Shown: positions 1 to 64,000 of the stretch, piece by piece
How the letters are laid out: each line of letters starts with the position of its first letter
Position numbering within the stretch: position 1 is the first letter of the stretch
Source of the DNA: an uncultured Gammaproteobacteria bacterium
GTDB lineage: Bacteria; Pseudomonadota; Gammaproteobacteria; Pseudomonadales; Ketobacteraceae
DNA length: 64,000 bases
NCBI GenBank assembly: GCA_913063125.1
Contig: CAJXZM010000002.1
Location: 1 to 64,000, forward strand
Direction: 5' to 3'
Notes under the pieces: model-generated
The model's database searches: none
The model's input: the letters and a program-made list of their open reading frames with translations, nothing else
What the model was told of the DNA's origin: nothing
Position numbers and translations under genes: made by a program

Positions 1-1274
1 TTTGTTGCGCCACACTTTAAAGCGATTGCAAGCCCTTGAATAATCTCTCCCGCATCTGACCCAACCATATGAGCACCTAGCACTTTGTCTGTACTCGTTT
101 GTACAACTAACTTCATGTAGGTACGTTCATCAAGTCCACTTAGCGAATGCTTCATATGCTTAAAGTCAGACGTAAATAGCGTTATATCGCCAGGAAACTG
201 TTTTTCTGCATCTTCAGCGGTTAAACCAACGGTACCAATATTGGGCTGGCAAAATACTGCAGTTGCTATGTTTGAATAATCAACCTTACGCTTTTGACCT
301 TTTACGAGATTATCAACAATTGCCATTCCTTCAGCAAGTGCAACAGGGGTTAGCTGAAAACCGCCAATAACATCGCCAATTGCATAAATTGAAGGAACCG
401 ATGTTTGATAATAGTCATCAACAATAATTGATGCATTAGACCTCAGTTTAACGCCAACAGATTCCAAGCCCAAACTATCAATTAGGGGGCGCCTTCCCGT
501 CGCGTAAAGTACCATATCTGCATCGATTTGGGCTCCACCCAAATTGGCAGTTAGACCACCACTCTCATTTTTAGTTAACGCTTCGATATTGGTATCAAAA
601 TGCAGATGGATACCTTTCTTTAGCAATTCATCTCTGACAAATTCTCGTATGTCGGTATCAAAGCCACGAAGAAATAAAGGTCCACGATAGATAAGATGGG
701 TCTCTACACCAAACCCATTTAGAATACCTGCAAACTCAACAGCAATATAACCCCCACCAACAACAATTGCTTTTTGAGGTAAAGTTCCCATGTAGAAAAA
801 ATGGTTTGAATCGATGGCAAATTCACTTCCAGGAAACTCTGGTATAAAGGGTGTGCTACCAGTTGCTACTAGAATATTCTTCGCTGTATAAACAGTATCT
901 CCAACTTTCACCTCGTGAGGAGAAACAACACTGGCTTCACCCACTACTAAATCAACACCCGCATTGTCCAGTAGATTTCCATAGACACCATTAAGTCGTT
1001 CTATCTCACGGGTTTTATTATCGCGTAAAACATCCCAATCGAAAGAAACATTTCCAACCGTCCACCCAAAACCTTCTGCGGCTTCAATCTCTTCACTTAC
1101 ATGAGAGCCGTAAACAAATAGTTTTTTCGGCACACAACCAACATTGACACAGGTTCCACCTAAGGCCTGCTTTTCTGCAACAGCAACCTTAGCACCTTCG
1201 GTTGCTGCCATTCTTGCTGCGCGAACACCACCAGAACCAGCCCCTATAACGAACAGATCATATTGATAAGACAT
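1..1274 (-). CDS. gor: Glutathione reductase, 3' end cut by window edge
   Basis: This is an FAD-dependent pyridine nucleotide-disulfide oxidoreductase that would reduce glutathione disulfide with NADPH in the cytoplasm. The first 424 codons are visible and the C-terminus lies off the left edge. The FAD-binding GAGSGG lies at residues 11-16. The redox pair GGTCVNVGCVPKK (Cys42 and Cys47) has the glutathione reductase spacing. A second Rossmann motif, GGGYIAVEFAG, is followed by arginines in YRG and LRGFD, which in this family bind the NADPH phosphate. The catalytic HPTxxE of the dimer interface falls outside the window. The ATG at 1274 has AAGGA about 7 bases upstream. The gene starts 21 bp after the lipoprotein gene on the same strand, so they may be co-transcribed. 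Family assignment is firm. Related trypanothione or mycothione reductases are less likely. Confidence 0.93.
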   Translation of the reverse strand, partial: MSYQYDLFVIGAGSGGVRAARMAATEGAKVAVAEKQALGGTCVNVGCVPKKLFVYGSHVSEEIEAAEGFGWTVGNVSFDWDVLRDNKTREIERLNGVYGNLLDNAGVDLVVGEASVVSPHEVKVGDTVYTAKNILVATGSTPFIPEFPGSEFAIDSNHFFYMGTLPQKAIVVGGGYIAVEFAGILNGFGVETHLIYRGPLFLRGFDTDIREFVRDELLKKGIHLHFDTNIEALTKNESGGLTANLGGAQIDADMVLYATGRRPLIDSLGLESVGVKLRSNASIIVDDYYQTSVPSIYAIGDVIGGFQLTPVALAEGMAIVDNLVKGQKRKVDYSNIATAVFCQPNIGTVGLTAEDAEKQFPGDITLFTSDFKHMKHSLSGLDERTYMKLVVQTSTDKVLGAHMVGSDAGEIIQGLAIALKCGAT

Positions 1275-1295
1275 GTTAAGTTCCTTAAGCGTTTT

Positions 1296-1937
1296 TTATC
1301 GGCCTGACTGGGGGTTTAGAATTTCAATTTCAACACGGCGATTGGTCGCTCGACCCTGTTTTGTTTTATTGCTTGCTGCCGGATAGCGCTCACCATAACC
1401 TAGTGATGACATTCGAGCAGTCCCCACTCCTTGGCTAGCGAAGTATTGCTTAACAGAATTAGCACGACGTTCTGACAAGGTTTGGTTAAGAGAATCACCT
1501 CCAGAGCTATCCGTATGCCCAACAATTCGGATATCAGTCTTTTTAAATTCGTTAAATACTAGCGCAACAGAATCCAATGTTTCATAAAAATTTGGTATCA
1601 GTGCATATTGACCTGATGGAAAACTAATATGCCCAGGCATATTCAAATGAATACCTTCAGGCGTTCGGGTTACACTAACACCGGTATTGGCAAGCTTCTG
1701 GCGGAGTATGCTTTCCTGCCTGTCGAAATAGTAGCCCGTCCCACCGCCTAGCGCCGCACCAATAACTGCGCCTTTGGCTCTATCTTTTTTACTTGATACC
1801 GCCGCACCCAATACGGCACCAATACCGGCGCCTATCGCTGCCTTGCTTAATTTTTGTTCGCCAGTATAAGGGTCAGTAGTACAACCCGTTAATGTTAGAG
1901 AGCTGGCAAGTGCGAGTGTTACAAAGGTCTTTTTCAT
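1296..1937 (-). CDS. OmpA-family outer-membrane lipoprotein (YiaD-like)
   Basis: This 213-residue lipoprotein probably links the outer membrane to peptidoglycan. Residues 1-19 form a lipoprotein signal with lipobox LTGC, giving Cys19 as the lipidated residue. A glycine-zipper segment rich in GAGIGAVLGAA and GAVIGAALGGG follows at about 35-70. The C-terminal half is an OmpA/MotB domain with the peptidoglycan-binding core: IVGHTDSSG and then LSERRANSVKQYF. Length and order match the YiaD/Pal-like group of glycine-zipper OmpA lipoproteins. It lies 21 bp upstream of the gor start on the same strand. The role is inferred from family alone. Confidence 0.9.
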   Translation of the reverse strand: MKKTFVTLALASSLTLTGCTTDPYTGEQKLSKAAIGAGIGAVLGAAVSSKKDRAKGAVIGAALGGGTGYYFDRQESILRQKLANTGVSVTRTPEGIHLNMPGHISFPSGQYALIPNFYETLDSVALVFNEFKKTDIRIVGHTDSSGGDSLNQTLSERRANSVKQYFASQGVGTARMSSLGYGERYPAASNKTKQGRATNRRVEIEILNPQSGR

Positions 1938-2063
1938 GTCTTATTCCATATAAAATGAGGCTTAAAGCTTGGACATCAAGTAGTGATGAAAGGTCCAAGA
2001 GGTGATGATGAGTATCATAAACGATAAGAAGAAGAGGCGGGGAAAACTATAGGGACAAAAGTG

Positions 2064-2118
2064 ATAAAAAGGAGGTAGAAGAGTAAATGTAACGAAGATT
2101 TTACATTTACTCTTCTAC
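2064..2118 (-). terminator. Rho-independent terminator after the 52-aa gene
   Basis: Bases 2075-2092 and 2101-2118 are a perfect 18-bp inverted repeat with an 8-base loop. On the minus strand the hairpin is followed within about five bases by TTTTT. It lies 14 bp beyond the stop of the small minus-strand gene ending at 2133, so it would end that transcript before the lipoprotein gene. Confidence 0.8.
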
Positions 2119-2132
2119 GGGGGGATCTTTAG

Positions 2133-2291
2133 TTAGCTCGCAGTCGGTACATCCCTACGGCTATCCTTACGTCGATCAAGCTCATCGTTAATATACTCGG
2201 CTGTTGCTACTGAATCTCGCCGATCTTTACCTGTCCGCTCTTCGAGAGAAGTTGAAATTTTATTGAATATTTCTGATTTCTTGTTTTCCAT
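2133..2291 (-). CDS. Small charged hypothetical protein, 52 aa
   Basis: A 52-codon open frame begins MENKKSEIFNKIS and ends DVPTAS. It is hydrophilic and rich in Arg, Asp, Glu and Lys, with no signal peptide, membrane segment or cysteine, so a soluble cytoplasmic protein is likely. RRDSVATAEYINDELDRRKD would form an amphipathic helix. The case for it being real is its ATG start and the strong 18-bp terminator just past its stop. The ribosome-binding site is weak (AGTGAG about 10 bases upstream). I do not recognise the family. The arginine-rich helical tail loosely recalls short gammaproteobacterial proteins of unknown function, but I would not assign it. Confidence 0.55.
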   Translation of the reverse strand: MENKKSEIFNKISTSLEERTGKDRRDSVATAEYINDELDRRKDSRRDVPTAS

Positions 2292-2472
2292 GCTACTACC
2301 ACTCACTTTTTCATCTGTGCTTTGTGACTCTTAATATTAGCTCATAGAAATTCCGTAGAGCCAGTTAACGAAACTAGTATAGACCTTGAATGCACATTTC
2401 CCAGTTTTTGACGCTCTTCTTAACAAACAGTAACAATAGTTAGTGAAACGGTTTACAAAACACCAAAATTGT

Positions 2473-2574
2473 TTAGTACAACTGCACCCACAAGGCCTTG
2501 ACGCTAACTTTTTCTACATCAAACTTGCGACCGCCTACTTCAGGGTGTACATTTAGGCCACTACATGGAACCAT
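2473..2574 (-). CDS. Possible 33-aa peptide
   Basis: This short minus-strand frame begins MVPCSGLNVHPEVGG and ends WVQLY. AAAGG lies about nine bases before the ATG, and an in-frame stop upstream excludes a longer form. It sits in the 334-bp gap between the 52-aa gene and the SDR gene, divergent from the latter. Apart from this frame I see nothing in the gap but the SDR gene's ribosome-binding site. No family is recognised and it could be chance. Confidence 0.22.
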   Translation of the reverse strand: MVPCSGLNVHPEVGGRKFDVEKVSVKALWVQLY

Positions 2575-2625
2575 CGTTCCAGCCTTTAATACATTAACCT
2601 AACTATATCAAGGAGAACCTTTGTT

Positions 2626-3645
2626 GTGGAAAAGACTGCCTTAGTTACTGGTGCTGCTGGTTTTGTCGGGCAGGCCTTAGTTCTGCGATTACTGGAGAAG
2701 GGTTTTATGGTAAAAGCCCTAGATCTTCCTAAAAACCCGGAATTTTCAAAGTTCACGGATAGCTTGTCAGCCTTGCAGCGATCCTCTCTTATAGTGTGCC
2801 CTGCCGATATCACTGATGCTGATTCACTGAAGCCAATTCTATCGGGTGTTTCCTATGTGTTTCATACCGCAGCGCTATTAAACTCAATTGCACCACGCTC
2901 CAGGTTCGAGTCGGTAAATGTACAGGGAACAAAAAACATATGTAATGCAGCGTCAAATGCCAATGTTGAGCGGTTTATACTGGTATCTACATCTGACGTT
3001 TTTGGAATACCTAAGCCCTCTGAAGTCATCACAGAAAAAACAGCATATCGGTCTTGGGGAGAGCCCTACGCAGACACAAAGATAAAGGCCTGCAATATCG
3101 TCAAAGATTTTCAACAAAAAGGGTTACTTAATACAACAATAATTTATCCGGGATGGGTATATGGGCCTGGAGATCGCCAATTCTTTCCTGCCATTATTGA
3201 CATGATAAAAGACAAACACGCTTTCATTTGGCATAAAACTGAACCCTATTGCGTAGACCTGATTTATATTAATGATTTGATTTCTGCCATCGTGATAGCA
3301 GCAGAGTCACCTTCAGCAATTGGAGAAGATTACCTCATCTTAGATGACAACACCGAAATAACACCAAAGCTGTTTTTTAGTCACATAGCCGAGCAACTAC
3401 ATATTAAGCTCAAGATTCATAAGCTGCCTTACCAGACAATGTATGCTGTAGCTTGGATAAGCCAACAATTAAAGCAAAGGGGGCTCATCAAAAACCTACT
3501 ACTAAGTACAACCGACGTAAAAGCATTTGGCAATAACTTTGAGTTTTCCAATGAAAAAGCACGTCATGCATTGCAGTGGGAGCCATCGGTCTCAGCAAAA
3601 GAAGGCATTAAAAGCGCACTTGATTGGCAAATTCGTAACAACTAA
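2626..3645 (+). CDS. NAD(P)-dependent extended SDR epimerase/dehydratase
   Basis: A 339-residue extended short-chain dehydrogenase of the 3-beta-hydroxysteroid dehydrogenase/epimerase type. The N-terminal Rossmann motif GAAGFVG is at residues 9-15. The acidic residue of ALDLP after strand two suggests NAD preference. The catalytic YADTK (Y-x3-K) is near 148-152, with STSDVFG supplying the serine before it. YPGWVYGPGDRQF is the substrate-side loop typical of this branch. The start is GTG at 2626 with AAGGAG about 10 bases upstream. Likely substrates are a nucleotide sugar, sterol-like alcohol or dihydroflavonol-like compound, and sequence alone does not decide. It stands apart from the sugar genes further right. 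Confidence 0.85.
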   Translation: MEKTALVTGAAGFVGQALVLRLLEKGFMVKALDLPKNPEFSKFTDSLSALQRSSLIVCPADITDADSLKPILSGVSYVFHTAALLNSIAPRSRFESVNVQGTKNICNAASNANVERFILVSTSDVFGIPKPSEVITEKTAYRSWGEPYADTKIKACNIVKDFQQKGLLNTTIIYPGWVYGPGDRQFFPAIIDMIKDKHAFIWHKTEPYCVDLIYINDLISAIVIAAESPSAIGEDYLILDDNTEITPKLFFSHIAEQLHIKLKIHKLPYQTMYAVAWISQQLKQRGLIKNLLLSTTDVKAFGNNFEFSNEKARHALQWEPSVSAKEGIKSALDWQIRNN

Positions 3646-3728
3646 CCATCCGATCTGAGTAAATCACCCTTTGATAAATTAGGGTATAATCAAACCTCTA
3701 TACTTTTATTATATAGCGGGAATTAGTT

Positions 3729-4109
3729 TTGCTAAAAGGTTTACTGATACTTATCGGGTTTCAATTAACAGGGGAATTCATATCAGCTCAATTCCGCCTT
3801 CCCTTTCCGGGTTCAGTTATCGGGATGGGGCTGTTGTTTTTGTATTTACTAATAAAAGGAAATACACCACAGCCACTATCAACTACCTCCACTGCATTAT
3901 TTCCCTATATCCCTCTCTTTCTTATACCCGCGTGTGTTGGTGCAATGGGATATTGGGCACTTCTTCAAGACGAATGGCTTGCACTGCTCATTGCTCTATC
4001 GGTAAGCACCATCACAACAATCGCACTTACCCCACTTATTATGCAAGTGCTCATGTCACTCACTTCTAATCTTGGCAAGCAACCAGACGGAGGTAATTCA
4101 AATGAATAA
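3729..4109 (+). CDS. CidA/LrgA holin-like membrane protein
   Basis: A 126-residue inner-membrane protein with four predicted hydrophobic segments. It has the CidA/LrgA signature near the N-terminus, FRLPFPGSVIGMGLLF, at about residues 22-37. Family members work with LrgB-type partners in export of overflow metabolites or control of murein hydrolase activity. The start is TTG at 3729, because the next ATG would remove the first membrane helix. The stop overlaps the start of the LrgB gene by eight bases, so the two are translationally coupled. A TATAAT at 3685-3690 could be a -10 box, but no good -35 is visible. CidA and LrgA cannot be separated by sequence here. Confidence 0.85.
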   Translation: MLKGLLILIGFQLTGEFISAQFRLPFPGSVIGMGLLFLYLLIKGNTPQPLSTTSTALFPYIPLFLIPACVGAMGYWALLQDEWLALLIALSVSTITTIALTPLIMQVLMSLTSNLGKQPDGGNSNE

Positions 4110-4830
4110 ATCTTCAGTGCCATTGTTTGCACTTGACTCAGTCATTAGCAATCCTCTGTTTGGTGTATTTATAACACTTCTGGCATTTAAATTTGGCCAG
4201 TGGTGCTATAAAAGATCTCATCAAAACCCATTTTGTCAACCAATGATAGTCGGATTATTGAGTGTGTTTCTAACGCTATTAGCACTAGATCTATCCTTTG
4301 ACCAATACTTTGCCACTGCACAACCGCTGCACCTCATGCTTGGACCAGTAACCGTTGCCCTTGCTGTTCCTCTTTATGAAAATGTTCAGCGTATCCGAGC
4401 AATGCTGACACCTATATTAATGACTGTGATCTTAGCGTCCTTTTTAACCGTTTCTATGACTGTTGTTATCGCATGGTTATTTGACGCAAGCAAAACAACA
4501 CTACTGTCATTACTAACAAAATCTATCACCACGCCTATTGCTATGGCGGTTTCAACGGAAATCGGCGGCATCCCATCCTTAGCGGCCGTATTTGTTATAT
4601 ACACGGGGATCATTGGCGTGATTGTGGGCCCTAGTCTACTGAATAAAATGCGGGTTACGGATAAACGTATTAGAGGAATAACGATGGGGATAAGTGCTCA
4701 CGCCATAGGTACGGCGAGAGCTATAGAAGAAGATAGAGAGACTGGCGCTTTTTCAGCTTTAGCTATGGGGATTACAGGCTTTATAACGGCATTTATTTTA
4801 CCGTTAATTGTTATATGGTGTCCCTATTGA
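4102..4830 (+). CDS. LrgB/CidB family membrane protein
   Basis: A 242-residue polytopic membrane protein, partner of the CidA/LrgA protein just upstream. The conserved LrgB features are LKSITTPIAMAVSTEIGG-like sequence near residue 140-155 and a C-terminal GISAHAIGTARAIEED motif. I chose the ATG at 4102 because GGAGGT lies eight bases before it. A TTG 30 bases further upstream has no such site. The coding region overlaps cidA/lrgA by eight bases and converges on the MORN-repeat gene, overlapping its 3' end by seven bases. The function as a carboxylate or murein-precursor transporter partner is known for relatives only. Confidence 0.88.
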   Translation: MNKSSVPLFALDSVISNPLFGVFITLLAFKFGQWCYKRSHQNPFCQPMIVGLLSVFLTLLALDLSFDQYFATAQPLHLMLGPVTVALAVPLYENVQRIRAMLTPILMTVILASFLTVSMTVVIAWLFDASKTTLLSLLTKSITTPIAMAVSTEIGGIPSLAAVFVIYTGIIGVIVGPSLLNKMRVTDKRIRGITMGISAHAIGTARAIEEDRETGAFSALAMGITGFITAFILPLIVIWCPY

Positions 4831-5963
4831 GCCTCTTGCTTTGCCGGGCTGTTACTTGCTTGAAATTGTCCATTTCTAATAGTGTATTTGAAAATAGCAT
4901 TATTTTTCGTAAGTGTAAGAGATGGTAATGTGAATTTACCCTCAATAACGCCCTTATGTTCGGATGTTATTTCGACAATAGCTTCCGAGGCTTCTGGCAA
5001 TTCAAGTGGGTCACTGCCCTCAATGGCAATAAGCAAATCACCTTTTTTAATATGATACTTTCCAACACCGTCGTATTCACGAATAACAAAGTGAACAAAT
5101 TGATTATCTCCTTCACTGCGTATACGCAGCTCTGTCGATAACAAGGCCACCTTGCGCTCCCACCAAATATTGTCATTTTGAAGGTAACGTCTTTTTTTGC
5201 TAAATCCATCTTCAAATACAAATCCCATGCCCCCTTGAAACTCATAGGTAGGAGCATTATTTTTCTGGTACGCAGCAGCTCTTTCAACAAGATTTCTTTT
5301 AGTTATACGTTTACCTTTGTTAAACAAACATGTTTCTACATTACCGTACTTAGAGCTACATTCACCAACACCATGCTCTTTGTCTTTTGAGAACGTCCCG
5401 CGATAAGATTGGCCATTTGCTCTTACGAGAACACCCTTCCCGTGTCGAAGGTCATGTTTATAGGTTCCCATAAATCGTTGTCCACTTCGATAAATAAGCA
5501 TACCCTCGCCATGTTTAAGATTGTTTGCCCATGTGCCTTCATACCGCGTACCGCTACGAAATGTTAACTGTCCCTGACCATGGCGCTTGCCAGCCAACCA
5601 CTCACCTTCATAACGGTTGCCGTTGCTATATTGCATTGAACCAAAACCTTGCCTTTTATTTTGAGTCCATTTGCCTTTGTATACATCACCATTTATCCAA
5701 CGAAAAACCCCACGACCTTCGAATTTCCCATCAACAAATACGCCATCGTATTGATCACCATTAGCGAAAAGCAATTGCCCCCTGCCATTTGGAACCCCCT
5801 TAACTAGCTGGCCATCGTATTGCTCACCCGATGGCAAGGTAATCGATTCAAGAAATGCAGGTAAAATTGCTTCTTCCGCATAGGCATTGCTGCAAAAAAA
5901 CAGCGAAACAATTGATATAGATAAAATAATACGATGAAGGTTTTTTATTCTAGTAAGCAGCAC
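4824..5963 (-). CDS. Exported MORN-repeat protein
   Basis: A 379-residue protein with a Sec signal peptide (hydrophobic stretch about residues 11-28, likely cleavage after NAYA). About eight MORN repeats follow at about 45-235, each of the form G-x-x-Y-x-G-x-(W/F)-x-x-x-x-x-x-G-x-G: for example NRYEGEWLAGKRHGQGQ and TRYEGTWANNLKHGEGM. The last ~140 residues are a separate, unrecognised, beta-rich region. MORN repeats bind lipids, proteins or cell-wall polymers. Here they would act in the periplasm or outside. The start is GTG at 5963 with no strong ribosome-binding site, but it is needed to keep the signal peptide. It converges on lrgB with a 7-bp overlap. The precise role is unknown. Confidence 0.85.
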   Translation of the reverse strand: MLLTRIKNLHRIILSISIVSLFFCSNAYAEEAILPAFLESITLPSGEQYDGQLVKGVPNGRGQLLFANGDQYDGVFVDGKFEGRGVFRWINGDVYKGKWTQNKRQGFGSMQYSNGNRYEGEWLAGKRHGQGQLTFRSGTRYEGTWANNLKHGEGMLIYRSGQRFMGTYKHDLRHGKGVLVRANGQSYRGTFSKDKEHGVGECSSKYGNVETCLFNKGKRITKRNLVERAAAYQKNNAPTYEFQGGMGFVFEDGFSKKRRYLQNDNIWWERKVALLSTELRIRSEGDNQFVHFVIREYDGVGKYHIKKGDLLIAIEGSDPLELPEASEAIVEITSEHKGVIEGKFTLPSLTLTKNNAIFKYTIRNGQFQASNSPAKQEAQ

Positions 5964-6055
5964 GATACGGTCTCAAGTATTTATAACGCCCGGTATGGTA
6001 TACCAATGCAGTATGGGAAAGTTAATAATCATTCCTTGATAAGATTTTGTTGTTT

Positions 6056-7336
6056 TTATTTAGCGGCCGACACAGGCATCCATTCAAAGTCAACATCATA
6101 CTGCTTCATGAATCCGCCCACACTAATAATAACGCGGGCCATCGCGATAAATGAGTCAGGCATTGTAACTCGGTTTGTTCTTAGTAGCTCTAAAACATCT
6201 GCCAAACGGTCTGATACACTGCGATCTCTTCGATCGTCCTCTAGAAAGTGCTCACTGACCTCTTCAAGTATACCTTGGTTTTCACAAACAAACCCCGCCT
6301 TCGCAAAAAGCTCTCCTAAGTTTAAAGGGTTAATTCCCATGAGACCAAATAATAATTGTCCATACTGTAGCGCCTCCTCTTCCGTTAACGACGCTAACGC
6401 ACCGTAATCTAGGATCGCTATATTTTCATGTTCATCGACAAGAAAGTTCCCAGGGTGAGGGTCTGCATGATAACTGCAAAACTGTGTTATCTGTTGAATG
6501 TAACTCGAAAGCAATAAATTTAAAAGAGGTTTAGCTTTTCCTGGAGAGCCATCGATATATTCAGTAAGTCTAGCCCCATCAATCCACTCAGTAACCATGA
6601 TTTTTTTAGAGCATAATTTACTGACCAAACTAGGTACACGAATACCCTTTAGATGATTGTGATTGAGAAATGAACGTAAATTAGAGGCTTCTATCGTAAA
6701 ATCCAGCTCCTCCATTGTCAATTTTATGAGCTGATCGGTAACTTGTCGGATATCTATCTCTTTAACAAGAGGCGCAATGACACCTGCAACAGATCGAAAA
6801 ACAAGAGAATCTTGTTCAAATAAGTTAACGACATCCGGTAACTGGATTTTTACCGCAACAACCATTCCGTCTTTTAAGACCGCCTTATGGACCTGCGCGA
6901 TGGAGGCTGTTGCTGCCGGAATTATATCAAATGATTGAAAATTATTGTCCCAATCCTCACCCCAACTTTCAATTATTGTCGAGTGTACCTTCTCAAAAGG
7001 CGCAGGGATCGCATCATTCTGCAGTGTTTGTAATATTTTTAAATATTCTAGAGGCAATATATCTGGCCGACAGCTGAGAAATTGGCCGAACTTGACCCAT
7101 ATTGCACCGTTTTCTTTACACAATTGGCAAATTTTTTCAGCTGAATCTGAGTGAGCCTTTGACAGAAGCACCTGCGCATCGTCAACCGGTAATAGTTTTG
7201 CTTTGTTACGCTGCAAACGATAAATTTGCTCAATCGCTATGGCAACTTTAGTCACACCAAGATAACGGTCTCTACCATCAACAATAAGCGTTTTAGCAAC
7301 ATTCAAATTGGACTTCAGCGCATCAAGTGTACTCAT
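6056..7336 (-). CDS. ABC1/UbiB-family atypical kinase
   Basis: A 426-residue ABC1 (AarF/UbiB/ADCK) family protein. Visible family motifs are the KxGQ helix (WVKFGQFLSCRPDILP, about residues 80-95), the Ala-rich loop with VHKAVLKDG, the VAVKIQ lysine, the catalytic HADPHPGN near 290 and a DYG in place of DFG near 310. True UbiB, which supports ubiquinone synthesis, is about 540 residues with two C-terminal membrane helices. This protein lacks those helices, so it is more likely a paralogue than UbiB itself. It stands alone, 92 bp from the MORN gene start. The substrate is unknown, and relatives act on small lipids or as ATPases. Confidence 0.87.
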   Translation of the reverse strand: MSTLDALKSNLNVAKTLIVDGRDRYLGVTKVAIAIEQIYRLQRNKAKLLPVDDAQVLLSKAHSDSAEKICQLCKENGAIWVKFGQFLSCRPDILPLEYLKILQTLQNDAIPAPFEKVHSTIIESWGEDWDNNFQSFDIIPAATASIAQVHKAVLKDGMVVAVKIQLPDVVNLFEQDSLVFRSVAGVIAPLVKEIDIRQVTDQLIKLTMEELDFTIEASNLRSFLNHNHLKGIRVPSLVSKLCSKKIMVTEWIDGARLTEYIDGSPGKAKPLLNLLLSSYIQQITQFCSYHADPHPGNFLVDEHENIAILDYGALASLTEEEALQYGQLLFGLMGINPLNLGELFAKAGFVCENQGILEEVSEHFLEDDRRDRSVSDRLADVLELLRTNRVTMPDSFIAMARVIISVGGFMKQYDVDFEWMPVSAAK

Positions 7337-7514
7337 AAAAAAGAAAAGCCTGCGTGATGATATAGCAAGGAGTTGGTCATAAATATGATCCGACTCAAAC
7401 TAATTAGTTAATCCAATATAAAGGAATGCAGACAATATAACTACCTGACAAAAGAGAAATAAATACCTATTTTGTGTTGAGTTGTAACCAGGCTCCAGAT
7501 ACTACTGACGCGGG

Positions 7515-7880
7515 TTAACCTTTGAATAAACAATCCTCTACAAGCTTATCAACAACCTCAAGGAAATTCGAGGAAGGGTCTGTAAGTTCAAAACCTGTAT
7601 CGAAAAAATCTGGGTTAATATCATTTTTACACCAACGACTTACGGCCTCAAATTCAACTTCCCTGCTACCCTCAACGTTATCCGGCAAAACCATTCGTAA
7701 TAACACGTTTTCATCCAAAGGCAGGGCATTATCACTAACCAACATTATCCCGCGTGTACTAATATCGACCAAATTACCTAGCAGAGCACCCGTTTTTGCA
7801 TCGTACACTCGAAGGTAATATATCAAGTGGCGGCGTTCGACTTTCCGTTGATTAATATCTTCTACTGTTCTGGAGCTCAT
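7515..7880 (-). CDS. PilZ-domain protein (c-di-GMP receptor candidate)
   Basis: A 121-residue single-domain PilZ protein. The c-di-GMP-binding signature is visible: an arginine pair in VERRHLIYYLRV (RxxxR-like, residues about 15-26), then DISTRGIMLVS (D/NxSxxG, about 41-51). It lies about 100 bp beyond the end of gspB on the same strand. It could tune type II secretion, pili or polysaccharide output, but adjacency is the only evidence. The ATG at 7880 starts the frame without an obvious strong ribosome-binding site. The domain call is firm, and actual ligand binding is inferred from the retained arginines. Confidence 0.87.
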   Translation of the reverse strand: MSSRTVEDINQRKVERRHLIYYLRVYDAKTGALLGNLVDISTRGIMLVSDNALPLDENVLLRMVLPDNVEGSREVEFEAVSRWCKNDINPDFFDTGFELTDPSSNFLEVVDKLVEDCLFKG

Positions 7881-7980
7881 AATCGCGTCATCACTATTTA
7901 CTTATGATGTTACAAATATAGTAAATTGTGCGTAACTGTCTAAGATTTAGCGGATTTTTTTTAAAAAAAGTGAAAATAAG

Positions 7981-8730
7981 CTAATTTCCCCACTGCCCTA
8001 GGACGTCTACTTCAAATAAGGTGCCTTCAAACCCCATGACAGCCCCCTTTTCGGTGATTTCGTTAACGTAAAGCTTCTCGTTGTAGTAGCGCCCTTGCTT
8101 TAAACGTTTACCGTTAATCGTTATGCTCCGGAACCTTTCTTGGCTTGAATACATATGTGAGGAAAAGGTTAAATCAGGAATCTGTGTCTGTATTGACTGT
8201 GGCAACTCAGAAACTTGTGGTAAATATGCCGTTGATGGTGTCGCTTGTTGACGATATTCTTCCTTAGGATTTGGGCTTATTTTAACCTCAGAAGCTGGCG
8301 TATCTCTATACTGGCTCGGTAATTGTGCGACAGGCTCTGCATTGATTTCCGTTGAAGGCTCAACCACAGCTTCCGCTTTGGGTTTAACGGTAAATTTGGA
8401 CGGTGCCTGCTTAACTACTGGTTTAGCTATTGCCTTAGCGACAGGCTCTATATGAGGTGACCTCTGTCGAACGGGTATGGATGGAGCGTTAATGGGTTGC
8501 GCTAGGGTGCTCGGCGGTACGATTTCTTTAACAAGAACCTTCGCTGTTTGCCACGGGGCCCAAATAAACAACCCTATTATATTCGTCGCTACCAATACGA
8601 CAACGACAACTACCCACACTTTCTTTCCAGAAGGCGCACCCGTTGTAGGCGTATAGGTTTGTAACCCTGGGAGGTCTCCTTTTTTTCGCTCTTCTTCAGA
8701 TTTTTTTAATGCATCTAGAATATATGACAT
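7981..8730 (-). CDS. gspB: Type II secretion assembly protein GspB
   Basis: A 249-residue inner-membrane protein. It opens with the typical GspB start MSYILDALKKSEEER, then a single membrane helix at about 39-57. A long Pro/Ala/Val-rich periplasmic linker (about 60-180) leads to the C-terminal GspB domain (ITINGKRLKQGRYYNEKLYV to the end). GspA and GspB form a complex that inserts the secretin GspD through peptidoglycan. The ATG at 8730 shares one base with the gspA stop (TAATG), so translation is coupled. Order and sequence both support the call. An ExeB/OutB-like role in secretin assembly is the expected function. Confidence 0.9.
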   Translation of the reverse strand: MSYILDALKKSEEERKKGDLPGLQTYTPTTGAPSGKKVWVVVVVVLVATNIIGLFIWAPWQTAKVLVKEIVPPSTLAQPINAPSIPVRQRSPHIEPVAKAIAKPVVKQAPSKFTVKPKAEAVVEPSTEINAEPVAQLPSQYRDTPASEVKISPNPKEEYRQQATPSTAYLPQVSELPQSIQTQIPDLTFSSHMYSSQERFRSITINGKRLKQGRYYNEKLYVNEITEKGAVMGFEGTLFEVDVLGQWGN

Positions 8731-10526
8731 TACATCGTTTCCTTATCTACAGAAAACGAAGGTATATTTTTTTCGGTGTAGCTTGATAACAGAATCAGGG
8801 TGTTAACACCCGCTATACCATCCGCGTGCTCCCCCACTTGTTTTTGGAAAGCCTTCACTCTTTGTACAAGTGCATCATCGTAGTAGGAACGGCCAAGTGA
8901 CGGATGTTTTACTCCTTCATAGATATCTAATTGTTTACCTAGCCACTTAGTCATGGGCCCAATAGTGCCAGGCTTAAGTGGTGTAACGTATTGTGGGGGC
9001 TTTTTCCAAAGAACAGCAAAGTGGCCACGCCAGTGCTTGTGTAATTCGGATATGGACATCTCAACATCAGCATCATTAACGATAAGTTGAACACTTTCAT
9101 TGGTAACTGAACGAGCAACAACAAAATGCTTACCCCCATCACCATCAAATAGTGTCAATATGGCAGGCAGCCCTAGGTGGGCCACAACACCCACGCTACC
9201 TATTTTGCTCAGGCAAGTCACTCCATTAGCTTTTGCATGCTTACATGCAAAGCCATCCTGTTCGGGACGATATTGAACCCCCCATAACTTCATCAAACTT
9301 ACGTAGGATAACTGCTTACTAAGACCTCCCTTTGCAAGCAGATCATCAAAATCCAGATCTACACCCGCGCTCGCTGCGACACCTTTTTCTGCATTTTTCC
9401 TGGCACTTACCTTGACACTTTTCCCGATATTATCATCGCCAATCACATTGGTTATTAATTGAGCGCCTGATGAGATTAAGCTTGCTGGCGGCAGGTCCAC
9501 AGGGACATCTACAAGGCTTTCTTTTGAAAGGTCAACAGGTGTTTGCGTAGCGTCAATGATTTGATGTGTCGTAACTCCCTTCAAAAAAAATGCCGATAAA
9601 ACAATGCCCAATGTAAGGCAAGCAATACACAACCCTAATATTGCTATCCAGTTGTTCGACACAGCCATCGACTTAAAAAACGCTGCCTTTTCATCTTTAT
9701 GAAGAACAAGGCTTTTCCCTAAAACTTCTTTTGCTGCTTTTTGTAACAGCGAGTTTTCAACGCTTTTCTTATTCTCGGCATAAGCACCCAACAATGAACG
9801 ATCACACACCAAATTAATTACTCTAGGGATACCTTTGCTAATTGAATACAGCTTTTGAATAGCTTTCTCAGGGAATAACATTTCGGGAAACGCACAACCA
9901 GCTACAGCTAGCCTATGATAAACATAGGGGGCAATCTCTTCTTTTGTAAGTGCATCAAGATGAAACCTAGCAGTTACTCTTTGTGATAACTGACGCAATT
10001 CAGGCTTAAGGAAAATATCCTGTAATTCTGGCTGCCCCAGTAGAATTATCTGAAGCAGCTTTTTTTCATGCGTTTCCAGATTCGTTAAAAGTCGAAGTTG
10101 CTCTAGAACCGTAGGAGACAGATTTTGTGCTTCATCAATAATAATTACCGTATGTCGGCCTTTACTATGGGACCGAAGTAAACGCTGATTAATGTAATCG
10201 GTATAATCTTTTATTGATAAACTATCACCAATATAACCAATAGAAAGCTCATCACAGATAGTCTCTAATAATTGCTCTGAATCAAGCTTTGGGTTAAGAA
10301 TAAAGGCAACGTCAACATTTTCTGGGACTTGTTCTAAAAAGCATCGACAAGTTGTCGTTTTACCCGTGCCAACTTCACCCGTTAGCAGAATAAAGCCACC
10401 TTCCCGCTCCACTCCATAAATCAAATGAGCAAGCGCCTCATTGTGCTGCTTGCTCATGTAAAGATAATGAGGGTTGGGGGCAATCGAAAACGGGGCTTCC
10501 TTCAAGCCAAAATAAGACTCATACAT
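8730..10526 (-). CDS. gspA: Type II secretion ATPase GspA (ExeA)
   Basis: A 598-residue GspA/ExeA. The cytoplasmic AAA+ domain begins MYESYFGLKEAPFSIAPNP, has Walker A GEVGTGKTT at about 45-53 and Walker B VIIIDEAQN near 132-140. One membrane helix follows at about 290-312. The periplasmic part has a C39-peptidase-like domain (about 400-505, LWGVQYRP to FAVLWKKP). It ends in a peptidoglycan-binding domain (about 510-590, with VQRVKAFQKQVG and DGIAG). With GspB it helps place the secretin across the cell wall. It ends at gspB with a 1-base overlap and follows gspM by 12 bp. Length and domain order are those of the family. Confidence 0.93.
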   Translation of the reverse strand: MYESYFGLKEAPFSIAPNPHYLYMSKQHNEALAHLIYGVEREGGFILLTGEVGTGKTTTCRCFLEQVPENVDVAFILNPKLDSEQLLETICDELSIGYIGDSLSIKDYTDYINQRLLRSHSKGRHTVIIIDEAQNLSPTVLEQLRLLTNLETHEKKLLQIILLGQPELQDIFLKPELRQLSQRVTARFHLDALTKEEIAPYVYHRLAVAGCAFPEMLFPEKAIQKLYSISKGIPRVINLVCDRSLLGAYAENKKSVENSLLQKAAKEVLGKSLVLHKDEKAAFFKSMAVSNNWIAILGLCIACLTLGIVLSAFFLKGVTTHQIIDATQTPVDLSKESLVDVPVDLPPASLISSGAQLITNVIGDDNIGKSVKVSARKNAEKGVAASAGVDLDFDDLLAKGGLSKQLSYVSLMKLWGVQYRPEQDGFACKHAKANGVTCLSKIGSVGVVAHLGLPAILTLFDGDGGKHFVVARSVTNESVQLIVNDADVEMSISELHKHWRGHFAVLWKKPPQYVTPLKPGTIGPMTKWLGKQLDIYEGVKHPSLGRSYYDDALVQRVKAFQKQVGEHADGIAGVNTLILLSSYTEKNIPSFSVDKETM

Positions 10527-10538
10527 ATTAAATTGCTA

Positions 10539-11066
10539 CTATCCCTTAAACACAACTTTCGCATTAATAATCCCAACATCCTTCTGAGAATCAATTGAGA
10601 TATTGATAACACTGACGGCGTTACTGGATTCTAGAGTATTTAACCAACGAACCAAACTGTTAAAAGGGATATCCTCAACCCACACCCTAAGCTTGTCATC
10701 TCCTTCAGGCTCATAGCGTTTTAAAGGAACTTGGAAACGCCCTGACGTTTGGTTAATGAGGGCTAGCAACGATTGTCCTGGCCTCCGCTTTTTTGTTTTA
10801 CTACCAGAGCCTGAAATACTCTTCGCACGATGCTCGTTGCTCTTCATCCATTGCAGTAACTCTTGCTTGCCTTTCAATGTGAGCTGGGCTTGCTCAACAG
10901 CGTTAAAGGCGGGTTTAACCACCAAAAAGAAACCAATGACGATAACAAGAAAAACCACAAGGCTGTTCAACATAATACGATCTCTTGGCGAGACCAATTC
11001 GTACTGACGCCTTAACTCTCGTACCTTTATGTTGATAGAATCAAGTGCTGAAGGAGTATTTGGCAT
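10539..11066 (-). CDS. gspM: Type II secretion inner-membrane protein GspM
   Basis: A 175-residue bitopic protein of the T2SS assembly platform. It has a short cytoplasmic N-terminus, one membrane helix at about 31-52 (LNSLVVFLVIVIGFFLVVKP), and a periplasmic ferredoxin-like domain ending VSVINISIDSQKDVGIINAKVVF. The motif YELVSPRDRIML before the helix is typical of GspM. It pairs with GspL. The ATG overlaps the gspL stop by one base. It is followed by gspA rather than the gspN or gspO often found here. Confidence 0.88.
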   Translation of the reverse strand: MPNTPSALDSINIKVRELRRQYELVSPRDRIMLNSLVVFLVIVIGFFLVVKPAFNAVEQAQLTLKGKQELLQWMKSNEHRAKSISGSGSKTKKRRPGQSLLALINQTSGRFQVPLKRYEPEGDDKLRVWVEDIPFNSLVRWLNTLESSNAVSVINISIDSQKDVGIINAKVVFKG

Positions 11067-12496
11067 TATGATGCACTCCTTACATTAACGCGGGCTTTGA
11101 CTTTGTCGCCATCTTGACTGGCCCTAGCAATTTCTACATCAAGCTGTAATGTTTCAAGTGCCTTCTTTAATTTATCCAAGTCATCAAATCCTGGTGCCGT
11201 ACAGTCAATTTTTAATTGGCCCTGTACCTGATCAAAAGAAATCCTCAATGGGTTAATGACTTGAGATTTCTTGGCTCGATTCATTTCGTTCATCTTTTCA
11301 CCCACCTGAGCAAGCAGAGGCAAAAAACCAGTACCTTCGCTCCCTGACTTTGCATTCATCAAGTGACTTTTCATTTGCTTGCGCACATCAAACACGCGTT
11401 TATCACGAGGAAAATATTTTCTATAAAGCGCCTTCGCTTCGGTATCTGCCTGTAATGCCTGCTGTTCAAGCTTTGACGCTTGAACGTATTGAAATCCAAC
11501 AAACAAACACATAAAAATGGACAATAAGACTGCGGTTGGCTTCCAGTTAAATAAACTAGGAGCACGTTTAGGAATAGGCTTATAGGGACCGATAAGTAAA
11601 TTGCATTGTTTAAGACTGTCGCCATCCACGTTGTCACAGAGATAAACAAACTCTGTTGATTCGATATGTTGTAAATCTAGCGCTGTTTCAATATCGACCA
11701 AATGACTAGTGATTTGGGTTTTGAGCCAATTTTCGAAATTATCGCTTTTGAATTCCTGAGTAACAAACACCTTAAATGCACCCGGCACAGGAGCCTTATG
11801 GCCCTCTTCGCCGGTATCAGGAAATAAGGCATTAAGTAATATGGGTAGAGCATCTAATTCTATCGACAACGCCTGATACTTGGATGTACGGGTGATCAGC
11901 TGATGTCCATCGGTTACAAACACCCACTCGCTATCATTGGCAGGTAAACACAGCATATCGGGAATAATCGCAGTGAGTGAAAGCCCCGCCCTATCAAATT
12001 CACTGACGATTGTTTCAATAACTGACTTGCGAATGGACAAAACACCGACATTGCCTTCGCTATCTCGCTCTCCAGGGGTGAAATGTAGATCTTCTACATC
12101 CTCCCCTATATTGTCTTCCAGCATAAAAGGCAATGCTTGTGCGATATGCCGTGTTTGCTTTGACGGAATATTAACCGTTGTCGAGAAGACGTGGGAGCCT
12201 TGAAGAATAAGTACCACATCAAGCCCAAACAAGCCGCCCCTGGCGTCAAGCAAGAAATCAAAGGCCTCATCAATAGAGCCCGTAGTAGCATCATCATTAA
12301 CAACGCCATCAGGTGCTAGTAACCACTGCACTTGGGCTTCCGAGACTATTTCATCGGAATCGCCTGTTTCAGAGGTTTCCTGATCATCAGAAATAACGCC
12401 CGCGTCATCATTATTCAGGATGCTTGTAAGGTGCTGCCCTTCTAACAGTGACTGAAGTGCTTCATCTTTAAGCTGTAAATATAGGGTATCTTTCAC
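11066..12496 (-). CDS. gspL: Type II secretion protein GspL
   Basis: A 476-residue T2SS platform protein that binds the GspE ATPase through its cytoplasmic domain and GspM through its periplasmic domain. The N-terminal region has the actin-like GspL fold (QTRHIAQALPFMLEDNI and KSVIETIVSEFDRAGLS are recognisable). A membrane helix lies at about 318-336. The periplasmic ferredoxin-like domain is at the C-terminus. An Asp/Glu-rich insertion at about 28-52 (NNDDAGVISDDQETSETGD) is unusual. The start is GTG at 12496. It lies 53 bp after gspK and overlaps gspM by one base. Confidence 0.9.
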   Translation of the reverse strand: MKDTLYLQLKDEALQSLLEGQHLTSILNNDDAGVISDDQETSETGDSDEIVSEAQVQWLLAPDGVVNDDATTGSIDEAFDFLLDARGGLFGLDVVLILQGSHVFSTTVNIPSKQTRHIAQALPFMLEDNIGEDVEDLHFTPGERDSEGNVGVLSIRKSVIETIVSEFDRAGLSLTAIIPDMLCLPANDSEWVFVTDGHQLITRTSKYQALSIELDALPILLNALFPDTGEEGHKAPVPGAFKVFVTQEFKSDNFENWLKTQITSHLVDIETALDLQHIESTEFVYLCDNVDGDSLKQCNLLIGPYKPIPKRAPSLFNWKPTAVLLSIFMCLFVGFQYVQASKLEQQALQADTEAKALYRKYFPRDKRVFDVRKQMKSHLMNAKSGSEGTGFLPLLAQVGEKMNEMNRAKKSQVINPLRISFDQVQGQLKIDCTAPGFDDLDKLKKALETLQLDVEIARASQDGDKVKARVNVRSAS

Positions 12497-12549
12497 GATA
12501 GCTTTTATCTTTTGTTTGTGTTTTCAGTAGTATAAGCCAGCTTGTGTAT

Positions 12550-13617
12550 TTAAACACCGCTAAATGGGTCTAAATGCTTACGGAGTATAACTTTTACTTT
12601 GACGTCGGGGACAGTATTGCCTGATCGATATAAGACAGAGTGCATGTGTATTGTTCGTTTATCTATAGTTGCCTTGGCCTTTAACAGGAAAAAATTGGAA
12701 TCGATACTAAGGTCAGTAAGTATAGGAATAGGCGTACAGCCAGTCATTACTAGACCTTTACTGACGTCAACAAAATCGTTTAGATCCCCTGCTTTTTCAT
12801 ATCCACCCGCTAATTGTATAGGAGCTATTATACTCGCATCTAGGCAATAGGCTCTTAACGTTTCATCTGTAGCTGTATTAACATTTAATGTCGCTCCGGG
12901 CGGCAATAACGCCACATGTGGAGCCAATACCTCTAGATCCTCTCTTGTAATTCCAGAAATAAGCATAAGTTCACTTAGGTCCACCAAAACTCGGTCTGCC
13001 GCGGTATAGGCCGGGTCTTGAAGTAAATACTCCTGATCTTCACGTCCATCAGTTCCCGGGGATTTATTACTATCAAGCCAATCGATGACTCTATCAGTAA
13101 TAGAAGCTGGGGTTATGTTACTGGAACTATCCACTGGAATGGACAAATTCCCAAGCAAACTCTCAAACTGCTCTCTAGCACCTCCTGCACCTCCTGCACC
13201 TCCTGTACCTCCTGTACCTCCTGTACCTCCTGTACCTCCTGTACCTCCTGTACCTCCTGCATTCCATAACCGGTTTATATTGAACCTTCCCTGCAAATCT
13301 GCAATTTCTCCTTCTATTATGCCTTGACCTAAAGTTGTCTGGACAGGAGTAGTCCACCTCTCTTTTAAGTTATCATAAATTTTTGTCTTTTTTATATCGG
13401 ACAACAAATCTTCAGCAAGAACATACTGAGCTAGGGACTCTGCACTCTTAACATTTTCCTCGGATTGGCTTAGGGCAAGCAATGTTCCAGTTCGAGTAAT
13501 ATCAATCCGTTGACGATACGTCATTTCAACCGCAAGATACGTAGCAACAGCGACTAGCATAAGAACCGTAATGATCACTGTTCCTTTTTGACCGGCCTTA
13601 ATATTTAGATAGATCAT
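12550..13617 (-). CDS. gspK: Type II secretion minor pseudopilin GspK, with Gly-rich tandem repeat
   Basis: A 355-residue minor pseudopilin that caps the pseudopilus tip with GspI and GspJ. The N-terminal helix KGTVIITVLMLVAVATYLAVE replaces the usual pilin FTLIE, as is normal for GspK. The large inserted domain typical of GspK follows, with ADRVLVDLSELMLI and GATLNVNTATDE. Nine 9-bp units at 13181-13261 encode (GGT)6(GGA)3 right after FNINRLWNAG, adding a 27-residue glycine linker within the pseudopilin domain. The start is 1 bp after the gspJ stop. The family call is firm. The glycine tract is odd for the family. Confidence 0.92.
   Translation of the reverse strand: MIYLNIKAGQKGTVIITVLMLVAVATYLAVEMTYRQRIDITRTGTLLALSQSEENVKSAESLAQYVLAEDLLSDIKKTKIYDNLKERWTTPVQTTLGQGIIEGEIADLQGRFNINRLWNAGGTGGTGGTGGTGGTGGTGGAGGAGGAREQFESLLGNLSIPVDSSSNITPASITDRVIDWLDSNKSPGTDGREDQEYLLQDPAYTAADRVLVDLSELMLISGITREDLEVLAPHVALLPPGATLNVNTATDETLRAYCLDASIIAPIQLAGGYEKAGDLNDFVDVSKGLVMTGCTPIPILTDLSIDSNFFLLKAKATIDKRTIHMHSVLYRSGNTVPDVKVKVILRKHLDPFSGV
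13181..13261. repeat. 9-bp tandem repeat inside gspK
   Basis: Nine head-to-tail copies of CCTCCTGNA. Two copies end GCA, six end GTA and one ends GCA. On the minus strand they encode Gly-Gly-Thr or Gly-Gly-Ala. The unit is a multiple of three, so copy-number change would alter linker length without breaking the frame. Confidence 0.95.
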
Positions 13618-13618
13618 T

Positions 13619-14323
13619 TTAGCAACGAACCTCGTCTAGCACCGCATCATAGCCGGATAAAACGGAATACTTCCTAGATATTTCACCATAATCCGATGTT
13701 TTAATTTTCATTTCAATAATATCGGGTAATCGAATATCGTTCTCTTCAAAAAAACCACAAGGTATTGCGCCTGAATAAAGAGATATAGTTAACGGTGGCC
13801 ACTGAGCTGTATCTTTAAGTTTGTCTGAATCTTCAAAATAGAAGATAAAAGATAATTCCTCAACGTCAGTTAACAAAACTAATTCTCTGCTTAAACTATC
13901 TGGTGCTCTATCTAAAACATACCAGTAGTTTCGTTTAAGAACCCCCTCCTCTAACGTATAGGACACTCTCTGCAACTCACTTCTCTTTCTCGCCAGAAAA
14001 GGTGGGCTATTCCAACCGCTTCGGGTGAATTCTATCGCATCCCCGTCAGACGTTAGCGCATCCAATGGATTATCAGAATCAAACTCATCAGTTACAGGGC
14101 GAGGAATAATAAAACTGAGATCTTTATGGATAAACGAAAATGCTCGTTGTAATTCAGCAAGCCTCTTTGAGTCTCTATCCGTGATCTCCTTAACTTTACT
14201 GAAATTATTAAATACCAAATACATTCCGCCTGCCATAATGGAAAAAATGGCCATCGAAACCAAGAGTTCAATGAGGGTGAACCCTTTAAATTTATATGGT
14301 GTGAGAGTTCTAATATAATTCAT
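13619..14323 (-). CDS. gspJ: Type II secretion minor pseudopilin GspJ
   Basis: A 234-residue minor pseudopilin. The prepilin motif KFKGFTLIELLVSMAIFS has the GspO cleavage site G|FTLIE with Glu at +5, followed by the membrane helix. RLAELQRAFSFIHKDLSFIIPR is the typical GspJ alpha region. The C-terminal half holds SLYSGAIPCGFFEENDIRLP. I use the ATG at 14323, one base after the gspI stop. A TTG 30 bases upstream would overlap gspI and has no ribosome-binding site. It forms the tip complex with GspI and GspK. Confidence 0.9.
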   Translation of the reverse strand: MNYIRTLTPYKFKGFTLIELLVSMAIFSIMAGGMYLVFNNFSKVKEITDRDSKRLAELQRAFSFIHKDLSFIIPRPVTDEFDSDNPLDALTSDGDAIEFTRSGWNSPPFLARKRSELQRVSYTLEEGVLKRNYWYVLDRAPDSLSRELVLLTDVEELSFIFYFEDSDKLKDTAQWPPLTISLYSGAIPCGFFEENDIRLPDIIEMKIKTSDYGEISRKYSVLSGYDAVLDEVRC

Positions 14324-14324
14324 A

Positions 14325-14732
14325 CTATTTTTTAGCCACAAAAGCGGTTTCAAGTATCGCTAAAGCGCCTGAATCCTCATCTCCATCGTCCTTTTTTATC
14401 TCGATAAACACCTTAATTAAAGCACCTTGAAGTGTTTTTTCCCCTGATGTCTCAACAAGCCAATCTCTTTCCGCAAACTTTACTTTATCAACACGTTTTG
14501 CTGTTGATGGAACCGATTTGTTCAAGTTATACGCAGCTTTTAACTCGACCAGCTTATTCTGCGCAACCCAGGTTGCCATCGTTTTATCTTTAAGTCGTCC
14601 CGCATTATTAATATTGGCTTGAAAAGTGCCCGTTAATGCTGTTACTGATATAGCAAAAATGGCAAGTGCCACCAACACTTCAATTAAAGTAAAACCTTTA
14701 CTGCTAGGTTCAAAGCGAAAATTAGAAGTCAT
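14325..14732 (-). CDS. gspI: Type II secretion minor pseudopilin GspI
   Basis: A 135-residue minor pseudopilin. The prepilin site is SSKGFTLIEVLVALAIFA, followed by ATWVAQNKLVELKAAYNL, the hallmark GspI helix (the family pattern is A-x-x-x-A-x-N-K-L-x-E). I chose the ATG at 14732, although a GTG nine bases earlier is also possible. The gene overlaps the gspH 3' end by 11 bases, implying coupled translation. GspI nucleates the GspI-J-K tip complex of the pseudopilus. Confidence 0.9.
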   Translation of the reverse strand: MTSNFRFEPSSKGFTLIEVLVALAIFAISVTALTGTFQANINNAGRLKDKTMATWVAQNKLVELKAAYNLNKSVPSTAKRVDKVKFAERDWLVETSGEKTLQGALIKVFIEIKKDDGDEDSGALAILETAFVAKK

Positions 14733-15414
14733 TGTCGTCACCGAAATCTATTTTAACGCGCCCCAGGTCATCACCTTTAACAACCAACATAACTGAACTA
14801 TCGTCCGCTAAAAAAAACTCAGCGACAAATGGCGTCATTTCTCCGCTGGAAAGGATATAAACCGATGGTTCATACGTTGTATCTTCTTCGATATCTGGGC
14901 CTATCTCATCAAGATTTAAATTTGTCTTTGTAAGCTCTGTTTCGCCGTTTGTAGTTTGGTTGGTACCAATTTTGACAAATTCACTTTCTTCTAATTCCAA
15001 TAAGAAGCGAACCCCTTCAGGCAACTCATAACTACGGAAGGTGTTGTCGTTATCAACCAATACCCACTTAGGTTTAGGTGGGGTCGGAGGCGTTGCCGAA
15101 GGAGGGGTGATAGGCGCAGTAGAAGGTGCAGCAGTTTCATCTGTTTCCTCTCTCCACCAACGAACAAACTGATATCCATCTTCCGTGGCGACAATACCCA
15201 GTTCTTGTTGCTGAAAAGAAGCCTCATCAACCGCCAGTGAGACGACGGCAACAAATCGTTGAGCTTCATTCTTTAAATTTCTTGCGGGGTCATTCGAAGT
15301 GACATTAAGCGCAGTTAGCGCGGTCATAATGCCAATAATAATGATCACCACCATTATTTCGATTAACGTGAATCCCTTTGAATGTGAATTCACTATTAAT
15401 GGTGATGATCTCAT
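14722..15414 (-). CDS. gspH: Type II secretion minor pseudopilin GspH
   Basis: A 230-residue minor pseudopilin. The prepilin site SHSKGFTLIEIMVVIIIIG is at about residues 11-29, followed by LKNEAQRFVAVVSLAVDEA, the conserved GspH alpha helix. A Thr/Pro-rich insert (about residues 92-115) splits the beta domain and is longer than usual. Most GspH proteins are 160-190 residues, so this one is large. It sits 2 bp after gspG and overlaps gspI. It links the tip complex to the GspG shaft. Confidence 0.88.
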   Translation of the reverse strand: MRSSPLIVNSHSKGFTLIEIMVVIIIIGIMTALTALNVTSNDPARNLKNEAQRFVAVVSLAVDEASFQQQELGIVATEDGYQFVRWWREETDETAAPSTAPITPPSATPPTPPKPKWVLVDNDNTFRSYELPEGVRFLLELEESEFVKIGTNQTTNGETELTKTNLNLDEIGPDIEEDTTYEPSVYILSSGEMTPFVAEFFLADDSSVMLVVKGDDLGRVKIDFGDDNDF

Positions 15415-15416
15415 GT

Positions 15417-15860
15417 TTAAAGGTCGGCCAAGGTTATATCTGTGCTAGCACCCTCTCCACCCTCATTGCCATCCGCTCCTAACGAATACAATTCGAACGG
15501 TTCACCGTTGGTTCCTGGGCTAATATAACCATAAGGCCGTCTCCATGGATCCAGTGGCTCTTTCTTTATATAGCCATTTGAAGGCCAACCTCTAGCATTT
15601 TCAGGTTTGTTAACCAGCGCATCCAGCCCCATATCAGTCGTTGGGTAGGTGTAATTATCAAGCTTAAATAAATCTAGAGCCTGCGAAATAGTTGAAAGGT
15701 CTGTTCGCGCAGCTTGAACGCGAGATTTATCAACATTATCAAAAACGTTTACGGCAACTAGCCCAGCTAACACGCCTAAAATGACCACCACGACCATAAT
15801 TTCGATTAATGTAAAACCCGCACTTCGTTTTGGTACCGCGGTGTAGTTAACTCTTTTCAT
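15417..15860 (-). CDS. gspG: Type II secretion major pseudopilin GspG
   Basis: A 147-residue major pseudopilin that builds the secretion piston. The prepilin site is KRSAGFTLIEIMVVVVILG. The strongly conserved GspG body follows: LDLFKLDNYTYPTTDMGLDAL, then PLDPWRRPYGYISPG and ELYSLGADG. The acidic C-terminal loop (GADGNEGG) holds the calcium ligands known in the family. It lies 20 bp after gspF and 2 bp before gspH. Confidence 0.96.
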   Translation of the reverse strand: MKRVNYTAVPKRSAGFTLIEIMVVVVILGVLAGLVAVNVFDNVDKSRVQAARTDLSTISQALDLFKLDNYTYPTTDMGLDALVNKPENARGWPSNGYIKKEPLDPWRRPYGYISPGTNGEPFELYSLGADGNEGGEGASTDITLADL

Positions 15861-15880
15861 TGTTGCTCTTTCCTTTTTGC

Positions 15881-17095
15881 TTATCCAATAGAACTATTCA
15901 TATTAATTACTGGGAGCATTATGGACAATACGATAACCATCACCACCCCACCCATCACTACTAACATTAGCGGCTCAAACAAGCTAACGATTGTACTGAC
16001 AAGGTCTTCTAATTCTCTCTCCTGGTTATCTGCAGCACGGCCTAACATACTGTCTAACTCGCCGCTGCTTTCACCGCTAGCTACCATTTGCATCATCATT
16101 GGTGGAAAATACCCACTTTGATCTAATGAATTAAATAAAGTAGCACCTTCTTTTAGCTTCTCAGCACCTTCTATGACAGCTTCTCGGATGCATAAGTTTC
16201 CAGAAACCTGTCCCGATATGCGCAAAGCTTCAACAAGAGGCACCCCGCTTTTTGACAATATACTTAACGTACTGATAACTCGAGCAGCATTAAAGCCTCG
16301 GTTGATTTTTCCGATAAGTGGAACTTTAAGGATTTTAACGTGAACCTTGTATTTAAATTTCTCGTTTTGCATTGCTTTTTGAAAGGCTACCACTGCTGCT
16401 GCAATCAAAAGCCCTAAAGCCCACCACCAACTCTGGAGAAATTCACTTGACGATATCATTGCCTGCGTTAATGCAGGCAATTCTTGGTCAGAACCTTCAA
16501 ATATACCCACAATTTTTGGCACAACAAACGTTAACATACCTACAACGATTAAAATGCTAAAGATAACAAGCACAACGGGATAAATCATTGCTCCCTGGAT
16601 TTTTTTACGGGTTTGGTAACGACTCTCTGTGTAGTCCGCTAACTGTTCTAACACTAGGTCCAAATGGCCAGAATGTTCACCTGCTGCTACCGTTGCTCGA
16701 TATAAGTCAGGAAATGCCTTGGGGTATTCCGTTAGCGCTTGTGCTAACGAGTGGCCTTCCACGACCTTGGAGCGAATCGCCATCATCATACTAATGACCT
16801 TAGGCTTTTCACTTTGTTTTGACACTGCTTTTAATGTTTCTTCTAAGGGGATACCAGCCTGCAACAGGGTTGCCAATTGACGGGTCAGCAACGCAAGATC
16901 TGAGGCACTAATCGTGCCTTTATTCGATGCTTTAACGCCCTTTACTGAGGATTTCTGAACGGTTGGTTCTACCGCGAGCGGCACAAAGCCTTTTTCCTTT
17001 AACTGCTGGCGCACTTGTCGAGGGCTATCGCCTTCAAGTACACCTTTTTTCTGCTTGCCATTGCTATCAAGGGCTGTGTAATCAAATGCTGGCAA
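15881..17095 (-). CDS. gspF: Type II secretion inner-membrane protein GspF
   Basis: A 404-residue polytopic platform protein with the usual GspF length. The N-terminus MPAFDYTALDSNGKQKKGV is typical. Two repeated GspF domains are visible: LTRQLATLLQAGIPLEETL (about 69-87) and ISTLSILSKSGVPLVEALR (about 272-290). Three hydrophobic segments lie near 170-190, 222-240 and 375-397. It sits 3 bp after gspE. It connects the ATPase GspE to the pseudopilus. Confidence 0.95.
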   Translation of the reverse strand: MPAFDYTALDSNGKQKKGVLEGDSPRQVRQQLKEKGFVPLAVEPTVQKSSVKGVKASNKGTISASDLALLTRQLATLLQAGIPLEETLKAVSKQSEKPKVISMMMAIRSKVVEGHSLAQALTEYPKAFPDLYRATVAAGEHSGHLDLVLEQLADYTESRYQTRKKIQGAMIYPVVLVIFSILIVVGMLTFVVPKIVGIFEGSDQELPALTQAMISSSEFLQSWWWALGLLIAAAVVAFQKAMQNEKFKYKVHVKILKVPLIGKINRGFNAARVISTLSILSKSGVPLVEALRISGQVSGNLCIREAVIEGAEKLKEGATLFNSLDQSGYFPPMMMQMVASGESSGELDSMLGRAADNQERELEDLVSTIVSLFEPLMLVVMGGVVMVIVLSIMLPVINMNSSIG

Positions 17096-17098
17096 GTT

Positions 17099-18616
17099 TT
17101 ATTCCTCCCTAGTGACCCGTAATACCTCTTCTATAGTAGTGATGCCCGCAAGTACATTTCTTGCACCATCCTCTCGAATACTTCCACCAGACTTTCTTGC
17201 ATGCTTTGCTAGCTCTTGTTCACTAGCACCGTTATGCACCATCATTCTTAACTCTTCATCAAAGATAATCAGTTCATAAATACCTGTTCGCCCGCTATAC
17301 CCAAGGTGATTACATTCTTCACAGCCATTAGCATGGTATAGCGTAGGGGCGCTTGATACATCAACTCCTAACAATTCACACTCCGTTTCATCAGGGGTAT
17401 AGCTGGTTTTACAGTCATTGCACAACACCCTAACAAGTCGCTGCGCTAACAGTCCAAGCAAGCTAGATGACAATAGAAATGGCTCAATCCCCATGTCATG
17501 GAGACGGGTAACGGAACCAACCGCACTATTGGTATGCAATGTTGATAACACCAAATGTCCCGTTAAACTCGATTGAACGGCAATATCCGCGGTTTCAATG
17601 TCGCGAATTTCACCAATCATCACCACGTCGGGATCTTGTCGAAGAATTGCTCTCAACCCTTTCGCAAAAGTCATATCTACTTTGGTATTTACTTGCGTTT
17701 GACCAATACCTTCTAATTGATATTCAATAGGATCTTCAACGGTAAGAATGTTACGCGACTTGTCATTTAATTGTGATAACGCCGCATACAAGGTGGTTGT
17801 TTTACCTGACCCAGTAGGACCAGTAACCAAAATGATGCCATGAGGTTTTTCGATAATCTCTGTCATACGAGACAGATCATTATCAGCCATCCCCAAGTGA
17901 GTGAGATTCAACCGGCCTGCTTGTTTATCCAACAAACGTAATACGACACGCTCCCCACTACTACTTGGCATGGTGGAAACACGTACATCAATCTCTCTGC
18001 CCGCTACTCTTAGGGATATACGACCATCCTGAGGCAGCCGTTTTTCTGCGATATCAAGCCTAGCCATAACCTTTATTCGTGAAACTAGAAGTGGCGCTAA
18101 CGCACGCTTAGGCTGAACAATCTCACGAAGTACACCGTCAACACGAAACCTCACAACCAGGCGCTTCTCGAATGTTTCGATATGGATATCAGAAGCGTTT
18201 AATTTAACGGCTTCAGTTAATAGTGCATTAATTAGGCGAATTATGGGAGCATCATCTTCCTGCTCCATTAGGTCTTCAGTTTCTGGTACAGATTCAGCCA
18301 AACTAGCGAGATCAAGTTCATCCCCTAGCCCTTCCACCATCTGCATGGCTTCACTTGAGTCGCTCTCATAGGCAAAAGTAAGGCGTCGATCAAATTCTGT
18401 ATCATTTACTTCGGTAAAACGTATGGGTACACCAAGAAATCGTCTAACTTCCGCCACAACACCAACAGTAACTCCGCGTTTATAGCTGACTTTGGCATCA
18501 ATATCGCTAACGCCCTCAACGACAACGCCATTGCGTTTTGCGAATGTAAAAGGCAGCCGCCTATTAAGGGTTGATGCTTCCTCAGTCGTTTGTTGTTCTT
18601 GCTGCTCTGGTTCCAT
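17099..18616 (-). CDS. gspE: Type II secretion ATPase GspE
   Basis: A 505-residue hexameric ATPase that drives pseudopilus assembly. It has the N1/N2 domains, then [21 protein letters not shown], Walker [10 protein letters not shown] (about 263-271), Asp-box [10 protein letters not shown], Walker [15 protein letters not shown] and the His-box [13 protein letters not shown] tetracysteine zinc site (LCNDC about 395 and [10 protein letters not shown] about 430) precedes the C-terminal domain. It is the first gene of the minus-strand cluster. Its upstream region is shared with divergent galE. Confidence 0.96.
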
Positions 18617-18873
18617 AGGGGCTCTAACTTTGATGATAATTTATATCTAAGATTAACCTGTAATAACAATTATGACCAACATAACACCAAGATTCTCCAT
18701 TAAATGGCTAATATTGCTCATATTTTTTGATTTCGATGAGGTTTTATTTTTGTGAATGGCAAATTTTACCGAAAAATATCTAAAGGAACGCATTATCCCG
18801 TGATTCTCCACAATAAATCGCTATAATTTCAGCGCATGGTACCAATGAATTAATTCAACACCCCTAATTTGAT
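18617..18873. promoter_or_regulatory. Divergent intergenic region between gspE and galE
   Basis: This 257-bp gap must hold the promoters of the T2SS cluster (left) and the galE operon (right). A TATAAT at 18822-18827 facing galE is a possible -10 box with only a poor -35. I see no other confident element. Confidence 0.4.
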
Positions 18874-19893
18874 ATGAAAACGGAAACAATACCAATGGCA
18901 GGAACAATACTCGTCACAGGCGGCGCCGGATACATCGGTAGCCACGTTGTACGCCAATTAGGCGAACGAAATGAAAAAATTATTGTTTTAGATGATTTAT
19001 CAACCGGTTTTAAAGAGTCGGTGCTTTATGGTGAACTTGTTATTGGCGATACGGGTGATGAAGCCCTCGTAAGTCAGCTTATAAAAGAACACAGCATTGA
19101 AACCGTCATTCATTTTGCAGCCCATACCATTGTTCCAGAGTCCGTCGAAAATCCACTAAAATATTACAAAAATAACACGGCAAACACACGCTCTTTACTA
19201 GAATGCTGCCAAAAAGGCGGCGTTAAACACTTTATATTTTCTTCTACCGCCGCAGTTTATGGTGAACCTAAAGAATCAAGCGTATCTGAATTAGCACCAA
19301 CACAGCCTATCAACCCTTACGGCATGTCAAAGCTCATGAGCGAGCACATGATCAAGGACCTAAGCAAGGTTACAGACTTAACACACGTCATACTTCGCTA
19401 CTTTAACGTGGCTGGATGTGACCCAAAAGGTAGGCTTGGCCAGAGAACAGAGAAAGCAACTCTCCTCACAAAGGTTGCAGTTGAAGCGGCAGTAGGCAAG
19501 CGCGAAAAAGTGTTTATATTCGGCACTGACTTTGATACTCCAGATGGTACCGGAATCCGCGATTATATTCATGTAGAAGATCTCGCAAGCGCTCACGTTA
19601 AAGCGCTTGATTATCTTACATCGAATGGTGAATCAACCACCGTAAACGCTGGTTATGGCCACGGCTATAGTGTTCGAGAAGTGTTAGATATGGTTATAAA
19701 AGTAAACGGGGCTCCATTCACCATTGAAGAAGTGGAGCGTCGTGCTGGAGACCCCCCAGCTCTTACCGCTATAGCGAAAAAAATAAAGGATAGCCTTGGC
19801 TGGAAACCTGAACACGATAGCTTAGAAGCGATCGTTTCATCAGCACTAACCTGGGAAAAGCATTTGCTCGAAGAAGCCTCTAAAGAAGATTAA
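18874..19893 (+). CDS. galE: UDP-glucose 4-epimerase
   Basis: A 339-residue extended SDR that interconverts UDP-glucose and UDP-galactose. The NAD-binding GGAGYIGSH lies at about residues 15-23, followed by VLDDLSTG. The catalytic STAAVYG serine and YGMSK (Y-x3-K) near 155 are present. The galE hallmark LRYFNVAGCDP is at about 178-188, and IRDYIHVEDL follows. The start is ATG at 18874. A second ATG at 18895 would give MAGTILVTGG and is also possible. It begins a three-gene run with a phosphopantetheinyl transferase (5 bp later) and pgi. Confidence 0.94.
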   Translation: MKTETIPMAGTILVTGGAGYIGSHVVRQLGERNEKIIVLDDLSTGFKESVLYGELVIGDTGDEALVSQLIKEHSIETVIHFAAHTIVPESVENPLKYYKNNTANTRSLLECCQKGGVKHFIFSSTAAVYGEPKESSVSELAPTQPINPYGMSKLMSEHMIKDLSKVTDLTHVILRYFNVAGCDPKGRLGQRTEKATLLTKVAVEAAVGKREKVFIFGTDFDTPDGTGIRDYIHVEDLASAHVKALDYLTSNGESTTVNAGYGHGYSVREVLDMVIKVNGAPFTIEEVERRAGDPPALTAIAKKIKDSLGWKPEHDSLEAIVSSALTWEKHLLEEASKED

Positions 19894-19898
19894 CCCTT

Positions 19899-20612
19899 GT
19901 GATAATTACTGAATTCTTAGAAGCAACGTTCCCAAGCACACTGTTCCCTAGTGACATTGCCATTGTTGTCGCGAAAGCGGGAATGGGGGAAACACCCGTC
20001 CTTCCTGAAGAAGAAATACACATTATAAAAGCCGTTGAAAAACGTAAACGGGAATTTCGTGCAGGGAGGCACTGCGCACATACTGCCATAAACACAGTGC
20101 TAAATAACGATACTAACGATCAAACCCCCATCAAAGTTGCTCCATCTCGTATGCCTTGCTGGCCGGTTGGTATCGTTGGCAGTATCTCGCATTCAGGCTC
20201 GCACTGCTCAGCAATCGCAGCACATTCAGCCAAATACCTATCACTCGGCCACGATGTTGAAAAGGCAAAAGAACTAGAAAGCAACGTGCACAAAATGATT
20301 TGCACAACAACAGAGCTTGCCTTTATTGCCAAACACAGCGCATCTAACTTGCCTCTTAGCACCATTATATTTAGCGCAAAAGAAAGTATCCATAAAACTT
20401 ACTCCCCTATTAACGGCCATATGCTGGATTTTTTGGACGCAGAAATTGAACTTGACCTTAAGAACCAGTGTTTCAAAGCCTGCATTATCAACCCGGAACC
20501 ACACCCGAAAGTAGCAATTCCACACCTCACTGGCTCGTTTGCCATTAGCGGTGGTTATATTTATACGGGAATATATTTATTAGCGCCTACTGATACAGAA
20601 CCTACATTATGA
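19899..20612 (+). CDS. 4'-phosphopantetheinyl transferase, EntD-like
   Basis: A 237-residue Sfp/EntD-superfamily enzyme that would move phosphopantetheine from CoA to a carrier-protein serine. Visible motifs are KRKREFRAGRHCA (about 47-59), WPVGIVGSISHSG (about 88-100), the metal-binding GHDVE near 120 and FSAKESIHK near 162, which match the EntD class. The start is GTG at 19899. It lies 5 bp after galE and 10 bp before pgi, so it is read with sugar genes. No polyketide or non-ribosomal synthetase is in view. The carrier substrate is unknown. Confidence 0.86.
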   Translation: MIITEFLEATFPSTLFPSDIAIVVAKAGMGETPVLPEEEIHIIKAVEKRKREFRAGRHCAHTAINTVLNNDTNDQTPIKVAPSRMPCWPVGIVGSISHSGSHCSAIAAHSAKYLSLGHDVEKAKELESNVHKMICTTTELAFIAKHSASNLPLSTIIFSAKESIHKTYSPINGHMLDFLDAEIELDLKNQCFKACIINPEPHPKVAIPHLTGSFAISGGYIYTGIYLLAPTDTEPTL

Positions 20613-20622
20613 AACCTATACT

Positions 20623-22269
20623 ATGAAACCAGAGTTCACGTCATTTTTTAACAATGCTCATATTCAGAAAAAGCTAACCGAGCTAGAAAAAAGAGCAAAA
20701 GCAACCACATTAAGCGCTAGATTTACTGCTGACAAAGATCGTTTCAATCGTTACAGCATTGATTTAGAGGGACTTCTTTTTGATTTTTCAAAAAACCATA
20801 TTGACGATGACATCCTTTCAACACTTGTAGCAGGAGCCTCAGATGCAGGCTTAACCTCAGCAATCACCGATATGTTTGAAGGCAAAAAAATCAACAACAC
20901 TGAGGATCGTGCAGTTTTGCATACAGCACTACGCGCTCCTTCAGAAAGCAGACCACCACACCTGAACGCCACCATCGAGAATGCAAAGCAAAATATGAAC
21001 GCATTCAGTGATGCGATTCGAAATAAGACTTGGCATGGAGCAACCGGCAAACCATTAACACAAATTGTGAATATAGGTATCGGTGGTTCAGATTTAGGGC
21101 CTGCAATGGCAGTAGAAGCCTTATCTCACTACACCCATAAAGATTTTGAATTCCATTTTGTTTCCAATATAGATCCAACACACATCATGGAAGCATTGGC
21201 AAAGTGTTGCCCCGAAACAACGCTACTCATAGTGTCATCTAAGTCTTTTTCTACGCTTGAAACACTAAGCAATGCCAAAGTAGCAAAAGACTGGCTAATT
21301 AACACATTAGGCTTAGATGCAGATGTCGGGAAACATTTTATCGGCATATCTTCAAATATTGACGCAGTGACAGAATTTGGCATTCCAGAGCACAATATTT
21401 TACCCATGTGGGATTGGGTAGGAGGCCGTTATTCACTCTGGTCCGCCATTGGATTATCACTAGAAATAGCTATTGGCAAGCAAGGCTTCAACGACTTTTT
21501 ACGCGGTGGCAACTGTATAGATAAGCATTTTCGTGAAGCGCCGTTTGAGAACAACATTCCTGTCCTCATGGCATTAATCAGTTTATGGAACAGCAACTAC
21601 ATGGATGCTGATTCAAATGCCGTTGTGTGTTACGAGCAATACCTTCATCGGTTTGTGTCCTATCTACAGCAAATGGACATGGAGAGTAACGGTAAAAGTG
21701 TGCAAAGAAACGGAGAACCTTGTCTTTGGCAAACAGCCATACCATTATGGGGTGGTACTGGCAGCGACACACAACATTCATACCATCAGTTATTTCACCA
21801 AGGCTCCCGCATGGTGCCTTTGGACTTTATCGTTGGCACCAACAGTTTAAACCCCATTGGCGATCAGCAAGCATTTCTATTTGCAAATTGCTTGGCCCAA
21901 AGTAAAGCCCTCATGACAGGCCAAGATAAAAACAGCATAAAGCAAGACTTGCTTAATAACGGGGTGAGCGAAGAGGCAGCGGAACAACTTTCATCTCACA
22001 AAGAAATCCCCGGCAACCGCCCAAGCAACATGTTTGTATACGACAAGCTGACCCCCTTTGCGTTAGGACAACTCGTTGCGTTATACGAACATAAAGTCTT
22101 CGTTTTGAGCGTTCTTTGGAATATCAATGCATTTGATCAATGGGGTGTCGAGCTTGGCAAACAGCTCAGCGGTTCTATTAAATCGGCTTTACTACATGGC
22201 GACTCAGACCTGGATACGGACGCATCAACACTCGGTCTTATTGCTCGCTACAAAAAACAAACAAACTAA
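20623..22269 (+). CDS. pgi: Glucose-6-phosphate isomerase
   Basis: A 548-residue cytoplasmic enzyme interconverting glucose-6-phosphate and fructose-6-phosphate, of normal length for the bacterial Pgi family. Signatures include NIGIGGSDLGPAMA (about 150-163), VSSKSFSTLET (about 203-213), the WDWVGGRYSLWSAIGLS block (about 263-279) and the later GGTGSDTQHSYHQLFHQG with the catalytic His. It is the last gene of the galE-PPTase-pgi run and is followed by a strong terminator. It supplies hexose phosphate for the nucleotide-sugar genes around it. Confidence 0.96.
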   Translation: MKPEFTSFFNNAHIQKKLTELEKRAKATTLSARFTADKDRFNRYSIDLEGLLFDFSKNHIDDDILSTLVAGASDAGLTSAITDMFEGKKINNTEDRAVLHTALRAPSESRPPHLNATIENAKQNMNAFSDAIRNKTWHGATGKPLTQIVNIGIGGSDLGPAMAVEALSHYTHKDFEFHFVSNIDPTHIMEALAKCCPETTLLIVSSKSFSTLETLSNAKVAKDWLINTLGLDADVGKHFIGISSNIDAVTEFGIPEHNILPMWDWVGGRYSLWSAIGLSLEIAIGKQGFNDFLRGGNCIDKHFREAPFENNIPVLMALISLWNSNYMDADSNAVVCYEQYLHRFVSYLQQMDMESNGKSVQRNGEPCLWQTAIPLWGGTGSDTQHSYHQLFHQGSRMVPLDFIVGTNSLNPIGDQQAFLFANCLAQSKALMTGQDKNSIKQDLLNNGVSEEAAEQLSSHKEIPGNRPSNMFVYDKLTPFALGQLVALYEHKVFVLSVLWNINAFDQWGVELGKQLSGSIKSALLHGDSDLDTDASTLGLIARYKKQTN

Positions 22270-22292
22270 AAAAACAAACAACTTACATAAAT

Positions 22293-22333
22293 AAAAAAGG
22301 CGCTCGACATTGAAATGTTGAGCGCCCTTTTTT
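22293..22333. terminator. Bidirectional terminator between pgi and galU
   Basis: Arms at 22299-22310 and 22315-22326 pair over 12 bp with one G-U pair and a 4-base loop. They are flanked by six A on the left and six T on the right, so the hairpin can end both pgi and galU transcripts. Confidence 0.9.
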
Positions 22334-22370
22334 GTTCAGAAAAGCTGGTTATGTAAGTAATTTGTTGGGT

Positions 22371-23195
22371 TTATTTGTTGTAGTAATTTTCATAACAATA
22401 GTTAGTCGCGTCAATATATCCATCAACACTACCGCAATCAAAACGTTTGCCTCGAAATTTAAATGCCATTACACATCCATTTTTCGCCTGCTCCAACAAC
22501 GCGTCAGTAATCTGCACCTCTCCATTCGCACCTGGCGGTGTCTTTTCGAGGATATCGAAGATATCAGGGGTCAAAATATAGCGCCCGATAACAGCAAGAT
22601 TTGACGGTGCATCTTCTGGCTTTGGTTTCTCAACCATGTTTGTTACACGAAACAAACCGTCCTTAATGTTGATCCCTTCGACGATTCCATATTTATAGGT
22701 CTCTTCCATAGGCACCTCTTCGATCGCGACAATGCTGCAACGGAACTGATTATAAAGCTTTACCATTTGCCCCATAACACCTTCTTCATCATCAAAACAA
22801 AGATCGTCGGCCAAAATCACACCAAAAGGCTGGTCACCAATCATTGGTTTACCTGTTAGGATGGCATGCCCCAAACCTTTCATCTCTGACTGACGTGTAT
22901 AGGTAAACGTACACTCATCAATAACTTCGCGGATAGATTCTAAGTACACTTCCTTGCCAGTACCTTTTATCTGATGCTCTAGCTCGTAATTAATATCAAA
23001 ATGATCCGCAATCGCACGCTTTCCACGTCCAGTCACAAAACCAACATCAGAAAGCCCTGCCTTTAATGCTTCCTCGACTCCATACTGCACAAGTGGCTTA
23101 TTAACGATTGGCAACATCTCTTTGGGCTGAGACTTTGTAGCAGGTAAAAAACGCGTTCCGTATCCTGCAACAGGGAATAAACACTTCGTAATCAT
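22371..23195 (-). CDS. galU: UTP-glucose-1-phosphate uridylyltransferase
   Basis: A 274-residue nucleotidyltransferase making UDP-glucose from UTP and glucose-1-phosphate. The nucleotide-binding FPVAGYGTRFLPATKSQPKE is at about 7-26. The metal-binding ILADDLCFD and the conserved EKPKPEDAPSNLAVIGRY follow. I chose the ATG at 23195 because AAAAGGA lies about 11 bases before it. An ATG 12 bases upstream directly abuts that site. It converges on pgi and shares its terminator. Its product feeds GalE and the UDP-glucose dehydrogenase at 33.9 kb. Confidence 0.94.
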   Translation of the reverse strand: MITKCLFPVAGYGTRFLPATKSQPKEMLPIVNKPLVQYGVEEALKAGLSDVGFVTGRGKRAIADHFDINYELEHQIKGTGKEVYLESIREVIDECTFTYTRQSEMKGLGHAILTGKPMIGDQPFGVILADDLCFDDEEGVMGQMVKLYNQFRCSIVAIEEVPMEETYKYGIVEGINIKDGLFRVTNMVEKPKPEDAPSNLAVIGRYILTPDIFDILEKTPPGANGEVQITDALLEQAKNGCVMAFKFRGKRFDCGSVDGYIDATNYCYENYYNK

Positions 23196-23258
23196 TCGTT
23201 CATGCATCCTTTTAAATAATGTGACTAGCTGAAATAGACATCGAAATAGATAGCCGGC

Positions 23259-23669
23259 TTAATCTGCCTTAGGGTGCTCTGCTATTTCAATTAGCACGCC
23301 GTCCGTACATTTAGGGTGAATAAATGCAACTCTCGTATTATGTGCGCCAGACTTTGGGGATTCTGATAAAAAGATATAGCCTTTTTCTGTTAACCTAGTC
23401 ATGTCTGCTTGAACATCATCACTCTTAAAGCAAATATGATGTAGACCACCACCTTTTTTATCTAAATATGTTTGTACTGGTCCTTCACCATTCAAAGGGT
23501 GTACTAATTCGATTTGGGTGCCAGAGATCGGAAAGAAAGCCGTTTGCGTTTTTGCTGACTCAACCGCCTCGGACCCCTTAAACTCTAGCCCAAAATCCTC
23601 TGCAAAACGCTTTATTGACTTTTCCAAGTCAGGTACTGCTATAGCTACGTGATCTAACCCAATAATCAT
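23259..23669 (-). CDS. mce: Methylmalonyl-CoA epimerase
   Basis: A 136-residue VOC-fold metalloenzyme that converts (S)- and (R)-methylmalonyl-CoA. Metal ligands are recognisable: His in GLDHVAIAV (residue 7), the middle His in GGGLHHICF and Glu in VLIEIAEH at the C-terminus. Length and the pattern QTAFFPISGTQIELVHP match the epimerase rather than other glyoxalase-like proteins. It is divergent from the mutase gene by 280 bp, which supports the pathway assignment. Confidence 0.9.
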   Translation of the reverse strand: MIIGLDHVAIAVPDLEKSIKRFAEDFGLEFKGSEAVESAKTQTAFFPISGTQIELVHPLNGEGPVQTYLDKKGGGLHHICFKSDDVQADMTRLTEKGYIFLSESPKSGAHNTRVAFIHPKCTDGVLIEIAEHPKAD

Positions 23670-23949
23670 AATGACACCCTAAAAAGCGAAGAATTTTAAA
23701 GCTGCATTCTAGTCGTTTTTTACTGTGATAGAAAGCGCGGTAATACCACTCTTTTTTAGCCCTAGTAGTCGCTAAGGTATAGTTAAGGTGTCATTAAGAT
23801 GTAGTCCAAATCAATGATAACCATAGACTATGTTACAACTTGACTACAAATTCACGTGCGTTGATCAGGCAAATTCGTTAATCTTAGCCGCATTTATGAA
23901 TAGCCTGCTACACGCAGGATTAATAGTTTGATTGAATAGAGGTACCGAC

Positions 23950-26097
23950 ATGACTGACGCTTCCAATAAACCTAGCTTGACAGAATGGCATAACTTGGCA
24001 ACAAAAGAGCGAAAAGGTCGAGATCCTGCAGATCTAATCACTCCGACGCCAGAAGGCATCGATATTAAGCCTCTATATACCGCTGAAGATACTGCAAATT
24101 TAGAAAATGCAGATACTCTCCCTGGTTTTGCCCCTTATGTTCGTGGCCCTAAGGCAACGATGTATGCTGGGCGCCCCTGGACAATCCGACAGTATGCGGG
24201 TTTTTCAACCGCCGAAGAGTCAAATGCATTTTACAAAAAGAACTTGGCGGCCGGTCAACAAGGCGCATCAGTAGCATTCGACCTCGCAACACACCGAGGT
24301 TATGACTCCGACCATGAGCGCGTTACTGGAGATGTTGGCAAAGCGGGCGTTGCCATTGATTCTGTTGAAGATATGAAGGTTCTTTTTTCCGATATCCCTT
24401 TGGATAAAGTGTCGGTTTCCATGACAATGAACGGAGCAGTTCTCCCTGTGCTTGCTAGTTACATTGTTGCAGCTGAAGAGCAAGGTGTTCCACAAGAAAA
24501 GTTATCAGGCACCATTCAGAATGATATTCTGAAAGAATTCATGGTACGTAACACCTATATATACCCGCCAAAAGAGTCCATGGGAATCATTGCTGATATC
24601 ATCACGTATACCTCTCAGCATATGCCTAAATACAACTCAATCTCTATTTCAGGCTACCATATCCAAGAAGCCGGGGCAGATGCCGCACTAGAGCTAGCGT
24701 ACACATTAGCTGATGGTAAAGAATATATCGAATCTGCACTTTCATCTGGGCTTGAGATTGACGCCTTTGCACCTCGACTATCCTTTTTCTTTGGGATTGG
24801 AATGAATTTCTATATGGAAATCGCCAAATTGCGAGCGGCTCGATTACTATGGGATAAAATTGTCAGCAAGTTCAACCCGAAAGATTCACGATCTAGAATG
24901 CTAAGAACCCATTGCCAAACATCTGGGTGGTCGTTAACAGAACAAGACCCTTATAACAACGTAGTACGTACTACTTTAGAGGCAATGGCTGCAGTGTTTG
25001 GAGGCACACAATCCCTTCATACCAACGCATTTGATGAGGCCATCGCTCTACCTACAGAGTTTTCGGCTCGAATTGCTCGAAACACACAAATCATTATCCA
25101 GGAAGAAACCGGGATTACCAATGTAGTGGACCCATGGGGTGGCTCTTATATGATGGAGTCCCTCACTCAAGATATAGCGGATAAGGCTTGGGGCATAATC
25201 GAGAATATTGAGCAGCTAGGCGGTATGGCTAAAGCGATAGAAACAGGCGAGCCGAAACTCAAAATCGAAGAATCTGCCGCCAAGAAACAGGCTCGTATTG
25301 ACCGCGGGGAAGATGTCATTGTTGGTGTTAACAAATATCAGTTGGCAGAAGAGGACGACATTGATGTACTAGAAATTGACAACTCCGCCGTTCGCTTATC
25401 TCAAATAGCCCGCCTAGATGCAATGAAAGCATCAAGGGATAGCGCAGCAGTAGAAAAAGCGCTTGCTGACTTAGAAAATTACGCAAGAACAGGCGAAGGC
25501 AACAGCTTGGATTTGGCAGTAAAAGCCGCAAGAGCAAGAGCGAGTGTTGGTGAAATAAGTTACGCGCTTGAGAAAGTATGGGGGCGTTTTAGCGCAAGCT
25601 CAAAAACAGTTTCAGGGGTATATGGTAGCTCCTACGCAAACGATAATGATTGGAACGAAATATCCTCTGACATTGAAGTCTTCGAGAAAAGCTATGGACG
25701 CCGCCCCCGAATGCTTGTCGCCAAAATGGGACAAGATGGCCATGACAGAGGTGCTAAAGTGATAGCTACTGCCTTTGCAGATGTTGGTTTTGATATTGAT
25801 TTGTCGCCACTTTTCTCAACTCCAAAAGAAGTAGCCAAACAAGCTATTGAAAATGATGTTCACGTAGTTGGAGTGTCTTCACAGGCGGCGGGACACAAAA
25901 CATTAATCCCTGACCTGTTGGCTGAATTAAAAGCACAAGATGCAACGGACATCATCGTCGTTGCAGGTGGCGTAATTCCACGGCAGGATTACGACTTCCT
26001 ATATGAAGCTGGGGTCAAAGGTATTTTCGGGCCAGGAACAAAGATACCGCTTGCCGCCAAAGACGTACTTATGGAAATCAATAAGGCACAAAAATAG
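23950..26097 (+). CDS. scpA: Methylmalonyl-CoA mutase, large catalytic subunit
   Basis: A 715-residue adenosylcobalamin-dependent mutase interconverting succinyl-CoA and methylmalonyl-CoA. The TIM-barrel catalytic part includes [23 protein letters not shown] and [19 protein letters not shown]. The C-terminal B12 domain holds the base-off motif [11 protein letters not shown] (D-x-H-x-x-G) near 600 and [10 protein letters not shown] chose the ATG at 23950 because GAGGT lies eight bases upstream. A TTG 18 bases earlier lacks one. The meaB gene begins 7 bp after the stop. As the whole catalytic and B12 parts are in one chain, it could work as a homodimer without a small subunit. Confidence 0.95.
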
Positions 26098-26104
26098 TAC
26101 AACC

Positions 26105-27076
26105 ATGAACACAATTGATACTGAAAAACTTTTGCAAGGCAACCGCAGAGCCCTTGCAAAAGCAATCACCTTAACTGAAAGTAGCCTAGAGTCCCACAGA
26201 GAGGATGCTCAAGCGCTGCTTGATGCCGTCCTTCCTAAAACCGGCAATAGTTTGCGGATTGGAATAACGGGCATTCCTGGCGTAGGAAAATCTACTTTTA
26301 TAGAAGCTTTTGGCCTCCACCTGATATCATTAGGAAAAAAGGTCGCTGTGCTAGCAGTTGACCCTAGCTCTCCAATTACAGGAGGAAGCATCCTCGGCGA
26401 TAAAACCAGAATGGAGCTTTTATCTCAACATAATAATGCGTTCATAAGACCCTCCCCTACTTCCGGTTCACTGGGTGGTGTCGCACAAAAAACCCGTGAA
26501 GCCATCTTGTTATGTGAAGCAGCTGGCTACGACGTCATCATCGTCGAGACCGTTGGTGTCGGGCAGTCGGAGTATCAAGTGTCTGGCATGGTAGATTTTT
26601 TCTTGATACTTATGCTCCCTAATGCTGGCGATGAGCTTCAAGGGATCAAAAAAGGCATATTGGAACTCGCAGACTCAATCATCGTCAATAAAGCCGACGG
26701 TGAGAGCCAAATGCTCGCAAAACAGGCAAAAGCACACTACGAAAACGCCTTACATTTAGTAAAATCGCATGAGAAATGGCAACCATCAGTGCTCACATGT
26801 TCAGCCCTAGAAAAGAAGAATATTGATAGCATATGGCAGCTTATTGCTCGCTACTTTGATGACGACGACCTACAGACGTTTCGAGACAACAAGCGTAAAT
26901 CCCAAAATATTGAATGGATGCAATCTCTGATTCACGAACTACTGGATTTAAGATTAAGCAAAAACCCGGCGTGCTCTATCAAGAAAAACGAGCTGGTTCA
27001 GCAGGTTAGCATGGGTGAAACTACCCCTCTTAATGCTGCTACAACACTAATAGAGACGTTATTTCGATCTAAATGA
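26105..27076 (+). CDS. meaB: Methylmalonyl-CoA mutase-associated GTPase MeaB
   Basis: A 323-residue G3E P-loop GTPase that protects and reloads methylmalonyl-CoA mutase. It has Walker A GIPGVGKST (about 55-63), VLAVDPSSPITGGSILGDKTRM (the family switch region, about 78-99), the VETVGVGQSE switch II and the guanine motif NKAD. I chose the ATG at 26105, 7 bp after the mutase stop. A longer frame would start inside the mutase gene. A strong terminator follows, closing the two-gene unit. Confidence 0.94.
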   Translation: MNTIDTEKLLQGNRRALAKAITLTESSLESHREDAQALLDAVLPKTGNSLRIGITGIPGVGKSTFIEAFGLHLISLGKKVAVLAVDPSSPITGGSILGDKTRMELLSQHNNAFIRPSPTSGSLGGVAQKTREAILLCEAAGYDVIIVETVGVGQSEYQVSGMVDFFLILMLPNAGDELQGIKKGILELADSIIVNKADGESQMLAKQAKAHYENALHLVKSHEKWQPSVLTCSALEKKNIDSIWQLIARYFDDDDLQTFRDNKRKSQNIEWMQSLIHELLDLRLSKNPACSIKKNELVQQVSMGETTPLNAATTLIETLFRSK

Positions 27077-27080
27077 CGTC

Positions 27081-27125
27081 AAAATAACCCACATAGTACA
27101 TTAAATGTACTATGTGGGTTATTTT
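27081..27125 (+). terminator. Terminator after meaB
   Basis: A perfect 20-bp inverted repeat, 27081-27100 against 27106-27125, has a 5-base loop and ends in TTTT. The stem begins with AAAA, so it may work in both directions. Confidence 0.88.
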
Positions 27126-27198
27126 GTATTGGTTAAATATCGTAAGTATGAAAAAATACCCTCATATGAATCCGTTTATCTAAGATTATGAGAACGTT

Positions 27199-29472
27199 AT
27201 GAGTACTGATCCTCGCAAACAGTCGGCATCGTCTATCAGACTCGCCGGAGCAAACCAAGTGACTCGTGCGCTGCCCTCTATCGTTAAACAGGTACGGGAT
27301 AACAGTCTAAGCATTCTTATCAACCAACTTACAGAATGCTTTGTCTCATGCGACGACCTGTTTTTTGAACTTGCAGGCAAAGCCGGTACAAATAAAGAAC
27401 AAAATGATTTCTTTGATACAATGAGAGAAATCAGATTAAGCAGAAAACAATGCATCACCCAATTCAAACAACAATTTGAATTGTTATTTTCATCACTACA
27501 CAGCGCTAAAAAAGTCTCATCCTTCCCTTCAAATGAAACATCGACACAATCAGAATTTGAAGGGCTTGGTTTAGTTGGCAATGACGAAATGGAAAAAAAC
27601 GTCGCCCTCTCCAGCACCATAAGTAAGGCCCGCAATGACTGCCAAGAAAGCCTTTATCACCTCGTGCTACGTCTCGACTTTTTGATACCTAATATCGACA
27701 TCAATGAATCAAACAACCCTCTAGATCCCGCTCAGATTTGTGAAGCATTTAGTAAAGCAACTGACTTTATTGACCTTAGCTTGCAAAATCGCATTATATT
27801 TTTCAAGCAATTTGATCGTATTGTTGCGCGCAAGCATAACAAGATCATTAACCTTGCGAATGAATTTCTAATAAATGCAGGCATTTTGCCTAAGATCAAA
27901 CCCAATGCGCGCCCACAACAACATCAACAACCAATACCCCAAAACACCAAGACGCCTCATCAAAACAACCTTGCTCAAACTGCAACACAATCGCTAGAAT
28001 CACAAATATCCGCTGCCGCTGCGCATGCTACCCCCGGGTTCAGTGAACTCTCGCAACTGCTGTCGACTTTTCAGACTGATGGGAACTCGATTCCTGGATT
28101 GCTCTCTCGTTTTCAGTTTAACGGACCAGCAATTGAACAAGATCAACTAATCCAAGACCTAACATACGCTCAAACGCAAAGACCGTATGAAGCTGAATCT
28201 GGTCGAAATTATATCAGAGACATTGTTCAAACTATTTTACAGCCATCGAACACTAACAAAGAAGGAAAGTCGTTAGAAGAACCCGATGAGAACGTTATAA
28301 ATTTAGTTGCTATGTTTTTCGACTTTGTTCTCGACGACCAAAACCTACCTGTTACTGTCCAAGCCCTTATTGGGCGACTTCAAATCCCAATACTTAAGGT
28401 CGCATTAAAAGATAAAACTTTTTTTGAAGACACGAATCATCCGGCTCGATTGCTCATTAACAAACTAGCTGAATCCACTGTTGGACTAAACAGTGAGGAC
28501 AAAGAAAAACAGGATATCCTCTATTCCCTAATTCAACTCATAGTCCAAGAAATTCATGACCGGTATGACGGTAGTTTAAATATATTCAAAGAACAGCTCA
28601 AATTACTTGAGTCACAGCTCGCGACAGAACAGCATCGCGCAATCGTTATAGAAAAGCGCACCAGCGAAGCGGCTTTAGGAAAAGCAAAAACTGAAAAAGC
28701 ACGGAGCGTAGTACGCGAAACAATCAGTGAACGCATTAAGAACGCAACGCTACCTTCAAGTGTTTCAGAGTTCCTTGTTAAACATTGGCACAAATTTCTA
28801 CTAAGCAACCATTTACGTCACGGCGTACAATCCCCTGAATGGTTAGATGCCGTACAGGTTATTGACGACCTCATCTGGGTAATCCAACCCCACACCGACG
28901 AAAAATCGCAACTACGAGCCATGAAGTTGGTTCCTCATCTCACGGGCAGAATCCAAAACGGCATCAAAAAAGCTAACGCTCAAAATGAAGAATGGAACAC
29001 GCTACTGCCAACACTACTTAACGACCTGAAAATGTCTTGTGAGGGGCGCTCACACGATATAAAGCAGCAGCAACTTAATGAAACTCAAAAAAAGGCGCTC
29101 GGACTCACAGATACTGCACCTGATAAGTCATGGCAGCAAATGACCGCCCTTGAAAGACAATTAGTAAAACAAAATGCATTACATTTCAAATCACTACAAA
29201 AAGCCGAATCCCTACCTATCGGAAGCTGGATCACAATGGAAGAACCCAACACAAAAAGCATCCGCTGCAAGTTAAGCGCAAAACTCATTGAAACCGACAC
29301 CTACGTCTTCGTTAACAGGTATGGCATCAAGTCGCTTGAAAGACCTAAAAAAGACGTGGCTATGGCGATACAAAAAGGGTACTTCCACATCCTTGAGTCA
29401 GGCCAATTATTTGAAAGAGCGATGGAACGAATAAGCGCAACTTTACGAAAAACCAAAACAATCCCAGCCTGA
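27199..29472 (+). CDS. DUF1631 family protein
   Basis: A 757-residue soluble protein matching the DUF1631 family. It has a conserved middle (about residues 290-460) with RNYIRDIVQTIL and DENVINLVAMFFDFVLDD. A coiled-coil stretch lies near 455-510 (EQLKLLESQLATEQHRAI). A PilZ-like C-terminal region runs from GSWITMEE through FVNRYGIKSLERPKKDVA to the end. The Gln-rich segment at about 235-260 is a linker. No signal peptide or membrane segment is seen. It is 24 bp upstream of prsK, so it is probably in the same transcript. The function is unknown, and the C-terminus suggests a regulator. Confidence 0.8.
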   Translation: MSTDPRKQSASSIRLAGANQVTRALPSIVKQVRDNSLSILINQLTECFVSCDDLFFELAGKAGTNKEQNDFFDTMREIRLSRKQCITQFKQQFELLFSSLHSAKKVSSFPSNETSTQSEFEGLGLVGNDEMEKNVALSSTISKARNDCQESLYHLVLRLDFLIPNIDINESNNPLDPAQICEAFSKATDFIDLSLQNRIIFFKQFDRIVARKHNKIINLANEFLINAGILPKIKPNARPQQHQQPIPQNTKTPHQNNLAQTATQSLESQISAAAAHATPGFSELSQLLSTFQTDGNSIPGLLSRFQFNGPAIEQDQLIQDLTYAQTQRPYEAESGRNYIRDIVQTILQPSNTNKEGKSLEEPDENVINLVAMFFDFVLDDQNLPVTVQALIGRLQIPILKVALKDKTFFEDTNHPARLLINKLAESTVGLNSEDKEKQDILYSLIQLIVQEIHDRYDGSLNIFKEQLKLLESQLATEQHRAIVIEKRTSEAALGKAKTEKARSVVRETISERIKNATLPSSVSEFLVKHWHKFLLSNHLRHGVQSPEWLDAVQVIDDLIWVIQPHTDEKSQLRAMKLVPHLTGRIQNGIKKANAQNEEWNTLLPTLLNDLKMSCEGRSHDIKQQQLNETQKKALGLTDTAPDKSWQQMTALERQLVKQNALHFKSLQKAESLPIGSWITMEEPNTKSIRCKLSAKLIETDTYVFVNRYGIKSLERPKKDVAMAIQKGYFHILESGQLFERAMERISATLRKTKTIPA

Positions 29473-29496
29473 CACAAATGGAGCATAAAAAATAAC

Positions 29497-31560
29497 GTGT
29501 TTTCCCAACACATTAGTAGTCTAAGTTATAGCGGAGGCGCAATTCTATTTAGCGTTCTATTTTTAGTTTCCCTTTACACCCTACACAAACAACAAACACA
29601 CTTCTTTTTATCCATTGCTGTGCTTGGCAATGCTTTGTTTAATTTTTTTGTAAGTTTCGCCTACTCCAGTCCAAAGTACCTACAATATATTCCTTTGCTT
29701 GAGATATTAAAAAACGGCACATGGTTCGCCGCCATATTGAGCTCACTAAAAATAGGTTCTTCAGTACCCATCCCAAAACGTTTCTACTGGCTCATTCACG
29801 GCTTATGGCTAACGCTATTAACACTGAACATCTTAGTGTTCTCAAAATCTCAATCATTAGACCTATCAACTAACCCCATATACATCTGGAACGGATTACT
29901 ACTTGCTATTCTCGGCCTAGTATCTGTAGAACAGCTATATCGAAACACTGACCAAGAAAGACACGTCAAACTACTATCCATTTCAGCGGGTTCCATTTTC
30001 CTATATGACCTCTACTTATTCGCGCATGGATTGGTATTCAAACAGATCGACTATGATCTCTGGTACGCTCGCGGGGCCATTAGCGGGACAAGCGCATTGC
30101 TATTAACGATTGGACTCATCTCTTTTCTTAACAGCCCGGTACAGCGCACCAAATTGTCAATTTCACGCCCTATTGCTTTTTACACTACTAGCTTAACAAC
30201 TGCCGGTTTCTTCTTATCACTGATGGCTGCTGGCGGGTACTATATCAAACTCTATGGTGGTAGCTGGGGCATCATTTTACAGGTTGTACTAATATTCTCC
30301 GCTTGTGTCGCTGTCGTCGTTATCTTCGTAAGCCGAACGATACGAACACGACTCAGTGTCGTAATAGACAAAAACTTTTTTCATCACAAATACGACTACC
30401 GTAATGAGTGGCTTAGACTCATACATTACCTCTCCCAGCCCTCTGATGAAGGTGATTTCCATAAACGCGCAATAAAAGCCGTTGCCTCTACATTTAAAAG
30501 CCCAGGCGGTTGCATTTGGGCCGACAATGACAGTGGTGGCTATTGGCCGGTAGCAACTCACAACCTAGAATTGCCAAACATGGATATAACCGAACAAAAA
30601 AATACTGATTTTTGTCGTGCATTACACGATCAAGAATGGGTGTTTTCTCCAGGCGCAGACAGTGACAACCAAACAAGCAACATGAATGAAATGCTCCCTG
30701 GCTGGGTGTACGAAATATCTAATCTTTGGATAATTATCCCACTAATAAACGATGATGAACTTATCGGGTTTATGGGATTAGCGAATCCCCCTCTCGAAAC
30801 TCAACTTACGTGGGAAGACCTAGATTTACTTAAAACAGTTGGGCGTCAAGTTTCTAACTATATTGCAAGGCATGTATCAGCCGAGCAGCTTGTTGAGTCA
30901 AAGCAGTTTGACGCTTACAACAAACTTACCGCTTTCGTTATGCACGATCTTAAAAACCTTATTGCCCAACAAGCTTTAGTTGTAGAAAATGCAGCCAAAC
31001 ACAAAGAAAACCCGGCGTTTATTGAGGATGCCATTGGTACAATTGACAACTCAGTCAAACGCATGAACAATTTACTACAAAAACTACAACAAAAGGATCA
31101 GGTGGCCAGCCCCGTAGTTGGCAAAATTGACCTAAACAAGATCCTCGTGGATGCATGTAAAAAATGCCATGACCGTCACCCAATTCCTTCCCTTCGATTA
31201 GCGGATGTAGCGCCTAAAGTAACCTTAGACAGGGATCATTTCGAAATGGTTATGGTGCACCTTATAAAAAATGCTCAAGAGGCTACCAACAAGGATGGCT
31301 TCATTGACATAACGTTATCCCTAAATGACGACATTATAAGAATCGAAGTTGAAGATAACGGTGAAGGCATGTCTCAACAATTCATAAAGGAACGCTTATT
31401 CAAACCTTTCGACACAACAAAGTCTGGCAAAGGTATGGGCATTGGCGTATACCAGACGAGAGAGTTTATAAAGTCACTTGGAGGTGACTTTTCTGTTGAT
31501 AGTACATTGGGTGAAGGCTCATTGTTTACTCTTCAAATACCGCTACACAAACCCGCTTAA
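29497..31560 (+). CDS. prsK: PEP-CTERM system sensor histidine kinase PrsK
   Basis: A 687-residue membrane sensor kinase. The N-terminal ~290 residues contain about eight membrane helices. A GAF-like region follows (about 305-455). The kinase core has the H box FVMHDLKNL (about 475-483), N box HLIKNAQEA near 588, G1 DNGEGM and G2 GKGMGIG. Sequence and gene order match the PrsK family found only with exosortase-A systems. The start is GTG at 29497. It lies 24 bp after the DUF1631 gene and 30 bp before prsR. It would phosphorylate PrsR, and the signal is unknown. Confidence 0.9.
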   Translation: MFSQHISSLSYSGGAILFSVLFLVSLYTLHKQQTHFFLSIAVLGNALFNFFVSFAYSSPKYLQYIPLLEILKNGTWFAAILSSLKIGSSVPIPKRFYWLIHGLWLTLLTLNILVFSKSQSLDLSTNPIYIWNGLLLAILGLVSVEQLYRNTDQERHVKLLSISAGSIFLYDLYLFAHGLVFKQIDYDLWYARGAISGTSALLLTIGLISFLNSPVQRTKLSISRPIAFYTTSLTTAGFFLSLMAAGGYYIKLYGGSWGIILQVVLIFSACVAVVVIFVSRTIRTRLSVVIDKNFFHHKYDYRNEWLRLIHYLSQPSDEGDFHKRAIKAVASTFKSPGGCIWADNDSGGYWPVATHNLELPNMDITEQKNTDFCRALHDQEWVFSPGADSDNQTSNMNEMLPGWVYEISNLWIIIPLINDDELIGFMGLANPPLETQLTWEDLDLLKTVGRQVSNYIARHVSAEQLVESKQFDAYNKLTAFVMHDLKNLIAQQALVVENAAKHKENPAFIEDAIGTIDNSVKRMNNLLQKLQQKDQVASPVVGKIDLNKILVDACKKCHDRHPIPSLRLADVAPKVTLDRDHFEMVMVHLIKNAQEATNKDGFIDITLSLNDDIIRIEVEDNGEGMSQQFIKERLFKPFDTTKSGKGMGIGVYQTREFIKSLGGDFSVDSTLGEGSLFTLQIPLHKPA

Positions 31561-31590
31561 TATTAACCAATCTAATACTGAAAACACCCA

Positions 31591-32952
31591 ATGAATCAAG
31601 TTCAAAAAAAACCGAAACTTTTAATCGTTGAAGATGATCCTGGCCTCCAAAGTCAGCTTCGCTGGCACTTTGATCAATATGACGTAATCATCGCTGGCGA
31701 CAGAGAAAATGCTATCGCCGCAATTCGAAGAGAAGAACCACCTGTCGTCATACAAGATTTAGGTCTTCCGCCTGATGAAGAAGGTGTAGAAGAAGGCTTT
31801 AAAACAATCCAAGAAACACTCAAATTGGCGCCAAACACCAAAATAGTTGTCGTCACAGGTTACCATGACTACAACAATGCACTGCGCGCAGTAGCGCTAG
31901 GGGCTTATGATTTTTATCAAAAACCCGTAAACACAGACACCTTAGATTTAATTGTACAACGCGCTCACCAAATGGCAGCGCTAGAAGAAGAGAATCGCCG
32001 ACTACAGGCTACCGCTCAAGCTCCGCTGAGCGGGATTATTGCATCTGATGCAACAATGCTAGCAGTTTGCCGAACGGTAGAAAAAGTTTCCCCCGTTGAT
32101 GTCACCTGCCTTGTGCTTGGGGAGTCCGGCACGGGAAAAGAAGTGATTGCTAAAGCCATACACAACTTAAGCCCTCGTGCTAGCAAGCGTTTCGTCGCCA
32201 TAAATTGTGCTGCAGTTCCCGAAAACTTAATGGAAAGCGAGTTATTTGGTTACGAAAAAGGTGCCTTTACAGGCGCAACCAAAAGAACACTAGGTAAAGT
32301 TGAAGTTGCTAATGGCGGCACCCTCTTTTTGGATGAAATCGGTGACATGCCCCTGTCGTTACAAGCCAAGCTGTTACGTTTTTTGCAGGAGCGCACCATC
32401 GAGCGCTTAGGCGGCAGAGATGAAATTGATGTTGATGTAAGGGTTGTCTGTGCGACCAACAAAAACCTAACCGAGATGGTGGCAGAAAAAACGTTCCGAG
32501 AAGACTTATATTATAGAATTAGTGAGATTGTTGTAGAGCTACCCCCGCTTCGAGAAAGAATCGGCGACAAAATCCTTTTAGCCCGCCACATATTGTCAAA
32601 ATACTGCGACGCTCAGAATAGAAAAATTAAAGGCTTCACCGCCGAGGCAGCCGCTGCAATTGAAAGCTACGAATGGCCAGGCAACGTTCGAGAACTAGAA
32701 AACAAAATAAAGCGTGCTGTCATTATGGCGGATGAGAAAACTATTTCGGTAGAAGACCTTTCGCTGCCACATCACGAAGACCTGTCCATTAATCTCCGGC
32801 AAATTCGTCAAGAAGCAGAAAAAACGGCCATTATCAAAGCAATAAACCTAGCAGGCGGCCAAATATCGTCTGCCGCAAAATACCTCGGGGTAACCAGGCC
32901 CACTCTTTATGACCTGATCAAAAAGTATGGGATAACGATTACCGACCAATAA
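31591..32952 (+). CDS. prsR: PEP-CTERM system sigma-54 response regulator PrsR
   Basis: A 453-residue NtrC-type activator. The receiver domain (about 8-125) has phospho-acceptor Asp in VVIQDLGLPP and Lys in YQKPVN. The sigma-54 AAA+ domain has Walker A GESGTGKE (about 180-187), GYEKGAFTGA (the sigma-54 contact loop) and GGTLFLDEIGDMP. The Fis-type helix-turn-helix at the end is GGQISSAAKYLGVTRPTLYDLIKKYGI-like. It matches the PEP-CTERM-box regulator family. It is partner of PrsK just upstream. It likely activates the sigma-54 promoters before the two PEP-CTERM genes in this window. Confidence 0.92.
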   Translation: MNQVQKKPKLLIVEDDPGLQSQLRWHFDQYDVIIAGDRENAIAAIRREEPPVVIQDLGLPPDEEGVEEGFKTIQETLKLAPNTKIVVVTGYHDYNNALRAVALGAYDFYQKPVNTDTLDLIVQRAHQMAALEEENRRLQATAQAPLSGIIASDATMLAVCRTVEKVSPVDVTCLVLGESGTGKEVIAKAIHNLSPRASKRFVAINCAAVPENLMESELFGYEKGAFTGATKRTLGKVEVANGGTLFLDEIGDMPLSLQAKLLRFLQERTIERLGGRDEIDVDVRVVCATNKNLTEMVAEKTFREDLYYRISEIVVELPPLRERIGDKILLARHILSKYCDAQNRKIKGFTAEAAAAIESYEWPGNVRELENKIKRAVIMADEKTISVEDLSLPHHEDLSINLRQIRQEAEKTAIIKAINLAGGQISSAAKYLGVTRPTLYDLIKKYGITITDQ

Positions 32953-32981
32953 AAAAAGCCCTCTACAAAGAGGGCTTTTTT
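32953..32981. terminator. Bidirectional terminator after prsR
   Basis: Arms 32953-32964 and 32969-32980 form a 12-bp perfect stem with loop ACAA. Flanking A and T runs let it end both prsR and the convergent PEP-CTERM gene. Confidence 0.92.
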
Positions 32982-32995
32982 ATTAATACGTTAGG

Positions 32996-33676
32996 TTATT
33001 TGGCGCGACGTCGGCTAAAACCAAGACCCGCTAAACCAAGCCCCAAAAGAGCCAAAGAGCCGGGCTCTGGAACCACTGTGGCAGTAAGGTTCTTCTTGTC
33101 GTACCAACCTTGAGAACCGTATGAGTAGCTTTCTAGCATGCCATCTAGATACTCAAAACTTGAGTCCGTAGAAACATGGAACCAAATACCTATATTTTCA
33201 TCGAAGCTAATACCGGAATAATCACTGCCTCCACCGTTCCAAGCGTTAATTGCAGTTGCATCAATATCTATACTGATACTACTAGAATCGACTGCAAATG
33301 TATCAGTCTGTAGATATATTGCCGGGTTAATGAAGCTATTCGCATTATTTAAGCCGTTATAAACGTAAGTAGTAAGTGTTCCTGTAGCCATATCTCCATA
33401 CATGATAGCAAGTTCGTTTACATCGGCGCTTTTTGGATTTGGTCCATTATTCACAACCAACCAAAACCCATCAACATCTGTAGGGTCTGAATTGAAATCC
33501 ACATCCCAAGAGAACTGCTCAGTATTATCATCAAAGCTAGAATGAATAGTATCCAAACGATCGCTAATACCACCATTATTAGCATTTAAGTCTTCAAAAT
33601 TGAAAACTGTCGCCTGGCTAGCCAATGAAAAGCTCCAGGTTAAAAGTAGTGAAGCTATCTTTGTTTTTGTTTTCAT
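32996..33676 (-). CDS. PEP-CTERM sorting-domain protein
   Basis: A 226-residue exported protein. A signal peptide (MKTKTKIASLLLTWSFSLAS, cleavage near SQA) is followed by a beta-rich domain without cysteine, high in Asn, Asp and Ser. The C-terminus VPEPGSLALLGLGLAGLGFSRRR is a textbook PEP-CTERM signal: PEP, hydrophobic helix, basic tail. Exosortase would cleave at PEP and route the protein to the surface or matrix. I chose the ATG at 33676, because the longer frame adds an out-of-place hydrophobic stretch. A sigma-54 promoter lies about 55 bp upstream. The mature domain is not recognised. Confidence 0.88.
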   Translation of the reverse strand: MKTKTKIASLLLTWSFSLASQATVFNFEDLNANNGGISDRLDTIHSSFDDNTEQFSWDVDFNSDPTDVDGFWLVVNNGPNPKSADVNELAIMYGDMATGTLTTYVYNGLNNANSFINPAIYLQTDTFAVDSSSISIDIDATAINAWNGGGSDYSGISFDENIGIWFHVSTDSSFEYLDGMLESYSYGSQGWYDKKNLTATVVPEPGSLALLGLGLAGLGFSRRRAK

Positions 33677-33729
33677 ATTCCAATTCTCTAGCGTTAGGTA
33701 AATTTCAATTATATAGCAAGCCAGGAAAA

Positions 33730-33743
33730 GCAATAAACATACC
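33730..33743 (-). promoter_or_regulatory. Sigma-54 promoter of the first PEP-CTERM gene
   Basis: The minus strand reads TGGTATGTTTATTGCT, against the sigma-54 pattern TGGCACG-N4-TTGCW. The -24 GG (33743-33742) and -12 GC (33731-33730) are exactly 10 bases apart. Two C-to-T differences are the only core deviations. The ATG is 54 bases downstream of the GC. Confidence 0.68.
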
Positions 33744-33797
33744 AACCTGACATTCACTTTAATTTCAAACACTTAGGGGCGCAAACAACAGTGCGGC

Positions 33798-33813
33798 GTA
33801 AAGAAATCCGACA
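33798..33813 (-). promoter_or_regulatory. Candidate PrsR-binding site (TGTCG-N6-TTTAC), copy 1
   Basis: The minus strand has TGTCG, six bases, then TTTAC. It starts 70 bp upstream of the -24 GG of the PEP-CTERM promoter. The same pattern lies before the second PEP-CTERM gene. It is a plausible enhancer site for PrsR. Confidence 0.5.
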
Positions 33814-33866
33814 AAACCCTAAAGAATGAGAGCCTTCTGACCACGAAAAGCGCTTTCAATTTATGG

Positions 33867-35195
33867 CTACCTTCTTCCTCGGCCGATTCCATAATAGGCA
33901 AACCCTTTGCCCTCTACCATCGCAGGGTCAAATATATTACGACCATCGAACAAAACGTTATTAGACAAATCATTCTCGAGCTGCTTAAAATCTAACGCCC
34001 TGAAATTATTCCATTCCGTCATAATAACCAACGCATCAGCGTTAATGGTCGCTTCTTCTTTGGTCTCGACCAATGAAAAGTCTTCACGATCTCCGTAGAT
34101 TCGAGCAGTCTCCTCCATTGCCTTAGGGTCGTAAGCAGTAACACTGGCTCCAGCGTCCCATAACGCTTCCATCAGCACTCGGCTAGGAGCCTCACGCATA
34201 TCATCAGTATTGGGCTTAAACGATAACCCCCACAAAGCGATCTTCTTTCCAGATAGATCACCATCAAAGTATTTATGGATCTTACTAAAAACCACCTCTT
34301 TTTGAGCGTTGTTAATATCATCAACCGCTTTGAGCATTTGTGCGTTGTAACCGAATTTTCCAGCAGTTCGATGAAGTGCAGTGATATCTTTGGGAAAACA
34401 ACTGCCTCCATAACCAGCACCCGGGTAAATAAACTGAAAGCCAATACGCGGATCTGAGCCTATACCTAATCTAACCTGCTCAATATCAGCACCCACCGCA
34501 TCAGCTATATTAGACATCTCATTCATGAAGCTAATTTTTGTCGCCAACATTGAGTTGGCGGCGTACTTTGTCAATTCAGCAGAAACAGTATCCATCACAA
34601 GGAGCCTGTCGTGGTTACGATTAAAGGGAGCATATAATTCTTTAATAAGCGCTATCGCTCGATCACTTTCAGAGCCAACGATTATCCTATCCGGCTTCAT
34701 GAAGTCGGATACAGCAGCGCCTTCCTTAAGGAACTCAGGGTTTGAGACTACATCGAATTCAACATCAGCGCCCCTGCGGGATAAGGCGGCGTTGATGGAT
34801 GCTTCTACCTTCTTAGCTGTCCCTACGGGGACCGTCGATTTATCAATAACAACGGTGTACCCCTCAATGTGCGAGCCAACACTGTCTGCCACCGATAAAA
34901 CATACTTTAAATCCGCAGAACCGTCTTCATCAGGTGGTGTTCCTACGGCTATAAATACACAATCTCCGTGCTTAGCAGTCTTCTCCAGGTCAGTCGTAAA
35001 ATTGAGTGTTCCAGCCTGAACACCCTTTATCACCATATCCGAGAGCCCGGGCTCATATATCGGGACGTCCCCGGCAAGTAGTGCTTCAACTTTCTTCGCA
35101 TCCACATCAGCACACAAAACATCATGGCCCATCTCAGAAAAGCAAGCCCCTGTTACCAATCCGACATACCCTGAACCGTATATAGATACCTTCAC
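33867..35195 (-). CDS. ugd: UDP-glucose 6-dehydrogenase
   Basis: A 442-residue enzyme that oxidises UDP-glucose to UDP-glucuronate with two NAD+. The NAD motif [10 protein letters not shown] is at 7-16. The catalytic cysteine is in [13 protein letters not shown] (about 255-267). [18 protein letters not shown] marks the C-terminal UDP-binding domain. I chose GTG at 35195, giving [12 protein letters not shown], because AAGGGG lies about nine bases upstream. The longer frame lacks such a site. Its substrate comes from GalU and its product would feed the polysaccharide genes to the right. Confidence 0.93.
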
Positions 35196-35470
35196 TAACG
35201 TTATCCCCTTTTCAACTATAAAACCCATTAACAATCTAAAAACTTGAGCGTAGTATATTACTGTATTACCTCAATTTCACTTCCGAATTTAAAGTAATAT
35301 TGTCTATATTCAGTTAAATGAATAAAAAGCCCGTTATGACCAAGAACTAATCCACCGTTACCCTGTGAAGCTTCTCACAAATCAACCATTTACCTATAAA
35401 TTTGCTTGAGTTAAGCTCCGCCCCTTCCTAGAATTGGATTAAGAAAAGAAATTTGGTGCTGGAGTAGCTC

Positions 35471-36616
35471 ATGTTGTTATTAAAAAATGTATTCATTGTA
35501 GTTTTTTTAATAAGTTTTTTAGCTGGTTGTGGGGCATCGGAAAGCGGCACTGATGGATTCAAACCCGCAAACAGCACCCCTAACACCAACACCCCCGACA
35601 CAATAGGCACTATAACCCCTGAACCTGCAGACCCTGAACCTGCAGACCCTGAACCTGCAGACCCTGAACCTGCAGACCCTGAACCTGCAGACCCTGTTCC
35701 GGTTGTAACTGTTCCGGTTGTAACTGTTCCGGTTGTAACTGTTCCGGTTGTAACTGTTCCGGCTGAGCCTGATCCCGGCGAATCTACTCCAGTTGCATCT
35801 ACTCCAGTTGTACCTGACCCCGGTGAATCCGCTGCTGAAGCACTGGCTGCCGCTGAAGCACTGGCTACCGCTGAAGCACTGGCTGCCGCTGAAGCACTGG
35901 CTGCCGCTGAAGCATTGGCTGCCGCTGAAGCATTGGCTGCCGCTGAAGCACTGGCTGCCGCTGAAGCATTGGCTGCCGCTGAAGCATTGGCTGCCGCTGA
36001 AGCATTGGCTACCGCTGAAACACTTGCTGCTGCTGAGGCCAAAGAACTAGCAGAAGCCGAAGCCGAAGCCGAAGCGCTTGCAGAAGCCGAAGCCGAAGCA
36101 CTTGCTACCGCTGAAGCGCTTGCAGAAGCCGAAGCCGAAGCACTTGCTGCTGCTGAAGCACTTGCAGAAGCTGAAGCGCTTGCCGAAGCCGAAGCACTTG
36201 CTGCTGCTGAAGCCGAAGCACTTGCTGCTGCTGAAGCACTTGCTGCTGCTGAAGCCGAAGCGCTTGCTGCTGCTGAAGCACTTGCTGCTGCTGAAGCCGA
36301 AGCACTTGCTGCTGCTGAAGCAAAAAATGCAACCCTAGGATGGGACGTCCCCACTACTCGAGACAACAATGCGGCACTGTCTGCGGATGAAATACAAGGC
36401 TACAAGATCGCATACACAAACCTCACCACTGGCGAATCACTAACCTACACCATCCCCTCCAACTCAACAGAGCTAACATACTCTGAGAATTCAAGTACAG
36501 CAAAATATAAATTTGAAAATCTCGCCTCAGGCACCTGGACATTCAAAATAGCGACAATAGACTTAGATGACCTACAAAGCGTATACAGCAGTACCGTAAA
36601 CAAAGTAATTGAATAA
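35471..36616 (+). CDS. Repetitive surface lipoprotein with Pro-rich linker, (AEALA)n stalk and Fn3-like end
   Basis: A 381-residue predicted lipoprotein. Signal with lipobox LAGC gives Cys20 as the lipidated residue. A Pro/Asp linker of five EPADP units (about 51-75) and four VPVVT units (about 76-95) follows. A long Ala/Glu/Leu tract (about 120-284) is made of repeats such as AEALAA and AEAEALAA and should form one continuous acidic helix. The last ~95 residues (LGWDVPTTRD to the end) look like a fibronectin-III domain, with GYKIAYTNLTTGE and YKFENLASGTWTFKIATID. GGAG lies six bases before the ATG. It lies between ugd and prsT. No named family is recognised. It could be a spacer that presents the Fn3 domain away from the outer membrane. 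Confidence 0.8.
   Translation: MLLLKNVFIVVFLISFLAGCGASESGTDGFKPANSTPNTNTPDTIGTITPEPADPEPADPEPADPEPADPEPADPVPVVTVPVVTVPVVTVPVVTVPAEPDPGESTPVASTPVVPDPGESAAEALAAAEALATAEALAAAEALAAAEALAAAEALAAAEALAAAEALAAAEALAAAEALATAETLAAAEAKELAEAEAEAEALAEAEAEALATAEALAEAEAEALAAAEALAEAEALAEAEALAAAEAEALAAAEALAAAEAEALAAAEALAAAEAEALAAAEAKNATLGWDVPTTRDNNAALSADEIQGYKIAYTNLTTGESLTYTIPSNSTELTYSENSSTAKYKFENLASGTWTFKIATIDLDDLQSVYSSTVNKVIE
35621..35755. repeat. Two 15-bp tandem repeat blocks in the lipoprotein gene
   Basis: Five identical copies of GAACCTGCAGACCCT (35621-35695) are followed at once by four identical copies of GTTCCGGTTGTAACT (35696-35755). The perfect identity suggests recent expansion. Both units keep the reading frame. 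Confidence 0.95.
35830..36321. repeat. Long 18-bp-unit repeat tract coding (AEALAA)n
   Basis: About 490 bp are built from near-identical units. The first half uses GCTGAAGCACTGGCTGCC-type 18-bp units. The second uses mixed CTTGCTGCTGCTGAAGCC and GAAGCCGAAGC pieces. The codon pattern differs between halves, suggesting two separate expansions. The tract opens long frames in other phases, which are by-products. Confidence 0.92.
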
Positions 36617-36925
36617 ATAATAAACTCATAAAAAAACCAAACAGTGACACCACTCACTCCAGCCGAACCTGCCCCAAACATCAAGGTATAAGTGGGAACC
36701 TACAGAAGCAATCACTTTGGAGGGATTAAAACAGGGTGACTGAAAGTTTCAAGTCTCCACAATAAATCCTTACAAGCTGATAAGTAGCTATAATGTTCCT
36801 GCATATAAAACAATTGATTAGCAACGACACCTCAGAATAACTCGACATTCCAGTTGCTAATGAACTGCCATCTTGATAAGTTTTGCATTAATCTAGCCTT
36901 AGATATTCTAATGTAAAACTTATCA
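36617..36925. promoter_or_regulatory. Intergenic region before prsT, with long inverted repeat
   Basis: This 309-bp gap holds a TATAAT at 36789-36794 as a possible -10 box, with no good -35. An 18-bp inverted repeat ends at the prsT start. No sigma-54 GG-N10-GC element was found. Confidence 0.45.
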
Positions 36926-36926
36926 A
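36873..36926. repeat. 18-bp inverted repeat at the prsT start
   Basis: The left arm 36873-36890 and right arm 36909-36926 match at 17 of 18 positions, and the single difference is a G-U pair in RNA. The 18-base loop itself contains a 5-bp inverted repeat (ATCTA/TAGAT). The right arm touches the first possible prsT ATG at 36926. Confidence 0.85.
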
Positions 36927-36937
36927 TGGATTTCAAC

Positions 36938-39577
36938 ATGAAATTGGATTGTACTCGCACTACATACACCCTCGCCTTAATCATCTCAACGTTACTAACC
37001 ATAAGCTGCGGCTCGCAACAAGAAGACGCATCTCAAACACTAAACTCAACGCTTAAACGCGCTCAAGCATATGTAAATCAAGGTCAGTACAGAGCGGCCA
37101 TTATCGAGTCGAAGAATGCCCTAAGAACCGCCCCCAAATCACTAAAGGCCGTCAATCTGGCCGCTCAAATCAATATAGCTATCGGTCAAGCAGCAGGCGC
37201 CATAGCGCTGTTAGAGCCTCACAAAGACTCCAACAACACAGAAACCACGCTTCTCTTATCCAAAGCCTACCTTATGCGAGGAAAATACAGAAGCGCACTT
37301 AATACACTAAACAACCTCAACCTCAACCTCAACCTCACTAACGCACAAAAACTAACCAAAGCATACATCACCTTTAAATCAAAACTATCTCAGGATCACT
37401 ACTCTGAGGCTGCCAGCGCCCTGCAGGTTATTGAAAGTCTATCTACTGCAACAACGGATAAGGCAGAATACGAATATCTGAGCGCTACTCTGTTAATGAA
37501 GCAAAACAATATTCCAGAAACACTGCTAGCCACAGAGCGAGCATTACAACACACCCCTACACATACCGACGCACTCCTGCTAAATGCATCCATCGCCTAC
37601 AAACAAAACGACCTGGACCTAAGCGACAGCTTACTAAGTGATGCCCTGCTGTCTCTAGATGAAACAGACATCACCCTCCCCCAAAAAACCAAAATATTAA
37701 ATTCATTAATCAAGGTACTTTCAGCTTCAGGAAGATCAAGCGAAGCACTTATTTATTCTAGAATACTAGCCAGCAATAACCCTCAAGCCGCTGAAAAGCA
37801 ATCAAAATTCAAGGAGGCTGTCGAACTCTACAAAAATGGAGAATATGACAAAGCCGAATTGTTATTAACAGAACTAAACAAATCCAGCTCAAATCTTCAG
37901 AGCCGCAACCTTCTCGGCCTATTAAGCTTGAAAAAGGGAGACATAGAAGGCGCAGAAGCCTATTTTTCTAAGGGGTTTGATCCAGAAACCGCATCAAACA
38001 GAGCAATAGCATTACTTGCCCGGACACAACTTAGCTTAAAGCAACCTAACAAAGTTGTCGCCATGCTAAAAGAAGAAGTCAAAGCCAGAAGTGGAAATGC
38101 AGAAATGCTTGCCCTTTATGGTTTAGCGGCACTTGCCACTGGAAGCGAAACTGAAGGAATAGACGCCCTTAAAAAAGCACTAGCACTAGCCCCTGAACGT
38201 TATCGCCTCAGAATGGCAATAGCCGATTATTACGCCTCCAATGGAAAGCTAACAGAGTCTCTATCACAACTAGAGTTGGCGTACAAAGCAAACCCCGATG
38301 TTATAGATATACAAAAACAATTACTAAAACTTTACATGCAAGTGGGGCTAGATAAAACGAAACCGGTCTTCTATGCCGCCCTTAAAGAGATGCCTTCCAA
38401 CTCTCGACTTAACTTTCTTGTTGGTGCACTTGAATCAAGCAAGGGTGACGTACGCAAGGGTAAGCCTTTTTTCAAAAGATCCATCGCTATAGATAACAGC
38501 AACGTAGACGCTCTTTATGCATTGGCGTTAATAGAATTAGCGGACAAACAGCCCAAGAATGCCCAAAAAACATTCCTACGTTTAATAAAGCAATCACCCG
38601 ATCACGTCAAGGCTTACATGGGACTGGCCACGGCAATGGTTGAATCTGAACGCGGAGATGGCATCGAAAAAATGATGACCGACCTCCAAAGCGCCTACAA
38701 AACCAGTATTGGCCCACCCATAGCCCTGAGCCAGCTATATTTACAAAAAAATAACCTAGCCCAATCACTTACACAAGCACAAAAAGCCTTTACCCTTAAC
38801 AGCACTCTCCCCGTTTCGAGAAATCAAATCCTCAAAGTACACAATCTCTTACTTCAGAAAGCACTAAGGGACAAAGACACCTCAAACGCTAGAAAACACA
38901 TCATTAATGCCTTGAAAATCGCCCCAGACAGCTTGTTTTTCCTCGCTAGCCTCGTCAGCCTAGAAACAACAAGTGGTAACATAACAGAGGCAAAAAAAGT
39001 CGCCGCACAATATCAAAAATTAGACGCAACCAGTGCCCGGTCAAACCTACTGCTTACAGATATAGCAATAGCAGAGAACAAGCCTGACGTAGCCTACACC
39101 TACGCAAAATCTGCCTGGGACACATCTAAAAACAATACCACGGGTGAAAAGCTGTACTCGATAATCCGACAATCTGATAAGCCCTTAGCCATCACATTCC
39201 TAGACGAATGGGCAACCGCACTTCCAAAAACAGGTCAACCCTTAAGAGAAAAGGGCAACATGCTACTTATCGACAAAGAGTACATGAGCGCAATTACATT
39301 ATTTGAAAAAGCAATAGCGCTTCAACCCAATGATGTGATCTCATTAAACAATCTGGCATGGCTATATCAAACACAAGGAGACAGCAGAGCTATCAGCAGC
39401 GCCCTTAAGGCATATACATTAGCTCCTAAAAGCGCCCCCATATGCGACACATATGGCTGGATACTCTCGCAAAATGGAAACAAAGACAAAGCAATCACGA
39501 TACTAAAAGAAGCCTTAGCATTAGCACCCACTAACACCGAAATTGCAGAACACCTGAAAAAAGCAAAAAACCTTTAA
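36938..39577 (+). CDS. prsT: PEP-CTERM system TPR-repeat lipoprotein PrsT
   Basis: A protein of about 879 residues, built almost wholly of tetratricopeptide repeats, matching the PrsT family of exosortase-A loci. The N-terminal lipoprotein-type signal ends at ISCGSQQ. The first repeat region is LKRAQAYVNQGQYRAAIIESKNALR, and many TPR units follow to the end: for example LLGLLSLKKGDIEGAEAYF and LAWLYQTQGDSRAISSALKAY. TPR proteins scaffold export or polymerisation complexes in the periplasm. I favour the ATG at 36938, although 36926 is possible. The inverted repeat just before it may affect translation. Confidence 0.88.
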   Translation: MKLDCTRTTYTLALIISTLLTISCGSQQEDASQTLNSTLKRAQAYVNQGQYRAAIIESKNALRTAPKSLKAVNLAAQINIAIGQAAGAIALLEPHKDSNNTETTLLLSKAYLMRGKYRSALNTLNNLNLNLNLTNAQKLTKAYITFKSKLSQDHYSEAASALQVIESLSTATTDKAEYEYLSATLLMKQNNIPETLLATERALQHTPTHTDALLLNASIAYKQNDLDLSDSLLSDALLSLDETDITLPQKTKILNSLIKVLSASGRSSEALIYSRILASNNPQAAEKQSKFKEAVELYKNGEYDKAELLLTELNKSSSNLQSRNLLGLLSLKKGDIEGAEAYFSKGFDPETASNRAIALLARTQLSLKQPNKVVAMLKEEVKARSGNAEMLALYGLAALATGSETEGIDALKKALALAPERYRLRMAIADYYASNGKLTESLSQLELAYKANPDVIDIQKQLLKLYMQVGLDKTKPVFYAALKEMPSNSRLNFLVGALESSKGDVRKGKPFFKRSIAIDNSNVDALYALALIELADKQPKNAQKTFLRLIKQSPDHVKAYMGLATAMVESERGDGIEKMMTDLQSAYKTSIGPPIALSQLYLQKNNLAQSLTQAQKAFTLNSTLPVSRNQILKVHNLLLQKALRDKDTSNARKHIINALKIAPDSLFFLASLVSLETTSGNITEAKKVAAQYQKLDATSARSNLLLTDIAIAENKPDVAYTYAKSAWDTSKNNTTGEKLYSIIRQSDKPLAITFLDEWATALPKTGQPLREKGNMLLIDKEYMSAITLFEKAIALQPNDVISLNNLAWLYQTQGDSRAISSALKAYTLAPKSAPICDTYGWILSQNGNKDKAITILKEALALAPTNTEIAEHLKKAKNL

Positions 39578-39591
39578 TCCACAGGGAAAAG

Positions 39592-39607
39592 TGTCGATAA
39601 AATTTAC
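39592..39607 (+). promoter_or_regulatory. Candidate PrsR-binding site (TGTCG-N6-TTTAC), copy 2
   Basis: TGTCG, six bases, TTTAC, starting 79 bp upstream of the -24 GG of the second PEP-CTERM promoter. The same 16-base pattern precedes the first PEP-CTERM gene. A nearby GTGTCGA/TCGACAC pair forms a spaced inverted repeat. Confidence 0.5.
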
Positions 39608-39669
39608 ACGCGCGCCCTGCCCCTCGACACAAACTCCGTAAAGGCTTGTTTTATAACGATATTTTTAAT

Positions 39670-39685
39670 TGGCACGAAACATGCT
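39670..39685 (+). promoter_or_regulatory. Sigma-54 promoter of the second PEP-CTERM gene
   Basis: TGGCACGAAACATGCT against the pattern TGGCACG-N4-TTGCW, with one core difference (A for T). The -24 GG is at 39671-39672 and the -12 GC at 39683-39684, with exactly 10 bases between. The start codon is about 150 bp downstream. Confidence 0.82.
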
Positions 39686-39837
39686 TTAGTAATAGCGCAT
39701 GTAACTCGGCCTTAAAAACCGAACACACACATTACAAGGAAAAAGCCAAACCAATTGCGAAATTGGGACGGAAAACCAAGGGTCTCACGTCAAGATAGCC
39801 TGGTCACACACCTACTAGACTCTATATGGAGAACAAT

Positions 39838-40662
39838 ATGTTTTTTAAAAAAGCCCTATTAGCAGCATCTCTTTTAGCTGTAAGCGCTTCAGCTAGCGCT
39901 TTGACAGTTAATGATGGATCAGAAGTAAATTTAAACGAAATCATCAACGGCACCCTGATCCAAGACGGATCTACAATTAATGTCCTAGGTGATACCGATA
40001 CAACGATCGCTTCTACAGATGCACTATTCACATCTACAGATGCTGGAGGTAGCTCCGCTACTTTCCTTATCGAAATCACTGGCGGGCAGTCAACGCAAAG
40101 CTTTGGTATCTACAACGGAAATGACTATGTTGAGTTGTTCGTAGGCTCTGATGTTGGCACCTACGTAGCAGGATCATATGCTGCTTACGGCGTGGGCAAC
40201 TATAGTGGAGCGGTTGCACAGACCAACACTTACTCAAAAGTTACTTTTGGTGTTAACGGTAGCCAAACCACCGTTCGAGTTGACGGCATTGAAGTTGGCA
40301 ACTTTTCAAGCAGTGATTTCGGATTTTATATGGCGAATGGATCTACACTTATCCACTCTGAGTCAGATAAAAATGCTGGCGGCACAGACAGATTCATCTC
40401 AATTGCAGGCCAAGATCAGAAAATCAACCTTGGATCAGAGGTCACCTACGGCTGTGACGCATCAAACCTTCACCTATGTGAAACATGGGAAAGCGATGAT
40501 CGTATAGTTGCTTTTGAAGATGGCGGCGACTTTGATTTCAATGACCTGGTTGTTTACGTAGAAGATGTAACTCCAGTTTCTGAGCCTGGCACTCTAGCGC
40601 TTTTCGGCCTAGGATTAGCTGGTCTTGGAATGGCTCGTCGTAAGCAAAACAAGAAAGCCTAA
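39838..40662 (+). CDS. PEP-CTERM sorting-domain protein
   Basis: A 274-residue exported protein. A signal peptide (MFFKKALLAASLLAVSASASA) leads into a beta-rich domain. The region FEDGGDFDFNDLVVYVEDV just before the C-terminus resembles the end of DUF4114-type domains. The tail SEPGTLALFGLGLAGLGMARRK is a PEP-CTERM signal with SEP instead of PEP. I chose the ATG at 39838 because GGAG lies about nine bases before it. An ATG 12 bases upstream overlaps that site. It is preceded by a clear sigma-54 promoter and followed by a terminator, so it is a single-gene unit, likely under PrsR control. Confidence 0.88.
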   Translation: MFFKKALLAASLLAVSASASALTVNDGSEVNLNEIINGTLIQDGSTINVLGDTDTTIASTDALFTSTDAGGSSATFLIEITGGQSTQSFGIYNGNDYVELFVGSDVGTYVAGSYAAYGVGNYSGAVAQTNTYSKVTFGVNGSQTTVRVDGIEVGNFSSSDFGFYMANGSTLIHSESDKNAGGTDRFISIAGQDQKINLGSEVTYGCDASNLHLCETWESDDRIVAFEDGGDFDFNDLVVYVEDVTPVSEPGTLALFGLGLAGLGMARRKQNKKA

Positions 40663-40684
40663 TATCGTTTAGGTTATCTCGTTT

Positions 40685-40719
40685 AAAAAACCCGCAAACT
40701 TTTGTTTGCGGGTTTTTTT
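40685..40719 (+). terminator. Terminator after the second PEP-CTERM gene
   Basis: Arms 40691-40699 and 40704-40712 form a perfect 9-bp GC-rich stem with a 4-base loop. Six A precede it and seven T follow. Confidence 0.93.
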
Positions 40720-40841
40720 ATGCCATAAGATTACTATCTTTACCCGTTTTTGATCTATTATTTAAAGAATTTCATTAAGAAAAATGCTAAAGTTCGCGCC
40801 TTTATTTCAGCGTAAACTCTAAAAATATCAAGAGGATAAGC

Positions 40842-42047
40842 ATGGCTAAGTTCAATTCAATTTGCGTATTAGGGTTGGGCTATATTGGCCTACCGACCGC
40901 ATCCCTCCTTGGCACAAAAGGGTATGATGTTTTGGGGGTTGACGTATCACAGCAAGTTGTCGACACAATCAACCGAGGCGAGATACACATCGTTGAACCT
41001 GATTTGGACTTATTGGTTAAATCGGCGGTTAATAGCGGCAAATTGAAAGCAGCTACCGAGCCTTCTCCTGCCGATATTTTTATCATTGCTGTCCCAACGC
41101 CTTTTAAAGACAATCACAAACCAGACCTTTCTTACGTTGAATCGGCAACCCGCGCCATCATCCCCCACATCAAGCCAGGCAACTTGATCATTCTTGAATC
41201 TACCAGCCCTGTTGGCACAACAGATGATGTAGTTGCAAAAATATTACAAGAAGAAGGTCTTGATGTCATTAATGACATCTATGTTGCCCACTGCCCAGAA
41301 CGGGTGCTTCCTGGCCGTATATTAATTGAACTTATTCAAAATGATCGCATCGTTGGCGGCACCACTCAGGCCGCAACAGAAATCGCAGCGTCGTTCTACG
41401 AAGAATTTGTTAATGGCGAAGTATTACGTACCAGCGCAAAAACCGCAGAAATGTCCAAGCTAACAGAGAATTCATTTCGAGATGTAAACATCGCCTTCGC
41501 CAACGAATTGTCCATTATTTGTGACATAGAACACATCGATGTATGGGAATTAATTTCTTTAGCGAACCGACACCCTCGTGTCGACGTTCTACAGCCAGGC
41601 CCAGGTGTCGGCGGACACTGCATTGCAGTTGACCCCTGGTTTATCATTGATCGCGCCGGTGACAAGGCCAAGCTTATTCGCGCGGCACGAGAAGTAAATG
41701 ATAGCAAGCCGCAATGGGTAATCGATAAGGTCACTGAAAAAGCAAACAAGTTTCGCCGTCCGGTAATCGCATGCCTTGGCCTTGCGTTTAAAGCCAATGT
41801 GGATGATTTACGCGAATCCCCTGCCCATGAAATCGTGAAAGCTCTAAAAGCCAAAGACATTGCTGACTTACTTATCTGCGAACCCAATATTAAGTCACAC
41901 CCTGAATTTGAATTAACACCTTATAATGAAGCAATAGAAAAAGCGGACATCCTATTGATTCTTGTTGATCACAAAGAATTCAAAACCATTCAACCAACCG
42001 TGTTTATTGAAAAGATGGTAGTGGATACTCGCGGCATCACAAAATAA
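40842..42047 (+). CDS. wecC: UDP-N-acetyl-D-mannosaminuronate dehydrogenase
   Basis: A 401-residue nucleotide-sugar dehydrogenase oxidising UDP-ManNAc to UDP-ManNAcA. The NAD motif GLGYIGLP is at about 11-18. The catalytic cysteine is in GPGVGGHCIAVDPWF (about 256-270), with the GGHC-IAVDPWF form typical of WecC rather than the GGSCFPKD of Ugd. CLGLAFKANVDDLRESPA marks the C-terminal domain. AAGAGGA precedes the ATG by seven bases. It is followed 35 bp later by wecB, which makes its substrate. Confidence 0.94.
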   Translation: MAKFNSICVLGLGYIGLPTASLLGTKGYDVLGVDVSQQVVDTINRGEIHIVEPDLDLLVKSAVNSGKLKAATEPSPADIFIIAVPTPFKDNHKPDLSYVESATRAIIPHIKPGNLIILESTSPVGTTDDVVAKILQEEGLDVINDIYVAHCPERVLPGRILIELIQNDRIVGGTTQAATEIAASFYEEFVNGEVLRTSAKTAEMSKLTENSFRDVNIAFANELSIICDIEHIDVWELISLANRHPRVDVLQPGPGVGGHCIAVDPWFIIDRAGDKAKLIRAAREVNDSKPQWVIDKVTEKANKFRRPVIACLGLAFKANVDDLRESPAHEIVKALKAKDIADLLICEPNIKSHPEFELTPYNEAIEKADILLILVDHKEFKTIQPTVFIEKMVVDTRGITK

Positions 42048-42082
42048 CACCCAACCTCTCTGATTAACGACAAGGTTTACCA

Positions 42083-43237
42083 ATGCCCTCTTCCAAACCA
42101 TTAATAAAGGTTCTTTCAATCTTTGGCACCCGCCCAGAAGCCATAAAAATGGCTCCCGTGGTAAAAGCACTGGAACAGACAGAAGGTATTGATAGCCTTG
42201 TAGCAGTTACGGCACAGCATAGAGAGATGTTAGACCAGGTTCTTGCTCTGTTTAATATAACGCCTGATTTTGATCTCGATATAATGAAAGCCAATCAAGA
42301 CTTATTCGATATCACCTCCCGCATATTAATAGGACTAAGAACCGTCCTAAGCGAATGCAAACCAGACATTGTACTGGTGCATGGAGATACCACCACTTGC
42401 TTTGCCGCAGGTTTGGCCGCATTTTATCTTGGAATTCCAGTGGGTCATGTAGAGGCAGGGCTTCGTACAGGGAATATGCAAGCCCCCTTTCCTGAAGAAG
42501 CCAACAGGAGCCTGATTGGACGACTTGCCAGCTTGCATTTTGCACCGACCGAAGGCTCAAAGAATAATTTATTAGCAGAAAACATCAATGAAGATAACAT
42601 ACTTGTTACGGGCAACACGGTGATCGATGCGTTACTTGAAGTTCAAGCTAGCATCAATGATTACCAACCGTCTGACTGGCCCTCCTTACCGGAGAGAACC
42701 ATAACCTCGATTAATAACAACCCAGAAAAATTAATTCTAATTACAGGTCATCGCAGAGAAAATTTTGGCCAGGGGTTTGTCGACTTTTGCAACGCACTAC
42801 AACAGATAGCCAATCACAACCCCAACTGGCTACTGGTTTACCCGGTACACTTAAACCCAAACGTACAGAAACCAGTGCATGAATTACTCAGCAAATGTAG
42901 CAATATTCAACTCATACCACCTCAAGATTACCTCCCCTTTGTCTGGCTGCTAGATAAATGTGACCTTGTTATTACTGATTCGGGGGGCATTCAAGAAGAA
43001 GCACCATCGCTTGGTAAACCCGTATTAGTTACTCGTGAAGTTACTGAGCGCCCAGAAGCCGTTGCAGCGGGTACCGTTAAGCTAGTAGGCACCAATTCTA
43101 AGGCGATTATAGACAATACACTGTCTATTTTAACCAACCCAGAAGTATATGCGACAATGTCTCAAGCGCATAACCCCTACGGTGATGGCCTAGCTGCACA
43201 ACGAATCGTAAATGCCATTCTCGAATTTAAAGGGTAA
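42083..43237 (+). CDS. wecB: UDP-N-acetylglucosamine 2-epimerase (non-hydrolysing)
   Basis: A 384-residue GT-B-fold epimerase making UDP-ManNAc. It has FGTRPEAIKMAPV (about 14-26), VHGDTTTCFAAGLAAFYLG, HVEAGLRTGN, the TGHRRENFG catalytic region and ITDSGGIQEEAPSLGKPVL. Length and motifs match WecB/MnaA. Paired with WecC, it gives UDP-ManNAcA for the polysaccharide. It is followed 9 bp later by the FemAB-like gene, so wecC-wecB-femAB-GT probably form one unit. Confidence 0.95.
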   Translation: MPSSKPLIKVLSIFGTRPEAIKMAPVVKALEQTEGIDSLVAVTAQHREMLDQVLALFNITPDFDLDIMKANQDLFDITSRILIGLRTVLSECKPDIVLVHGDTTTCFAAGLAAFYLGIPVGHVEAGLRTGNMQAPFPEEANRSLIGRLASLHFAPTEGSKNNLLAENINEDNILVTGNTVIDALLEVQASINDYQPSDWPSLPERTITSINNNPEKLILITGHRRENFGQGFVDFCNALQQIANHNPNWLLVYPVHLNPNVQKPVHELLSKCSNIQLIPPQDYLPFVWLLDKCDLVITDSGGIQEEAPSLGKPVLVTREVTERPEAVAAGTVKLVGTNSKAIIDNTLSILTNPEVYATMSQAHNPYGDGLAAQRIVNAILEFKG

Positions 43238-43246
43238 CCACCAAAC

Positions 43247-44563
43247 ATGAACGACCAACTGCCCTCTACTGCCGAGCTAAAAGCACAACTAAAGCAATTA
43301 CATACGACTAAGGGCAAGCTATCTCGACAGATAGGGCAACTAAAAAAAACCCAGCAACCCATTGATCAGATTTTGATTGAAATGCAAACGGTCTCAGCAG
43401 ACATAAAAACAATTGAAACCACCCTAAAGCAATTTAAAAAACAAACGCTGACACCACAGCCTTCACCACCTCCCGCCTCCTTTCCCTTACACATAGTAGA
43501 GATGGCCTGCCGCGCTAACGACACCCCTGCAACACGATACCAAGTAAGGGAAGCATCAATTGACGATAAAAATGCTTGGGATAATTACGTTGATGCGCAC
43601 AACGCCAGCTGCATTTATCACCGTTTTGATTTTAAAAACATTATTGAACAGAGTTTTGGCCAAACTGCTTGTTACTTTGCGGCCCTTGATGACAACCAAT
43701 CCATTGTCGGAGTGCTTCCCGTTGTACACACCAAGAGCCAACTTTTTGGCTCATATATGACCTCCGTCCCCTATTTTAATTATGGCGGCCCCCTGTCTGA
43801 TAACAAGTCGATTGAACAGCAACTCATTCAGCATGCAGATTCTTACGCAAAAAAACAAGAAGCATCCCATGTCGAGATCCGCGAGTCTGCGCCAAGAGAA
43901 GGCATGCCTTGCAAAACCGACAAAATGAGTATGTTTTTGGCCCTACCTAAAACAAGCGAGCAACTTTGGAGTGATATAGGCACCAAAGTCAGGGCTCAAA
44001 TCAAAAAAGGCATGAAAAACCACTTAATGTTTAAGACAGGTAAGAATGAACTCTTAGACGATTTCTACCAAGTATTTTCTACCAACATGCGCGACCTTGG
44101 CACCCCAGTATACTCTAAGTCTTTTTTTAGAAATATTTTATCAAGCCAGTTAAACACCACTCTGGTGGTTCAATACCATCAAAATCGCCCTGTATCTTGT
44201 GCTTTTTTGATGGGTTATAAAAGTTGTTTAGAGATACCTTGGGCATCAACACTGCGAAAAGCAAATAAACTCGACTCCAACATGGTGCTATACTGGAATA
44301 TACTAAAGTTTGCGTGCACCAATGATTATGCATTTTTTGATTTTGGACGCTCATCCAAAGATGCCTCTACGCTCAAATTCAAGCGCCAATGGGGGGCAAC
44401 GCCAACTCAATTGCATTGGCATTACATACTTCCACGCGAGCAGACCCTTCCTAACCTAAACCCAAACAACCCAAAATTAAAACTTGTAATTTGGTGCTGG
44501 AAAAAACTTCCGCTATTTATTGCAAATGCTCTTGGGCCTTTCTTAGCTCGATCTTTGCCTTAA
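43247..44563 (+). CDS. FemAB-like XrtA/PEP-CTERM-associated protein with coiled-coil N-terminus
   Basis: A 438-residue protein with a double-GNAT FemAB-like domain (about 98-420) matching the group found in exosortase-A loci. WDNYVDAHNASCIYHRFDFK, PYFNYGGPL, VEIRESAPR and FDFGRSSKDASTLKFKRQWG are recognisable. The first ~75 residues (AELKAQLKQLHTTKGKLSRQ onward) form a predicted coiled coil and look like an added extension. A Pro-rich linker (about 75-85) joins the parts. Classical FemAB enzymes add amino acids from aminoacyl-tRNA to peptidoglycan. This group's substrate is not known. Confidence 0.85.
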   Translation: MNDQLPSTAELKAQLKQLHTTKGKLSRQIGQLKKTQQPIDQILIEMQTVSADIKTIETTLKQFKKQTLTPQPSPPPASFPLHIVEMACRANDTPATRYQVREASIDDKNAWDNYVDAHNASCIYHRFDFKNIIEQSFGQTACYFAALDDNQSIVGVLPVVHTKSQLFGSYMTSVPYFNYGGPLSDNKSIEQQLIQHADSYAKKQEASHVEIRESAPREGMPCKTDKMSMFLALPKTSEQLWSDIGTKVRAQIKKGMKNHLMFKTGKNELLDDFYQVFSTNMRDLGTPVYSKSFFRNILSSQLNTTLVVQYHQNRPVSCAFLMGYKSCLEIPWASTLRKANKLDSNMVLYWNILKFACTNDYAFFDFGRSSKDASTLKFKRQWGATPTQLHWHYILPREQTLPNLNPNNPKLKLVIWCWKKLPLFIANALGPFLARSLP

Positions 44564-44592
44564 ACTCAGGGCTTTCGAATGGATGTATTTAG

Positions 44593-45708
44593 ATGAACAA
44601 TGTTAACGGCTGTCGTCGCCAAACTCACGTATGCCACTTAGTCTACAGTTTTGGGTTTGGGGGATTAGAACAGGTTATCGCCAACCTAATCAATAATTCT
44701 GAAGACAGCTCTATCACACACACCATTGTCAGCCTTACAGATGACCTGGCGCTATATTATAAAGTCCAGGACAAGACCAAAATCCACTGCCTCCACAAAC
44801 AACCCGGCAACGACCTGCGCTCACACATAAACTTGTTCAAGTTACTTAGGTCTCTCAAAATTGACGTACTTAACACATATAACTTCGGAACCTTAGAATA
44901 TCAGCTTACCGCTTTACTCGCAGGGGTCAATAATCGCATTCATAGCGCTCATGGCTACGGAGGTGACAGCTCAGAGGGTAAAAGTAAAAAACGCAATATT
45001 ATCACCAAGGCAGTCTCCTTAATTCTTCACAAATACATCACCGTTTCCCCCGACTTAAAATCCTGGGCGCTTAACACCGTAAATATAGCTGACTCAAAAG
45101 TGATGCTCATACACAATGGCATAAACACGAGCGCTTTTAGACCTAGCCCCAAAACCTACAATAAGGACATTTTTACTTTTTGCACCGTAGGTCGAGCTGA
45201 CCCGGTAAAAAACCAAACATTCTTGATTCGTGCCTATGCATCCGCACTCCAATCCTGCCCTCAAATGAATGATTCGAAACTTGTTATTGCAGGTGACGGC
45301 CCATCACTCCCAAAGCTAACATCATTGGTTAATGAATTAGATCTAAAAACAAAGATTGAGCTATTAGGGTATCAAGATAATATCCCAACCATCATGCAAA
45401 ATTCAGATGTTTTTGTACTATCCTCACGCTACGAAGCGATGCCAATGACCATTTTGGAGGCTATGGCATGCAAACTTCCAGTAATTGCAACAAATGTTGG
45501 CGGCACACCATACCTTTTAAGTGAAACTGAAGGCTGGCTGGTAGAGAGCAACAACGAACCTGCCCTGGCGAAAACGCTTATATCTGCTTATTTAGACGCT
45601 GACACTAGAGCAACAAAGGGTGAAAATGGCCAGAGTTTAGTTAACGAAAAATATACAATTAAAAAAATGTGCGCTCATTACAACAATCTATACAAGAAAA
45701 GACTCTAG
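44593..45708 (+). CDS. Glycosyltransferase, GT4 type
   Basis: A 371-residue GT-B glycosyltransferase. The N-terminal glycine-rich acceptor loop is HLVYSFGFGGLEQV. The donor-binding domain has FCTVGRADPVKNQTFLI, VIAGDGPSLPKL and the E-x7-E motif EAMPMTILEAMA near 283-295. The opening sequence and context fit the sugar transferases associated with PEP-CTERM/EpsH loci. It lies 29 bp after the FemAB-like gene. It acts on the cytoplasmic face of the membrane. Sugar and linkage are not predictable. Confidence 0.88.
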   Translation: MNNVNGCRRQTHVCHLVYSFGFGGLEQVIANLINNSEDSSITHTIVSLTDDLALYYKVQDKTKIHCLHKQPGNDLRSHINLFKLLRSLKIDVLNTYNFGTLEYQLTALLAGVNNRIHSAHGYGGDSSEGKSKKRNIITKAVSLILHKYITVSPDLKSWALNTVNIADSKVMLIHNGINTSAFRPSPKTYNKDIFTFCTVGRADPVKNQTFLIRAYASALQSCPQMNDSKLVIAGDGPSLPKLTSLVNELDLKTKIELLGYQDNIPTIMQNSDVFVLSSRYEAMPMTILEAMACKLPVIATNVGGTPYLLSETEGWLVESNNEPALAKTLISAYLDADTRATKGENGQSLVNEKYTIKKMCAHYNNLYKKRL

Positions 45709-45767
45709 GCTTTCTCTTCACATTAAAATAAACTAACCAATAAATACGTTATCGTAAAAGGAACTTG

Positions 45768-46466
45768 ATGATGAAAATCCAAATACAACCCGGCGACGTA
45801 TTTAAAAAATTGACACTTGCTATAACTGTCTTGCTTTTTATGAACACCCTAGGGTTAATATCAAAATTTCAATTTGATCATGATAACGTCTATGGTCTAA
45901 TTACTTTATTCGACTTTAACCAAGAGAAAAATATCCCAACACTTTTCTCTTCTTTTTTACTCATCATTACCAGCGCCGTACTTGCTTCAATAACATCAAC
46001 ACAAAAAAAGTTGCAATCGCCATACATTGCATGGGGCGGGCTGTCACTCATTTTTATGTTTTTGTCAATTGACGAATTCGTATCTCTTCATGAAATGCTA
46101 GTAACGCCAGTACGAACACTACTAAACACGTCTGGTGCACTGCGCTACGCCTGGGTCATTCCTTATGGTGCTATGCTGATTGTTTTTGTAATATCGTACT
46201 TAAAATTTTTATATGCCCTACCAAGAAAGATTGGTACATTATTCATATTATCGGGTGGTGTTTATGTAACGGGAGCACTGGGCTTTGAATTAATAGGAAG
46301 CTGGTATCATGATAACTATGGGACAGACAATCTTATGTATTCCATGATATACACAACCGAAGAACTCCTAGAAATGCTTGGAATCACCCTATTTATTACG
46401 ACCCTACTGCTACACATCGGACTCACATACAAAGATGCAGTTATAACAATAAATACGCCGGAGTAA
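45768..46466 (+). CDS. Unknown six-helix membrane protein
   Basis: A 232-residue membrane protein of no family I recognise. About six hydrophobic segments are seen (near 15-33, 58-76, 84-106, 124-148, 152-176 and 195-217). Acidic and histidine residues sit within or at the ends of helices: SIDEFVSLHE in the third, FELIG in the fifth, EELLEMLG at the sixth. That could be a metal or substrate site. AAAAGGA lies about six bases before the ATG at 45768. A second ATG follows immediately, so the start may be 45771. It sits between two glycosyltransferase genes and its 3' end converges on the GT2 gene 3 bp away. Confidence 0.7.
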   Translation: MMKIQIQPGDVFKKLTLAITVLLFMNTLGLISKFQFDHDNVYGLITLFDFNQEKNIPTLFSSFLLIITSAVLASITSTQKKLQSPYIAWGGLSLIFMFLSIDEFVSLHEMLVTPVRTLLNTSGALRYAWVIPYGAMLIVFVISYLKFLYALPRKIGTLFILSGGVYVTGALGFELIGSWYHDNYGTDNLMYSMIYTTEELLEMLGITLFITTLLLHIGLTYKDAVITINTPE

Positions 46467-46469
46467 CGT

Positions 46470-47369
46470 TTAGGGGGCATTTTTAAATTGGCGCTTACCG
46501 TTAAAAAGCAGCTTCCTGGTATAAGTGATATATCCCCACCCGCCATTCCGCAAACATCGAACATGAAACCTAACAGCCTCCTTCCTTTTGTTATTGTCTA
46601 AATAATAGGCTGAAATGACGTTTAACGACGTTTGATACTTTTTCTTTATTTTAACCTTAATCTCCTTTTTTAAAGGCAGCTGATACAATTCAAGCAAGAA
46701 TTCCGGCTGTGCCAAGCTATACGCTTCACTTTTTGACGCTGAACAAGAATTATTCACGTGAATCCTATAAGTTACAGCATCACAATATTTTATATTTTTT
46801 TTCTCAATGATTAATTGGCAAAACAAGTAGGTCCACTCAAAGTACTTAAAGTCAAACTCGAATACTCGTTGCGACACAGTTCTTCTTCGAAATAACGAAG
46901 ATGAGGAAGAAAACCAGTTGACATCGAAAAAACTAAGCACCAAATTTTGTTCGATTTTGTTTTGTAGGATATCGCCGACGAGGAGTTTATCTGTACCCTT
47001 GTGAACATAGCCATTAGTTACAATAACGTCAATGTCAGCATCGCCCTCCATCTCATTTACCCTTCTAGACAGTGAATGATGAAGGTACTCATCATCATCA
47101 TCAAGAAACCCAAAATACTCACTGGTGACATGGCCTACCCCCTCATATCGCGCTAGAGATACATTTGCCTCTCTTCTATATACAACCTTTAATTGGTTAT
47201 TCTTATTCAAACAATCGAATAACTCATGATCATAACCTTCTCCATTTACAACAACAATCACCTCAGATCTGACATTTTCTTGACCAAGGACACTACCAAT
47301 TGCCCGTAACAATGATTTAGAACGCGACGCTTGACATGTAGTTGCTATTATTATTGACACGGAATTCAT
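46470..47369 (-). CDS. Glycosyltransferase family 2
   Basis: A 299-residue GT-A glycosyltransferase. It opens MNSVSIIIATTCQASRS and has SVLGQENVRSEVIVVVNGEG. The DXD-like metal site is GFLDDDDEYLHH near 95-106. No membrane segment is predicted, so it would act on the cytoplasmic side. I chose the ATG at 47369. A TTG 21 bases upstream is the only alternative. It is the first gene seen on the minus strand of the right-hand block, next to a flippase gene, which supports a role in polymer assembly. Confidence 0.86.
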   Translation of the reverse strand: MNSVSIIIATTCQASRSKSLLRAIGSVLGQENVRSEVIVVVNGEGYDHELFDCLNKNNQLKVVYRREANVSLARYEGVGHVTSEYFGFLDDDDEYLHHSLSRRVNEMEGDADIDVIVTNGYVHKGTDKLLVGDILQNKIEQNLVLSFFDVNWFSSSSSLFRRRTVSQRVFEFDFKYFEWTYLFCQLIIEKKNIKYCDAVTYRIHVNNSCSASKSEAYSLAQPEFLLELYQLPLKKEIKVKIKKKYQTSLNVISAYYLDNNKRKEAVRFHVRCLRNGGWGYITYTRKLLFNGKRQFKNAP

Positions 47370-47528
47370 AGTAGGTCGCAGCCAAATCAAATCTCAGTAA
47401 AGTTGAAAGTGATTATACTGTATGCAATTTACCAAAACTATGCGTTAAACCTCCGTTTCAGGTGCAACTTAAAAAAAATGATCTACTTACCGACTTTGAG
47501 TACAAAGCGCTAAATAGCAACATCTAGA

Positions 47529-49010
47529 TCAGCGAAGTAATTTATCCATAGCCAGCCTCGCGATTTTGTTCTCTACATCCCCCTCCTTTCCAACAAGCTT
47601 CCATATAGTCAGAACAGATAATACGTAGCTTACGACACCAACAAAAATTGACATCAGCAAATCAAAAGCAACGTGTCCAATCAACACATAATGTATATAT
47701 CCGGACACGGATGCAACCATAACCAATGAAGCAGAAAGTGGCCGGGCGTATAGTGCGAAAAGACTGATTAATGGAATGCGTAATTCTAATTTGAGAATCA
47801 TATTAGATACTATTAACGCGAAAATTGAAGTAAAAAGAAAAGCCTGCGCAACACCGGTGACTCCATTCAAGCTCATAAAGTATATCATTGACAACAGAAA
47901 GGCAACTGCACGTATAAATAACTCTAACGTTGCTAATTTCGGTTTCCCCAATGCAAAATATATATAGCCGGCGTTAGAGCTCAACGCATAAAGGGAGCCA
48001 CCTAACGCCAAATAGACCACCGGCATTATAGCTTCCAACCACTGGTCCCCAAGCAACAGCGGAACAATGAATGGGGAAACAAGCGCAATGCCGGTTCCCA
48101 ACGGAAGTACTATAAAAGCAATGGCCCTTATCGAGTCTATATATAAGCTCCGCAACATAGCAAGATCCCCTGACGCTTTTGAATACCCCGGATATATCGC
48201 TCGATTCAAGCTCGCGGCAACTTCCGTAGTGGCCATCTTGGATATTTCTGATGCCAGTGTAAATATTGCAGCAGCATGGGGTGACATCACTTTCCCCAGT
48301 GCCAACTCAGGTGATTTTGTATTTAGAAAAATCAACAGGTTATTTAGAAACAACCACCGAGAAAATCCAAAAAGATCACTGCTCTTTTTGAAACTAATTG
48401 AAGGGCGAAATGAGTGCATCGTATAAGACATAGCAACCTCAAGAGACTTGAGTACTAAATTGCTAATGACGAGCGCCCAATAACTTCTAAGCGCCACTGC
48501 TAAAGCGATCGTAATAAAGAAGCCAATAACCTTCGGGACTATTAGTAACTTAAATTCCTTATGGAAGGTCATGTTTTTCTGGTAGTCTACAACTCCAACA
48601 TTACGGGCTCCGTGCAAAATAAACAACACAGATGTCGCCAGCGCGACATAGGACAGTTCAGGCTTATTGTAAAATTCACCAACAAACCCAGAGGCCGCCG
48701 CTAATATTATTGCAGACAATAGCCCAAAAAACATATTGTAAGTCCATGCTGTATTGTAATGCTCTGCACTAGATTTTTTTTGTTGGATAAGCACAGTCTC
48801 GAAGCCGAACTGTGTCAACGTACTAATCAAAGCAAATATCGACATTGCAATAGCTGCCACACCAAAATCATCTGGAGTGAGTAGTCGCGCAAGTATAATT
48901 GTACTAACCACCCCGATAAGCCTATAACTAAGCCTTAAAATAGTTGTCCAGGCTGCTCCCTTTGCCATAGCTATCTGTATATTTTCTTTCTGCTCTGTAA
49001 TCAATGACAT
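47529..49010 (-). CDS. Polysaccharide flippase, Wzx/MOP type
   Basis: A 493-residue polytopic membrane protein of the MOP exporter superfamily, with about 12-14 helices. The N-terminus GAAWTTILRLSYRLIGVVSTIILARLL-like block and LTPDDFGVAAIAMSIFA are the signatures of WzxC-type exporters. It would flip a lipid-linked oligosaccharide across the inner membrane. A second, different flippase lies at 54.8-56.2 kb, so two export steps or two substrates may exist. It is the middle gene of a run GT2-flippase-acyltransferase on the minus strand. Confidence 0.88.
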   Translation of the reverse strand: MSLITEQKENIQIAMAKGAAWTTILRLSYRLIGVVSTIILARLLTPDDFGVAAIAMSIFALISTLTQFGFETVLIQQKKSSAEHYNTAWTYNMFFGLLSAIILAAASGFVGEFYNKPELSYVALATSVLFILHGARNVGVVDYQKNMTFHKEFKLLIVPKVIGFFITIALAVALRSYWALVISNLVLKSLEVAMSYTMHSFRPSISFKKSSDLFGFSRWLFLNNLLIFLNTKSPELALGKVMSPHAAAIFTLASEISKMATTEVAASLNRAIYPGYSKASGDLAMLRSLYIDSIRAIAFIVLPLGTGIALVSPFIVPLLLGDQWLEAIMPVVYLALGGSLYALSSNAGYIYFALGKPKLATLELFIRAVAFLLSMIYFMSLNGVTGVAQAFLFTSIFALIVSNMILKLELRIPLISLFALYARPLSASLVMVASVSGYIHYVLIGHVAFDLLMSIFVGVVSYVLSVLTIWKLVGKEGDVENKIARLAMDKLLR

Positions 49011-49066
49011 AACCTAAGGTTCTCTGGCGTGACTTAAGTATTTTTGCGGCAACCAAAAACAACAAT

Positions 49067-50173
49067 TCAGCCCTTTTCGAGATGCGGATTTAAAACATCC
49101 AGTTTAAATCGCCCTAAGGTTCTATTATATATTCTAGATATAGCTATAACAAAAAAATGCTTTCTGTGTTCAGTTAGTAACCCTGCGCAGTATGTAGAAA
49201 ACCCGATTAACATTGTTAACACCGCTATATCAACAAGGCTGTCTGGATTATGCGTGTAAAATTTGGCCCAAATTGTCATCACTAGAGCATGTACTAGATA
49301 CAAAGTAAAAGTATAAGTAGCACAAGCTCTGATTAAATCACTATATTTCAATAAGCAAGTAAACTTTGCTTTCATAGCGCATAAAAAATTCAACAAAACC
49401 ATCATTGATATGACGTAATCACTTAGATATCTATCAGCGCTTCCTAGCTTTAAATTATCAAAGGGCCAAATAACGTTACCATAAGTACGAAATAACAGGT
49501 CGAAATCAAAACTCTTATAAAGAACAAAGCTCAATATACTCAATAACCAACCAAGACGCGCGACTGTAACGTTTATGTTTACTCTATTTTGATATTTGTA
49601 TAGAGCAACACCGGATAGCCAAACCGGCAATAGTAACCACAATTTATGACCCAGAATAAGAAAAACTATGCTGGCAATAACCACACGGCGTATGCCCGAG
49701 AAATAATATATGCTGGCAAAGAATATGTAATACCAGACTTCATAACTCAATGACCAATAGGGCGTCAACCCCGGTGGCCTTTCAGAAATGTTCCATAACT
49801 CACCTAAAAACAGTCCATGTAAAGGGATATATAAGTAGGCCTTAGATAATTGATAATGTGTCTCATCATTAAAAATTGAATACGCATATACGAATATAAA
49901 AGATAGAAAAAGCAACGGTAGAGCTACAGAATAAATTCGAGATGCCCTGGCTATCGCATACTGGCTGAGCGAAGGCTTCTTAACGTCCGTAGTATAGGCA
50001 ATAACATACCCTGAGAGGACAAAAAATATCATCACTGCTTCCCTACCTAATTCAGGAACATATAACGATAACGTTTCATTCAACACTCCATGCTGAACGA
50101 AATGTGCAAGGACAACAAGCACAGCTGCGAGGAATCTAATGCAGTCTAAATAGAGGGAATACCGAGCTTCCAT
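49067..50173 (-). CDS. Acyltransferase family 3 (OafA-like)
   Basis: A 368-residue integral membrane acyltransferase. The N-terminus RYSLYLDCIRFLAAVLVVLAHF has the catalytic-region His. REAVMIFFVLSGYVIAYTT and PPGLTPYWSLSYEVWYYIFFA are the other family blocks. About ten membrane helices are expected. These enzymes O-acetylate or otherwise acylate surface sugars. I chose the ATG at 50173, because a longer frame begins with TTG and adds a poorly fitting stretch. It is divergent from a second acyltransferase 400 bp away. Confidence 0.87.
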   Translation of the reverse strand: MEARYSLYLDCIRFLAAVLVVLAHFVQHGVLNETLSLYVPELGREAVMIFFVLSGYVIAYTTDVKKPSLSQYAIARASRIYSVALPLLFLSFIFVYAYSIFNDETHYQLSKAYLYIPLHGLFLGELWNISERPPGLTPYWSLSYEVWYYIFFASIYYFSGIRRVVIASIVFLILGHKLWLLLPVWLSGVALYKYQNRVNINVTVARLGWLLSILSFVLYKSFDFDLLFRTYGNVIWPFDNLKLGSADRYLSDYVISMMVLLNFLCAMKAKFTCLLKYSDLIRACATYTFTLYLVHALVMTIWAKFYTHNPDSLVDIAVLTMLIGFSTYCAGLLTEHRKHFFVIAISRIYNRTLGRFKLDVLNPHLEKG

Positions 50174-50572
50174 TTTAATATTATACCCATACCGTTGTAA
50201 CAACGTAGGTTGTTGCCACAAAAAAAACGAATTTCTTGAACATCATGTCTTGAACGATAAAGAAAAAGTAACTAAAGGGCCGACGCTCGCAGAGCTAAAG
50301 GCTGCGTACCTACACACATTTCATTTGACAATAAAATATCTTTTAGACTTATTTTTTGATCTATCATTATGTTTTTCAAAAATCACAGTAACACTTACCA
50401 AAAGAAAGCACTTTAACATAACTGACATACTTACAACAGCCTCTTACCCAGTCTGAAGTTCGATACCAACTCATCTCTGAGGTACATAGATAACAAATCA
50501 TTACTAGAAAGGAAAAACTGTTCACTGTACAATCTGAAATTTCGAAAGTAGCCGATAGTACAGGGTAGCGGT
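50174..50572. promoter_or_regulatory. Divergent intergenic region between two acyltransferase genes
   Basis: About 400 bp of AT-rich DNA must hold both promoters. I found no sigma-54 GG-N10-GC element, no convincing -10/-35 pair and no credible small gene. Confidence 0.35.
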
Positions 50573-51658
50573 ATGAGCTGGATAAGCAATCAACTTGAGA
50601 TATCACACAGCAACCACACTCCTCTACGGCCAATGGAGGGCTTAAGAGGCATTGCTGTTTTCCTAGTGTTCCTGTTCCATTATTGTTCGCTAACAACCCC
50701 CTTCATCAACCCAAATTCTATTTCCGGAACCGCCCTGCAGTTCATTCATGGGTTTGGAGATATTGGCGTAGACCTGTTTTTTGTTCTCAGCGGCTTTCTA
50801 ATTTACGGTACCTTGATTCGAAAACCAACAAAATACACTCCCTACATAAAAAAGCGTATTACCAGGATATACCCAACCTTTCTCGCAGTATTCGTTCTGT
50901 ATCTTGCCCTCTCCGTGATTATGCCATCAGAAAGTAAATTGCCGAATGGCATTACCAATAGCGCCATATACATCATTCAAAACCTACTACTACTCCCCGG
51001 TATTTTAGATATCAAACCGATGATAACTGTCGCATGGTCTCTAAGCTATGAGTTCTTATATTATTTATTGATGCCCCTTATCATAGCTTCGTTAAGAATG
51101 CGCTCATGGCATTACAAAGCTCGAATAGCATTCTGGTCGATTGTTTCGATAGTTGGTTTTGCAGTATTTCATTTTTATGGCGGACATATAAGGCTAATAA
51201 TTTTTGTGTCTGGCATACTTCTTTACGAAATATATGACAACAAGCTTATCCGTCCCCCTGCTTATTTTGGGACCTTTTGCCTATTGCTTGCTGTTACAAC
51301 ATTTGCAGTTAGAGGTCATTTAGGCTTATCTGGCATTATTCCAACACTGATTCTTTTTATTCTTTTTTTCTTCACCTGCCTAGAATCATTTGTTTCTAAA
51401 ACCGGATCGGCAAGATGGCTAACATACACGCCTCTGCGGTGGTTAGGCAACATGAGCTATTCTTATTATCTTATACACGGACTAACACTTAAGGCTTGTT
51501 TTTTCGCGGCCGGAGCATTTTTAGAGCTAAGCAATCAGAATGAGTACATCATGTGGCTTGGAATTGCTCCTCTATTCGCTGTCACGCTGATAGTTTCATT
51601 CGGATTGTTTGTCATTATAGAGCGCCCACTATCTCTGCAGTCACCCACAAAGAAATGA
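50573..51658 (+). CDS. Acyltransferase family 3 (OafA-like)
   Basis: A 361-residue membrane acyltransferase. Blocks are PMEGLRGIAVFLVFLFHY (about 19-36, with the His), DIGVDLFFVLSGFLIYGTLI and VAWSLSYEFLYYLLMP. It is only distantly similar to the other acyltransferase next door, so not a recent duplicate. It stands alone on the plus strand among minus-strand genes. No terminator was recognised in the 247 bp that follow. It probably modifies the same polymer or lipid. Confidence 0.87.
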   Translation: MSWISNQLEISHSNHTPLRPMEGLRGIAVFLVFLFHYCSLTTPFINPNSISGTALQFIHGFGDIGVDLFFVLSGFLIYGTLIRKPTKYTPYIKKRITRIYPTFLAVFVLYLALSVIMPSESKLPNGITNSAIYIIQNLLLLPGILDIKPMITVAWSLSYEFLYYLLMPLIIASLRMRSWHYKARIAFWSIVSIVGFAVFHFYGGHIRLIIFVSGILLYEIYDNKLIRPPAYFGTFCLLLAVTTFAVRGHLGLSGIIPTLILFILFFFTCLESFVSKTGSARWLTYTPLRWLGNMSYSYYLIHGLTLKACFFAAGAFLELSNQNEYIMWLGIAPLFAVTLIVSFGLFVIIERPLSLQSPTKK

Positions 51659-51905
51659 GGCAGCAAAAACACTCTCACTACTCAAGCCCCGGCCACAAGA
51701 CCACACAGCAGTCCTTATGACTGAAAAGCTGGCGCTTCACGTATCAAATTGCACCGCATAAGAGTATCACCCTCCAGCACATGTCTTAAATACAGCCGGC
51801 GCAACAACCTGAGAACATAGAAGCTACCTTGTAGAAACTCACACTATATAACTGCAACGACCAAACCCACGACTCCACAAAAAACGAATGTGTCAATAAA
51901 AACCG

Positions 51906-53603
51906 TCAGCTTTTTATATTTTCAAGCAATTTTAGCTTACCAACTAAATACGAATAATTTCTTACGCCCAAAAAATGCAAAAGCATAGCCAAGGTCGTTT
52001 TACCATTATTAAAATACTTATGGTAAACAGCACTTTTCCTAACCTTAAGGAACAGTTTTAAATCGCAATATCTTCTCGGCTTCCTCTTCCCCCCCCACTG
52101 ATAGGTTAAGTCACTGGGAATATCAATCGGACATGGAACGTGGCCAGGATAAGTTTGCCATGGGGCGCTCCTAGCTGACTCCGGGAAAAAACTAAACCAT
52201 TGCATATAAAACTTATGATAAACCAATTCCTTACTGGGTATAGAGTAAATTTTCCGAAGGAATTTACTATCAAAAAACGGCAACAACAACTCAACTTTAT
52301 GTTCGCATATGGTTTCAAAATGCAATTGAAGATGTCGTTTTTGGTCATTATTCATCAGAAAATGATAGACTGATTTTGACGGATCCTCTTTATTAGGCAA
52401 ATATTCAGACTCTATTGATTTCCTTAAAAACTGATTCGACTTCGAAGCATATCTCTGCTTCAAAAAACCAGCTACTGGCACTGTTTTTGTTGTCGAAAGG
52501 AAAGATTCAATCGCAGACTGCTTATCCATACCATCTAACAAATCAATTTGATTGTTATCTATATAGACATATCCCAAACTCACGCTACCGCCATCTCCCG
52601 ACCATACAAGGTTAGGGTTTAGGTCGTCTAGCATCAAGTCAGAACTATCCGATATGGCTTTTGATATTAGCTTAGACCAATTAGGGTACTCGAGTGTGGG
52701 CAATATTTTTTCATGGTGAACAAGTGCGGCTTGGGCTGCAAATATTTTCGCACATTCGTTATCTTGGGATTTTTGAGTAGCAAAATTAAAAGAATGTAGC
52801 GTTTCAACATTTAATTTAACTTGAGAGGCAATCACTCTCGAATCCAACCCACCGCTCAAAAAGGAAACTGCATTTTTATTGTTGTCTAATCTGCATTTAA
52901 TCGCCTCGTCGAATAAGCTATACAGCTCCTCAGCATCAGAAGAAACAGAATTAGAGCTAACACTAATATTTGACCAATCCCAATATTCACCTAAAGAAAC
53001 ATTACCCTGCTCAATTGAAAGGAGCCCTCCTTTATCCAATCGTTTAATATGCTTGTACGGAGTTCTATCAGACAAACAGTACCCAAAAGCCAGATACTCA
53101 TTCAACCCGACAGTATCAATTGAGTTATCTATAATAGAAGAGTTTTCGAGAACGGACAATAATGATGAATATATAAATAGATGATCTTTGATGTAATAGA
53201 ATATTGGACGAACACCTTGCTTGTCGGTATACAAACTATAGGTTAGTTTCAATTCATTTATGGATACACCTGAAAAAACACCTCTTGCTGACTGCAGTGA
53301 AGTCGGCATTTCATTCTTACAAAAAGAGCTATTTATTGCTTCTATATCTTCAAATAGGCCATCACCGACATTATCTCTAATAATTGGATCACCTGCGATT
53401 ACAGTCGTGCAATTTCCCTTGACCGCTACTTTGCTATCTCGAAAAGCACCTACATCGTGAAACAAAAGTACACTGTTGCATTTTTCTATTTTGAAGTACG
53501 ATTTACTGCAGCATGATTCACTAAAGCTGCTGCCTAGAGTATCAAACTCTTCAGGCTGTACCCTTTCGCCTCTAATATTAATGATGCCTGCAAAAACCGT
53601 CAT
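51906..53603 (-). CDS. Asparagine-synthase-like protein lacking the glutaminase cysteine
   Basis: A 565-residue protein with the two-domain asparagine synthase fold. The N-terminal part keeps the fold of class II glutamine amidotransferases but begins MTVFAGIIN where active enzymes have MCGIAG, so the nucleophile Cys2 is Thr. The synthetase domain has the PP-loop SGGLDSR near 245-251. The usual G-x-G-x-DELFGGY is altered to SGDGGSVSLGYVY. AMP-forming activation of a carboxylate is still likely, but ammonia from glutamine is not. The start ATG overlaps the alr stop (ATGA), and GGAG lies about 10 bases upstream. Relatives with dead glutaminase sites use other amines. Confidence 0.85.
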   Translation of the reverse strand: MTVFAGIINIRGERVQPEEFDTLGSSFSESCCSKSYFKIEKCNSVLLFHDVGAFRDSKVAVKGNCTTVIAGDPIIRDNVGDGLFEDIEAINSSFCKNEMPTSLQSARGVFSGVSINELKLTYSLYTDKQGVRPIFYYIKDHLFIYSSLLSVLENSSIIDNSIDTVGLNEYLAFGYCLSDRTPYKHIKRLDKGGLLSIEQGNVSLGEYWDWSNISVSSNSVSSDAEELYSLFDEAIKCRLDNNKNAVSFLSGGLDSRVIASQVKLNVETLHSFNFATQKSQDNECAKIFAAQAALVHHEKILPTLEYPNWSKLISKAISDSSDLMLDDLNPNLVWSGDGGSVSLGYVYIDNNQIDLLDGMDKQSAIESFLSTTKTVPVAGFLKQRYASKSNQFLRKSIESEYLPNKEDPSKSVYHFLMNNDQKRHLQLHFETICEHKVELLLPFFDSKFLRKIYSIPSKELVYHKFYMQWFSFFPESARSAPWQTYPGHVPCPIDIPSDLTYQWGGKRKPRRYCDLKLFLKVRKSAVYHKYFNNGKTTLAMLLHFLGVRNYSYLVGKLKLLENIKS

Positions 53604-54712
53604 TCCCTTTCTCCATCTATAAAAATAAACTTTGAACGCTTACCTACATTACACATTACCTCATAGGGTATCGTGTCTGACCAAGTAGCTATATCATTTA
53701 AACTAATTTCCTCACCGCCGTGGCTACCTACAAGTGTAATTGTTGTGTCTAGCGTTACACCAATACAGTCGGTAATATCTAGCATCATATAATCCATGCA
53801 AATATTACCGACGATAGGTGTCTTGTGGTTGCCGACCAAAACAAAACCTTTATTGCTGGCGATACGAGGGTAACCATCTGCATACCCTACAGGTATGACA
53901 GCAATCATCGTTTTCCTTTTTGCTGTCCAGGTATGCCCATAACTTATTGACTCACCTACCGGTAACATTTTCAATTGACAAGGTTTGGTTTTCCAAGTTA
54001 GCACTGGGCGCACAAGCATTTCGTTTTGAGGATAAGGCGATACCCCATACATTAGCAAGCCAGGGCGAACAAGGTTAAACTTACTTTCTGTGGTTAAAAT
54101 ACCAGGGCTATTTGCTGCATGTACATAACGCGGACTAATTCCCGAGTTAGCAAGTTTTTCAATTGTATTTTCGAATAATTCAAGTTGATTTTGGGTAAAT
54201 AAACTCTGTGGATTATCTGCACAAGCAAAGTGGGTAAAAACCCCATCGATGACTAAATATGGGTTTTTTCGAACTTCCTGAATAGCTCTTGCCATGTCGG
54301 CTTGCTGCAGCCCAGTTCTTCCCATCCCTGTGTCTAACTCCAAGTGAACTTTCAACTCAGAAGTTAGATTTTTCGTTACGGTAACAAGGCATTCTTCACT
54401 ATGTATTACTGGAGTTAACCGGTATCGCCTAATAGTATCTAACTCGTTGAGAAACCCTGATCCAAATATCAATATATTTTGATCATTGACACCGCCCTCT
54501 CTAAGATCAACAGCCTCTAATATGCTTGACACTGCAAACCAAGATATACCAATTTCACACAACTTTTTCGCTATAGGTAATGCCCCATGACCATAGGCAT
54601 TCGCTTTTACGACTGCACACACATCAGCTTCAAGGATCGAGCCTCTTATCAATTGGATGTTTCTTTCTAGTGCATACAAATCAATATTTATTTCGGAACG
54701 CCATCTGGACAT
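53600..54712 (-). CDS. alr: Alanine racemase (PLP-dependent)
   Basis: A 370-residue fold-type III PLP enzyme. The cofactor lysine is in VVKANAYGHG (about 34-43). LDTGMGRTG, HAANSPG, RPGLLMYGVSP, the catalytic-tyrosine block ISYGHTW (about 250-256) and IGVTLDTTITLVGSHG complete the family pattern. The usual role is D-alanine for peptidoglycan. Here the gene is inside a polysaccharide cluster, 51 bp after a flippase and coupled by a 4-base overlap to a cysteine-less amidotransferase. That suggests a dedicated D-amino-acid supply. A racemase for serine or another residue cannot be excluded. Confidence 0.9.
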   Translation of the reverse strand: MSRWRSEINIDLYALERNIQLIRGSILEADVCAVVKANAYGHGALPIAKKLCEIGISWFAVSSILEAVDLREGGVNDQNILIFGSGFLNELDTIRRYRLTPVIHSEECLVTVTKNLTSELKVHLELDTGMGRTGLQQADMARAIQEVRKNPYLVIDGVFTHFACADNPQSLFTQNQLELFENTIEKLANSGISPRYVHAANSPGILTTESKFNLVRPGLLMYGVSPYPQNEMLVRPVLTWKTKPCQLKMLPVGESISYGHTWTAKRKTMIAVIPVGYADGYPRIASNKGFVLVGNHKTPIVGNICMDYMMLDITDCIGVTLDTTITLVGSHGGEEISLNDIATWSDTIPYEVMCNVGKRSKFIFIDGERE

Positions 54713-54762
54713 AAAAGTATGCTTTTGTTTTTGTGAGTCTATGATATTTCAAAGGCTAATTA

Positions 54763-56217
54763 CTATTTATTTAGTACGCTTTTCAATTCGTCTTTGTGAA
54801 ATATCATATAAAAAAGACCAATATAACTAGCACCGACTAATATTTTTGCCATGAGTATTACAAATACAGACACATTATATTTATAGAGCTCCATATTTAA
54901 AACGAATAGAATGAACCACATAAATAGTGAAACAAAAAATGAGGGGGACCAACAATAAACAACGCTCAGTTCCGTGCTGAATTTTTTCCTTACCCTAATT
55001 AACACCAGTAAAAATGCGATCATAAAGCCAATGACCCATGCTAATGCAGTATAAACAATACCAAATTGCACCCCGATACATAATGCAACAATAACTGTAA
55101 AACAGATCATTACTGTATTTTCGATAGCAAACCTTGGTTCATTCATGGCTATAACAAAGTTATATATAACTGCATTGATCATCCTAAAGGGGAATACAAA
55201 TGCAAAAATTGTGATTATTGTGGCAGCTTCCAGCCACTTTTCTCCTACGAAAATAACAATCACTTCATTTGCTACAGCAGATATACCTAGAAATATGGGA
55301 AAAACAATTAGAGACAGGAGCTTAATCGAGCGCCCTAGATAGTATTTACTGGCAGCAAGGTCGTCATTTACTTTCGAAAACGCTGAGAAACCCACTTGAT
55401 TTAGAATTGCTGACGCCTTGGTCATTGGCATAGAAGCAATTTCTACCCCGACATTATAGATACCTAACTGCTGTATCCCCAAAACCTTACCAACTATGAT
55501 GGTATCAAGCTTATTATAGGAAAACCAAATCAATTCATTGAGCTGTATTTTGTACGAGAATGACAGGACTGCCTTTAGAGAATCAAATCCAAATGCAAGA
55601 TTATATTTGTTTTTATTCACACAATTCAGCAAAAGTGTTCTAATAAACAATTCCGCCGTAAACGAATAAACGAGCGCCCAATAACCTGCGCCAGAGTATG
55701 CGAAGTATAATGCAACAGCAGCAGCAACTAGTGCCGATGTACTCTCACATATCGCTTTAGCTTTAAAATTCATCGCTATATTGAGATAAGCGTTTGGGAT
55801 AATACAAAAACTATTAAGGGGTGTAATTACTGCCATCGCATAAATCACATTTTCAATTTGTAAATTCTGATAAAAAACAGAGATTTGCTGTGCGAACAAT
55901 GAAATTACAAGCCCTATAGTTATGTATAGAGCAAGTGAAAGTGTAAAAAGTTGGCTGCAGACTTTCTTATCGAGTTCCTGCGCCCTTACCAACGAGGTAA
56001 CAAACCCATTTACAGTGAATATTGTAATAAACGTAAAAAAAACAGAGGTTATAGCAATTAGGCCATAATCTTCTGGCGTCAAAATACGAATAACTAGGAA
56101 TGTTGAAGTCCAGGAAAAAAGCTGTACTAGCAATTTGCTTAGTGCCGACCACTTTAAACCTGAAAGTACCTTTGACTTAATATCCAAGCTTTCTTCCAAA
56201 CCACCCAAACAAAACAT
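54763..56217 (-). CDS. Polysaccharide flippase, Wzx/MOP type (second)
   Basis: A 484-residue polytopic exporter. The N-terminal part reads SGLKWSALSKLLVQLFSW and ILTPEDYGLIAITSVFFTF, the WzxC-like pattern. About 12-14 helices follow. The frame opens with ATG at 56217. A TTG at 56184, preceded by GGAAG, would give the shorter start usual in homologues, so the first 11 residues are uncertain. It heads a run flippase-alr-AsnB-like on the minus strand, a possible separate modification-and-export module. Confidence 0.87.
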   Translation of the reverse strand: MFCLGGLEESLDIKSKVLSGLKWSALSKLLVQLFSWTSTFLVIRILTPEDYGLIAITSVFFTFITIFTVNGFVTSLVRAQELDKKVCSQLFTLSLALYITIGLVISLFAQQISVFYQNLQIENVIYAMAVITPLNSFCIIPNAYLNIAMNFKAKAICESTSALVAAAVALYFAYSGAGYWALVYSFTAELFIRTLLLNCVNKNKYNLAFGFDSLKAVLSFSYKIQLNELIWFSYNKLDTIIVGKVLGIQQLGIYNVGVEIASMPMTKASAILNQVGFSAFSKVNDDLAASKYYLGRSIKLLSLIVFPIFLGISAVANEVIVIFVGEKWLEAATIITIFAFVFPFRMINAVIYNFVIAMNEPRFAIENTVMICFTVIVALCIGVQFGIVYTALAWVIGFMIAFLLVLIRVRKKFSTELSVVYCWSPSFFVSLFMWFILFVLNMELYKYNVSVFVILMAKILVGASYIGLFYMIFHKDELKSVLNK

Positions 56218-56422
56218 CTAACACTTTATACCCTCCCAAATTATAAAGGAGACTTACACTATCTAAGCAACTTCTCAATAAGATAGGGCGACAATAAGTC
56301 TTTTCCGGGAGGTTGTACCATAAAAAGCGTTTAAATTCAAAAAAACAGTGGATATAAGGGGCATCAAATGGTTCGCCCCTCCCCTTATTATATGTAGATT
56401 ATAATAAATACTATATAGAATC

Positions 56423-57781
56423 CTATTTTATCGAAACATTAGTGGGTGATTCGGGTGAGCTCTGAGCATCGGGGTCACTAGAAGTGTCCAAATAATAATC
56501 TATTACCTTTATGTGATTACTTTGGGCCGAATGGCCATCCCCCTTATTCCAAGGCCACTTCGTTCCAACATGCCCCCCAGCAACAGAAACATCTTTTATT
56601 GCAAAGTACATCTGGCTATTTGCAGCCTCTGTATCATCTGGGATTTTGAATCTGGTCCAGGCATTAGAAGTCCACGCATCCGACCTTCTAATTAATGTAT
56701 CACCACCCTCTCCTGCATGCTCCGGCCCACCATAAAACATGGGTGAAATAGGTGTAGCATTCTCAAAATTAGCATTGGTTATCGGTGAAGTTGACCAGCG
56801 TATATCGTAAGTTGAATTACTGTCATCATTATAGCTAGTGTAAGAACGATCATGAAATCCTACTTCCCAACTATCTGTAGCAGGCCAATACCCCACCCAA
56901 AGAGAGGAAATTGAAATATCATTCTGATTGGGTTCTACCGTATCTTTTGTACTATAGTATTCGAGCTCGTCTATACGGTAATTTGTTTTTTGAGCTTGAG
57001 GGTAGCGTATTTCCATATAAAATTGGTGAATATGCTCAAAGTAGTTTTTACCATCAGAAGCAAGTGCAGGATTATTCTCAGGCGCCCCCTCTCCTCTTCG
57101 GTGCTGAGGATGTTGGTCCAACAGTACATGTACCCATCCACCATTATTCACTGCAAGGTAGTGATAGTAATGTTGATTCCCCGGTCCCTCATAAGGACAA
57201 CCATCGCCAGAACCATAGGTTGGTGATCCTGGGTCCCAACACAGATAAGTTCCAATATGGAAATTATTCGTAATACTACCTTTCCCACCATCATCGTTAA
57301 GTGGAGACACCCCCTCCGTCTTTAAATAAAAACTCATGCGATCCGTATTTTCGTCTGTCACACCCCGCTCGGATAACGGTATCCCATCATACAAAAGCCA
57401 CCAACTACTTCGATGATCCGTACTTTGCTGTGTTTCTGTAACTATTAAGCTCCCCCCAGTGGTGGTCGAAGGAGCCCTAACGCTTGTCTCAATGTTTGCT
57501 GTATTGTCCTTACCATAATCTCCTTTGTTAAAAGATCGAGGTCCAGCCCCCCACGAGAAGGTCTGACCACCAAACAAGGGCCCATCAGGATCTAAAATCC
57601 ACCCTGGGTTACCGTAGACTAGGTCTTCACTCCAAGTCCACCCTGTCATACTTGTGTTTTCTCCAGAGTTCCAATCAAACAATGCCTTCGCATTTGGTGA
57701 AGCGGGCGCAGCCTGAAGATTAAGACTGCCCCCTATTAATGCGACTCCTAAACAACATGTGATTACACTATTCCTGCCCAT
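56423..57781 (-). CDS. Large secreted protein of unknown family
   Basis: A 452-residue exported protein with a Sec signal peptide (about residues 1-25, cleavage near LQAA). The mature part is rich in Trp, Tyr, Gly and Asp, for example GWTWSEDLVYGNPGW and YWPATDSWEVGFHDRSY. This is typical of beta-sandwich carbohydrate-binding or glycan-cleaving proteins. It has two cysteines near residue 190-200. It ends SPESPTNVSIK, which reads like the start of a fibronectin-III domain that is then cut short. No PEP-CTERM tail and no catalytic motif are recognised. It lies between a flippase and a transglutaminase-like gene. Polymer binding or trimming is a guess from context. Confidence 0.7.
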   Translation of the reverse strand: MGRNSVITCCLGVALIGGSLNLQAAPASPNAKALFDWNSGENTSMTGWTWSEDLVYGNPGWILDPDGPLFGGQTFSWGAGPRSFNKGDYGKDNTANIETSVRAPSTTTGGSLIVTETQQSTDHRSSWWLLYDGIPLSERGVTDENTDRMSFYLKTEGVSPLNDDGGKGSITNNFHIGTYLCWDPGSPTYGSGDGCPYEGPGNQHYYHYLAVNNGGWVHVLLDQHPQHRRGEGAPENNPALASDGKNYFEHIHQFYMEIRYPQAQKTNYRIDELEYYSTKDTVEPNQNDISISSLWVGYWPATDSWEVGFHDRSYTSYNDDSNSTYDIRWSTSPITNANFENATPISPMFYGGPEHAGEGGDTLIRRSDAWTSNAWTRFKIPDDTEAANSQMYFAIKDVSVAGGHVGTKWPWNKGDGHSAQSNHIKVIDYYLDTSSDPDAQSSPESPTNVSIK

Positions 57782-58013
57782 AATGACCTCTAAACTAGTA
57801 ACCCAAATTAACGCTGTGCACCGTATGTTTCATAGTAGTTTAGTATCGCGATATTCACTGCATTTGGCTAGAGCGATTTCGTCGCTTTTGTGCACCACCT
57901 CACCAATAACGTAGCTTAATTTCAAAACGGTATAACAAAAAGGTTATTGTGCTCTATTCCTATACGCCCTAGATATGACCTTAGGTATCTCTCATGCACT
58001 GCGGGCAGAGCTT

Positions 58014-58778
58014 TTAACTTACATCATATCTCTCTTGAAGGTATTTGCAAAAAGCATCAATTGCCATTCCATTTTCAACGCAATACACATCACAGGTATG
58101 TGAAAATACCATTATCGCCTTTTCCCCCACGTAACTATACCGATAGACAACTACCGCAAAAAAATAGTCGTCTATTGTACCATCCAGGTTTACTTTATTT
58201 TCAAACTGACCTCCCCCAGCAATGATATCACTCTTTGCATATTCCAGCGCTTCTGCTGCGCCTAAGGGCAGCTCCGTATTTTTGTCCAAATAACATGCAT
58301 TAAAGTCAGGGTCCTGCATTACCCATTTATTGAGGCATGTATCGTAATATTCGACAAGCGTATGCGACCTGGGCTCTCCCGCGACGATCTCAAAAATATC
58401 AATCACTCGACATGAATAGCCAAGCTGCTCAAGAAGTTGCCTTAACAAATAGGCTCGCGGGCCACAAGATAAGTGCGGTGGACGCTCTTTTACTTGAAAG
58501 TATTGCCAAACTTTAATGACAACTTTTGATAAATCAAATGCATAGCTGTCATGCTCTTTATCGATCAGGTGAATGCTATTTTCATTTACCCAATTACGTA
58601 CCTGCGTTGTATTTTCAAAGTCTGAAGAATTTGTATCAAGAATATCCGGCATCACCAAATATATATTGTTTAGTGCCTGCCTTGACCGAGGCGACTGTAG
58701 TGACAGAATCTGCTTCCAATAGCTAAGCTTACGCTTTAATGCATATATCATTACGCGTATTGGAGAGCCCCGCCTCAC
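58014..58778 (-). CDS. Transglutaminase-like cysteine protease-fold protein
   Basis: A 254-residue protein with a transglutaminase-core fold. The Cys-His-Asp triad is visible as LSCGPRAYLLRQLLEQLGY (Cys near 104), RSHTLVEYYD (His near 139) and MQDPDFN (Asp near 156). No clear signal peptide is present. The start is uncertain: GTG at 58778 or ATG at 58751. It begins just after the stop of the upstream glycosyltransferase, so the two are probably co-transcribed. Such domains act as proteases, amidases or cross-linking enzymes. Its target here is unknown. Confidence 0.75.
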   Translation of the reverse strand: MRRGSPIRVMIYALKRKLSYWKQILSLQSPRSRQALNNIYLVMPDILDTNSSDFENTTQVRNWVNENSIHLIDKEHDSYAFDLSKVVIKVWQYFQVKERPPHLSCGPRAYLLRQLLEQLGYSCRVIDIFEIVAGEPRSHTLVEYYDTCLNKWVMQDPDFNACYLDKNTELPLGAAEALEYAKSDIIAGGGQFENKVNLDGTIDDYFFAVVVYRYSYVGEKAIMVFSHTCDVYCVENGMAIDAFCKYLQERYDVS

Positions 58779-58781
58779 CCT

Positions 58782-59996
58782 TCAGGCTTCCAATACTTGA
58801 TGGTATACATCAATTACCTTGTCACCACACCATTCCCACGTATATTTTGAGAAGTTATCAGAACAAAGTTTGCGATCTGTCTCGCTTGAAAGCAATAGTA
58901 AAATACCATCACGTAATGCTTCGTGATCGTCAGGTGGCACACAAACACCCTGATCCGGTTCAGATTCAAGAACCTCTCTAGATGCACCAACGTCAGCAAC
59001 AACTGAAGGAGTGCCACATGCGAGCGCCTCAGTTAGCACATTGGGACTACCCTCTCCACGACTCGATAGGCAAAACACATCGGCAGCATTATACCAATAA
59101 GCTAAATCACTGTTGCTAATTTGACCTGGAAAGATGACGGTATCTTTTAGATTATGTTGATTTATAAGTGCCATAAGCTCCTGCGTATAATCACCTTCAT
59201 GGCCAACAGATCCACCTATATAGAACCTAATATTTTCAATTCCCTGGCTACGCTTAATATCAATTAGTGCTTTTATCGTTAAATCAAAACCTTTTCTGTG
59301 AATGATTGATCCGACTGAAAAAATTATTTTTTTGTCCTGCGGAATCGATAACTTTTCACGGCATAAATGTTGTTCTATATAGGTAAACCGCTCAGTGTCC
59401 ACCCCGTTGCGTATTGCCGTTAATACCGCGGCATTTTTAGCATGCATAGACGCTAGTCTCTCTAAATCCTCACTCACACCAATCAGGCCGTCAGTATGCT
59501 TCAAATGCTCTGCCACACAACGCTCACTGAAATTACCCTCCCCTAAATGGAGTGCTTCATTGCCTCTAATAGTGGTAATAAGTTTTGCTTTTAACCGCTG
59601 CTTCAGGTAAATACCTGTCGGCAAATCTGGAAAGGTCCAATGCAAATCAATAATATCGATAGGTTGTCCAAGAAGCTCCCTTTCATAGATTGTTTGAACT
59701 GCATTTTTATAGCTATTAATCTCTAGTGATTTAAAAAACTTAGGTATTGATAAAAACCTAGGGTGATAAACCTTTACCCCTTCAATAATTTCTTCACTAG
59801 GTATAGCTGAGTATTTTTTGTAGTGATCAAAAAAACGATAAAGAGGGAACCAAGGGATTGGGTTAATTACGGTAATATTAACTTTTTTTGCAATCGCCTT
59901 TATCCTGTTATGTACAAAAACCCCATGATTCGGGAATTCCGAATTCGGGTACAAGTAACTAAGAACCAACACATTCAATTTTGAGGAGCTACTCAT
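58782..59996 (-). CDS. Glycosyltransferase, GT4 type
   Basis: A 404-residue GT-B glycosyltransferase. The start MSSSSKLNVLVLSYLYPNSE is followed by NHGVFVHNRIKAIAKK. The donor side has IFSVGSIIHRKGFDLTIKAL, FYIGGSVGHEGDYTQEL and the E-x7-E motif RGEGSPNVLTEALACGTP near 321-338. It overlaps the 3' end of the downstream-named amidotransferase gene by eight bases, implying coupled translation. Similar enzymes sit in exosortase-A polysaccharide loci. Donor sugar unknown. Confidence 0.89.
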   Translation of the reverse strand: MSSSSKLNVLVLSYLYPNSEFPNHGVFVHNRIKAIAKKVNITVINPIPWFPLYRFFDHYKKYSAIPSEEIIEGVKVYHPRFLSIPKFFKSLEINSYKNAVQTIYERELLGQPIDIIDLHWTFPDLPTGIYLKQRLKAKLITTIRGNEALHLGEGNFSERCVAEHLKHTDGLIGVSEDLERLASMHAKNAAVLTAIRNGVDTERFTYIEQHLCREKLSIPQDKKIIFSVGSIIHRKGFDLTIKALIDIKRSQGIENIRFYIGGSVGHEGDYTQELMALINQHNLKDTVIFPGQISNSDLAYWYNAADVFCLSSRGEGSPNVLTEALACGTPSVVADVGASREVLESEPDQGVCVPPDDHEALRDGILLLLSSETDRKLCSDNFSKYTWEWCGDKVIDVYHQVLEA

Positions 59997-61917
59997 TAAT
60001 AAGGACCTCTACATCGTTATTTTTCATCCAGCGCTCTAACACAATAAGCTGCCAAAGCACGCGATGGTTATCGGCCCGGTCGTCGTAATGGTCATTTATT
60101 AGTTTTTCTATTGCGTCACGGGCTAATATCTGGTGTATACAGGCATCCTTAGCTAGCAATACATTAGTAACATATTCAGATAACTCATTTTGAAACATTA
60201 ATTTTAATGGAGTAGGAAACCCCATTTTTTTTCGATTGATAATAGAGTCAGGCAACAAGCCTTTCATTATGTGCTTCAGCAAAAACTTACTGGTACCATT
60301 CTTGATTTTGTATTTAGACGGAATTGTTGCTGCAAACTCAACTAAACGGTAATCCAAAAATGGAACCCGTAACTCCAACGACGAAGCCATACTCATGCGG
60401 TCTGCCTTAATTAACAAATCATCAACGAGCCATGTTTTTGTATCGAAGTACAGCATTCTCGAAAGTAGGTCCAACCCTTTAGTTTTAGCAAATAATTCAT
60501 TGATAAAGTTTCGCACAGGCGTTGATTTTAAACCAAACAATGCCTGTTTAACCTCATCTTTATAAAGATAATGCTTATATGTCTCGCCGTAAGAGGATAT
60601 TCCCCGATACCGTTGTTCGAAGGTTTGACTCGTAAGCATTAGATACTTACTTATTTTTGGCGCTATTTTATCAATGGCAGAACCAAGGCTACCTAAAAAC
60701 CCAGAAAAGCCACCACCAACAAGCGACCGGATTTTTTCAATAACACCCATGTATTGATAAAAATCATAGCCGCCAAATATCTCATCTGAACCTTCTCCAG
60801 ACAATACCACAGTGACTTCTTCCTTCGCTAGCTGTGACACATAATGTAATGAAATTGCTGCAGCTTCTGTAACTGGCTCGTCCATCAAACAAATATAACG
60901 TTCTATAAATTCTTTAAATTCTTTTGGGTCAACTTTTATCTCATGATGCTTGGTATTAAACTCATCAGATACCTGTCTAGCAAATTGAGACTCATCAAAT
61001 TCCTCACCAAAATCATAAGCCACAGAGAAAGTATTTAGGCAAGACTCAGTACCTTGACTAAGCAAAGCTACGACCGCGCTGGAATCAATTCCACCACTGA
61101 GAAAAACACCCAAAGGCACGTCACTTCTTAACCGCAGGTCAATAGCGCTTTTTAATAACTTGGTTGTCTCTGTTGCGTAATAATCTAACCCTTTATCTTC
61201 AGAGCCATCATTAAAATTAAGTTCCCAGTATTCGTTTACCTCAAAGCCCAGTTCACTCAAAGTACCGCAATGCCCAGGCAGTAACCGTTTAATGCCGTCA
61301 TGCAAAGTATTTTCGCCGGGCACATAGCCAAAGCTCATATACTGGTCAATTAAACTCATTTTTGTTTGCCAGGGTTTATCGATCGCAGATAAAATACCTT
61401 TAATTTCTGACGCAAAAACAAAATCACCTGCGTCAGTAATATGGTAATAAAACGGTTTTATGCCTAGCCTGTCTCTCGCAACAAAAAGCTCTTGAGAAGC
61501 GGCATCCCAAATCGCAAAAGCAAACATTCCGTTGAATTTATCCAGACAAGGCTTACCATAAAACTTATAGGCTTGTAGAATAACCTCAGTATCTGACTCT
61601 GTTTCGAACTCGACACCCTTTTCCTTTAGCTCTTCTCTTATTTCAATATAATTATAGATTTCACCGTTAAAAACAATGGAGTAATCAATAACTGAGTCCC
61701 CTCCAATGATTGCATAAGAGTGCATCGGTTGGTGGCCTGCGTGGCTCGTGTCAATAATACTTAATCTTTTATGAGCTAAAGCAACATCAGCAAATGGTGA
61801 TTTCCACGTGCCGTCGTCATCAGGGCCGCGATAGCCAAAAGTATCAATCATTCTTTTGACTGTTTGTTCGTCTGCGTATGTCGAGCTACGTCCGACAATT
61901 CCAGCTATTCCGCACAC
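59989..61917 (-). CDS. Glutamine-dependent asparagine-synthase-type amidotransferase
   Basis: A 642-residue class II amidotransferase. The start is GTG giving MCGIAGIVG with the nucleophile Cys2 intact. The glutaminase part has YRGPDDDGTW and FNGEIYNY. The synthetase part has PP-loop SGGIDSSAV (about 269-277) and LSGEGSDEIFGGYDF (about 374-388). In polysaccharide loci such enzymes convert uronic-acid carboxyls into amides rather than making free asparagine. AGGA lies about seven bases before the GTG. It follows another amidotransferase by 43 bp and overlaps a glycosyltransferase by eight bases. Confidence 0.9.
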   Translation of the reverse strand: MCGIAGIVGRSSTYADEQTVKRMIDTFGYRGPDDDGTWKSPFADVALAHKRLSIIDTSHAGHQPMHSYAIIGGDSVIDYSIVFNGEIYNYIEIREELKEKGVEFETESDTEVILQAYKFYGKPCLDKFNGMFAFAIWDAASQELFVARDRLGIKPFYYHITDAGDFVFASEIKGILSAIDKPWQTKMSLIDQYMSFGYVPGENTLHDGIKRLLPGHCGTLSELGFEVNEYWELNFNDGSEDKGLDYYATETTKLLKSAIDLRLRSDVPLGVFLSGGIDSSAVVALLSQGTESCLNTFSVAYDFGEEFDESQFARQVSDEFNTKHHEIKVDPKEFKEFIERYICLMDEPVTEAAAISLHYVSQLAKEEVTVVLSGEGSDEIFGGYDFYQYMGVIEKIRSLVGGGFSGFLGSLGSAIDKIAPKISKYLMLTSQTFEQRYRGISSYGETYKHYLYKDEVKQALFGLKSTPVRNFINELFAKTKGLDLLSRMLYFDTKTWLVDDLLIKADRMSMASSLELRVPFLDYRLVEFAATIPSKYKIKNGTSKFLLKHIMKGLLPDSIINRKKMGFPTPLKLMFQNELSEYVTNVLLAKDACIHQILARDAIEKLINDHYDDRADNHRVLWQLIVLERWMKNNDVEVLINE

Positions 61918-61960
61918 GTTAAATTCCTCATCATATTAATTAAAAAAGTAACCATTTACA

Positions 61961-63904
61961 CTAAACACCTAAATTGTTGTGCCAAACCTCAAAACAAACC
62001 AATAGCCATATGTTATTGGACAAATCGACTCTCCCTCTTCGATGCTTACACTCCCACCAAAGCTTTGTTACTTCATCAGTTTTAAAATAGCCACTTCGTG
62101 TTGTTTTTCCGTTTGCTAACAAATAGTGATCAACAAGATGAAATAAATCTGTCGTTAGCCATTCATACAATGGCACCGAGAACCCTTGTTTTGGCCGATT
62201 GACAAACATTGTGCCATATTTGTCCTTTAGTAGCTGTTTTAGCAGTATTTTTCTCTGATTTCCGTCGATTTTCATGCTGGTTGGTATAGAAAATGCGAAT
62301 TCTACTACACGATGATCTAACAGCGGTACTCTTACTTCCAAACCGTGTGCCATACTCATTCTGTCGACTTTGACCAAAACATCATCGATAAGATAAGACG
62401 TCAAATCAGCATATTGTGCATTTTTTATCTCGTCTTCACCAAATGGGCTTGCATTGTACAGGTCTCTAATACGGTTAGGCGGATAGGCTTTTCCCGTTAC
62501 TGTATCCTTTAATAAGCTTAACGCGTCGTCTGACAACAAACTCTTAGCCCAACCACACTGAAAAACAGATACAAGCGCATCGTGACGTTCCGCGAAAGAC
62601 CTGTCCAAGTTGGAAAAAAACAAACTGCCCCTTCGAGAATGACTGAGAGTTTTCCTCCCTATGGAGGCTACTAAGGATCGACCCTGGTGTGGCAATCTGT
62701 CATCAGCGGCTTTAAACTTCAATAACTCTGCGTACCAGTTATACCCAGCAAACAATTCGTCGCCACCATCCCCAGACAAGCATACTTTATAGCGCTTACT
62801 TGCGCTCTGGCTCAAATAATACATTGCGACAGCAGATGCATCAGCGAAAGGTTCATCAAAGTGACAAATAATGTGCTCGATATCATCACACATATCTGAA
62901 GGTACGTTTTCTTGGGAATACTGTATACCTAGAAGGCTGGCAACTTGGCTTGCATGTTTCGACTCATCAAATGCTACCTGTCCAAATTGAACGTTATGTG
63001 CAGAAATATCTGAATTATTCCTAGCCATTAAATCAACAACTAACGTTGAGTCAACCCCTCCACTAAGAAGCGCGCCAACGCCAACATCGACGTCACTCAC
63101 CATATGTGAGGATACAGCATCGGCTAAAAGAGCATGCAGCTCATCTCGTATCTGCGCTGCTTCGTTTAACGTTACGCTTGAAGAGTTTTGATCAGGCATT
63201 TCCGAACCTAGCTGCCAATAGAGTTGTTTATTCAACTGAATATTCTTATCTCTACCTAGCTTGACCGTTAAAATTGATCCCGCAGTTAACTTGTAGATAT
63301 CGTTATATACCGTGTGCTCTCCAGGGATATATCCATACCGACTGTAATCAAAGACGCCTTCAGTATTTATTTCTTTTTTGTATGCTGGATGACAATGAAT
63401 GCTCTTGATTTCAGAAGCAAAAATGAAATTATTTTCATCGTAGTAAAAATAAAAAGGTTTAATACCAAGCCGATCTCGCGCACAGATTAATGTTTGGTTA
63501 CGGGGATCCCACAAAGCACAGGCAAACATCCCAAGAAACTTCTCAAAACAGGCGTCGCCCCAATGTACATAACTCAGTAGTAATACTTCGGTATCTGACT
63601 CTGTGGTGAAATCATAGCCAACCGATACCAACTCAGATCTTAGTGCTTTATAATTATAGATTTCACCATTAAAAACCAACGTAACCCCAGAGGGCTTGTG
63701 TACTATTGGCTGCTGACCATGTAACGCATCAATGATCGCCAAACGCCTATGACCAAGCGCCACTCCAGCTGGCCAATCAACATAGTTTCCAGCACCATCA
63801 GGGCCCCGATGAGAAATAGCATCAGACATTTGGATAGTAATCGCTTCCGCGTGTTTTTTATCTCTCCATGAATGGGGTGAGATAGCACCACATATTCCAC
63901 ACAT
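61961..63904 (-). CDS. Exosortase-A-associated amidotransferase, asparagine-synthase type
   Basis: A 647-residue class II amidotransferase, start MCGICGAIS with Cys2 present. It has HRGPDGAGNY, FNGEIYNYKALR, PP-loop SGGVDSTLV (about 281-289) and LSGDGGDELFAGYNWY (about 380-395). It resembles the amidotransferase-1 group linked to exosortase A. It is clearly divergent from the other two asparagine-synthase homologues here. It ends 43 bp before the next amidotransferase gene and begins 8 bp after the stop of the truncated gene at the window edge. Confidence 0.9.
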   Translation of the reverse strand: MCGICGAISPHSWRDKKHAEAITIQMSDAISHRGPDGAGNYVDWPAGVALGHRRLAIIDALHGQQPIVHKPSGVTLVFNGEIYNYKALRSELVSVGYDFTTESDTEVLLLSYVHWGDACFEKFLGMFACALWDPRNQTLICARDRLGIKPFYFYYDENNFIFASEIKSIHCHPAYKKEINTEGVFDYSRYGYIPGEHTVYNDIYKLTAGSILTVKLGRDKNIQLNKQLYWQLGSEMPDQNSSSVTLNEAAQIRDELHALLADAVSSHMVSDVDVGVGALLSGGVDSTLVVDLMARNNSDISAHNVQFGQVAFDESKHASQVASLLGIQYSQENVPSDMCDDIEHIICHFDEPFADASAVAMYYLSQSASKRYKVCLSGDGGDELFAGYNWYAELLKFKAADDRLPHQGRSLVASIGRKTLSHSRRGSLFFSNLDRSFAERHDALVSVFQCGWAKSLLSDDALSLLKDTVTGKAYPPNRIRDLYNASPFGEDEIKNAQYADLTSYLIDDVLVKVDRMSMAHGLEVRVPLLDHRVVEFAFSIPTSMKIDGNQRKILLKQLLKDKYGTMFVNRPKQGFSVPLYEWLTTDLFHLVDHYLLANGKTTRSGYFKTDEVTKLWWECKHRRGRVDLSNNIWLLVCFEVWHNNLGV

Positions 63905-63912
63905 ACCCTTGG

Positions 63913-64000
63913 TTAACCTTTCGCCTGATTTAAAACCTGTTGAAACACATTTTCCAACATGCCCGCACCCACATCTCTATTGTAGCCCGAAGGGTCAAAG
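63913..64000 (-). CDS. 3' end of an unidentified gene at the window edge
   Basis: Only 28 residues and a stop are visible: FDPSGYNRDVGAGM then LENVFQQVLNQAKG. It is open to the right edge, and its stop lies 8 bp before the amidotransferase start, consistent with one operon. The C-terminal helix is like those of glycosyltransferases, but this is too short to assign. Confidence 0.55.
   Translation of the reverse strand, partial: FDPSGYNRDVGAGMLENVFQQVLNQAKG

Follow-up and report, generated by a model that had tools for sequence, protein, structure and literature searches.

A flippase, racemase and AsnB-like gene cassette in an XrtA-type polysaccharide locus, with a possible role in forming D-alanine uronamides

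Three genes on the minus strand of an XrtA-type polysaccharide locus, all running in one direction, encode a flippase (wzx2), a second alanine racemase (alr2) and AsnX, a protein of the asparagine synthase (AsnB) superfamily whose glutaminase and synthetase sites are both altered. We tentatively propose that they form a cassette in which AsnX joins D-alanine to a uronate of the repeat unit before export by Wzx2. If this is true, the cassette would be a dedicated genetic route to the D-alanine uronamides that are chemically known in bacterial polysaccharides, and the racemase, the AsnB-like ligase and the flippase would make a small set that is directly testable. AsnX would further show how far the synthetase site of AsnB can change, with the glutaminase and the positions taken to hold the metal ligand and the lysine replaced, and the PP-loop kept.

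Gene order in the polysaccharide locus

The genes to which we refer lie as follows in the window (the whole 64-kb stretch of DNA that was analysed):

33867..35234, minus strand: UDP-glucose dehydrogenase-like (ugd-like) gene
40842..42047, plus strand: wecC, UDP-ManNAc dehydrogenase (uronic-acid supply)
42083..43237, plus strand: wecB, UDP-GlcNAc 2-epimerase
47529..49010, minus strand: wzx1, flippase common to the congeners, marking the ancestral locus
51906..53603, minus strand: AsnX, AsnB-superfamily protein of 565 aa that has lost glutaminase residues and retains the PP-loop
53600..53603, minus strand: ATGA overlap of the alr2 stop and the AsnX start
53600..54712, minus strand: alr2, the extra alanine racemase (370 aa), with its motifs intact
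54763..56217, minus strand: wzx2, MOP/Wzx-type flippase, 484 aa
59989..61917, minus strand: asnB2, Cys2-bearing XrtA-amidotransferase-like protein
61961..63904, minus strand: asnB1, Cys2-bearing XrtA-amidotransferase-like protein

The AsnX and alr2 ORFs were both found on the minus strand where the earlier note had placed them, and its description of a racemase gene coupled through ATGA to an AsnB-like gene, behind a flippase in a polysaccharide locus, is borne out by the coordinates: the TGA of alr2 and the ATG of AsnX overlap by 4 bp, a GGAG/AAAGGGA stretch lies just upstream, and wzx2 is separated from alr2 by 50 bp. Overlaps of the ATGA type are frequent within operons and are weak proof by themselves. 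GC3 is low and alike in the two genes (0.340 in alr2, 0.352 in AsnX). The assignment to an XrtA-type locus is likewise supported; the XrtA gene lies outside the window, at about position 70424-71932 of the contig, and the uronic-acid genes wecB, wecC and ugd-like are present in the locus. On the XrtA/PEP-CTERM amidotransferase model TIGR03108, asnB1 and asnB2 score 526.5 and 539.5 bits, both below the cut-off of 816.9. These two Cys-bearing AsnB proteins could already modify uronic acids, which counts against the proposal of AsnX as a ligase.

In the congeners G002 and G004, asnB2, GT4, the 58014 protein and wzx1 occur in the same relative order, and their whole drafts returned no AsnX, Alr2-like or Wzx2-like protein at the thresholds used. 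wzx2-alr2-AsnX is best read as a decoration cassette subject to horizontal exchange, which joined an XrtA-type run of exopolysaccharide genes at its end.

The additional alanine racemase

Alr2 is, as had been claimed, an alanine racemase, and its motifs are intact: it scores 337.8 bits on TIGR00492 (cut-off 168), which places it among the alanine racemases, and has K36 in VVKANAYG and Y258 in ISYGHT, which we take to be the PLP lysine and the catalytic tyrosine. It is extra to another alr of the same genome, located between dnaB and radA (neighbours named from sequence reading); at 1e-65, a relative of Alr2 was found in 1 of 390 genomes of the order, namely its own. An Asn at the position equivalent to Tyr354 has a role in the VanT serine racemase. 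Assignment of Alr2 to this type was considered and dropped, as it scores 307.1 bits on the model of the VanT-G catalytic subunit, under the cut-off of 460, and has Tyr350 aligned with the Asn of VanT (4ecl). Plasmid matches to Alr2 that are labelled vanT share 33-36% identity with it (best 20 of 319 records).

The glutaminase and synthetase sites of AsnX

With 46.9 bits on PF00733 (cut-off 21) and the motif SGGLDS, AsnX belongs to the asparagine synthase superfamily; on GATase_7 it reaches 18.4 bits, under the cut-off of 25. Its diagnostic positions are:

52158..52160, minus strand: Trp482, at the position of the C-terminal Lys (panel alignment)
52581..52601, minus strand: SGDGGSV, residues 335-341, with Ser340 at the position of the GxDE Asp (panel alignment)
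52839..52856, minus strand: PP-loop SGGLDS, residues 250-255 (motif read and panel alignment)
53598..53600, minus strand: codon of Thr2, in the Cys2 column (panel alignment)

The panel comprises 29 proteins, three of them from the window, hand-picked by similarity and not a random sample; it excludes near-duplicates, truncated ORFs, further copies of window genes and L016, an ORF whose start is unclear. In this alignment, the three sequence features originally noticed all hold: Thr stands in place of the glutaminase Cys2, DELFGGY is changed (to SGDGGSVSLGY, residues 335-345), and the PP-loop is intact. In the other glutaminase columns Asn is replaced by Ala, Glu by Asp and Arg by Ser, and Asp86 is still aligned with the Asp of SDTE. 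In the synthetase half, Ser340 replaces the Asp of GxDE and Trp482 the C-terminal Lys, two residues that are present in all 27 other panel members and absent in AsnX and a relative from Magnetococcales. These two proteins, alone in the panel, show lost glutaminase and altered synthetase residues; both lack the glutaminase residues Cys2, Asn and Glu and have Thr2 in common.

Beta-lactam synthetase, carbapenam synthetase and lasso-peptide cyclase have the AsnB fold without glutaminase and use an amine other than ammonia. The earlier note had called AsnX glutaminase-dead and compared it to such enzymes; the loss of the site stands, but the analogy is insufficient, because AsnX has also replaced residues that beta-lactam synthetase and AsnB require. 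Given the altered metal and lysine positions, the catalytic details of AsnX probably differ from those of both enzymes.

Since the GxDE Asp and the C-terminal Lys are both lost, AsnX could be catalytically degenerate, performing no adenylation and instead partnering Wzx2, or the two Cys-bearing AsnB proteins, in a structural or regulatory role. We consider this unlikely, as the PP-loop and SGDG are kept and the stretch most conserved between AsnX and the Magnetococcales protein, residues 411-500, lies in the synthetase half (42% identity), against 17% in the N-terminal 100 residues, the least conserved part. For the same reasons, the synthetase site looks reworked rather than decaying. The poor conservation of the N-terminus also bears on Thr2, which might serve as an N-terminal nucleophile after removal of Met and make the N-domain an Ntn amidohydrolase with another substrate. 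Thr2 occurs in both members and the structure model keeps an Ntn-like N-domain, but most glutamine-site residues are gone and a residue common to two sequences is weak evidence; we judge such an activity very improbable.

The structure model was built from 15 sequences (mean pLDDT 67.1, pTM 0.71), 13 of them Cys-bearing AsnB-family proteins, and its fold is therefore partly imposed; a first model from 4 sequences (mean pLDDT 48.7), with its Foldseek search, was set aside in its favor. It aligns near full length with TsnB9, AsnB, and beta-lactam and carbapenam synthetases, with Z-scores from 30.8 to 22.3. Residues 304-328, 344-406, 485-535 and 546-565 have a pLDDT below 50; as Trp482 borders one of these stretches, this residue and much of the acceptor pocket lie beyond the model's reach.

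Distribution of AsnX and its neighbors

A profile scan of genome contigs found a sole relative of AsnX, 28% identical, in a Magnetococcales MAG (G868, JADGBX010000221.1); a single-sequence scan of genome contigs found none. Among viral contigs, profile A1 returned no AsnX relative, and profile A2, which included two ordinary AsnB, returned 36 loci, of which all 12 taken into the panel carry Cys2. Searches of plasmids and phages by tblastn gave partial AsnX matches only, none of the 149 plasmid records or the 3 phage records reaching 80% coverage of the query. Within the family, 9 of 15 genomes contain AsnX matches at 1e-10, the best outside the own genome reaching 7.9e-18 over part of the protein; ten matches from other genomes were taken into the panel, all Cys2-bearing. 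At 1e-30, the order (1/390) and the class (1/369) each returned the own genome; at 1e-19, the phylum returned matches in 4 of 398 genomes, two of them Cys-bearing AsnB and the other two from the own genome and G868; and at 1e-25, the order of G868 returned G868 itself (1/48). The order, class and phylum draws, in which at most three candidates were scored per genome, overlap, and their counts are not additive. The known AsnX members number two, and the pairing with a racemase comes without statistics.

Of the conserved neighborhood of alr and a Cys-less AsnB that had been envisaged, the flippase is retained and the racemase is not. The Magnetococcales AsnX adjoins a flippase, the only neighbor common to both AsnX loci, and no racemase; its MAG, which is 80% complete, has a single alr, linked to dnaB. 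This flippase is the closest non-self one to wzx2 among 200 genomes, which at first suggested a strong link to AsnX. The link was weakened by a reciprocal comparison of nine flippases, in which the Magnetococcales flippase scores wzx2 at 207 bits and two others at 199 and 198 bits, one of these (G855) having no AsnX in its 15-kb region; judged by these scores, the link is one-sided.

A lone relative with a flippase and no neighboring alr would suit a polysaccharide amide ligase that uses an amine other than D-alanine (such as an amino sugar, a polyamine or a different amino acid), with alr2 as a passenger or a general supply of D-alanine. The 4-bp overlap of alr2 and AsnX, their common direction and their matching GC3 speak against this, as does the other alr already in the genome, and we regard it as rather unlikely.

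A proposed role for the cassette

In the reading that we favor, Alr2 would raise cytosolic D-alanine, and AsnX, through its PP-loop, would activate a carboxyl by adenylation, most likely that at C6 of a uronic acid, whether in the lipid-linked repeat unit or in a nucleotide sugar; the amine of D-alanine would attack the resulting adenylate to yield a D-alanyl uronamide, and Wzx2 would flip the decorated unit. That AsnX forms an amide on the repeat unit ahead of its export, probably using D-alanine as the amine, is our best reading of the sequence evidence. The initial suggestion of a D-amino acid on a uronate thus retains the glutaminase loss, the extra racemase, the uronic-acid genes and the known chemistry in its favor, and is weakened at the D-alanine step because synthetase residues are lost and the relative lacks a racemase. 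The more far-reaching claim, of a new AsnB-superfamily branch with AsnX as its founder, in which a reworked adenylating site links D-alanine from a co-transcribed Alr2 to uronates of lipid-linked repeat units before a dedicated flippase, is doubtful.

Asparagine synthetase activates an amino-acid carboxyl, and AsnX might similarly activate that of D-alanine, with an amino sugar and not a uronic acid as the acceptor (N-D-alanylation). Aminoacyl amino sugars occur in bacterial surface glycans, according to excerpts of PMC3210612 and PMC7468200, but the locus contains uronic-acid genes and its annotated genes, which cover part of it, include no unusual amino-sugar pathway; we take N-D-alanylation to be quite unlikely.

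The favored product, a D-alanine amide of a uronic acid, has chemical precedents, as excerpts of three sources attest: GalNAcA6(D-Ala) in a Microbulbifer polysaccharide (PMC3210612), GalA amides of D-Ala and D-Ser in Vibrio alginolyticus (PMC4663550), and D-Ala on C6 of GalNAcA in Acinetobacter K17, of which the capsule gene cluster (KL17) is known (PMC10715181). For the K17 capsule, a gene may already have been put forward for this chemistry; the excerpts of the Microbulbifer/Pseudoalteromonas review (PMC3210612) and of the Vibrio paper (PMC4663550) name none for the D-Ala amide step, and the word racemase is absent from the latter paper. Titles and abstract starts of the papers listed from an open-access library yielded no description of a pair of alr and an AsnB-like gene.

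Comparison with known systems

AsnX resembles AsnB (TIGR01536; 1ct9) in its two-domain architecture and PP-loop, with a model Z-score of 28.9 over 433 residues, but differs in lacking Cys2, in its altered glutamine site, and in the replaced GxDE Asp and Lys; its 91.2 bits on TIGR01536 (cut-off 267.1) and its residues in the Cys2 and glutamine-site columns both set it outside the glutamine-hydrolysing AsnB. Like the XrtA/PEP-CTERM amidotransferase, it occurs in an XrtA polysaccharide locus, but it scores 83.7 bits on that model, against the cut-off of 816.9 given above.

Among the ligases that resemble beta-lactam synthetase, the AsnB fold is matched across the whole chain (1jgt, Z 26.6 over 385 residues; 1mc1, Z 26.0 over 426), and carbapenam synthetase follows with Z 22.8. 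Beta-lactam synthetase retains the second metal Asp (of GxD) and the catalytic Lys, whereas AsnX has Ser340 and Trp482 in these columns and lacks both. It is also no member of the lasso-peptide cyclase model NF033535 (79.6 bits, cut-off 525).

Proteins of the WbpS type add ammonia from glutamine, and AsnX is without the glutaminase site that this involves. A precedent for a wzx-asnB arrangement comes from P. gingivalis, where the gene for WbpS, an AsnB, directly follows wbpE and wzx and the protein is required for the uronamide form (excerpt of PMC7468200).

The best structural match of AsnX is TsnB9 (7ylz), a hydroxyamidotransferase according to its depositors and not comparable in substrate, at 13-14% identity; it is also the top PDB match of the single sequence, a weak one (E 0.024), and a two-sequence profile places human asparagine synthetase first. 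A nitrile-forming relative of AsnB has also been described (excerpt of PMC13060819). Acinetobacter baumannii K17, likened here by product, has in its capsule the D-Ala amide that we propose for the wzx2-alr2-AsnX cassette.

A racemase-linked cassette at the end of a polysaccharide gene run

A long minus-strand run ends with a cassette of flippase, alanine racemase and AsnB-family gene.

Features of the cassette and a dehydrogenase gene of the window
54763-56217, minus strand: wzx2, MOP/Wzx-type flippase
53600-54712, minus strand: alr2, second alanine racemase
51906-53603, minus strand: AsnX, AsnB-family gene, the final gene of the run
33867-35234: UDP-glucose dehydrogenase-like gene

The gap between wzx2 and alr2 is 50 bp and that between alr2 and AsnX -4 bp, bearing out the earlier note, which had described overlapping racemase and AsnB-family genes behind a flippase in a polysaccharide locus. 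Upstream of AsnX, the same run encodes two XrtA-amidotransferase-like AsnB proteins (asnB2 and asnB1, a Cys2-bearing tandem pair at 59989-61917 and 61961-63904, minus strand, both below the TIGR03108 cut-off), a GT4, and a protein with a signal-peptide-like start (56423-57781, minus strand) that gave no match in a Pfam search and only weakly resembles (24-28% over part) similarly placed ORFs of congeners. Past the window end, on the same contig, the run continues with a polysaccharide deacetylase, exosortase A, a chain-length determinant, an export protein and a priming sugar transferase. The plus strand near the cassette carries, among other genes, wecC, wecB and a PEP-CTERM FemAB protein; the window also holds XrtA-type histidine kinase and response-regulator genes, and a TPR protein scoring slightly below the PrsT cut-off.

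Two further proteins gave no match in Pfam searches: an ORF of 233 aa with a TTG start (45765-46466, plus strand), and a protein of 254 aa (58014-58778, minus strand) whose SCGPRA, SHTLVEYY and QDPDFN stretches, read by eye, resemble a transglutaminase-type Cys-His-Asp set.

In the draft genomes of two congeners, G002 and G004, orthologues of asnB2 (74% and 79%, respectively), the GT4 (68% and 76%), the 58014-58778 protein (53% and 62%) and the flippase wzx1 (57% and 59%) keep their relative order, with other genes interspersed. Orthologues of wzx2, alr2 and AsnX were found neither in the 20-kb stretches of these genomes, where the AsnX matches are ordinary AsnB proteins and the wzx2 matches are the wzx1 orthologues, nor, at the search thresholds, in the entire drafts. 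GC3 is low in alr2, wzx2 and AsnX (0.340-0.352) and likewise in the GT4 (0.333) and asnB2 (0.362); the insertion is thus marked by synteny and not by GC alone. This one polysaccharide locus contains two unlike flippases (47529-49010 and 54763-56217, minus strand), close congener relatives existing only for the first.

AsnX has lost residues of both active sites

AsnX scores 46.9 bits against PF00733 (cut-off 21), matches GATase_7 only below cut-off, and misses all NCBIfam cut-offs (asn_synth_AEB 91.2/267.1, XrtA amidotransferase 83.7/816.9, lasso cyclase 79.6/525). Its structure model (mean pLDDT 67.1, pTM 0.71) was built from 15 sequences, 13 of them Cys-bearing AsnB-family proteins, so that the fold is partly imposed; it aligns (VIA-align 2) with TsnB9 7ylz (Z 30.8, rmsd 3.3, 496 aligned), AsnB 1ct9 (28.9, 3.7, 433), beta-lactam synthetase 1jgt (26.6, 3.5, 385) and carbapenam synthetase 1q15 (22.8, 3.8, 412). 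A two-sequence profile search (best E 1.7e-9, human asparagine synthetase), a single-sequence search (best only E 0.024) and PF00733 agree, independently and for parts of the protein, in suggesting an AsnB-type fold.

Residue columns were read from a MAFFT alignment of 29 proteins. As the earlier note had stated, AsnX has Thr for Cys2 and an intact PP-loop (SGGxDS). The Thr is shared with L034, the AsnX relative from a Magnetococcales MAG, the remaining 27 having Cys; that AsnX is a Thr2 Ntn enzyme is highly improbable. In the same two proteins the GxDE Asp is Ser and the C-terminal Lys is Trp, both residues being retained in the other 27. In beta-lactam synthetase, this Asp is a metal ligand and the Lys stabilises the intermediate. 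The NGEIYN Asn is Ala in AsnX, L034 and also L008, another panel protein; the Glu is Asp in AsnX and L034 and Ala in four viral-contig proteins; the glutaminase-site Arg is Ser in AsnX and retained in L034. The SDTE Asp and SGDG are kept alongside SGGxDS. Given the missing synthetase-site residues, there is a real possibility that AsnX uses an amine other than D-alanine, which we consider unlikely, or has a non-catalytic role, which we consider quite unlikely. Identity between AsnX and L034 is 17% over AsnX residues 1-100, 33% (101-200), 25% (201-300), 34% (301-350), 23% (351-410), 42% (411-500) and 26% (501-565), making the N-terminal end the most drifted and 411-500 the most constrained.

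Alr2 is probably an alanine racemase

Alr2 passes TIGR00492 (337.8 bits, cut-off 168), and K36, R132, H161, R216, Y258 and Y350 sit in the usual motifs. The serine racemase VanT (4ecl) differs in having Asn at the position of Y350, and alanine is thus the more likely substrate of Alr2. Another alr in the same genome is flanked by dnaB and radA (named by reading the sequence), and a dnaB-linked alr occurs in 15/15 family genomes. Two PF00842 matches occur in three of these: the source genome, G002 and G014, the pair in G014 being two contigs, each dnaB-alr-radA. The extra alr of G002 is 27.6% identical to Alr2 and faces an NRPS-like ORF (by eye).

Divergent acyltransferase-3 genes (49067-50221, minus strand; 50573-51658, plus strand) adjoin the cassette, which may be a chance neighbourhood. 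VanT-type proteins are described as fusing an acyltransferase-3 domain, of unknown role there, to a racemase domain (PMC9558356).

A flippase also adjoins the relative of AsnX

The searched data held one AsnX relative, that of the Magnetococcales MAG (28-30% identity over 505 to 565 residues). Of the neighbours at issue in the earlier note, a flippase lies near AsnX in both genomes (188 bp off and on the opposite strand in the MAG) and a racemase in one only: the 5.2 kb Magnetococcales contig has no alr, and the sole alr of this MAG (about 80% complete) adjoins dnaB.

At a threshold of 1e-40, wzx2 matched 5 of 200 genomes of the phylum (Pseudomonadota, judged from the Magnetococcales record): its own, the Magnetococcales AsnX-side flippase (3.0e-62, thus the nearest in 199 non-own genomes), and three at 1.5e-54, 1.2e-44 and 4.2e-43; in the genus, its own genome aside, the best was 1.2e-28. 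The link is one-sided: among nine flippases, wzx2 as query gives the Magnetococcales protein 203 bits and the next 163 and 154, and the reverse query gives wzx2 207 bits, G855 199 and G771 198. In the 15 kb G855 flippase region, nothing matched AsnX at better than E 0.25.

A possible D-alanylation of the repeat unit

The simplest mechanism employing all three genes, which we put forward tentatively, is that D-Ala would be attached to a uronic acid residue within the repeat unit and that the D-alanylated unit would then be flipped; its basis in genomes is one racemase-AsnX link and two flippase neighbours. N-D-alanylation of an amino sugar is very unlikely.

Uronate D-alanylation is reported from several surface polysaccharides. 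A Microbulbifer sp. KMM 6242 capsule has GalNAcA6(D-Ala), mannuronoyl-L-alanine being known in Pseudoalteromonas (PMC3210612); in the Vibrio alginolyticus CNCM I-4994 EPS, GalA is amide-bonded to D-Ala and D-Ser, the word 'racemase' being absent from that paper (PMC4663550); and Thr and Ala are present on Colwellia CPS and EPS (PMC5852497). In Acinetobacter baumannii K17 (cluster KL17/KL18), C6 of GalNAcA is reported to bear D-Ala (PMC10715181), which makes D-Ala-uronate chemistry more ordinary, and a gene for this bond may already have been proposed there. In P. gingivalis the asnB gene wbpS is reported to lie directly 3' of wbpE and wzx and to be required for the uronamide form of a linking sugar (PMC7468200).
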